DNA of 33,052 bases. Origin: an uncultured Caryophanales bacterium (lineage in GTDB: Bacteria > Bacillota_I > Bacilli_A > RF39 > UBA660). The notes under the pieces were generated by a model. The model saw nothing but the letters and a program-made list of their open reading frames with translations, was not told the origin of the DNA and did not search any database. Each line of letters begins with the position of its first letter. Positions within the stretch are counted from its first letter, which is position 1. Position numbers and translations under genes: made by a program. Shown here one piece after another: positions 1-33,052 of the stretch. Where the stretch lies: the NCBI GenBank assembly GCA_948433085.1, contig CAOJDP010000011.1, positions 1 through 33,052 of the forward strand. The letters are read 5' to 3'.

Positions 1-52
1 AACTCCTCCTACTTTAGTTTGTACTAAATTTTATTTTCTATTCTTAGTATAT
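1..52 (-). promoter_or_regulatory. Promoter and leader of a gene leaving the left edge
   Basis: On the minus strand a -10-like TATACT (46-51) with a weak TTAAAA 17 bases upstream precedes a strong purine-rich ribosome binding site (AGGAGG, complement of 4-9). The start codon of the gene must lie just outside the window. Between them is a 6-bp stem with a 4-base loop (13-28). The gene itself cannot be identified from here. Confidence 0.4.
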
Positions 53-90
53 TATTAGTGTACTACTTTTTTAATCCCTTTTCAACCACT

Positions 91-114
91 AAAAAGGGGT
101 ATTACCCCCCCCCC
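91..114 (-). terminator. Intrinsic terminator with a ten-G run in the stem region
   Basis: Read on the minus strand, a ten-base G run (complement of 105-114) leads into GGGGT-AAT-ACCCC followed by TTTTT. This is a short G/C hairpin plus a T tail, placed downstream of the 180-623 gene. The G run is longer than the stem needs, so several pairing registers are possible. Confidence 0.6.
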
Positions 115-179
115 GTTTGCAATTAGCAAAATACATTTGTTCTGCAAACTATTTCATTATTTTTTATTTTGCAATTAAG

Positions 180-623
180 TTAAAACAATTCATACATATA
201 TGGTAATGCGATAATAACCGCCAATAATCCAATAAATAAAATAACCAACATCCATATTGTACTCTTATCCACTTTCTCATCTATAGGTGTAGATGAAACT
301 GGAATGTTTTCCTCTATATTATTATGTAAAGATATCTTCGCATTTGGATTTTCATTGATATCACTATCTATTGTGGGAATTTGTGGATTCAAGTTATCAA
401 CTATGGGCATCTGTGCATAAGATAGGCTATCTTCTTGCTCCAAGGGCTGCGGAGTAACTGGCATTACAGATTCTTGCATTACTTCTGATTGTGAAGAATA
501 TGCATATTGATTTTGTGGTTGCATTTCTACATAATTTTCTACTAGAGGATTTGTCTCCTCATAAAATGGATTTACAGGCTCTACTGGTTTTACTTCATCC
601 ATTTCAAATTCATTATTATTCAT
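180..623 (-). CDS. Hypothetical tail-anchored protein, Pro/Gln/Asn-rich
   Basis: I do not recognise this 147-residue protein. Residues 1 to about 118 are hydrophilic, rich in Asn, Gln, Glu and Pro, and look disordered. The last ~25 residues form one hydrophobic helix ending almost at the C-terminus, with a Lys/Asp-containing segment before it. The topology is therefore a cytoplasmic low-complexity region tethered by a C-terminal membrane anchor. The ATG is supported by an AAGGTGGTG ribosome binding site. It has its own promoter (647-674) and terminator (91-114), so it is probably monocistronic. The 163-residue protein at 12414-12905 has the same architecture. The gene is clear; the function is unknown. 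Confidence 0.75.
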   Translation of the reverse strand: MNNNEFEMDEVKPVEPVNPFYEETNPLVENYVEMQPQNQYAYSSQSEVMQESVMPVTPQPLEQEDSLSYAQMPIVDNLNPQIPTIDSDINENPNAKISLHNNIEENIPVSSTPIDEKVDKSTIWMLVILFIGLLAVIIALPYMYELF

Positions 624-646
624 ATGAACACCACCTTATTATCCTG

Positions 647-674
647 ATTATAACATTTTTCTTTTAAAAAGCAA
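647..674 (-). promoter_or_regulatory. Promoter of the tail-anchored protein gene
   Basis: Minus-strand TTGCTT (669-674), 16-base spacer, TATAAT (647-652), with TGT before the -10 giving an extended -10. It lies about 25 bases upstream of the ATG at 623. Confidence 0.65.
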
Positions 675-709
675 AGAATTTTGTGAACTTTTTAAATTTG
701 TTTTACATT

Positions 710-2431
710 TTATCTTTCTTCCCTGGCATATAAACCAAGTAACTTATCATAAATGCCTTGTTCTACCTTATTCAAAGAATTAATTGTAATTTCAAGTGAC
801 TTTTGGTATTCTCCCTTGTAAAATAATCTTTCAGCATAAGTCAAAAACTTATCTAAATCCTCTACTGCACTCCGATACCGATTTCCATATACAATTGCCA
901 TTTCTGCAAACATCGCAGTTTTCATCATTTCCTTTGTTGTATTATACAATTTTAAAACCAAATCCCGTGCTGTATCAACTCTTGTATTTAATACATTAAT
1001 TGTAATTGGCTTTTTTTCCAATTCTTTCACGATTTCTTTAATCGCAACTTGTGCTTCATTGAGTTCCACAAAATAATTTTGTGGAATTACAGGTAAGTTG
1101 TATTCTCTAATTTTCGATTTTGATTCTTTTAAAATCAACTTAATCTCATCTAATTGTTGTCTTGCCCTTACTTCATCCTCTTTCATACTACCGATTGAAT
1201 CTAAAATATTATCAACATTTTCTTCTAAAGCGGATAGTTTAATGGTAAGATTTTCAATTTCCTTGGTTAATTTAGAATAAGCAAATGTATTATTGCCTGT
1301 GTGGTCAATCAGAACTTTATAATCACCATTTAAATTGCATAATGACTCCCTAACATTACTTAAAACTTTAATGTCATCATTAGATAAATTATATAAATTA
1401 CGAATATCATCAATTTGGGCAAATATATCATTTAACAATTGATTCATTTTTTCTAATTTACGGCAGAAGACTTTATTACTTTCTTCATAATGTGTACGAT
1501 CCACTTTTTCTTTTTCAAAATCGGTAAAAACAGAATCAAAGTAATCGGATAAAACTTTTAACTCAAATAAACTATCCTCTAAATTTAATACCTTTGCTCG
1601 GTCTAAAATATCGTCTATTTTTTTATTTGCCTCTGTCACATTGTACTCTATATTCAAATAATCTAAAGGAAAGCCTTCCTTTGTCATCTGCTGATATTCT
1701 ACTACTGCTTCTTCTATTTTTTTAGGTAAAATACTAGTTGCAAGTAATATAATACTTGGGACTTCTTCTATAACAACCGTCATGTGTTTTAACATTTCAT
1801 CAATTGCTTTTATAATGTTAGTAATCTCCGTAAATTCATTGTTTTCCATTACAGTTTCAAAATTTTCAAATCGTTTTGCGATATTTTCAAACTGTAAATC
1901 AATTGGTCTTGCAATCTCCCCAAAGCTTTCCTTTGCAGTACTATACTTTTGATACAAATCTCGATAGATAGATTTTAAATTGGTAATAATTGCTCGATTT
2001 CTCTCTTCACTACTTGTAATTTCCTTAATCTCATTTAATAGAAAATCAGAATTTGTCTTTACTTTATAAATTTCCATTTCCAGCTTTGCGATTTTATAAA
2101 TTGTACTTTTGTAATCTTGCTGCGACAATGAGTAATCTGCTTCTAATAACATATCTGTAATTTTTGGAATTTGATTACTTCTAATGACCTCAAGACGTTC
2201 TTTCCATTTATTATACATCGCTTCTAATTTTTCATTTTTTAAATAAGATTCTACCTTTGAAAGTTCAGGAATAATTGGTGCACTATCGATCTTATTTTTC
2301 TCAACTTCTAAATGATCTAGTTGTTTTTTTATTACGTAATCTTTTCGTTTTTGAATCATCAATAAAATTACAATAATCGCAATAAATGCAACTATAGATA
2401 GGGTTATCATCATAAGTACAATAGTATCCAA
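710..2431 (-). CDS. ezrA: Septation ring formation regulator EzrA
   Basis: EzrA is a membrane-tethered, spectrin-like regulator of FtsZ ring placement in low-GC Gram-positive bacteria. This protein has an N-terminal transmembrane helix (about residues 1-27 of the chosen start) followed by Lys/Arg. About 540 residues of predominantly helical, heptad-rich sequence follow, with length and layout typical of the family (~560-575 residues). Near the C-terminus the segment YGNRYRS matches the conserved EzrA patch, and the end looks like TPR-type helices. Start: the first in-frame codon, GTG at 2440, lies inside the ribosome binding site GAGGTG, so TTG at 2431, eight bases after it, is preferred; ATG at 2413 is a fallback. 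It is a lone gene, upstream of the tail-anchored protein gene. Confidence 0.85.
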   Translation of the reverse strand: MDTIVLMMITLSIVAFIAIIVILLMIQKRKDYVIKKQLDHLEVEKNKIDSAPIIPELSKVESYLKNEKLEAMYNKWKERLEVIRSNQIPKITDMLLEADYSLSQQDYKSTIYKIAKLEMEIYKVKTNSDFLLNEIKEITSSEERNRAIITNLKSIYRDLYQKYSTAKESFGEIARPIDLQFENIAKRFENFETVMENNEFTEITNIIKAIDEMLKHMTVVIEEVPSIILLATSILPKKIEEAVVEYQQMTKEGFPLDYLNIEYNVTEANKKIDDILDRAKVLNLEDSLFELKVLSDYFDSVFTDFEKEKVDRTHYEESNKVFCRKLEKMNQLLNDIFAQIDDIRNLYNLSNDDIKVLSNVRESLCNLNGDYKVLIDHTGNNTFAYSKLTKEIENLTIKLSALEENVDNILDSIGSMKEDEVRARQQLDEIKLILKESKSKIREYNLPVIPQNYFVELNEAQVAIKEIVKELEKKPITINVLNTRVDTARDLVLKLYNTTKEMMKTAMFAEMAIVYGNRYRSAVEDLDKFLTYAERLFYKGEYQKSLEITINSLNKVEQGIYDKLLGLYAREER

Positions 2432-2460
2432 AAATATCACCTCGCTATACTCCTATTATC

Positions 2461-2489
2461 ATTCTACCACATTTCGACATATTTTTACA
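2461..2489 (-). promoter_or_regulatory. Possible ezrA promoter (extended -10)
   Basis: Minus-strand TAGAAT (2461-2466) preceded by TGG gives an extended -10. The -35 position (TGTAAA, 2484-2489) is weak. It lies 30 bases upstream of the ezrA start. Confidence 0.35.
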
Positions 2490-2541
2490 CTTTTTTAATC
2501 AATTTCAAATTTTTTAATTCCATACATAATAAAATCACTTA

Positions 2542-3783
2542 TCACATTACTGCATTATATTCGTACATTCCCATATAATATTTCTTTTTACCTTTACGTA
2601 TTAAAATTATCTTACCTTCTAATGCAAGGTCCTTTGTAACAACCAAACTTTCATCCGTTATCTTTTCCCCATTTATAGAAATAGAACCTGCTTGTATCAA
2701 TTCTCTAGCCTCTCTTTTACTAGTAGCTATCTCATTTTGAACTAAAAAGTCAACAAGTATTAAATCTTCTTTTATTTCAAAATGTGGTACATCCTTAAAT
2801 GCTTGTTCCATTTCTAGAACAGAAAGATTTTTCACATTACCACTAAATAATGCTTCACTAATTTGTACCGCCTTTTTATATTCCTCTTTTCCATGCAGAA
2901 ATGTAATAATTTCTTCTGCAAGTGCCTTTTGGGCAAGCCTCAATTCTGGTTTCAACTTATGGTCAGCTTCTATTTGTTCAATCTCTTCACATGTTAGGAA
3001 TGTTAATTTCTTTAAGTAATCAATTACACAATGATCGTCGGTATTAATGAGATATTGGTATAGTTCATAACTAGATGTTTTATTTTTATCAAGCCATAAT
3101 GCATTTCCTTCTGTTTTTCCAAATTTGACACCATTTGCATCTAAGACAAGTGGCATTGTCATACCAAATAATTCCACATTGTTTTTTTTACGCGCAAGTT
3201 CTATTCCAGTTGTGATATTGCCCCATTGATCTGATCCTGCTATTTGTAAGGTGACCCCTTTTGTTTCATTTAAATGAACAAAATCCATTCCTTGTAATAA
3301 AGTATAAGCAAATTCACAAAACGTAATTCCTGATTCTAATCTTCTGCTAATAATATCTTTATCTAACATATAATTGACGTTGATATACTTTCCATAGTCT
3401 CTTAAAAAATCTAAAATTGTGATATCTTTTGTCCAATCATAGTTGTTCACCACTTCAAATCCAAATATTTTTTTGGCTTGCCATGTAAGTCCTTCTACAT
3501 TCTTCAAAACTTCTTCTTTTGTAATCATCTGACGTTCTTTTGAGGGTTTTGGATCCCCAATTAATCCTGTTGCTCCACCTATTAATAAAATAGGGTTATG
3601 ACCATGTTTTGCTAGTCTGGTTGCAATTAAAAACGATGAAAAGTGCCCAATATGCATAGAATCTGCTGTTGGGTCTGTTCCTATATAAAATGTTAACTTT
3701 TCTTCATTTAATTTTTTTTCTAATTCAGGTGAACTAATATCTTTAATGAGTCCTCTCCATTTTAATTCTTCAAATAATTTCAT
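2542..3783 (-). CDS. tyrS: Tyrosyl-tRNA synthetase
   Basis: Class I aminoacyl-tRNA synthetase that attaches tyrosine to tRNA-Tyr in the cytoplasm. Of 413 residues, the Rossmann catalytic domain carries the HIGH motif at residues 44-47 (MHIGHF) and the KMSKS-equivalent KFGKT near residue 223. The binding motif GSDQWGN lies between them. The C-terminus is an S4 RNA-binding domain (about residues 345-410). The length is standard for TyrS. The ATG follows a GGGAG ribosome binding site and begins two bases after the deoC-like stop, so the two genes are co-transcribed and probably translationally coupled. Expression should respond to uncharged tRNA-Tyr through the T-box at 4392-4613. The gene ends with TGA. 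Confidence 0.97.
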   Translation of the reverse strand: MKLFEELKWRGLIKDISSPELEKKLNEEKLTFYIGTDPTADSMHIGHFSSFLIATRLAKHGHNPILLIGGATGLIGDPKPSKERQMITKEEVLKNVEGLTWQAKKIFGFEVVNNYDWTKDITILDFLRDYGKYINVNYMLDKDIISRRLESGITFCEFAYTLLQGMDFVHLNETKGVTLQIAGSDQWGNITTGIELARKKNNVELFGMTMPLVLDANGVKFGKTEGNALWLDKNKTSSYELYQYLINTDDHCVIDYLKKLTFLTCEEIEQIEADHKLKPELRLAQKALAEEIITFLHGKEEYKKAVQISEALFSGNVKNLSVLEMEQAFKDVPHFEIKEDLILVDFLVQNEIATSKREARELIQAGSISINGEKITDESLVVTKDLALEGKIILIRKGKKKYYMGMYEYNAVM

Positions 3784-3785
3784 AT

Positions 3786-4391
3786 TTAAACTCCCTTCAT
3801 AAATGGATTTCCATTTTCTGTTCCAATTCTACTTATACCTTTTTCAATGATAGGTAAAATATCTTTTGTATTTTCATTTATTTTAATTTCTAAAACTTCT
3901 CCTTTATGTTCTAAAATTGTATCTAGTTTATCTAAACTTGTTACCTCTATATAATGTATGAATGTTTCATTACAAATGCGAACAATTTGAATCAGTTCTT
4001 CTTCTGTTAATTTTGTTGTATCTACAATTAGTTTAAATACTTTTCCATCAATGGAATCTCTTACTTCTTCTAATTCTTCTTGCAAATAATCCCATTCTTC
4101 ATTTTTTACAGCTGCAATATTCAGATACATCCCAACTTCTGTTGCACCATTTTGGACAGCTTCAATTGCTTCATAGGCTTTTACAGATGTAGTTTGATAT
4201 CCCGCTTTATCTCCTATTACAGTAGCAATCTCAACTGGAGTTTCTTTCAATAATGCGCTAGTGAGTGTTACATAATAAGGAGGAACACAGACTGCGGCAT
4301 AATGGTTTTTCGCAGCTTCATCGCATAAAGTTTCAATATCACGCATGGTTGCGTCTATGTTTAAGTTCGTTTTCTCTAAATATTGGTTCAT
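3786..4391 (-). CDS. DeoC-like protein lacking the aldolase active site
   Basis: The sequence aligns along most of its 201 residues with deoxyribose-phosphate aldolase (DeoC), a TIM-barrel enzyme that cleaves 2-deoxyribose-5-phosphate. It retains CVPPYYV (family CVNPxYV), TVIG, the NGATEVG strand, LIVDTT and ISRIGTENG. The catalytic residues do not survive. The EVDMVIN aspartate is Gly87, and the Schiff-base lysine of FIKTSTGF falls in FIHYIEVTS (Glu149 by my alignment), with the following phosphate-binding loop shortened. Lys170, the second active-site lysine, remains. I infer a non-aldolase pseudoenzyme. The true start is ATG 4391, behind the ribosome binding site GAGAGGATG; the upstream in-frame extension to 4454 is T-box leader. 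It sits directly between a tyrosine T-box and tyrS, which suggests a role linked to tyrosine supply. That role is unknown. Confidence 0.85.
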   Translation of the reverse strand: MNQYLEKTNLNIDATMRDIETLCDEAAKNHYAAVCVPPYYVTLTSALLKETPVEIATVIGDKAGYQTTSVKAYEAIEAVQNGATEVGMYLNIAAVKNEEWDYLQEELEEVRDSIDGKVFKLIVDTTKLTEEELIQIVRICNETFIHYIEVTSLDKLDTILEHKGEVLEIKINENTKDILPIIEKGISRIGTENGNPFMKGV

Positions 4392-4613
4392 AAAATCATC
4401 CTCTCTAATAAAAAAGACATTACAGATATAAGGACGGATATTCCGCGGTACCACCTTATTTCATAAATGACTTATGCTCTTTTTCTTTTAACGCAAGAAT
4501 ACGGTTTCATTCAAAATATGTATTTCTTTATAAAACTTTGATTCATTTACACCTACCATGAACTCTCTTATTACTCATTTTATAAATACTTATTATTTTT
4601 CAACATGAATTAT
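4392..4613 (-). ncRNA. Tyrosine T-box leader
   Basis: A cis-acting RNA that senses uncharged tRNA-Tyr. Visible parts in 5'-3' order on the minus strand: a lower Stem I AAAAT/ATTTT; the AGTA loop-E strand; AGAGAG (4563-4568); a distal stem TTCAT/ATGAA with the GGTAGGTG loop (4542-4562); and a specifier loop containing the Tyr codon TAC (4520-4522). The antiterminator is ATAAGG (4454-4459), bulge TGGTACC (4447-4453), a 5-bp stem GCGGA/TCCGT, then CCTTAT (4428-4433). TGGT in the bulge suits a tRNA with discriminator base A, as tRNA-Tyr has. No stable terminator hairpin is seen before the T run (4410-4415). The strand ATCCGTCCTT can pair with the ribosome binding site at 4397-4405. Confidence 0.92.
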
Positions 4614-4619
4614 GTAGCT

Positions 4620-4648
4620 ATTATAATATATTATGAAAAGGAATGCAA
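4620..4648 (-). promoter_or_regulatory. Promoter of the T-box / deoC-like / tyrS operon
   Basis: Minus-strand TTGCAT (4643-4648), exactly 17 bases, TATAAT (4620-4625). Transcription would begin near 4613, just 5' of Stem I. The -35 box lies inside the hairpin proposed as the rbfA operon terminator. Confidence 0.85.
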
Positions 4649-4665
4649 GTTTTATAAAATTCCTT
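4636..4665 (-). terminator. Probable terminator of the rimP-rbfA operon
   Basis: Minus-strand AAGGAAT (4659-4665) pairs with ATTCCTT (4638-4644) across a loop that itself contains a TTTTATAAAA palindrome, followed by a short T tail. It is about 120 bases beyond the rbfA stop and overlaps the next promoter. The T tail is short, so efficiency is doubtful. Confidence 0.45.
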
Positions 4666-4784
4666 ATTCTATTATTATAATTTTGTGAATTACCATGGTA
4701 TATTATTCTAATGGGAATGTTCTACCTTCTAATGTTTTGTAATAAATAACCTCTACTATTTTTAATCTCTATCTATGTTGTGGC

Positions 4785-5126
4785 TTACTTCTCTTCATGA
4801 ATTTGTTCAATAATATTTTCTATCTTTTTTCCATAATCAATGGATTCATCATATACAAAAGTAAGTTCTGGAATATGTCTTACCTCAACGCGATCTGCCA
4901 AAGCCTTACGAATGAATCCTGCGGCATTATTTAAGGCTTTCATTGTTTCTTCTTTTTTTTCTTGTTCTAATACTGTTACATATACTTTCGCAAAACTCAA
5001 ATCATTTGTAACTTTACAATCTGTAACAGTTACAAACCGAATATCATGATCTTTTATCTCATTTGCTAAAATATAACTAATTTCTTTTACAAAGTTAGAA
5101 GCAATTCTCTCTGTTTTTACACTCAT
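4785..5126 (-). CDS. rbfA: 30S ribosome-binding factor RbfA
   Basis: RbfA is a small KH-like protein that binds 30S precursors and aids 16S rRNA 5'-end maturation and cold adaptation. The 113-residue length is typical. The N-terminal segment RIASNFVKEISYIL, the central VTVTDCKVTNDLSFAKVYV, the helix with AAGFIRKALA and the terminal VRHIPELTFVYDES are all family hallmarks. It is the last gene of the rimP-nusA-ylxR-dCMP deaminase-infB-(unknown)-rbfA operon, following the unknown gene by 20 bases. A terminator-like hairpin lies about 120 bases downstream. Confidence 0.96.
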   Translation of the reverse strand: MSVKTERIASNFVKEISYILANEIKDHDIRFVTVTDCKVTNDLSFAKVYVTVLEQEKKEETMKALNNAAGFIRKALADRVEVRHIPELTFVYDESIDYGKKIENIIEQIHEEK

Positions 5127-5146
5127 TAAATTTCCTCTTTTCTATA

Positions 5147-5971
5147 TTATCCTTTCAAGGTCCCAATCTTTTTTACATTTCCATTTTCTGTAATGTGCAC
5201 ATTATATTTTTCAAATTCTATTCCTTGATTTAAAGGATAGTGATTCATATGAAAATATCCCCATTTTTGTTGTTCCAATAAAAATTGTACAAGTTCTGAA
5301 CTGATATTTTCTCTCCCGAATCTATGCATCATGTCATTTACTATCGTATCTGTTATATCACATATACTTCTATTATTCAGACTTTGATTTTCATAAAATG
5401 ATTTTAAGAAAAAATTTAAATATTGTTGATTGAATTGGATAAATCGAAAATAGGTTTGTAAAAAATCTGGTAATAGATAAATTGGATCTTGAATTCCACT
5501 TTTTTCTAATAATTCTAATTCAATTCCTAATGTTTCTAAAACTTCTTTTCCAACTACTTTTCTTTTCCAACAAATAGATTTTTGATTTTGATTTTTTAAA
5601 TAATATTTAATAAATTTTTGGCTATCCATGCTAATTTGTCTATCTTTTTCAACAACTCTTATTTTTTGTTTCTCTAAATTGATACAAGAATAATTAAAAC
5701 AAAAACTATATAAAAACACTCTATCTTTTGCTCGATGTTTTGGAAAATTTTCATAATTAATATCGTTTAAATACAATTTTTTATATTTTGTACTACTATT
5801 ATCATCATATAAACTAGAACTAGGTAAAATTATTTCCGGATATTCTTGCATTAAATATTGATATACTTTAAAAAAACGTTCACTTAAAAAAACATATTTA
5901 AAATTATCTTCAATTTTTTTTACATATAAGAAAAAATCCCTTAACTCTTCCATCATCTTATTCTCTGTCAT
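5147..5971 (-). CDS. Hypothetical protein between infB and rbfA
   Basis: I do not recognise this 274-residue protein. It has no signal peptide, membrane helix or obvious catalytic motif. It is rich in Tyr, Phe, Asn and Lys, with long helical stretches and the short motif LLPDFLQTYFRFIQF around the middle, and it looks cytoplasmic. Start: TTG at 6013 also opens the frame, but ATG 5971 is preceded at good spacing by AGGG and is preferred. It lies 53 bases after infB and 20 before rbfA, on the same strand, so it is in the ribosome-biogenesis operon. In Bacillus the infB-rbfA interval holds only the small gene ylxP, to which this bears no resemblance that I can see. A role in translation is possible by context only. 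Confidence 0.8.
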   Translation of the reverse strand: MTENKMMEELRDFFLYVKKIEDNFKYVFLSERFFKVYQYLMQEYPEIILPSSSLYDDNSSTKYKKLYLNDINYENFPKHRAKDRVFLYSFCFNYSCINLEKQKIRVVEKDRQISMDSQKFIKYYLKNQNQKSICWKRKVVGKEVLETLGIELELLEKSGIQDPIYLLPDFLQTYFRFIQFNQQYLNFFLKSFYENQSLNNRSICDITDTIVNDMMHRFGRENISSELVQFLLEQQKWGYFHMNHYPLNQGIEFEKYNVHITENGNVKKIGTLKG

Positions 5972-6024
5972 AGTTTCCCTCATTTCTATACTACTATAAC
6001 ATATCGAAACCAAAAAAGAAAGAA

Positions 6025-8130
6025 TTACCTTTCTATTTCGACCATGTCATAAGCTTCAATTTTATCCCCTACTTTAATATCATTAAAGTTTTCTACTGTA
6101 ATACCACATTCTAATCCTTTTTTTACTTCTTTTACGGAATCCTTTTCTCTTTGAATAGAATTGATATTACCATCGTAAATGACAATACCATCTCGGATAA
6201 CACGTGCTTTTGCATCTCTTGTAACAATACCATCTGTTACATAAGATCCTGCAATCATACCCACCTTAGAAAATTTAAATAATTGTCTAACTTCTGCTTC
6301 TCCAATTATCTTTTCTTCAAAGATTGGCTCTAACATGCCTCGCATCGCTGCTTCAATTTCTTCTACTGCTTTATATATAATATTATATAAACGGATCTCC
6401 ACACCATTTTCTTTTGCATAATCACGAATACTGCTATCTGGTCTTACATTGAATCCTATAATAATTGCATTGGATGCTTTTGCTAATACAATATCACTTT
6501 CTGTAATAGATCCTACGCTACTGCGCACTACTTTTACGCGAACATCTTCTACTTCAATTTTTTCTAAAGAATTTTTAACTGCTTCACTACTTCCATGAAC
6601 GTCTGCTTTGATAATTACGTTTAATTCTCTTAATCCTTCTCCAATTTTGGAAAATAAATCATCTAAACTAGTAACTTCTGTTTTTTGATTGTCTTTTAAT
6701 TTTTGTGTTTCCCTTCTTTGTTCTCCAATACTTCTAGCTTGCTTTTCACTTTCAAAAGCCATAAACTTATCCCCTGCGATTGGTGTATCATTTAATCCTG
6801 TAATCTCAACAGGTGTAGAAGGACTTGCTTCTGTTATTTCTTCTCCTTTATCATTTCTCAAGGTACGAACTTTCCCAAAAGTTGTTCCTACCACAATTGG
6901 ATCCCCTAAACGCAATGTACCATTTTGAATTAATAATGTTACAATTGGTCCTACTTGTTTATCCAGTCTAGACTCAATCACAGACCCAATTGCATAACGA
7001 GATGGATTGGCTTTATAGTTTTGCATTTCAGCAATGAGTAAAATATTATCTAATAATTCTGGAATTCCTGTTCCTTCTTTAGCTGAAATCTGACTATATA
7101 GTGTATCTCCTCCCCAACTGTCTGGGGTTAATCCATATTCTGTTAATTCTGTCATGATTCTATCTATATTGGCTCCTGGTTTATCAATTTTATTAATTGC
7201 AACCATAATAGGAACATTTGCTGCTTTCGCATGATCGATTGCTTCTTTTGTTTGAGGCATTACACCATCATCTGCAGCTACAATAATAATCACAATATCT
7301 GTAATACTTGCACCACGTGCACGCATTTCTGTAAAGGCTGCATGCCCTGGAGTGTCTATAAATGTAATAGGCTCTCCATTTACTTGTATTTGGTAAGCAC
7401 TAATTGCTTGTGTGATTCCACCTGCTTCCCCTAAGGCTACATTCGATTTACGAATGGTATCTAATAATGTTGTCTTTCCATGATCTACATGACCCATAAT
7501 GGTTACAACTGGTGGTCTTTTTAGTAAGTCATCTTCACGATCCACCACTTCATATTCTTCAAAATTGGTCACATCAGCAGTTTCTTCCCTTTTTAATTCT
7601 TTGTTATAATCTAATACTAATACTTCTGCATTTTCAAAACTAATACTATTATTTGCGGTGGCCATAACACCTAACATAAATAATTTTTTTACGAGTTCTG
7701 GGACTGCAATATGTAGACGTTCTGCGAGTTCAGCAACTGTCATTCCATCTTTATAGAGTACAACGCTTTCATTTTGTTCTTGTGTATTAGAGATTAATTT
7801 TTCTTTATGTTTATACATTTCTTTCTTTTTGGTTGCCAATTCTTTTTTACGGTTATTTACTTGTGTTGACTTTTTGTTTAATTTTTGTTTGGATAAAGTA
7901 TGATCCATATCAATTTTTTCAGAATCAGCAATTTCAACAGCTAAGTCTTCTGCCAATTCTTCTAAATCCTCTTCAGATACATCTCCAATTACATTATCTA
8001 AATCAATGATATCATCTTCACTTAGCATATCATCTATTGTAGAAGCTTGAATTCCTAATTCTTCACATTTTTTTAATATTTCTTCTACTTTTCTATTTAC
8101 ATCTTCTGCATATTCTTTTACAGACATCAT
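6025..8130 (-). CDS. infB: Translation initiation factor IF-2
   Basis: GTPase that brings fMet-tRNA to the 30S P site and promotes subunit joining. The 701 residues give a short N-terminal helical/acidic region (1-65), a Lys-rich linker, an IF2_N domain (about 123-175), and the G domain with G1 GHVDHGKTT (213-221), [12 protein letters not shown] and SAK. EF-Tu-like domain II, the IF2 domain III ([14 protein letters not shown]) and the C-terminal fMet-tRNA-binding domain ([17 protein letters not shown]) follow. The N-terminal extension is short, as in compact Bacilli. Start: GTG at 8139 is in frame, but ATG 8130 has correct spacing from GAGGTGAAG. Ten bases or so separate it from the dCMP deaminase gene. 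Confidence 0.98.
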
Positions 8131-8149
8131 ATTCTTCACCTCTATCTTT

Positions 8150-8629
8150 CTATAATTCTATTTCAATTTTTTTATGACATTTTTTATATGGATAATAAGC
8201 AATGCCACATTCTTTTAACATAATTTCCGCCACTTCTACAGTTTCATCATTCTTAGGTTTTTCTAAATATATAATTTCTTTAATTCCAGATTGAATAATG
8301 GCCTTAGCACATTCATTACAGGGAAAATAAGTAATATATAGTTTTGAATTTCTTAAATCTCCATGATAATTTAAAATAGCATTTAATTCTGCATGGCATA
8401 TATAAGGGAATTTAGTTTCCTTAAATTGCCCTTCCTTTCTCCAAGGTATTTTATCATCTGAAAAGCCGATTGGTGCGCCATTATATCCAATGGATAAAAC
8501 TTTGTGATCTTCATTTACAATACAAGCACCTACTCGTCTTTTAGGATCTTTTGCTCTTTCACTAGAAAGCACCGCAAGTCCCATAAAGTATTGATCCCAG
8601 GTAATATAATCTTTTCGTTTTTCTATCAT
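8150..8629 (-). CDS. Deoxycytidylate (dCMP) deaminase, ComEB-type
   Basis: Zinc-dependent cytidine deaminase family enzyme; converts dCMP to dUMP, feeding thymidylate synthesis. The 159 residues hold the zinc site HAE at 79-81 and PCNEC at 103-107 (Cys104, Cys107). The N-terminal signature [10 protein letters not shown] and GYNGAPIGF are characteristic of dCMP deaminase/ComEB. The ATG follows a GGGGGG ribosome binding site. The gene sits between ylxR and infB, where Bacillus carries ylxQ (an L7Ae-like RNA-binding protein). No ylxQ is seen here. Co-transcription with infB probably sets its expression by growth rate. Confidence 0.93.
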
Positions 8630-8638
8630 AGTACCCCC

Positions 8639-8896
8639 CTATAGTAAAGACTTCAGTTCTTCATAGATTGTATCAGGTACATCTGTTTCTAAATGTCGAT
8701 TTAAAACTTTACTCTTCTTCGCTTTTTCAATGGCATCTATATCTTTTTTTAAATAAGCTCCTCTACCATTTGCTTTCCCAGTTGTATCCAATACAACAGC
8801 TCCTTCAGGTGTTCTAACGATACGAACAAGCTCTTGTTTTGGTAATTTCTCTTTGGTTGCTACGCAAGTGCGATACGGTATTTTTTTGGTTTTCAT
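8639..8896 (-). CDS. ylxR: YlxR family RNA-binding protein (RnpM)
   Basis: Small (85-residue) nucleic-acid-binding protein of the YlxR family, reported in Bacillus as a modulator of RNase P (RnpM). The hallmark N-terminus IPYRTCVATKEKLPKQELVR and the central GRGAYL loop are intact. It is encoded seven bases after nusA and nine before the dCMP deaminase gene, as in most Firmicute nusA operons. The ATG has an AGGTGA ribosome binding site. Confidence 0.94.
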   Translation of the reverse strand: MKTKKIPYRTCVATKEKLPKQELVRIVRTPEGAVVLDTTGKANGRGAYLKKDIDAIEKAKKSKVLNRHLETDVPDTIYEELKSLL

Positions 8897-8903
8897 GTGT
8901 CAC

Positions 8904-10064
8904 CTACTTTACAATATTAATTCCCATTTCACGTGCTTGTTCATATGTTTTCACATCAATTTTATAATGTGTTAATCGCGAAGCTAATTTTACATTCATT
9001 CCTTTTTTACCGATTGCTAAAGATAACATATCATCGTCTACAATTGCCAATGCTTCTTTTTTCTTTTCATCTGTTACAATCACTGTCATATCTTTTGCAG
9101 GGCTTAAAGAATTTTCGATGAATTTCACTGGATCTTTGTCATATAAAATTAAATCTATTTTTTCTCCATGTAATTCTTTAAGCACATGTGCAATACGGCT
9201 TCCCTTTTCTCCTATGCAAGATCCAATTGGATCTACGTTTGGATTTTCTGAATATACTGCTACTTTTGTACGGTTTCCAGGATCTCTTGCAACACTATAT
9301 ACAAGAATAATTCCTTCATTGATTTCTGGTATTTCTAATTCAAATAAACGTTTCACAAATCCATAGTGCACACGTGATAGTAAGATAATAGGTCCCCTAG
9401 AGTTAGAATCTACTTTTGTTATATATACTTTAATGGATGAACTCATTTCTATTTTTTCACCAGGAATTAATTCTTGTTTTGGTAAAATTCCCAAAATTCT
9501 TCCAAGTTCTACATAATAGTTACGAGCATCTTCCATTGTTACAGTCCCAATTACCATTTCGCCTTCTTTGTCGCTGAATTCTTCAATGACTACTTCTTTT
9601 TCTGCTTCTTTGATTTTTTGAATCACTACTTGTTTTGCAGTTGCAGCAGCAACGCGACCAAAATCAGCGGGTGTTACTTCTTCTTCAATGGTTTCGCCAA
9701 TTTGAATATCTGGAACAATTTTTCTTGCTTCTTCAATTGTTAAATGAATTTTTTCATCATATATAAATGGTAAAATTTCTCCACCATCATCGTCCTCATC
9801 TTCTTCATTGATATCGGAAAAGTCAATATCAGAAAATTTTTGATATTTTTCTTCTTCTGCTCGATCTACGACCGTTTTGAATGAGAATACCTTAATATCT
9901 CCAGTATCACGATTTACTTCTACTCTTACATTTGCAAGGGAATTGTAATTTTTTTTGTATGCAGATGTAAGTGCTAATTCCATTGCGTCATAAATTACGT
10001 CTTCTGAAATACCTTTTTCTTTGCATAACAATGCTACTGCTTTTTTGAATTCTTTTGTATTCAC
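8904..10064 (-). CDS. nusA: Transcription termination/antitermination factor NusA
   Basis: NusA binds RNA polymerase and nascent RNA and modulates pausing, termination and antitermination. Order of parts: N-terminal polymerase-binding domain (about 1-120), S1 domain (TVTMEDARNYYVELG, GILPKQELIPGE), then tandem KH domains (GSCIGEKGSRI and LSLAIGKKGMNVKLA). There is no C-terminal acidic repeat, as is normal in Bacilli. The N-terminal domain contains an acidic insert with a run of Glu and Asp (NEEDEDDDGG). The start is uncertain. GTG at 10064, one base after the rimP stop, leaves about 11 bases from AGAAAGG and gives the expected N-terminus (NTKEF). GTG 10073 and ATG 10097 would overlap rimP. 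Confidence 0.96.
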   Translation of the reverse strand: MNTKEFKKAVALLCKEKGISEDVIYDAMELALTSAYKKNYNSLANVRVEVNRDTGDIKVFSFKTVVDRAEEEKYQKFSDIDFSDINEEDEDDDGGEILPFIYDEKIHLTIEEARKIVPDIQIGETIEEEVTPADFGRVAAATAKQVVIQKIKEAEKEVVIEEFSDKEGEMVIGTVTMEDARNYYVELGRILGILPKQELIPGEKIEMSSSIKVYITKVDSNSRGPIILLSRVHYGFVKRLFELEIPEINEGIILVYSVARDPGNRTKVAVYSENPNVDPIGSCIGEKGSRIAHVLKELHGEKIDLILYDKDPVKFIENSLSPAKDMTVIVTDEKKKEALAIVDDDMLSLAIGKKGMNVKLASRLTHYKIDVKTYEQAREMGINIVK

Positions 10065-10065
10065 T

Positions 10066-10320
10066 TTATTCACAACCTTTCTCTTTAGAACATACATCTA
10101 ATATGTAATTTTCTTCAATCAAATCTTTTTCATCTAATAATGGATTAATTAGATTGGTGACTGTAACACAATCATCTACATCAACAATTCCTTTTTTATC
10201 AATAACAATACGTAAAAATTGAATGTTTCCTTCTTTTTCATAGATAACTTGATCTAATATATAATTATTTTCTATAATCGTTGGTTCAATCAGTTCCCTC
10301 ACATTTTTCTCTAGTTCCAT
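10066..10320 (-). CDS. rimP: Ribosome maturation factor RimP, N-terminal domain only
   Basis: RimP assists 30S subunit maturation. This protein has only 84 residues against ~150 normally. The N-terminal domain is recognisable: a helix with LIEPTIIENNYILDQV, strand FLRIVIDKKG, then VDVDDCVTVTNLINPLLDE and YILDV. It stops where other RimPs continue with SSPGLDRPL into the C-terminal SH3-like domain. nusA begins immediately after the stop, so no displaced C-terminal half lies downstream in any frame. The start ATG 10320 has a perfect GGAGG ribosome binding site at five bases; the in-frame extension to 10392 would be leader. It is the first gene of the operon and follows the hairpin at 10342-10363. 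Confidence 0.85.
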   Translation of the reverse strand: MELEKNVRELIEPTIIENNYILDQVIYEKEGNIQFLRIVIDKKGIVDVDDCVTVTNLINPLLDEKDLIEENYILDVCSKEKGCE

Positions 10321-10341
10321 AACAACCTCCATATTACTTGA

Positions 10342-10363
10342 AAGAGTGGGATTTCCCACTCTT
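10342..10363 (-). promoter_or_regulatory. Hairpin in the rimP leader
   Basis: Perfect 9-bp inverted repeat AAGAGTGGG / CCCACTCTT with a four-base loop, in the transcript between the promoter and the rimP ribosome binding site. A similar GAGTGGG/CCCACTC stem occurs upstream of rimP (ylxS) in other Firmicutes, as I recall. There is no T run, so it is not a terminator. Confidence 0.7.
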
Positions 10364-10382
10364 CTTGCGTTCAACTGATAAT

Positions 10383-10411
10383 AGTATATCATAGAATTTC
10401 TTATTTTAATA
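10383..10411 (-). promoter_or_regulatory. Promoter of the rimP-nusA-infB-rbfA operon
   Basis: Minus-strand TATACT (10383-10388) preceded by TGA (extended -10), with a weak TATTAA 17 bases upstream (10406-10411). It lies just 5' of the leader hairpin. Confidence 0.6.
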
Positions 10412-10708
10412 CAAAAATATTAAAAAAAATGAAATTATAGGTGAGTAAAAGTAAATTTCCACATTAAGGTTGTAATTCAAAAATTACTGATATGAAAAGA
10501 AAAAAATTTACATACTAATATATATTTTATTATTTAAAAAGGAATGAGAAATAGTTTATTATAAACGCATCAAAAAGAGATTCAAACAATTCCTATCCGT
10601 TTCAACAGTCATCTTTCAAAATACTTAAACTATAAAATAGCTATCTTATAATTGTACTATTCATCAATATAATTCAAAAATTTTTCATAAAATAGAAGTG
10701 AGTTATGG
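10412..10708. other. Divergent intergenic region with no gene seen
   Basis: About 300 very A/T-rich bases between the minus-strand rimP operon and the plus-strand CPBP gene. I see no open frame with a ribosome binding site, no tRNA, and no strong hairpin. Short A/T runs dominate. It holds the outer parts of the two divergent promoters and perhaps upstream control sites that I cannot identify. Confidence 0.5.
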
Positions 10709-10714
10709 TATACT
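10709..10714 (+). promoter_or_regulatory. Promoter (-10) of the CPBP protease gene
   Basis: TATACT preceded by TGG, an extended -10. No good -35 is visible. It is followed within about 12 bases by the GGAGATGA ribosome binding site, so the leader is very short. Confidence 0.5.
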
Positions 10715-10732
10715 ATTTATGGAGATGATTTC

Positions 10733-11437
10733 ATGAAAGTTAATCATAAATATATCAAAACAGCAGGTATTGGTGTAATGGCTATCTTAATCTATTTTAT
10801 ATTTCCATTATTAGAAGGACTTCCTTTTCAATTACTGAATATGGACACAACTACGTTACCACTTCTCAGTAAAATTATATACATGATTGCATATGAAACA
10901 ATAATTTTAACGTTGATTGTAATTATTTTTTATCCAAAACTAAAAAAAGATTGGGAAGATATGAAAATCAATCATATGAATTATTATTCAAAATACTTTA
11001 AATATTGGATTGGTGCAGTCATCATTATGATGATTAGCAATCTTCTCATTATGACATTTAGTACAAACGAAGTTGCTAGCAATGAACAAGCAGTGCAAGA
11101 TCTTTTTTCAGTTAGTCCCACTTATGTATTTTTTTCAGCTGTCATATTTGCTCCAATTGTAGAAGAACTTGTCTTTCGCCAAGGCATTCGTAATATTGTG
11201 CCACACAAAATTCTGTTTGTTATCCTATCAGGACTTATCTTTGGTGGATTACATGTAATTCATCAAAATATGCAATCATTATCAGAATTATTATACTTAA
11301 TTCCTTATTGTGCACCTGGAATTGCGTTTGCTTATATTTTAGCTAAAACAGACAATATTTTTGTATCTATGGGACTTCACTTTATGCATAATGGTTTACT
11401 CATTGCTTTACAATTTTTCCTACTATTCTTTTCCTAA
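10733..11437 (+). CDS. CPBP family intramembrane metalloprotease (CAAX/Abi)
   Basis: Predicted membrane-embedded glutamate-type protease of the CPBP (Abi, Rce1-like) family; roles range from bacteriocin immunity to peptide maturation, and the substrate here is unknown. The 234 residues have several transmembrane helices (from about residue 9, 45, 90, 130, 160, 190 and 220). All three family motifs are present: EELVFRQ (Glu144, Glu145, Arg149), GGLHVIH (His174) and HFMHN (His216, Asn220). The ATG has a GGAGATGA ribosome binding site. It is transcribed divergently from the rimP operon and lies 43 bases before the metallophosphoesterase gene, which has its own promoter-like sequence. Confidence 0.93.
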   Translation: MKVNHKYIKTAGIGVMAILIYFIFPLLEGLPFQLLNMDTTTLPLLSKIIYMIAYETIILTLIVIIFYPKLKKDWEDMKINHMNYYSKYFKYWIGAVIIMMISNLLIMTFSTNEVASNEQAVQDLFSVSPTYVFFSAVIFAPIVEELVFRQGIRNIVPHKILFVILSGLIFGGLHVIHQNMQSLSELLYLIPYCAPGIAFAYILAKTDNIFVSMGLHFMHNGLLIALQFFLLFFS

Positions 11438-11465
11438 AGACAATTTTCTTTTTTTTTGCTATAAT
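11437..11465 (+). promoter_or_regulatory. Promoter of the metallophosphoesterase gene
   Basis: TATAAT (11460-11465) with TGC before it (extended -10), and AAGACA 17 bases upstream at 11437-11442, overlapping the end of the CPBP gene. A GGGTGAG ribosome binding site follows. Confidence 0.55.
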
Positions 11466-11480
11466 AAATAGGGTGAGACT

Positions 11481-12392
11481 ATGGAACAATCAGAAATCAT
11501 TAATATAGAGACACAACCGAAAAAAAATCATAAAAAATTAAAGCAATTTATTATAATAATTGTCGGTATAATTGTTATAATGTGTATTGTTTTACTATAT
11601 GCAAGATATATCGCAACTACAGGTATCAATGTCAATGAATATAAAATTACAGATACAAAGATTCCTAAAAATATGCATGGGCTTAAGATTGTACATATTT
11701 CAGATATCCATTATGGAAGAATTACATTTGAAAAAGAATTGAAAAAAGTTGTAGAGCAAATTAATCTTACAAAACCAGATCTTGTAATTTTAGCGGGTGA
11801 TTTAATTGACAAAGATACCAAACTAACAAAAGAATTGACCAATCAATTAATCACTCAATTAAAAAATATTAATGCAACTGTCGGTAAATATGCAATTAAG
11901 GGAAATCATGATTATATTTTTTCAGAATGGGACACGATTATAAAAGAAAGTGAATTTATTGATTTGAATGATACTTATGATACCATTTATAAAAATGGAA
12001 ATGATTTTATTTTGTTAAGTGGAATGAGTACCAATCTCCATGGTTCAAAGACAATTGAAGAAAAATTATCCACAACGAATGAATTTATAGAATCCCTAAA
12101 AGAAACTGAAAGTCCATATAAAATACTTGTTGTGCATGAGCCTGACTTTATACAAAACATTGATACCAAAAATTGGAATTTAATACTTGCAGGACATTCT
12201 CATAATGGACAAGTAAGATTCCCACTTATTGGACCACTATTTTTACCTACAGGCGCTAAAGTTTACAATAAGCCATACTATAAATTAAGTCATACAGACC
12301 TTTATATATCCAATGGAATTGGGGTATCTACAGTAAATTTTAGATTATGGAATCGTCCATCTTTCAATTTATATCGTCTTACAAATTACTAA
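11481..12392 (+). CDS. Membrane-anchored metallophosphoesterase (YkuE/YaeI-like)
   Basis: Calcineurin-type phosphoesterase; relatives such as YkuE and YaeI/LpxG act on lipid or cell-wall-linked phosphates at the membrane. The 303 residues start with a basic N-terminus and one transmembrane helix (about residues 22-43), placing the catalytic domain outside the cell. The metal-binding motifs are complete: SDIHYG (Asp75, His77), GDLID (Asp107), GNHDY (Asn142, His143), VVHEPD (His219) and GHSHNGQ (His239, His241). The natural substrate cannot be told from sequence. It ends in the terminator at 12391-12414, convergent with the next gene. Confidence 0.92.
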   Translation: MEQSEIINIETQPKKNHKKLKQFIIIIVGIIVIMCIVLLYARYIATTGINVNEYKITDTKIPKNMHGLKIVHISDIHYGRITFEKELKKVVEQINLTKPDLVILAGDLIDKDTKLTKELTNQLITQLKNINATVGKYAIKGNHDYIFSEWDTIIKESEFIDLNDTYDTIYKNGNDFILLSGMSTNLHGSKTIEEKLSTTNEFIESLKETESPYKILVVHEPDFIQNIDTKNWNLILAGHSHNGQVRFPLIGPLFLPTGAKVYNKPYYKLSHTDLYISNGIGVSTVNFRLWNRPSFNLYRLTNY

Positions 12393-12414
12393 AACCTGTC
12401 ATATGACAGGTTTT
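12391..12414. terminator. Bidirectional terminator, perfect 24-base palindrome
   Basis: AAAACCTGTC ATATGACAGG TTTT is exactly self-complementary, with A and T runs on either side, so it can work for both converging genes. It overlaps the last base of the gene at 12414-12905 and follows the metallophosphoesterase stop. Confidence 0.88.
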
Positions 12415-12905
12415 CAACTTCGATATAAGAAAAAAGATAAAATTAAAAACAATGTTTCGAAAAAAAATGATATAAATGCAAGCATAAATATATTAGAACT
12501 TCCCCGATTGGAAGGGTACATATTAGACTCTTGCATATGCAGAAATGGATCTGATGCATCTCTCATTGAAGCTCTAGAATTCAAAATTGGAACATTGTAA
12601 TTAGGGGCTTCAATATCTTGACCTTCTGTTGGAATATAAAAATTTCCTGATTTTTTTACTTTCATATGACTGGTGGTTGTTCCACGTTCTTGGTAAGACA
12701 TCATATGTTGTTCTAAGTTTTGCAGTGTATCTGCTAGTAAAGCAATTGTTTCATTAGAGAGTGGATATGTTAAATATGTTTGTAATTGACTAGCAATATA
12801 CAAAATATTTTTATCTGTTCGCATATTGAGATCACTAGCTATTTTAGCCAATTGTTCTTGTGCCACTATAACATAGTGCATATAAGTTTGCCTTAAATTA
12901 TTCAT
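12414..12905 (-). CDS. Hypothetical tail-anchored protein
   Basis: I do not recognise this 163-residue protein. Residues 1-75 look helical (AQEQLAKIASDLNMRT and LADTLQNLEQHMM stand out). Residues 76-138 are polar and probably disordered. The C-terminal ~25 residues form one hydrophobic Phe/Leu-rich helix that ends in Tyr-Arg-Ser. The protein is therefore cytoplasmic and anchored at its tail, like the protein at 180-623. The ATG has an AGAAGGTGA ribosome binding site. Its stop abuts the shared terminator. It is probably monocistronic, with a weak TTTACA-17-TTTAAT sequence about 100 bases upstream. Confidence 0.75.
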   Translation of the reverse strand: MNNLRQTYMHYVIVAQEQLAKIASDLNMRTDKNILYIASQLQTYLTYPLSNETIALLADTLQNLEQHMMSYQERGTTTSHMKVKKSGNFYIPTEGQDIEAPNYNVPILNSRASMRDASDPFLHMQESNMYPSNRGSSNIFMLAFISFFFETLFLILSFFLYRS

Positions 12906-13033
12906 CCATTCACCTTCTAATCGATTTGAATACTTATCGAACTTTCAATTTTTTATAAACAATACATTACTATTCTCTATACTTTATTAAAACACGATTT
13001 CATTTCTTTGTAAACAAATTTTCATCAAATATA

Positions 13034-14101
13034 TTAACAGTTTACGTTAATTTTCTCTAATTCTACATCATTAATAGACTCAAATCGTTTTGTAATTTTT
13101 TCTGTTGTCGTATGAATTTCTTTCACATCTCTACCTACAGTTTCTATACTTCTAGAAAGCTTGTCCCATCTATCTTTGTATCGTTTAAATTCATTATCTA
13201 ACAGTTTTAATTCATGATGAATCACAGAGGCATATTGATCCCTTTCTATATTCTTCATTATAATTTGAATGGTTGTTAAAGTACTCATTAAGGTAGTGGG
13301 GCTTGTTAACCAAACTCTTTTTGTATATGCATATTCTATCAAATCTGTATGATAAGCATTTACTTCTGCAAAGATTGCCTCTGCTGGCAAGAAAAGAATT
13401 GCTTGATCAGATGTAACATTTGGAATGATATATTTAGATGCGATTGTATCTATATGTTTTTTCATATCGGATTTGAATGATCGTTCTGCTTGTTCTCTTA
13501 CTTCTTTTGCATGATTTCTATCTACCATAATTCGGTAATGTTCCAATGGGAATTTAGAATCAATTCCAATCATACCCAAAGGAGCTGGGGCAAATAAAAT
13601 ACAATCGACAATTGTTCCGTTAGAAAGTGGATACTGCAATTGGTATACATTTGAATTGTTATCTCCAAATACATTTGAAAGTATATGTTTTAAATTGACT
13701 TCTCCAAAAATTCCCCTTGTTTTTTTATCTGTCAGCACACTTTGTAAAGATATAATATCACCAGATAAATGGTCAATTTTCTTTTGTGCTTCATCAATCT
13801 TAGAAAGTCGCTCTAAAATGGATGTAAATGTTTGGTTTGTTTTTTCAAAGCTTTGATCCAATCGTTCATTTACATGATCATTGATTAAACGAAGACGGGT
13901 ATCTATTCTTTCTGTAAGGGCAATGAAATCATCATTTAAATTTTTGGTTAAATTATTTTGAAATGTGCCTAGTTCTTTTATCGTTGTTGTTTCTAGCTTC
14001 CCTAATTTTTCAACCACATAAGAATCATTTCCATTTTTGAAGAGTAAGACAAAAAGGAAAATTAATATTATAATTAACAAACCAACAATAATATACTCCA
14101 T
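13034..14101 (-). CDS. rmuC: RmuC family DNA recombination protein
   Basis: RmuC proteins are membrane-anchored, nuclease-fold proteins that limit inverted-repeat recombination in E. coli; the exact biochemistry is poorly known. The 355 residues comprise an N-terminal transmembrane helix (about 3-21), a coiled-coil stalk (about 30-130), and the RmuC domain. That domain is recognisable by GIFGEVNLKHIL, VDCILFAPAP, IDSKFPLEHY and FLPAEAIFAEV, then VWLTSPTTLMSTL. Some helical sequence follows. The length is shorter than E. coli RmuC but usual for Firmicutes. The ATG has a GGAG ribosome binding site. It lies nine bases after the VTT gene and is probably in one operon with it. Confidence 0.93.
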   Translation of the reverse strand: MEYIIVGLLIIILIFLFVLLFKNGNDSYVVEKLGKLETTTIKELGTFQNNLTKNLNDDFIALTERIDTRLRLINDHVNERLDQSFEKTNQTFTSILERLSKIDEAQKKIDHLSGDIISLQSVLTDKKTRGIFGEVNLKHILSNVFGDNNSNVYQLQYPLSNGTIVDCILFAPAPLGMIGIDSKFPLEHYRIMVDRNHAKEVREQAERSFKSDMKKHIDTIASKYIIPNVTSDQAILFLPAEAIFAEVNAYHTDLIEYAYTKRVWLTSPTTLMSTLTTIQIIMKNIERDQYASVIHHELKLLDNEFKRYKDRWDKLSRSIETVGRDVKEIHTTTEKITKRFESINDVELEKINVNC

Positions 14102-14110
14102 AAAAAGCTC

Positions 14111-14680
14111 CTATTCTATACAAAAGTAACGTGTAACCCATTTGGATAAGCAAAAGGCGATTATAACCATAGTACATAGTTTTACAAGCACACCAATATC
14201 TGTAATACTCTCAAGCAAGGTTGTCCCGATAAAACCCCAAAAATATACTAAAAATAATTTTGAAATGAAGAGTGTCATTAAATATTTTATATATTTCATA
14301 TCTGATAATCCTGCACCAATATTCAGTGAGAAAGCAGGTGTAAAAGGAATCGATAGTATGATGACTAAATTGCTAAAAGTAATATGATTAAATGCTTTGA
14401 TCAAAGGAATCTGTTTTAATTTATGAAAATGGTTTTGCAAAAAACGAAATATAAAAAAACTAAGGGAGCATCCTATTATAGTTGCAATCCAAGAAAGAAA
14501 AAAACCCAAAACTGTTCCAAATACCAACATGTTAATTGAAATAAAAAGAGCAAGTGGTAAAAATGGAACGATTGACTCTAATACAATTACAAACATACCT
14601 ATAAAAATACTAATAAAATAGTTATTGTTTTGTACAATACTTCGAAGTACATCAATCATATCTTGAATGAATGCTTCCAT
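14111..14680 (-). CDS. VTT-domain membrane protein (TVP38/DedA-like)
   Basis: Polytopic membrane protein of the VTT (SNARE-associated/DedA/TVP38) superfamily; characterised members move lipids or lipid carriers across the membrane. The 189 residues have about five hydrophobic stretches. The typical re-entrant signatures are IVPFLPLALFI near residue 37 and the proline-rich IPFTPAFSLNIGAGLSDM around 103-120, the counterpart of the family FxxRF(x)PxxR...G motif. The exact substrate is unknown. The gene has a good promoter (14697-14726) and precedes rmuC. Confidence 0.85.
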   Translation of the reverse strand: MEAFIQDMIDVLRSIVQNNNYFISIFIGMFVIVLESIVPFLPLALFISINMLVFGTVLGFFLSWIATIIGCSLSFFIFRFLQNHFHKLKQIPLIKAFNHITFSNLVIILSIPFTPAFSLNIGAGLSDMKYIKYLMTLFISKLFLVYFWGFIGTTLLESITDIGVLVKLCTMVIIAFCLSKWVTRYFCIE

Positions 14681-14696
14681 ATAATCCTTCCTATCT

Positions 14697-14726
14697 ATTA
14701 TAATACATTATAAAATGAGGAAGCAA
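14697..14726 (-). promoter_or_regulatory. Promoter of the VTT-rmuC operon
   Basis: Minus-strand TTGCTT (14721-14726), 18-base spacer, TATAAT (14697-14702), 17 bases upstream of the VTT start codon. Confidence 0.75.
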
Positions 14727-14731
14727 GAATT

Positions 14732-15088
14732 TTATTTTATTTTTTTTATAAGTTTTTTTTCATCTTTTTTTTCTTTTTCCTTATTCACATCTTTTTTATT
14801 CTGTTGTTCTACTTGCTTTCTTTTTGTCTCGATATAAGAAAGCATTCTTTTTACATATTTAAAATGGTATGGAATATCAGGAAATGTTCCTCTATATATA
14901 ATATATATGAGATATTGATAAAAAATAAACATTTGTAAATCTTCCACATTGGTTAAAATTTGATACTCTTCTTTTGTCAGTGCATATTTTATTCCACCTG
15001 TAATCCTGTGGAAAAATAGTTTTCCACCTGTGATATTTAATGTATCTGAGCAGATTGCATTTGTAATCGATGTTGACAAAATTTCCAT
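14732..15088 (-). CDS. Hypothetical protein with a Lys-rich tail
   Basis: Unrecognised 118-residue protein. Residues 1-85 contain a compact, partly hydrophobic region (LNITGGKLFFHRITGGIKYALTKEEY split by a GG pair, then LQMFIFYQYLIYIIY). The final ~35 residues are almost all Lys, Glu, Gln and Asp. There is no signal peptide. The ATG has an AGGTGA ribosome binding site. It is the last of three small co-directional genes (57, 84 and 118 residues) spaced by 0-8 bases, so they are probably one transcript. Function unknown. Confidence 0.65.
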   Translation of the reverse strand: MEILSTSITNAICSDTLNITGGKLFFHRITGGIKYALTKEEYQILTNVEDLQMFIFYQYLIYIIYRGTFPDIPYHFKYVKRMLSYIETKRKQVEQQNKKDVNKEKEKKDEKKLIKKIK

Positions 15089-15096
15089 AGAATCAC

Positions 15097-15351
15097 CTAA
15101 TATAGGATATGGAATTTGAGCATTTTAAGGGAGGATATACACCCTAAGGAATTAGAAAAAACAGGGGTTTCCTGTTTATGATAAATTTTTTCTTCAAAAT
15201 ACTTTTTTATTTGTTCATAATGATTTATCTCATTTAATACTTGGTTTAATACTTGAATTGATGCATCTGATTGACTTACTATCCAGCATATCATTCCTTG
15301 GCATCTATTTATCAAATCTACTATATTACTAACACAATATTCATAGTCCAT
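15097..15351 (-). CDS. Hypothetical small helical protein
   Basis: Unrecognised 84-residue protein, mostly helical, with three cysteines (positions 6, 18, 22 near the N-terminus) and a fourth in the C-terminal segment LGCISSL. There is no signal peptide or clear membrane helix. Its ATG immediately follows the TGA of the upstream 57-residue gene (15352-15354), which indicates translational coupling. Function unknown; I considered a spore-coat (CotF-like) relationship from size and helicity but cannot support it. Confidence 0.6.
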   Translation of the reverse strand: MDYEYCVSNIVDLINRCQGMICWIVSQSDASIQVLNQVLNEINHYEQIKKYFEEKIYHKQETPVFSNSLGCISSLKMLKFHILY

Positions 15352-15525
15352 TCATTCATGTTTTTTTATGATCGTCTCTAAAATAGGATACATTTCGTCT
15401 TTAATCAATGGGTTTCGCATAAGCAATTGATAAAATTCCTTATATAAATCTATATTACTTTTTATTTCAGTTAAATTACCTTTATTGGAATTTTCATAGA
15501 GTTGATCTATTAAATCCTGTGGCAT
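15352..15525 (-). CDS. Hypothetical small protein, first of a three-gene operon
   Basis: Unrecognised 57-residue helical protein, highly charged, with no membrane helix. The start is ATG 15525, eight bases from an ideal GAGGAGG ribosome binding site; the in-frame ATG-less extension to 15540 would overlap that site. It ends with TGA directly followed by the next ATG. It is preceded by an extended -10 promoter (15562-15567). Function unknown. Confidence 0.65.
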   Translation of the reverse strand: MPQDLIDQLYENSNKGNLTEIKSNIDLYKEFYQLLMRNPLIKDEMYPILETIIKKHE

Positions 15526-15561
15526 AATATTCCTCCTCATAGGACTGTAGTCAATTTTTTT

Positions 15562-15570
15562 ATTATACCA
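15562..15570 (-). promoter_or_regulatory. Promoter (-10) of the three-small-gene operon
   Basis: Minus-strand TATAAT (15562-15567) preceded by TGG, an extended -10. The -35 position is poor. It lies about 40 bases upstream of the ATG at 15525. Confidence 0.55.
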
Positions 15571-15618
15571 TTTACGATTTAAAAAAGCTATAATTTAAAG
15601 TTTGCAATATAATATAAA

Positions 15619-15646
15619 GAAAAAGACTATTTTGCAACAGTCCTTT
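15619..15646 (-). terminator. Terminator after the rhodanese gene
   Basis: Minus-strand AAAAGGACT pairs over 9 bp (one G-T) with AGTCTTTTT across the loop GTTGCAAAAT. The A run of the stem overlaps the stop codon of the rhodanese gene. It probably also ends the long secretion operon. Confidence 0.75.
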
Positions 15647-15936
15647 TATTTTTGTAATATCCACTCTTCATATCCACCAGCTATATGGGTTACTTTATAC
15701 CCCATTCTTGTTAAAATTTGGCATATTTTACTACTACTTAATCCCTTTTGACAATATATATAATAACGTATATTAGGGTTTAAATACTGAGCTGGATTTG
15801 TAAGTAATTTTTCATAAGGGATATTCACAGCACCTTCAATATGATTATTGTTATAACTTTGTATACTGCGTATATCAATTACATGTATTTTATCTTTTAT
15901 ACTTAACAAATCTGATATGGAAATACTAGATATCAT
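15646..15936 (-). CDS. Single-domain rhodanese
   Basis: Rhodanese-fold sulfurtransferase, which carries persulfide sulfur on a cysteine. The 96 residues make one domain with VIDIRSIQSYNNNHIEGAVNIPY and the active-site loop YCQKGLSSS (Cys62), then HIAGGYEEW. These are typical of PspE/GlpE-sized proteins. The start is ATG 15936, with AGGGTGG at good distance; GTG 15945 is inside that site. It lies 56 bases after virD4 on the same strand with no visible terminator between, so it may be read from the secretion operon, though a separate weak promoter is possible. A functional link to secretion (for example thiol or cysteine chemistry of the Cys-rich surface proteins) is speculation. Confidence 0.92.
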   Translation of the reverse strand: MISSISISDLLSIKDKIHVIDIRSIQSYNNNHIEGAVNIPYEKLLTNPAQYLNPNIRYYIYCQKGLSSSKICQILTRMGYKVTHIAGGYEEWILQK

Positions 15937-15992
15937 ATTCACCACCCTAATACAATATATGCATATGCTTGTATCTTTCGGATGGAATTTGA

Positions 15993-18122
15993 CTAGTCAT
16001 CATCGGAAAAAAAGTCATCAAAGAATTGATCGTCTGTAATTTCTTTTGTATTTATCTCTTTTGGGTTTGCAACAACTTTTGCATGTGACTCTGTTTGTGA
16101 TGTTTTTTGTTTTTTCTCTTGTTCTTCTTTTTCTTTTTTCTCTTCTTCTTCTAATTCAGCAATCTTTGCATCTATCTTTTTTACTAGTTCGTCTAAATTA
16201 AAAGGATTTTTCTCATTTGGTATACTATTTGGCATAGGAGGCATTCCGTTCATGTTAGGCATAGGAGGAAGACTATTCATATTGGGCATACTAGGAACTG
16301 GAGGAACACCAGGAAGGCCCATACCTGGTATTCCAGGAAGTGGTGGCATACCTGGAATATTCATATTGGGCATACCCTTTCCATTTAACATATCATTAAT
16401 TTTCTTTTGTCTTTTTTCATCGACAATTGCTTTTAAATCAAACATTTTTACTTCTTGTTTTTCTCTTTGTGGATAATCAGATTTTTCATATTCACGCCCC
16501 CAAAGACCTTCTTGTACCATTTTGTAATTTGGCGTAAGAACGGTTTTAAATGGCATGCATCTCGTTCTTAAAACAATCATGGATCCAAACTTCATTCGTT
16601 GTAAATCACTTACTGTAACCAGTGGTGTACTTGCAGTTTTATCATCTTTCTTAGACTTAACTTCTCCACACATTTTACTAATTTCTTCTAAGGCCGCAAG
16701 TTCACTACTAATTAAATAAATAATATTTCCACAGTTTCCTTTAATCGTCTCTCCATTTTCTTTTCCATATACTTGATTCAATTGTGAAAAGTTTTGAATG
16801 ATAAATGTAAATCGAATAGAACGACTACGTGCAGCTGTAACCATAGTAGTTACATCTTTTAACGGTGGCATATTCGCAAATTCATCTAATATAAAATTAG
16901 TTCGATAAGGGAGTTTTCCACCTGTTTCTTGTGCAATACGAATTAGTGTTTCATAACATTGTTTTAAGAAAATGGTAACCAATGAATGATATGTTTTCTT
17001 TTCATCTTGAATAACAATAAAAACTGCTGTTTTTTTTCGTCCAATTTCTTCCATATCAAAGTCACTACGCGCTAACATTTCAGACAAATTTTCTCTAGAT
17101 GAAAATAATTTTATTTTTTGTTTGAATACAGATAAAATACTTCCTTTGGTATCAGAGGGTGCGAGTAATGTACTTGCTACATTTATATAAGCGGAAGAAC
17201 TTTGACTTTTATCACTAAAGTATTCCTTCATATATGTGGTTCCACCTATTTTTTCTTCTCCCACTGTTGTCATTAAGTTAATACTATTCAAATTAATTTT
17301 ATCTTCTGTTGTATCATCAAATAATGCTAATGCGAGTCCTGCAAAATAATCTGCTGATGTATTTTCCCAAAAAGGGTCATTATTTTTAGAAGATTCATCA
17401 TAAAGAATATTTTTGGCTAAGTCGTCCAATAATTCATTGGCTTTATCAGAATCTCCACTTTTATATAATGTATAAGGTAATGTAAGTGGATTCCAACAAT
17501 TTCCTTTTTGTGGTTCACGGAAGTTTAAAAGGACAATATTATAACCTCTTTCACGTAATTCATTGGCATTGTTCTCATAGATTTCACCTTTAGGGTCGGT
17601 GATAATCATAGATTCCCCTTTTTTGGCTAAAATTTTTACCATTGGTTGTACAAGCATTTCTGTTTTACCAGATCCTGTACTACCAATTACTAAGTTATGG
17701 TATTCGCCGTTATCAACCCAAATATTATGACCATCATTCATCAAAGGAATTCCTGCGACATCACTATTCTCTGCACTTGGGTGCACTAAGTTTAATTGTT
17801 TTTGCATTTCCTTATCTTTAGACCATCTAGAATAACCCTTATCTTTTTTAGCCGATGTAGAAATACCAAATCCTTTTTCTCTTTCAAAAAAATAAGAAGA
17901 AACACCTGTAAGCACTGCAATCATAAATGCAATGAAAAATACCATTGTTGGAGCTAGATACTCTTTTGTAAATGCTGGAAATGGATTTAATCCATGTATA
18001 GTTGACTCATTTAAAAGTGAAACTACATTCAATACTGCAATGGCAATAAAATATAGTAGTGTAATTGTAAAAGCCAAAAATATTAATATATCTTTTGGTT
18101 CTGCTCTAAATTTTAATTTCAT
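15993..18122 (-). CDS. virD4: VirD4/TraG-type T4SS coupling ATPase
   Basis: Hexameric inner-membrane ATPase that brings substrates to a type IV secretion channel. The 709 residues begin with two transmembrane helices (about 13-35 and 58-76). The TraG/VirD4 ATPase domain follows, with Walker A GSTGSGKTE (147-155), IITDPKGEIYE, and Walker B FILDEFANMPPL near 410. Late in the protein comes an unusual tail: about 55 residues of Met/Pro/Gly/Asn repeats (units such as MPNMN and PPMPN, roughly 585-640), a charged Glu/Lys coiled coil, and a final acidic FFDDFFSDDD. The tail could be a substrate or adaptor docking site. No relaxase is encoded nearby, so the cargo may be protein. The ATG has a GGGAGG ribosome binding site; the gene follows the 247-residue protein by 12 bases. 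Confidence 0.95.
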   Translation of the reverse strand: MKLKFRAEPKDILIFLAFTITLLYFIAIAVLNVVSLLNESTIHGLNPFPAFTKEYLAPTMVFFIAFMIAVLTGVSSYFFEREKGFGISTSAKKDKGYSRWSKDKEMQKQLNLVHPSAENSDVAGIPLMNDGHNIWVDNGEYHNLVIGSTGSGKTEMLVQPMVKILAKKGESMIITDPKGEIYENNANELRERGYNIVLLNFREPQKGNCWNPLTLPYTLYKSGDSDKANELLDDLAKNILYDESSKNNDPFWENTSADYFAGLALALFDDTTEDKINLNSINLMTTVGEEKIGGTTYMKEYFSDKSQSSSAYINVASTLLAPSDTKGSILSVFKQKIKLFSSRENLSEMLARSDFDMEEIGRKKTAVFIVIQDEKKTYHSLVTIFLKQCYETLIRIAQETGGKLPYRTNFILDEFANMPPLKDVTTMVTAARSRSIRFTFIIQNFSQLNQVYGKENGETIKGNCGNIIYLISSELAALEEISKMCGEVKSKKDDKTASTPLVTVSDLQRMKFGSMIVLRTRCMPFKTVLTPNYKMVQEGLWGREYEKSDYPQREKQEVKMFDLKAIVDEKRQKKINDMLNGKGMPNMNIPGMPPLPGIPGMGLPGVPPVPSMPNMNSLPPMPNMNGMPPMPNSIPNEKNPFNLDELVKKIDAKIAELEEEEKKEKEEQEKKQKTSQTESHAKVVANPKEINTKEITDDQFFDDFFSDDD

Positions 18123-18134
18123 ACCTTAACCTCC

Positions 18135-18878
18135 CTATTTTAAGATAGATTGATAAATTCCTTCTTGCATTTCTAAGAAATCATAAATGGAACCTAATTG
18201 ATCAAAATATTGACAGCCAATAATCAAATCGACTTGTTGATCTTGATTCCAATCTACTAAATTATTTACGAAAGGAATACAAACATCCATCAAACTACCA
18301 TTATTTACAATATTTTTATATAAAATAAGACCTGATTGTTCGATTATGAAACTAAATACTTGATCGTGGGTTTCTTCTGAAAATGCATTAGAAACAAGAT
18401 AAATTTTTTTTGTTTCCCCTTTATTTTCATAGGTTATTTTACTTAATTCTGAAAAACCATCATATTCTGTAATTCCTTGCTGTGCAAGAAAATTAACCAC
18501 TTCTTGTTCTTCTGTTGCATTTAATTTTTCTTGCGTCATTGTATATACAGGCATATTGTTCTTTTCAGGAAGTCCAAGTATTGTAGGATTGGAAAAGGCG
18601 ACTAACTCTGGATTGTCACTATTCACAATTACATGATCTGTGATTTGTGTTTTATAAGTTCCTATCTTTTTTCCATTTATATAATACTGAAACTTTTTTT
18701 GTGATATGGATGATAAAGATACTTTTTCCATTGTTCCATTTTTATATTCGTAAATATCATTTGTAGATAACACCAAATAATTTTTGATGTGCATACTATT
18801 ATAAATGAAAACTGTCAAAATTACAATTAAAATATAACTAATTAATACAATTATAATCACTTTGTATTTGGTCTCCAT
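18135..18878 (-). CDS. Single-pass extracytoplasmic protein of the T4SS locus
   Basis: Not assigned to a family. The 247 residues start with a short basic segment and one transmembrane helix (about 7-27); the remaining ~220 residues should lie outside the cell. Near the C-terminus DWNQDQQVDLIIG fits the DxNxDxxxD calcium-binding loop of FG-GAP/dockerin-type repeats. Gene position and topology (short inside, one helix, globular outside) resemble VirB8/TcpC-type scaffold proteins, but I see no sequence proof. The ATG has a GGGGTGA ribosome binding site. It lies ten bases after the peptidoglycan hydrolase gene and 12 before virD4. Confidence 0.75.
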   Translation of the reverse strand: METKYKVIIIVLISYILIVILTVFIYNSMHIKNYLVLSTNDIYEYKNGTMEKVSLSSISQKKFQYYINGKKIGTYKTQITDHVIVNSDNPELVAFSNPTILGLPEKNNMPVYTMTQEKLNATEEQEVVNFLAQQGITEYDGFSELSKITYENKGETKKIYLVSNAFSEETHDQVFSFIIEQSGLILYKNIVNNGSLMDVCIPFVNNLVDWNQDQQVDLIIGCQYFDQLGSIYDFLEMQEGIYQSILK

Positions 18879-18888
18879 CTTTTCACCC

Positions 18889-21366
18889 CTAATCTAGTTT
18901 ACGGTAACATCTTAAATCATGAACGCCTGATGCCTGGTAAGTTGGAAACACATTTGGTGCATTAGATGCGCCTGGGTCAATCATATAAATATTATTATTG
19001 GTTACTCCTGTTACTGCGACCCAATGTCCACCACTTTTTACGCTCATGATCACATAACATCCACTACTTAGCAAATCATTAATTATTTCTAGTTTTTGAT
19101 TGGTACTATACCCACTAATTTTACGAGAATACGATTCATCAAATTTGAAGTATGGGGCAATTTGACTCACTGCTCCCCAGTATATATTTCCTCTTGCATC
19201 ATACCCTCCAACTCGGCTCATTGCTTCTGCAAATGTTCCAGGGTTAAAATTGCTTAATTTCGTTTGGGTTTTAGATCTTGCGATTTGAATTGCGACAGAT
19301 GTAGAAGCACATCCGATTTCTCCAACTGTTTTTGGACCAAGTGCAACATTTGACCAGGCAGGATTTCCTTGTTTCCAATGGTTATAATCCCCACCTGTTG
19401 GATCCACAATCGCTGAATCAAATCCCATGGAATTAGAACCAAATTTAGATCCAGTTTCTTTGGCTTCCTTTAATATTCCATCATAAATTTCTATTTTGGT
19501 TAATTCGATTGCATTTGTATTTTCTAACAAATTCATCCGAAATAATTCCAAATAACCACCACTTGTATAATAATTATCCGTTATTATAGGGGTTGTATTT
19601 CCACTACTATAAGATGGTGGTGTTCCATCAAAGACGCCAATATCATATTGCTTCAAATCATAAGTGTTTATTAAATTTATAATTTTAGAAGCATAATCAG
19701 GATCTTCTGCATAACCTGCTGCTTTGATTCTCCGAATTTGCTCTTCAGGTCCTAAATTTTTTTGTACACATTCTAACACACCATGATTTCCATATGTTGG
19801 GGTTGTCCAAAAGTTTCTAGAGTGATCTGCTAAAGAAGCACCTATATCCGTATACGCACGATACCAATAACAACCATCGCTTCCGCACAAACATACACTG
19901 GTACCATCCCAAGCACCGTTTCCATTCGAATCTTTTTTGGTTGTTCTTGGTTGTTTACAAGAGCCCCCTTTTCCTTTTATCCCGAAGTGGTTATGATATA
20001 CGGAAGCTAAAGAACTTTTTCCACTTCCACTTTCCAAAATTCCTTGTGCAATTGTAACAGAAGCATATATTCCAGATGTACTCATATCTTGACTTGCCCA
20101 TTCGCTAATAGAATCAATATATTCTAAAACAGTTTGTGATGGATTTCCATTACTTGTACTTCCCCCACCTTGTTCGTAAGTTCCAGGCGTTAAATAATAA
20201 TTTCCACCACCAATTATATAATTTTTATAGTTTTCTTCACTTACATAAGTACATTTTGAAACTTTTTTAGAAATTGTAATATTCTCGGGCAATTCTGTAT
20301 CTTTTGCTTTACGACAAAATCCTCCATAAGTATTGGCAGATGCACTGACCCATTCTAATCCATATCTAGTACAATTACTTTGAGATAAAGTAGATATCGT
20401 TTTTACAGTTATCTTTCCCTGACTATTCTTTTGTGTGACTTTAATTTGTGAAACAATATCTTCTGCCTGACCAATCATAGCATTTGTTAGTCCTTCTATT
20501 TCTTTCTTAAAACCTTCTAATTTTTCTGTGTATACTTCGCCTTCTAAATGAGATAAATATTCATCATCTCCACGATTATAAGTAAATGTTGCAGTTAACA
20601 TAGGTACATCTAAGGCAATGGAATCTGGAAATCCTACTGCAGTACATCCATTTATTGTATTGGTATAGGAATTATTTCTTTGTACGTTCACGATTTTTTT
20701 ACGAAACATTTTATAAAAATTAGCTGCATCCGAAGTATAGCAGTCAAATATTCCCTTACACCAACCTTCTTGTACTAAATAATCATATAAATCTGTACTA
20801 AAAAATTGGTCTTTAATGTTCTCTAAAATACCAGCATCACTTTCTCCATCTTCTTCGATTTCTCCTGTTGACAGATAATGATTTACTGTACTTCTTTGAT
20901 CTTGTATTCGCTTACTAGAAAGTATGATTATTAATAAAAATAAGACGAATACAAGTAATATACATGCTGCAATCCCCAATTTTAATAGAGGATTTGACGC
21001 TATATTAAAAAAGAACAGCGATTTGGAAAATGGAGTTTGTTCTGACAAATCTCCATTGAATTCTTCTTTGTCATTGTCTTCTACAGTTCCTTCTGATTCT
21101 ATATTAACAGAGTTTATGTCATTAGAGGATGATGCTTCATTTTGAATATTCTCATTTAATTGTTGTTGGATTCCTAAACTAGGTATAATACGATGATTTT
21201 GATTTAATCTTTCTTGTAAATTAGGATCTATATTAGAACGTCCAATTTTTAATTGTTGTTTTTTTTGAAACAACTCTCTATCTAAATTTGCTAAATTTGC
21301 ATTGCTTGAATTAGAAGATGGTATCTGGCCATCTTTATTTTTTGTATTCTGATTTTGTTCTTCCAT
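18889..21366 (-). CDS. T4SS-associated dual peptidoglycan hydrolase (glucosaminidase plus C39-like)
   Basis: Likely opens the cell wall for the secretion channel (VirB1 role in Gram-positive T4SS). The 825 residues comprise a Gln/Asn-rich cytoplasmic part (1-125), a transmembrane helix (127-150), a Cys-containing stalk (150-400), and a glucosaminidase/FlgJ-type domain (about 410-570) with AQGILESGSGKS, where Glu445 is the expected catalytic acid, and NHFGIKG. The last domain (about 660-825) is C39-like with Cys686 (GCASTS), His781 (GHWVAV) and Asp797 (MIDPG). The glucosaminidase part includes a Cys-rich insert with DSNGNGAWDG, a calcium-loop-like element. The start is ATG 21366 behind GGGTGGTGG; TTG 21381 is less likely. 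It is co-directional with the virB4 and virD4 genes. Confidence 0.9.
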   Translation of the reverse strand: MEEQNQNTKNKDGQIPSSNSSNANLANLDRELFQKKQQLKIGRSNIDPNLQERLNQNHRIIPSLGIQQQLNENIQNEASSSNDINSVNIESEGTVEDNDKEEFNGDLSEQTPFSKSLFFFNIASNPLLKLGIAACILLVFVLFLLIIILSSKRIQDQRSTVNHYLSTGEIEEDGESDAGILENIKDQFFSTDLYDYLVQEGWCKGIFDCYTSDAANFYKMFRKKIVNVQRNNSYTNTINGCTAVGFPDSIALDVPMLTATFTYNRGDDEYLSHLEGEVYTEKLEGFKKEIEGLTNAMIGQAEDIVSQIKVTQKNSQGKITVKTISTLSQSNCTRYGLEWVSASANTYGGFCRKAKDTELPENITISKKVSKCTYVSEENYKNYIIGGGNYYLTPGTYEQGGGSTSNGNPSQTVLEYIDSISEWASQDMSTSGIYASVTIAQGILESGSGKSSLASVYHNHFGIKGKGGSCKQPRTTKKDSNGNGAWDGTSVCLCGSDGCYWYRAYTDIGASLADHSRNFWTTPTYGNHGVLECVQKNLGPEEQIRRIKAAGYAEDPDYASKIINLINTYDLKQYDIGVFDGTPPSYSSGNTTPIITDNYYTSGGYLELFRMNLLENTNAIELTKIEIYDGILKEAKETGSKFGSNSMGFDSAIVDPTGGDYNHWKQGNPAWSNVALGPKTVGEIGCASTSVAIQIARSKTQTKLSNFNPGTFAEAMSRVGGYDARGNIYWGAVSQIAPYFKFDESYSRKISGYSTNQKLEIINDLLSSGCYVIMSVKSGGHWVAVTGVTNNNIYMIDPGASNAPNVFPTYQASGVHDLRCYRKLD

Positions 21367-21391
21367 GATACCACCACCCAACTGTTATACG

Positions 21392-23176
21392 TTAAAATCC
21401 TCCGCCACTTCCAAATGAATCCAATTCTTCCTCTGTTGCAAGTACACTAATTTGCATTCTTCGACTTCCACATACGAATAGTGCATCACCTTGATTGTAC
21501 CGCTTAATACTTTCTTTTTCGTTATCATTTAAGTCAATCAATTTCGACAAATCTTCTACTGCTTGTTTTTTCAGTCCCATGACTAAGTAGTAAGATGCAT
21601 TATCAAAAATAGCTTTTCCTTGTGTAATAACATTTGAATCACTAAAATCACTTGGTTGTTGTGTTATTATAATTGTTCCTGTGTTATATTTTCTAGAACG
21701 TCTTTGAATTTGCGCTAAGAAATCTGCTCCCAATGTATTATTTCCTGAAAGAAGTACGTGTGCTTCATCTACCATAAGTACTGTATTGGTTCTTTTATCC
21801 AATGTAAGTCCCCATGCATATTTCAATATATTAAAGAAAAGCGCATTTCTAATATTTGTATCTGCATTCATTAATTCACGAATATTGAATACAATAAAAT
21901 TGCTACTAGATTCTATTGTTGTATGTCCATCGAAATAATATTTTAATTCTTTTACAATTGGTCGAATTTTCAATTCTAATCTTTCCATAATATCTTTTTC
22001 ATGTGTAGGCTCTGTCATAGATGAAAGACGACCTTTTATCGTAGCATATACATCTTTGAATGTTGGATAGTCTTCTGGGGTAAGCAAAGAAAAGTCTGTA
22101 TCAAATCCAATTCCAAATCTTCGATAAGTCTCTTGCACAATTTCGCTAAACATATTTAATACGTCTTCTTCTATTTTTGGATCATAATACTTCATAAATG
22201 CTTTCATTGTTTGTAAACTTCTAGTAAGGACTGTATAGCCTATTCCTCCTTCAGAATCATCATCATCCACATCTACAATAACTTCTAGAGGATTGACCAT
22301 TCCATAATCTCCACCTTTACCAAGGTCGATAAAATCTCCTTGATAACGACGGGTCATTTCTTCTAATTCTCCTTCAGGATCTATTATAACCAATTGACAG
22401 TTATTACGTATATGTGTTCTGAGCATAATTTTAGCTGCTGTTGATTTTCCGCTTCCTGATGTTCCTAATATAATCATATTGGCATTATTACGATTATGTT
22501 CTTTTCTGATTTGATACAAAAATTGATTGAATAGAATAACACCACCTGAGAAATCGACTCCTAACAAAGTAGACAACCCTGGGTCTTTAATACTATCAAA
22601 GATAAATGGATACATTGCTGCAATAGTAGGAGCGGGTATTGGGGTCCCAATTCTTGTTTCAATATCTTGTTTTGGAAAAATTGGTAAAATAGATTTCAAA
22701 ACTTTTTCTTGTTCAAAACGTAATGGATAAGCTCGCATCTCTAAAGCTTCTAAATAACTTTTTACTTGTAGTTTCTTTGTTAAAAGTTCTTCTTCATTAT
22801 TTGCTGTAATCATAATATGCATTTGGAAGTCATATATTTTAGATTGTGATGCTGCTAATTGTGTAATAAATTGTTCTAATGATTCATAGTCTTGGCGAAT
22901 TCGTTCTTGAATCGTACGGTCATTTTCGTCTTGATAACGTTGTTTTAAATCTGCAATTTCTTTATTCAACATTTTTCGGATTACACTAAATGGTAATGGG
23001 ATATGTTTAATTACTACTTTAATTCCAGACATACTCGTCAAAGAAGAGAGATATCCTGGTTGTATATATTTAGGGTAAGATACTACGGTCAAAATTGTAG
23101 CATATTTATCGCTAATGATAAAAGAATTGGATTTAAACTCAAGGCCTTTTGGCGCTATTTGACTTTTTATGTCCAT
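21392..23176 (-). CDS. virB4: VirB4 T4SS ATPase, C-terminal portion encoded separately
   Basis: ATPase that energises pilus assembly and substrate transfer. The 594 residues hold the end of the VirB4 N-terminal region (1-200) and the RecA-like motor: Walker A GTSGSGKST (238-246), IIDPEGELEEM, Walker B TVLMVDEAHVLL (465-476), and the arginine/glutamine motif ITQQPSDF (about 504-511). The typical first ~180 residues of VirB4 are on the neighbouring upstream gene, whose last ten bases overlap this ATG in another frame. Full VirB4-type proteins are 600-850 residues, so the two products together make a normal size. Translational coupling is likely; a ribosomal frameshift making one chain is an alternative. 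No VirB11 is present, as is usual in Gram-positive bacteria. Confidence 0.95.
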   Translation of the reverse strand: MDIKSQIAPKGLEFKSNSFIISDKYATILTVVSYPKYIQPGYLSSLTSMSGIKVVIKHIPLPFSVIRKMLNKEIADLKQRYQDENDRTIQERIRQDYESLEQFITQLAASQSKIYDFQMHIMITANNEEELLTKKLQVKSYLEALEMRAYPLRFEQEKVLKSILPIFPKQDIETRIGTPIPAPTIAAMYPFIFDSIKDPGLSTLLGVDFSGGVILFNQFLYQIRKEHNRNNANMIILGTSGSGKSTAAKIMLRTHIRNNCQLVIIDPEGELEEMTRRYQGDFIDLGKGGDYGMVNPLEVIVDVDDDDSEGGIGYTVLTRSLQTMKAFMKYYDPKIEEDVLNMFSEIVQETYRRFGIGFDTDFSLLTPEDYPTFKDVYATIKGRLSSMTEPTHEKDIMERLELKIRPIVKELKYYFDGHTTIESSSNFIVFNIRELMNADTNIRNALFFNILKYAWGLTLDKRTNTVLMVDEAHVLLSGNNTLGADFLAQIQRRSRKYNTGTIIITQQPSDFSDSNVITQGKAIFDNASYYLVMGLKKQAVEDLSKLIDLNDNEKESIKRYNQGDALFVCGSRRMQISVLATEEELDSFGSGGGF

Positions 23177-23721
23177 TGTGACACCACCGTTCCAAATGTA
23201 GTTGTTTGTCCACCATTTAAGAAATTATCCAAGATTACTCTTAAATCATCATTGGATACTTGTCTTGAATTTAACCCTGAATTTGCAAATGCATTGATTA
23301 AACTACGAATTCTTTTCGCAATTATATCATTATTTTTTTCTTTAAATAACAAGAAATATTCTGTGTCTACTATATTATTACTCATGAATAAGTTTGCTTT
23401 ATTAATATCCTCCATAATGAGTTTTCTTTTGACTTGGTCATTGACTGAATTAAATAATAATTGCAACTGAGATAAGTATACGTTAATATCTACTGGTCGA
23501 TCTGCGGCTATAATCCAGAATTCATAGTCAATCAAATTGTATACGTTTTTTAGATTATTTATTATCGCATTTTGTGTATCATAATCTGCAATAAAAATGT
23601 TACGTGGCATAATTTTAATTCCACTTACTTTTTCATTGTTATCCAAAATAATCATTCCATTTGTAATACTTTTTATGGGAACAAATTGTTCTGTATACCT
23701 ACTTTTCTTTTTCTTGCTCAT
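23167..23721 (-). CDS. VirB4 N-terminal domain as a separate protein
   Basis: The 184 residues have the look of the amino-terminal, non-ATPase part of VirB4/TraC-type proteins: a basic start (MSKKKKSRYTEQFVPIKSI), then GMIILDNNEKVSGIKI, and a helical domain with AADRPVDINVY. No transmembrane helix and no P-loop. The start ATG 23721 lies 23 bases inside the upstream VirB3-like gene, and its stop overlaps the start of the ATPase gene. All three are therefore tightly coupled. It is probably a subunit that associates with the ATPase. The VirB4 assignment rests on context and size as well as weak sequence resemblance. Confidence 0.78.
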   Translation of the reverse strand: MSKKKKSRYTEQFVPIKSITNGMIILDNNEKVSGIKIMPRNIFIADYDTQNAIINNLKNVYNLIDYEFWIIAADRPVDINVYLSQLQLLFNSVNDQVKRKLIMEDINKANLFMSNNIVDTEYFLLFKEKNNDIIAKRIRSLINAFANSGLNSRQVSNDDLRVILDNFLNGGQTTTFGTVVSQWT

Positions 23722-24013
23722 CTACTGCACACCAACCTTTCCACACGAATTTTTGCCGTGTTGTGTAAAAGTTCCAAACCCCTATAATAACTGTCAGCAC
23801 GTTGTGGTAATATGGCACTGGGAAAACCAAGAAACCTGTAATTACCGCAGGTGCGATTGTAATAAATGCCATTGTTGTATTTGCAAGTGGAAGAATCATC
23901 ATCAATAATAATGTGGTTCCTACTCCACTTCCAAATAGAATTAGATCAAATGGATTAAATAATCCAAAGATTAGTAACGATTTTTTTGAATTCGCTGGTA
24001 TCAAAAAATTCAT
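23699..24013 (-). CDS. VirB3/PrgI-like small membrane protein
   Basis: A 104-residue protein with two adjoining hydrophobic segments (about 25-50 and 52-82) and a cytoplasmic C-terminus containing FYTTRQKFVWKGW. The two helices and the terminal aromatic-basic WKGW motif match the PrgI family, the Gram-positive counterpart of VirB3, which sits in the membrane next to VirB4. Its position immediately before virB4 supports this. The ATG has an AAGGGGATG ribosome binding site; the gene follows the VirB6-like gene by 14 bases and overlaps the next one by 23. Confidence 0.85.
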   Translation of the reverse strand: MNFLIPANSKKSLLIFGLFNPFDLILFGSGVGTTLLLMMILPLANTTMAFITIAPAVITGFLVFPVPYYHNVLTVIIGVWNFYTTRQKFVWKGWCAVDEQEKEK

Positions 24014-24027
24014 CTATTCATCCCCTT

Positions 24028-25950
24028 TTATTTTCCTTGTTTTGCTTTTGTATCTTCAGTTGAAAGTGCTTTTTGTTGTTTCATGAGACCAAAAATCTGT
24101 TTATCCAGTGCATTTCGTTGTGCTTGCAAGTCAACGTATTTCATAGCAGCATCTAAATTTCTACTAGTTACAGCAGTTCCTAAATCTCCTGTGTGAAGTA
24201 AATTTTCAAATTCAGTACGATCCCACTCTGTTTTTCCCTTGATCGCAAGCTTGTTGCCTTTTTCATCAGCTAAACTATAAGTTCCTTTTTTATTATCATA
24301 GCTAACACTTGATAACTTGTCCATATTGGTAGCATCAATTGAACTCATATAGGTTTGTTGATTATGTGATATATTCGTTTGACTTGCTTGCAATCTTGAA
24401 ATACGACTTTCAATTTGCTCACTTCGTTTTTTAGCTGTTGTTTTAATTCCTGCTACAGCTCTTGCCTTATCTGTCATTCTAATAGAGAATCCATAACCCA
24501 TATCTTGACGTTTATCTCTTAAATCTCGATTATCGACTGATTGTTTTAATCCAGGCATAACGCCTTTTTTTAAGGAATCATTTTTAAAGGCGCCATATCC
24601 CCCATGTAAAGCGGAGCTTACACCTCCACCGATAATTCCTCCTGCTTTTCCTAGACCTCTAGCAAATCCTTTAAGGCCTTTAGAATCTCCAGCCAAGGAT
24701 TTTTTTAATCCAGTTTTCCATCCATCACTTCTCACACTACTCAATACATTACTACCAAGTGCAGCCATATTTACTGCAGATCCTAATGCAAATCCTGCAC
24801 CTACAGCGGCTGTTCCTTTTAAGGCACCTGTAACTGCTTTTCCTCCTAATGCATTATCTCTAATTTTTTTCATCGGATTCAATGTCAATCCACCATCTAA
24901 TTTGATTCCTAATAAATCACCCAATAAGCTTGGAAATTTTTTAGCAAATATTAAAGCACCAATTAATATAAATAACATAACCCAAATTTTATATTCTTGT
25001 ACGTTTGCAAATATATCTTCATTCGATAGCAATTTAATAATGTATACTGCAAAGAATAATGCAGCCAAACGTATAAATAAATCTGCCCATGTTTTAAAAA
25101 CTTCTTTTAACCATTTTTTAAACATCCCATCTTTTCCGGATTTTGGATCCACGTAAGACATAATAGGGATTGGAGCAATCAGTTGTAAAAAGCCCAATTT
25201 AATGCTGCGTACTGCAACATCAAAACAAAAGGATACTAATATAAGTGTTACCACAATACCTACTAATGATGAAATAAAGAAACGATAGTCTACCACATAT
25301 AAATCATTTTCTCCACGTGGAGCATAATTTACAATTGTAGAAGTTAAATATTGGGAAGCCGTTCCTTTATTCAGTGAGCCTGCTATTCCAATAGAACAAT
25401 AATCCAATAAATCACCTGACTGTATTTCTCTTGCATGTTCTACTTGTAAAAAAGGTTTTAAAACCAAAATGGAAATATAATCACCATCTGTTTCTGCATA
25501 TGATAATTCTGTACATTCCTCTGCAATTTTATATTCACGCCCCCCTAAAGCGCGATCTTCTGTACCCAGAATAAAGTTAGAAATTACATGATCTGTTAAG
25601 AGTGCATCTTGTGCTTCATATAATTTTCCAAATGCTGTTGGGGTAATAATAATAAATACTAATACCATTATTATATTCACGATTAATTTTTGAGCACCTT
25701 TTGATTTATCTGTCAAAGCATCTGGATCTACTAAGTAGGTAATAAATGAAAAAGTCAATTTAAATAGCATAAATATACCTAATAATGTATATATTTTTTT
25801 TGCCATTTCGCCTATACTATCTGGTCCAAAAATATTAACTTGAGTAATTTGAAAGAGGATCTCATATACTATCGCCATTAATGTAAAAATTGTTCTATCT
25901 ATTGTTGCAAAAACTCCACGAACTCCATTATTTATCCAAGATTCAACCAT
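24028..25950 (-). CDS. VirB6/TrbL-like polytopic T4SS channel protein
   Basis: The 640 residues comprise an N-terminal membrane half and a soluble C-terminal half. Hydrophobic helices lie at about residues 16-36, 50-72, 88-110, 226-268 (two), 290-308 and 322-345, with an outside loop at 111-220. The arrangement and the motif FGKLY...GIVVTLILVSFCFDVAVRSI resemble VirB6/TrbL/TcpH-type core proteins that form part of the translocation channel. The C-terminal ~290 residues are Gly/Ala/Lys-rich, then helical and coiled-coil-like (ISRLQASQTNISHNQQ), presumably cytoplasmic and interacting with VirB4 or VirD4. The ATG has an AAAGGAG ribosome binding site. It is co-transcribed between the VirB2-like and VirB3-like genes. 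Confidence 0.85.
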   Translation of the reverse strand: MVESWINNGVRGVFATIDRTIFTLMAIVYEILFQITQVNIFGPDSIGEMAKKIYTLLGIFMLFKLTFSFITYLVDPDALTDKSKGAQKLIVNIIMVLVFIIITPTAFGKLYEAQDALLTDHVISNFILGTEDRALGGREYKIAEECTELSYAETDGDYISILVLKPFLQVEHAREIQSGDLLDYCSIGIAGSLNKGTASQYLTSTIVNYAPRGENDLYVVDYRFFISSLVGIVVTLILVSFCFDVAVRSIKLGFLQLIAPIPIMSYVDPKSGKDGMFKKWLKEVFKTWADLFIRLAALFFAVYIIKLLSNEDIFANVQEYKIWVMLFILIGALIFAKKFPSLLGDLLGIKLDGGLTLNPMKKIRDNALGGKAVTGALKGTAAVGAGFALGSAVNMAALGSNVLSSVRSDGWKTGLKKSLAGDSKGLKGFARGLGKAGGIIGGGVSSALHGGYGAFKNDSLKKGVMPGLKQSVDNRDLRDKRQDMGYGFSIRMTDKARAVAGIKTTAKKRSEQIESRISRLQASQTNISHNQQTYMSSIDATNMDKLSSVSYDNKKGTYSLADEKGNKLAIKGKTEWDRTEFENLLHTGDLGTAVTSRNLDAAMKYVDLQAQRNALDKQIFGLMKQQKALSTEDTKAKQGK

Positions 25951-25965
25951 TCAAAATCACTCCTT

Positions 25966-26868
25966 TCAAAAAATGGAACAAAATAATTCATTACTATTTA
26001 CTCCATACGGTTCTAAAGCACCACTTAAATCGATTATGAATGTAACTAGCATTGGTAAAAATATAATGACTGCACCAATAATCAATCTTTTCACAAATTT
26101 TGTAGTTGCAGCTTTTAAACTTTTATCCTCACCATTCAATACAACACTGGTAAAATCTATAGACGTCATAATCACTATAATCACTGGGATTGAAATTTGT
26201 ATTAAGTCTACAATCCATTTTATGATTGGTGTGACTTTTTTGCCTAAAATTGTACATGCTTTTTTATCATAAACTGTTTGTATGATAGGTGGCTTCACAA
26301 ATCCATTATAATATGCAAATATAACATCTTCAACTGGATATCCATGATACAATTTATCAATTACATTATGTAAGCGTTCAGATTCTGTTTCAAAATAAGT
26401 TTTTGCATCTTCAATCCTTTTTTTTATACTTTTAAATTCTGAATCATTACTCGCAATTTCATTTTTATCTACCATTTCTTGAAGTCTTATTTCAAATGAC
26501 TCCAAATTTTTTAATTGATTTTTCACATATGGTACACATGTATTGATTACATTATCCAAAACGGATTCCCTAGAAATCTTTGATACTATATCTCGTATTG
26601 ATGCAACATTCTGTATTCCATTTATTATAGCCCCTAGAAACTTATTCTCCAATATTCCAGCACCTAAACTTTCATCAAAGCTACAACTATAATCTGCCAT
26701 ACTGTCTATTTGAACATGCATACGTTCAATCCAAATTGGAGCACCAGGTAGAAATGCACCTGTACCTGGTTGTAGACCGTTCTCTGCCATAATTACTCTT
26801 ATATCACATATAAAAAGAATCGCAATTATACTTGTTATTACAAATAAATTTTTTACTTTTCTTCGCAT
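25966..26868 (-). CDS. Secreted protein with a C-terminal VirB2-like two-helix hairpin
   Basis: The 300 residues start with a signal peptide (MRRKVKN, hydrophobic core to about residue 28, likely cleavage near ALA-like VIMA/EN). An ectodomain of ~180 residues follows, with four cysteines and a helical stretch (115-170). The C-terminus is a pair of transmembrane helices (214-240, 259-281) joined by a short charged loop. That hairpin aligns with the short protein at 26960-27310: P, VI, D, the charged K-x-x-K-A loop and the F-x-KR motif recur in the same spacing. It may be an extended pilin-like or pilus-tip subunit. The start is ATG 26868 behind GGGTGA; the extension to 26898 is less likely. 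It has its own extended -10 promoter. Confidence 0.8.
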   Translation of the reverse strand: MRRKVKNLFVITSIIAILFICDIRVIMAENGLQPGTGAFLPGAPIWIERMHVQIDSMADYSCSFDESLGAGILENKFLGAIINGIQNVASIRDIVSKISRESVLDNVINTCVPYVKNQLKNLESFEIRLQEMVDKNEIASNDSEFKSIKKRIEDAKTYFETESERLHNVIDKLYHGYPVEDVIFAYYNGFVKPPIIQTVYDKKACTILGKKVTPIIKWIVDLIQISIPVIIVIMTSIDFTSVVLNGEDKSLKAATTKFVKRLIIGAVIIFLPMLVTFIIDLSGALEPYGVNSNELFCSIF

Positions 26869-26900
26869 AAAATCACCCATAATTAATTTTTTACACATTT

Positions 26901-26909
26901 ATTATAGCA
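26901..26909 (-). promoter_or_regulatory. Internal promoter (extended -10) before the long VirB2-like gene
   Basis: Minus-strand TGC followed by TATAAT (26901-26906), no good -35. It directly follows the terminator at 26911-26949 and would restart transcription for the channel genes downstream. Confidence 0.6.
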
Positions 26910-26910
26910 T

Positions 26911-26949
26911 AAAAAAAAGCAACACGATATAAAATCTTATCACTTTTGC
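26911..26949 (-). terminator. Intrinsic terminator after the short VirB2-like gene
   Basis: Minus-strand GCAA and GTGATA pair with TATCGT and TTGC (10 bp with two wobbles and a small internal loop), loop AGATTTTA, followed by eight T. It begins about ten bases after the stop of the 116-residue gene. It is probably leaky, as operon genes continue beyond. Confidence 0.7.
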
Positions 26950-26959
26950 ATTTTTAATA

Positions 26960-27310
26960 CTATTCTTCAACGTTTGCTGCTGTACAGTCTCCATTTACAA
27001 AGCAGTTAAAACATCCACTTACTTTATTATCTGTCTCATCTACAAGGGCAATTATCCATTGAACAATCGCAATGACAAAGAAAATCAATATTGCATATAA
27101 TATACGCTTAATGAATTTACCTTGAGCACCTTTCATTTCCTTTTCATCATTGGACATAATAGCTTTACCAAGATCTAGCATTCCAAAGATAACCAATAAA
27201 ATTGGAACAGCAATTTTAATAAGGGTTACTACGAGATGCACAGTACCTGGAATAATACTGTCCATTTGTGGTAAACCTCCACATTGCACCATATCTAATA
27301 CATTTAACAT
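26960..27310 (-). CDS. VirB2/TrbC-like pilin candidate
   Basis: The 116 residues show the two-helix plan of T4SS pilins: TM1 about 24-46 (IKIAVPILLVIFGMLDLGKA), a short polar loop with NDEKEMKGAQGK, TM2 about 67-92, and a Cys-rich C-terminus (Cys100, Cys103, Cys109). An additional Cys10 precedes TM1. No classical cleavable signal peptide is apparent. The gene has consensus promoter elements, a 5'-end hairpin, a strong AGGAGG ribosome binding site and its own terminator. This isolated unit is what one expects for an abundant structural subunit. The C-terminal hairpin of the 300-residue protein next door is paralogous. Confidence 0.82.
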   Translation of the reverse strand: MLNVLDMVQCGGLPQMDSIIPGTVHLVVTLIKIAVPILLVIFGMLDLGKAIMSNDEKEMKGAQGKFIKRILYAILIFFVIAIVQWIIALVDETDNKVSGCFNCFVNGDCTAANVEE

Positions 27311-27328
27311 ATCTAAAACCTCCTAATT

Positions 27329-27351
27329 CCATAAAGCGATTTGCTTTACGG
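27329..27351 (-). other. 5'-terminal mRNA hairpin before the pilin-like gene
   Basis: Minus-strand CCGTAAAGC / GCTTTATGG, a 9-bp stem with one G-T pair and the loop AAATC, located between the promoter and the ribosome binding site. With start of transcription near 27348 most of the stem would form the very 5' end of the message, a position known in other bacteria to protect from RNase degradation. No T run follows, so it is not a terminator. Confidence 0.7.
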
Positions 27352-27353
27352 AT

Positions 27354-27382
27354 ATAATATCTCTTTTTTCTATTATTGTCAA
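27354..27382 (-). promoter_or_regulatory. Strong internal promoter of the pilin-like gene
   Basis: Minus-strand TTGACA (27377-27382), exactly 17 bases, TATTAT (27354-27359). It has the only perfect -35 box I found in the window, and drives the 116-residue VirB2-like gene. Confidence 0.85.
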
Positions 27383-27386
27383 CTTT

Positions 27387-28391
27387 TTATTTACCAAATA
27401 AGCCCAAAATACTATTTTTCTTTTCTTGTTCTTGTGTTTGTTGTTTTTTAAAGCCTAATCGAACGAGTAACAAATTTAATGCATGTATACTTTTTTCACG
27501 CTCGTCCAATGGTGGCATATTATAGTACACTTTTGCACCTGATTCATATTCAAAGTCAAGAACATCTTTAGAATTTAATAAACTTTGATTTAGAATAATT
27601 TTTTTGCCACGCAATTCTTTAAATGCATTGCTATTAATCAGCATCAATTTATTCAATTTGATAATAGATGGCTCCACTAAATAAAGAATCTCGGTACAAA
27701 GTTTTTCTGCTTCTTTACTATCATTTATGTCTACTAAGATTACATTATACCCACTATATTTTGCAATTGCATTTCCAATGTCTGTATTAGGTACAGATAT
27801 TAATTTTTTAGAATTAAAGTATCGGAAATCACTTTTATTTACTTCAAGTGCTACTACAGAATAATTTTTTTCCAATTGTTTTACCATCATATAAATTAAT
27901 GTAGTTGCTCCAGATTGCTTTGTAATATTTTTTACACCTATTATTTTTTGTTGAACAGTTAATTCTACTTCTTCATATTTTTCTGTCACAACATTTTCTA
28001 CTGCATTAGTATCCAATTGATGGATATGTGCAACATCACGATAGGTATTTGGATTGTTATATAAATAAATAATGCCTTCTAAATTTTTACTAAAATTATA
28101 AATCCCCATTGAAATTAATTTTGATAAATAATCATTAGAATTACTTTCTTCAGAATCATCTAATAACAATATGATTTTATCCATATCTAGTGTAATTGAC
28201 AGTCTTTGTAACGTTCTGATATCTTTATGATTCTTAAGTGCTGTAATATCAATAATCATTCTTTGAAAGAAGAAATTTTGAAATTGAGAAATAAGATCAT
28301 CTACATCAAATTCACCTTCCAAAGTTTTTATTACATCAATCTCTAAATTTTGTAATAAATCTTTTTGTTTGTTTGCAATAATTACATTCAT
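27387..28391 (-). CDS. CpaE/TadZ-like ParA-family ATPase with altered P-loop
   Basis: The 334 residues divide into an N-terminal receiver-like domain (about 1-110; hydrophobic strands ending in LLLDD and GIIYLYNN) and a ParA/MinD-like domain (about 145-310), the layout of CpaE/TadZ, which position Tad-pilus machinery at the cell pole. The deviant Walker A reads KNITKQSGATT (154-164). The signature lysine Lys158 is present, but the P-loop lysine before the two threonines is Ala162. A DxxD-like segment VILVDINDSKEAE takes the place of Walker A'. The C-terminus is Lys/Gln-rich and ends LGLFGK. The ATG has a GGGAGG ribosome binding site. It follows the two minor pilin-like genes by 19 bases, with the pilin promoter right after it. 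Confidence 0.78.
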   Translation of the reverse strand: MNVIIANKQKDLLQNLEIDVIKTLEGEFDVDDLISQFQNFFFQRMIIDITALKNHKDIRTLQRLSITLDMDKIILLLDDSEESNSNDYLSKLISMGIYNFSKNLEGIIYLYNNPNTYRDVAHIHQLDTNAVENVVTEKYEEVELTVQQKIIGVKNITKQSGATTLIYMMVKQLEKNYSVVALEVNKSDFRYFNSKKLISVPNTDIGNAIAKYSGYNVILVDINDSKEAEKLCTEILYLVEPSIIKLNKLMLINSNAFKELRGKKIILNQSLLNSKDVLDFEYESGAKVYYNMPPLDEREKSIHALNLLLVRLGFKKQQTQEQEKKNSILGLFGK

Positions 28392-28410
28392 TAGATTGAT
28401 TCCTCCCTTT

Positions 28411-28833
28411 TTATCTTAATATACCCATTATTTTTGTTTCTCCATATACAGGAAGTTCTAACGACTGACCAATAATTGGAAAATCAAAATACATATAAGC
28501 TGCAACGCCATAATAAGTCCCTTTGGTTGTGCTATACTCATAAACACAATAACGATAGGTATTGGTATTTAATGTAAGAGATTCTTTTTCCTTACGCATT
28601 GGACATCCCTTATTTCCCACGTTTACACGATAGCCCATTTCACCCAATGTAGATGCAATTTCATCCACTGTAACTGAATCAAATTTTTCATATTTTTCAA
28701 TGATGTCTACAATTCGGTTTTTTACTTTAAAAGCCTTCGTATAGGTTAATGAGCCTGCGAAAAAAAATATAAATATGATTATAAAAACAATTACAAGATT
28801 TGATATAAAGGCATTTGCTATGGATTCTTTCAT
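28411..28833 (-). CDS. TadE/TadF-like minor pilin candidate B
   Basis: The 140 residues have a short start (MKESIANAFISN), one transmembrane helix (about 13-33) and an ectodomain. The ectodomain is paralogous to the next gene (28846-29292): both show KAFKV after the helix, a CP dipeptide, the Y-x-YC-x-YEY block (YRYCVYEY here) and a terminal LPVYGET. Cys residues in the same two positions suggest a disulfide. Topology and size match TadE/TadF pseudopilins of Tad pili. The sequence itself is too divergent for me to name a family. Gaps of 12 and 19 bases to its neighbours indicate co-transcription. Confidence 0.72.
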   Translation of the reverse strand: MKESIANAFISNLVIVFIIIFIFFFAGSLTYTKAFKVKNRIVDIIEKYEKFDSVTVDEIASTLGEMGYRVNVGNKGCPMRKEKESLTLNTNTYRYCVYEYSTTKGTYYGVAAYMYFDFPIIGQSLELPVYGETKIMGILR

Positions 28834-28845
28834 CTGATCACCATC

Positions 28846-29292
28846 TTACTTTTGATTAAACTCATAAATACGCTCTGTTTCTGAATAAACAGGTAGTGAA
28901 AAGGTTCCACTTGCAATTGGAATATCCATATTAATATAGGTAAGTATTCCATATATAAAGTATCCATTTTCTTTTGGATATTCATATATGCAGTATTTAT
29001 AATTTGTTGTGAAATCTAAAATTGGAGAATATCTTTTTCCTTTATGGGTACGCTCTGGACAATTCAAATTTCCTTTTAAATTATTACGATATCCTAAAGT
29101 AATTAATGAATTCTCAATTTCTTGTGCAGACAATGTGTTATACCCTTCAAATCTTTCTAGTGATTTTGCGATTGCCCCATTTACCTTAAACGCTTTCATA
29201 TAACTGATGGTTGCTGATAAAAACGCAAAAGTCACAACAATAAACACAATTATAATATTATAAAGAAATGTGCTTCCAATTGCCTCTCTCAT
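28846..29292 (-). CDS. TadE/TadF-like minor pilin candidate A
   Basis: The 148 residues have the start MREAIGSTFLYN, one transmembrane helix (about 13-31) and an ectodomain with KAFKVNG, a LNCPER cysteine, the block YKYCIYEY and the terminal LPVYSET. It is a clear paralogue of 28411-28833 (same spacing of the cysteines and of the C-terminal motif). It is most likely an extracytoplasmic single-pass minor pilin or pseudopilin. The first residues M-R/K-E-A/S are shared with all three small proteins of this block. The ATG has a GGTGTAAAT-type ribosome binding site. It follows the 61-residue gene by 12 bases. Confidence 0.72.
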   Translation of the reverse strand: MREAIGSTFLYNIIIVFIVVTFAFLSATISYMKAFKVNGAIAKSLERFEGYNTLSAQEIENSLITLGYRNNLKGNLNCPERTHKGKRYSPILDFTTNYKYCIYEYPKENGYFIYGILTYINMDIPIASGTFSLPVYSETERIYEFNQK

Positions 29293-29304
29293 ATTTACAC
29301 CACC

Positions 29305-29490
29305 CTATGATATTGTATTACTGTTTTTACATTGCCCATTTTCCCAATAACCACCGTCATTTTGGCATGCGCTTCTTTTACTTGTATTATTCATCATAGT
29401 TGTAACAATTGGGGTAACAACTGCAACAATAATACCAATTAATATAATGGTTACAACTGTCATATTTGCTTCTCCTGCTGCTTCTTTCAT
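29305..29490 (-). CDS. Flp-like small pilin candidate, first gene of the locus
   Basis: The 61 residues comprise MKEAAGEAN, one helix (about 10-33, MTVVTIILIGIIVAVVTP) and a short extracellular tail with a cysteine pair in CQNDGGYWENGQC. Size, single N-terminal helix and Gly just before it recall Flp/type IVb pilins, whose leader is cut after a glycine. The usual Glu at +5 is not in place, so processing is uncertain. The Cys-GG-x-W-x-NG-x-Cys tail would make a small disulfide loop. The start is ATG 29490 behind AGAGGTGGTG; the GTG at 29502 lies inside that site. It is the first gene after the promoter at 29526-29554. Confidence 0.72.
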   Translation of the reverse strand: MKEAAGEANMTVVTIILIGIIVAVVTPIVTTMMNNTSKRSACQNDGGYWENGQCKNSNTIS

Positions 29491-29525
29491 CGATATCACC
29501 ACCTCTTATGCAATTTTACATTTAT

Positions 29526-29554
29526 AGTATAACACGAATTGGTTGATTTATCAA
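29526..29554 (-). promoter_or_regulatory. Main promoter of the secretion locus
   Basis: Minus-strand TTGATA (29549-29554), 17 bases, TATACT (29526-29531) with TGT before it, so a consensus-spaced extended -10 promoter. It sits between the stop of the YfhO-family gene and the first pilin-like gene, which fixes the start of the locus. Confidence 0.85.
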
Positions 29555-29563
29555 ATAAATTCC

Positions 29564-32023
29564 CTATACTTTACTTTTTTTTACATATAATATTTTTTTT
29601 GAAAAAATTTGATATCCCGCAATCCATATCATTGTTCCTATGGAAATTCCTAAACCTAGAATTCCACCATATGGTTTTTCATATTGAATTATAATGGTAT
29701 GTTTTCCTTTTTCTAAAGGAATTCCAATAAATGTATGATACATTTCTTCATATCTTGTTTTATGTCCATCCACAAAAACTGTAAAGCCTTTTTCATAAGG
29801 AATGGTTAACATTAACAATCCATCTTGATTGGTTTCGATTATCCCTTTTAGTTTATTTTTTTCTATCTTTACCTCTTGCAATTGTTTTTGTTGAAGTTGC
29901 TTTAACAATTGCAAATTATGCTTACTATCTTCTTTATAGGCATATATTTTTGGCTCGTAATCCAATTTTGTTAAGTATTCGATTTGCATTTTAATTTTTT
30001 CGTTTGGATGCTTATGTTGTATTGTAAAAATTGTTTCCATTACATTTTCTGATTGTACCAAAATATCGTTTACATAGATATTTGCATATATATCGTAGAA
30101 CTCAAGTTTCGCTTCGGATTCTATATACATATAAATCAAATCATTCGCATCTGATTCGATTTCGTATGTATTATTTTCTATTTTTTTCATTTTCAATGGT
30201 GTAAATATTGCTTCCCCTAAAATTGCTTCTGTTATTTCATTTTGATATTGAAAAGGATCATTTTGATACGAGATATTTCTGTTTTCGTTTACCATGTAAC
30301 CAAAAGAGAGTGCATATGGATTTTCATAAATTGGAACTTGCTTATTATTTATTTTTTTTACACCCAATAATTGATGGACAATTGGATGATGTGGATTACC
30401 ATACCAATATCGTACGCCAAGCAAAGAATTCATAAAATAATTTGCCTGGTTATATAATACGTAAGAACTTGTTGCATAATACCCACTATTATTTAAAAAT
30501 GCAAAACTTTTTTGATTATTACTAGAAAGAAACAATGTAACATTTCCTTTTGAAATAGGTAGTAATTCATTATCATAATAAATAGGATTGCCATCCATTC
30601 GATAGGTATTGTCGCCAATATTTTTCATATAATCATATAGTTCTAAACGATTATTATTTAATGTTGTCTGCACTTCTGTACGCAGATTCTCGTTAATGGC
30701 AAAATTGCATTTTATAAAAAATATAAGTTCTAACAATACAAATACAATAATGGCTCCTTCATGGATTTTATTTTTTTGATAATAATGAATATTGAGCAAT
30801 AGAAGGTTGGAAATAAAAAATACAACATTTATAAGAATTATAGGAAAGTGGATTTCTCCGTTTAATTGATACCCAAGGAATAGTAAAAAAAGATAACCTC
30901 CTAGAATCCACAATTGTTGTTTTTTTGTAAAAGGCTGGTATTGCTGATAATGCGCTGCGGAAATTGAAATTAGGAAAAATGAAATTAAAAAACTAAAACG
31001 ATATAGTAATCCATATGGATAACTACCTCCATGCCAAAACAGAATTAAATCATCGAGTAATATGCTAAGTACAAAAAATACCATTACAGTTAACATTGCT
31101 CTTTTTTTTCTTTTATTTTTTTCAAATAGAAGACAATTAAGGCACAATACAAATTGGATTAAGCCACAATAGAAAAGTGGTGCATTATAGTCTAGCGCTA
31201 CAGTTTGCCTTCGAATGCCAAGGGACATCAATAAATGGGATAATTTCTCAATAAAACCAATATTATTACTCATATTATCTCTATATACATTCATCAAGTG
31301 AAATATGATAGGAACGGTGAAAAAAGAAGTAAGCAGACCAGTAAGTAAAGAGGTTGCGATAAATTTTTTGATTGTTTTTCTGTTGCACTGATTTATACTA
31401 TATGATTTATAGAAAAAATAAAGTACACAAAATATACATAGCATAAAAGCCATATAATATTGTGAAATGATACTGATAAATAAAGTAATACTATATAATT
31501 TCCAATCTCCTTTTTGCATCAATTTTTCGATTCCTAATATGACAAGTGGAGTCCATAATACGATATCTAGCCACATCGTATTAAAATAGTATGTAATATT
31601 AAAACCCATAAGTGCATAACAAATAGCGAATACAAGATTGATAGATTCCTTATTCTTATTTGTATTTTTTAAATAGATAAACATGTTTAAGCTACATACT
31701 CCAATTTTAAATAGTATTAAAATAGAAGCAAATGATATAACTGATTTTGGGGGGATCATCAAAAATAGCCAATTGAGAGGGCTTGCTAAATAATAAGCAT
31801 ATGTCCCAAGAAAACTTTCTCCCAATCCGATTTGAAACGAATAAAAAATTGATTGTGTTCCATTTAAGATTTGCTTCCAATAATCGAATAAAAAGATGTA
31901 TTGTTCATTGAAATCATTTATTAAAAATGATTTTAAATTACCATGAACAAATCCTATATAACAACTTAGTATTATAATTGGAGTCAAAAAGGATACTATA
32001 TAAAATACTTTTTTTGATTTCAT
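29564..32023 (-). CDS. YfhO family membrane protein (GT-C-like)
   Basis: Large integral membrane protein of the YfhO family. In Bacillus and Listeria, YfhO-type proteins are glycosyltransferases that decorate lipoteichoic acid from lipid-linked sugars. The 819 residues have about a dozen hydrophobic helices over residues 5-470. The N-terminal loop holds FLINDFNEQYIFLF, whose Asp fits the catalytic position of GT-C enzymes, and GLGESFLGTYAYYLASP. A C-terminal extracellular beta-rich domain includes IPYEKGFTVFVDG near the end, then a final membrane helix. The start is ATG 32023 behind TTGGAG; upstream in-frame residues to 32095 are leader. It has its own promoter (32100-32128), and its stop lies only ten bases from the secretion promoter. 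Confidence 0.92.
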   Translation of the reverse strand: MKSKKVFYIVSFLTPIIILSCYIGFVHGNLKSFLINDFNEQYIFLFDYWKQILNGTQSIFYSFQIGLGESFLGTYAYYLASPLNWLFLMIPPKSVISFASILILFKIGVCSLNMFIYLKNTNKNKESINLVFAICYALMGFNITYYFNTMWLDIVLWTPLVILGIEKLMQKGDWKLYSITLFISIISQYYMAFMLCIFCVLYFFYKSYSINQCNRKTIKKFIATSLLTGLLTSFFTVPIIFHLMNVYRDNMSNNIGFIEKLSHLLMSLGIRRQTVALDYNAPLFYCGLIQFVLCLNCLLFEKNKRKKRAMLTVMVFFVLSILLDDLILFWHGGSYPYGLLYRFSFLISFFLISISAAHYQQYQPFTKKQQLWILGGYLFLLFLGYQLNGEIHFPIILINVVFFISNLLLLNIHYYQKNKIHEGAIIVFVLLELIFFIKCNFAINENLRTEVQTTLNNNRLELYDYMKNIGDNTYRMDGNPIYYDNELLPISKGNVTLFLSSNNQKSFAFLNNSGYYATSSYVLYNQANYFMNSLLGVRYWYGNPHHPIVHQLLGVKKINNKQVPIYENPYALSFGYMVNENRNISYQNDPFQYQNEITEAILGEAIFTPLKMKKIENNTYEIESDANDLIYMYIESEAKLEFYDIYANIYVNDILVQSENVMETIFTIQHKHPNEKIKMQIEYLTKLDYEPKIYAYKEDSKHNLQLLKQLQQKQLQEVKIEKNKLKGIIETNQDGLLMLTIPYEKGFTVFVDGHKTRYEEMYHTFIGIPLEKGKHTIIIQYEKPYGGILGLGISIGTMIWIAGYQIFSKKILYVKKSKV

Positions 32024-32099
32024 TTTATCACTCCAAACAATTTGATTGTATAAAAAATGTCTCATTTCAAGATTTATAGAATGATTTTGATTCACATTT

Positions 32100-32128
32100 A
32101 TTATATGGAATCTCCTTATTTACGTCAA
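32100..32128 (-). promoter_or_regulatory. Promoter of the YfhO-family gene
   Basis: Minus-strand TTGACG (32123-32128), 17 bases, TATAAT (32100-32105). This leaves a leader of about 70 bases before the ATG at 32023, without an evident hairpin. Confidence 0.85.
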
Positions 32129-32204
32129 TAGCTGCAAGAAAATAGTAAATACACAACTTAGCTATTTTTAAATTGATGCACTTATATTGGCTAACTATGT
32201 ATGA

Positions 32205-32249
32205 TAAAAAAGGAGCCAAGTAAAATTTTTCATTTCTACTCAGCTCCTT
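32205..32249 (-). terminator. Terminator of the glycine-rich protein gene
   Basis: Minus-strand AAGGAGCTGAGTA pairs over 13 bp (two G-T pairs) with TACTTGGCTCCTT, then a run of T. It lies 25 bases past the stop codon at 32274. Confidence 0.92.
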
Positions 32250-32273
32250 CAATTTTGTACCCTATATGATTGT

Positions 32274-33052
32274 TTAGCCAGATACTGACACTAAGGTAAT
32301 TTGCGCATATCCATTCCCTGAACGTCTACCTGTTTGCATTCCAGTTGTTCCTGATATTAGTTGTGAGGTATTGATATAGCCAGATCCACCTCCACCTGGT
32401 GTAGATCCGTTATAGTTACCTCCAGAGCCGCCGCCATACCAGCCGCCGCCTCCGCCGGCTCCACTATATAAAGGGCTAGATCCGCCAGTACCAAATGAGC
32501 CACATTTTGCGCCATATCCATCATAATCATGAGGGCCACATCCCCCACTAGATTGTGAGCCACCGAACCCTACCAACCAATCAACGTTTATTGACCCATT
32601 TCCCCCATTTCTACCACCACCAGGGCCTCCATTCATGACTATGCTACCAGAAACAGCCCAGCCGCCGCCTCCGCCGCCGCCTCCAGCAACCATGATTACT
32701 TCACCGCGATAACCGTTATAATTGGCTAAAACTCCACGATTGGTTGTGGCTATATGGGTTGCTCCTCCACCATTTCCCCCACTATTGGTACGAGCACCAC
32801 CCCCATTATAGTTATTTCCAGAGCCACCGCCGACTGCAATATATAAAGCAGTGCCTGATGATAAGGTTTTATTTCCATAAGCATATCCGCCATTCCCACC
32901 AACAGCAGAAATGACATTGCTTCCTCCACCATTTCCACCTTGACCACCCCAAACTTCAAGTTTGTAAGTACCATTGCATGGTGTAGTAAAGCCTTGAACT
33001 CCTCCTGTGTAATTGAATGACGCTACTACTTGTCCATTACTATAGGCACAGA
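32274..33052 (-). CDS. Glycine-rich surface protein, C-terminal part (runs off right edge)
   Basis: The frame is open from the right edge to TAA at 32274, giving at least 258 residues; the N-terminus lies outside the window. The sequence opens with FNYTGGVQGFTTPCNG then YKLEVWGGQGGNGGG. That pattern is typical of the bacterial glycine-rich domain (related to the ALK/LTK-type glycine-rich domain): a Y-x-G-x-x-Q-x-F entry, a VWGG strand, then long Gly/Asn/Ser loops alternating with strands such as LYIAVGGG and VIMVAGGGG. The last strand YAQITLVSV is also typical. It is probably exported and displayed or released outside; no wall anchor is seen at the C-terminus. The internal ATG at 32693 is not the start. 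It ends in a strong terminator. Confidence 0.82.
   Translation of the reverse strand, partial: CAYSNGQVVASFNYTGGVQGFTTPCNGTYKLEVWGGQGGNGGGSNVISAVGGNGGYAYGNKTLSSGTALYIAVGGGSGNNYNGGGARTNSGGNGGGATHIATTNRGVLANYNGYRGEVIMVAGGGGGGGGWAVSGSIVMNGGPGGGRNGGNGSINVDWLVGFGGSQSSGGCGPHDYDGYGAKCGSFGTGGSSPLYSGAGGGGGWYGGGSGGNYNGSTPGGGGSGYINTSQLISGTTGMQTGRRSGNGYAQITLVSVSG

Follow-up and report, generated by a model that had tools for sequence, protein, structure and literature searches.

Deoxyribose-phosphate aldolases (DeoC, or DERA; TIGR00126, PF01791), represented by the structures 3ngj, 3r12 and 5dbu, share a full-length (beta/alpha)8 fold. The DERA residue Lys167 forms a Schiff base and Lys201 lowers the pKa of Lys167 (PMC4725968). 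T-box-controlled tyrS genes, of which classical B. subtilis tyrS is an example (RF00230), have a UAC specifier and a terminator-like stem with a T-run before the aminoacyl-tRNA synthetase unit. At the locus described here the two meet: a deoC-like gene sits within a Tyr T-box/tyrS operon, differing in this from DeoC/DERA as described, and it is placed as a cargo gene ahead of the synthetase gene, unlike the classical B. subtilis unit. No report of a T-box with tyrS and deoC, or of a DERA pseudoenzyme, was found in the open-access literature, and what is new here is a dead DERA that has been maintained in a T-box/tyrS operon and that has parallel cases. Coordinates refer to the window, the whole 33,052-nucleotide stretch that was analysed.

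2542–3783, minus strand: tyrS, tyrosyl-tRNA synthetase (TIGR00234, 369.9 bits against a cut-off of 113.8, full length), xenologous relative to the tyrS of the congeners G138 and G194
3786–4391, minus strand: deoC-like coding sequence, 201 aa (ATG at 4391, stop at 3786–3788), with a DERA fold but without the catalytic residues

The DeoC-like protein and its active site

The open reading frame at 3786–4391 encodes a full-length DERA-fold protein, in agreement with the initial annotation, which had recognised the barrel over its whole length. Its profile score against TIGR00126 (128.5 bits) is above the equivalog cut-off of 117.3, with the best-scoring stretch confined to residues 2–150. Identity to DERAs is about 30%, and phmmer matched T. 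maritima DERA (3r12) at E 2e-29. The structure prediction that had been proposed as a check yielded a confident AlphaFold2 barrel (pLDDT 92.2, pTM 0.88), and the closest solved structures found by Foldseek are DERAs (3ngj, TM 0.95, 1.4 Å).

The active site was compared in an alignment of the protein with 38 canonical relatives, with E. coli DERA numbering for reference. The residues compared are 92–100% conserved across the canonical copies. Three codons mark the key positions:

3882–3884, minus strand: Lys170 codon, at the E. coli DERA Lys201 position (beta7), retained in 5/5 species of the genus
3945–3947, minus strand: Glu149 codon, at the Schiff-base Lys167 position on beta6; Glu in 5/5 species of the genus, Lys in 38/38 canonical copies
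4131–4133, minus strand: Gly87 codon, at the E. coli DERA Asp102 position on beta4; Gly in 5/5 species of the genus, Asp in 38/38 canonical copies

As first read from the letters, the Schiff-base lysine and its partner aspartate are gone; the alignment puts no lysine at the Schiff-base position. The earlier remark that part of the phosphate loop is missing was also accurate: the TSTGFG..G segment and SGG are deleted or substituted, the phosphate-binding residues TGF..G, SGG and Ser238 are lost or deleted, and the beta6-alpha6 loop is shortened relative to DERA. The remaining Lys170 to which attention had been drawn does align with E. coli Lys201. Judged from these changes, the protein would no longer be able to cleave deoxyribose-5-phosphate or to hold on to the substrate phosphate. 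Lys170, Lys120, Lys71, Lys96, Cys35, Thr8 and Asn91 are still present and may leave room for a different chemistry.

A second, active DeoC was sought in the same genome (1.69-Mb assembly, about 91% complete), and no other homologue was detected up to E 10. Catalysis might have been dispensed with because the deoxynucleoside pathway was gone, but this is ruled out for the genus. DeoB, pyrimidine-nucleoside phosphorylase and a PNP are kept in this genome and its congeners, so that the loss of DERA is not simply the loss of a whole pathway. Since the pathway's sugar phosphates should then still be made, the same enzymes speak for a neofunctionalised enzyme or ligand binder, in which the old pocket was rebuilt around Glu149, Asp124 and Lys170 to take a different small molecule or carry out a different reaction. 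Several defective lineages (see below) show the same replacements F61Y, E124D and K149E, which is not expected of random decay, and Lys170 and Lys120 are kept throughout the genus. The pocket as a whole fits this less well: the phosphate-contacting loops are deleted or unconserved even within the genus (the window's beta6-alpha6 loop is the shortened one), position 61 is Asp in the window and Tyr in its congeners, and pocket residues other than Glu149, Asp124 and Lys170 vary among congeners. We regard a rebuilt pocket as possible but rather unlikely.

The T-box leader and the position ahead of tyrS

Upstream of the deoC-like gene the following leader elements were located:

4410–4415, minus strand: T-run (U6 in the mRNA) directly 3' of a stem, a terminator-like leader end, from the sequence
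4427–4612, minus strand: T-box leader of the tyrosine type (RF00230, cmscan 101.8 bits, E 1.3e-21)
4520–4522, minus strand: specifier codon UAC (Tyr) in the stem I specifier loop, from the Rfam alignment

The prediction of a tyrosine T-box thus agrees with the initial annotation. UAC occurs at the equivalent place in the leaders of relatives, a T-box was found in 30/32 of the relatives' loci scanned, and leader identity is 86–99% inside the genus (89–90% between the window and four congeners). Because a stem abuts the T-run in the minimum free energy fold of all 29 leaders that have a T-run, transcription attenuation is the preferred mode in which the leader would work. A translational T-box that sequesters the Shine-Dalgarno sequence was considered since CGUCCUU can pair with that sequence (17/38 folds), but it is disfavoured by these 29 abutting stems. 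The deoC-like gene and tyrS follow one T-box terminator, and we infer that both would be raised together, with their products, when tRNA-Tyr is uncharged. At the leader ends of the window (4410–4480) and of its relatives, the antiterminator hairpin tops a longer hairpin, in whose lower stem the 3' arm of stem III appears to pair with sequence beside the T-run. If so, stem III and the terminator could not form at the same time, an arrangement that seems to depart from the textbook T-box switch and differs from classical B. subtilis tyrS.

In the window, tyrS begins 2 nt past the stop of the deoC-like gene, and across the genus the junction is 1–2 nt or a 4-nt overlap. A deoC homologue is present in 47/193 genomes of the same family; many members are without one, so DERA is dispensable there. 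Where a homologue occurs, co-occurrence with tyrS, which had been put forward as something to check, is nearly general: 45 of the 46 other genomes examined have a same-strand tyrS downstream of it, mostly within 20 nt or overlapping, with separations of 200–2100 nt in six genomes and a location elsewhere in G057. The association is thus found in dozens of genomes and is not confined to a single one. Nor is it class-wide: tyrS did not occur within 1.5 kb of any of the 29 DERAs examined from other families in the class.

Canonical deoC stands directly before tyrS in more than 40 family relatives, that is, in most deoC-bearing members. These canonical proteins (e.g. G111/L049 and G093/L033) have in common with the window's copy the locus, the kind of T-box and the family-specific residues on alpha4-alpha6, but they keep the D, K and K residues and the phosphate loops that it has lost. 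Since most family copies are canonical, the link with tyrS predates the loss of catalysis. The place before tyrS is inherited; the novelty is that the protein was kept after its active site was lost.

We also surveyed the slot in 20 sampled family genomes without deoC. In 10 of them a T-box motif lies 56–67 nt ahead of tyrS with nothing between, in five the interval holds a gene, which encodes a HAD hydrolase or a dUTPase_2 in two genomes each and a CYTH protein in the fifth, and the remaining five gave no T-box motif. Among deoC-bearing genomes a HAD gene is often ahead of deoC, and RdgB/Ham1, GNAT and dUTPase_2 also occur. The loci with such genes in the T-box/tyrS interval are:

HAD: L037, L040–L044, L051, L055, L064, L066, L069, L070, L073, L076, L189, L190
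dUTPase_2: L066, L072, L185, L188
RdgB/Ham1: L038
CYTH: L179
GNAT: L063

An interval that is either empty or filled with varied, unrelated genes is a cargo position, and among the genes observed there its contents appear to lean towards nucleotide-phosphate enzymes. Two further observations concern the deoC genes of the family. The products from L040, L043, L048, L051, L066 and L072 end in a Cys/His-rich tail (L040: CNCNHEKHNCKCNHEHKHEHHECKC) that looks metal-binding. In L073 (G025, 1274–1853) a canonical-type deoC before tyrS contains a stop and a shift of frame, which may mean that decay affects canonical copies too in the family, or that the assembly is in error.

The synthetase gene has a different history from its neighbours. 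Two tyrS types exist in the genus (window 2542–3783, L032 and L083 versus L081 and L082) between flanking genes that are about 90% identical. The window's tyrS is 91% identical to those of G193 and G195 but only 63–64% identical to those of G138 and G194, whereas rbfA and infB are 90–93% and 90–92% identical, respectively, between the window and the four congeners. A single tyrS clade for the genus is rejected (AU test, p 5e-46), whereas the genus is a single clade in the tree of deoC-like proteins (support 100/99), and T-box, deoC-like gene, rbfA and infB are vertically inherited. From these comparisons, the essential synthetase gene was replaced in place in one sub-lineage, leaving the T-box and the deoC-like gene undisturbed.

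This replacement bears on the idea that the adjacency is conserved because the protein acts directly on TyrS or tRNA-Tyr, as an accessory subunit or a regulator. The near-constant downstream tyrS, usually a few nucleotides away, and the shared T-box control are what such a role would lead one to look for. A tightly co-evolved TyrS partner is made unlikely, however, by the exchange of tyrS while the T-box and the dead deoC stayed; in addition, tyrS stands without deoC in most family members, and unrelated genes occupy the same slot. We consider an accessory or regulatory role very unlikely, and TyrS itself is probably not the binding partner. The initial annotation had taken the position before tyrS as a sign of a new role connected with tyrosine or tRNA. 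This was not upheld, given that canonical DeoC was already there, that the slot accepts unrelated genes and that tyrS was exchanged beside the dead copy. The tyrosine link is positional and inherited and is not evidence for a tyrosine-related function.

Elsewhere in the window, a 288-aa open reading frame (5147–6013) lies between rbfA and infB, which are adjacent without it in G193; neither Pfam (E 0.1) nor a tblastn search of the loci of relatives produced a match for it. A minus-strand gene run at 15993–29292 with coupling-protein-like and VirB4-like ATPases (recognised by eye) suggests an integrated element with apparent conjugation or secretion components.

Selection on the dead copies and their origins

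The deoC-like gene is intact in 5/5 species of the genus compared. Selection on the dead copy was estimated from the few congeneric pairs with unsaturated dS. For G138/G194, dN/dS is 0.11 at a dS of 0.21 (about 24 synonymous versus 10 nonsynonymous changes, p 3e-10 against neutrality), and for G193/G195 it is 0.13 at a dS of 0.51 (55 synonymous versus 26 nonsynonymous changes, p 2.5e-19). Such significant values indicate that the dead protein is still selected as a protein, and together with the intact frames in five species they rule out a pseudogene or a sequencing artefact. The reading of the gene as a DeoC-like pseudoenzyme at the head of a tyrS unit therefore stands: it is intact, under purifying selection and kept beside tyrS.

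An alignment of 49 copies contains 38 with the full D-K-K set and 11 without. Ten of the latter are clear defectives, namely the five species of the window's genus (G000, G138, G193, G194 and G195), G053, the pair G010 and G154, G098 and G087; the eleventh, G107, is borderline, as it retains the Schiff-base lysine but not the full set. Defective copies thus occur in at least four lineages besides the window's genus, and one genus holds both a defective copy (G053) and a canonical one (G186). On the infB tree a single clade of defective hosts is rejected (AU p 1.6e-4), and four to five changes are needed. The deoC tree computed without the active-site columns has three origins, and no bootstrap tree has one, but a single clade of defectives is compatible with AU tests on the deoC trees (p 0.71, and p 0.29 with the active-site columns removed). 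The phylogeny that had been suggested for lysine-less homologues hence places defectives in several lineages while the deoC tree itself accommodates one clade. A single origin is opposed by the hosts' infB tree, and repeated independent loss of the active site is favoured as the probable history; the alternative would be transfer of a dead copy.

Is the gene a slowly decaying relic, dispensable and persisting as a frame only as the first cistron tightly coupled to essential tyrS? Most family genomes do without deoC, the junction with tyrS is tight, three of the defective copies have very long branches, and in close congeneric comparisons the deoC-like gene evolves faster than tyrS (dN ratio 2.3 to 8.1). 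Decay is nevertheless hard to square with dN/dS values like those of canonical congeneric pairs (0.05–0.20), with ten clear defectives that contain no stop or frameshift, and with genomes in which the T-box directly abuts tyrS, so that tyrS can be expressed without the cistron. We judge the relic explanation unlikely.

What the defectives keep was counted in three sets of positions: 28 active-site columns, a list partly hand-picked by motif position; 43 other universal positions; and 24 family-specific positions, from 49 family canonical copies compared with 30 DERAs not adjoining tyrS. The ten clear defectives keep 4–18 of the active-site positions, 29–40 of the other universal positions and 15–22 of the family-specific ones; the active-site positions lost are 97–99% conserved in live enzymes. 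Glu108, Arg111, Asp112, Ile114, Cys140, Thr143 and Lys163 are kept in 11/11 defective copies and lie at the C-terminal ends of alpha4, alpha5 and alpha6 in the AlphaFold2 model. From barrel topology they are predicted to be surface-exposed, and DERA helices 5–7 are opposite the known dimer interface (PMC4725968). This pattern suggests a dedicated interface on alpha4-alpha6. As universal positions outside the active site are kept at a similar rate, the safe claim is that all but the active site is maintained, and retention of the family-specific residues may reflect no more than fold stability or common descent.

A proposed non-catalytic role

The explanation we lean towards, and give close to an even chance, is that the T-box/tyrS operon maintains a DERA-fold pseudoenzyme whose role is binding and not catalysis. 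Within the family, canonical deoC would have settled between Tyr T-box and tyrS, and the active site would later have been lost in the ancestor of the window's genus, with the protein retained. Its likeliest mode of action would be to bind a macromolecular partner by way of the family-specific residues at the C-termini of helices alpha4, alpha5 and alpha6, so that the binding face would be the side away from the active site. A bolder, doubtful extension is that DeoC in this family already carried a further, non-catalytic function on its alpha4-alpha6 face before the loss, and that several lineages independently shed the aldolase while keeping that function. If true, this would be a recurrent, parallel transition from enzyme to pseudoenzyme at a single place in the operon, under induction by tyrosine starvation.

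For the genus, the sole DeoC homologue found in the genome, and in each congener, is without the catalytic residues. It passes the TIGR00126 cut-off but its catalytic residues are gone, so automatic annotation as a deoxyribose-phosphate aldolase is probably wrong and would misstate the metabolism. Across the family, live and dead copies of one gene stand at one operon position, a natural series for asking what role a protein has once its chemistry is gone.
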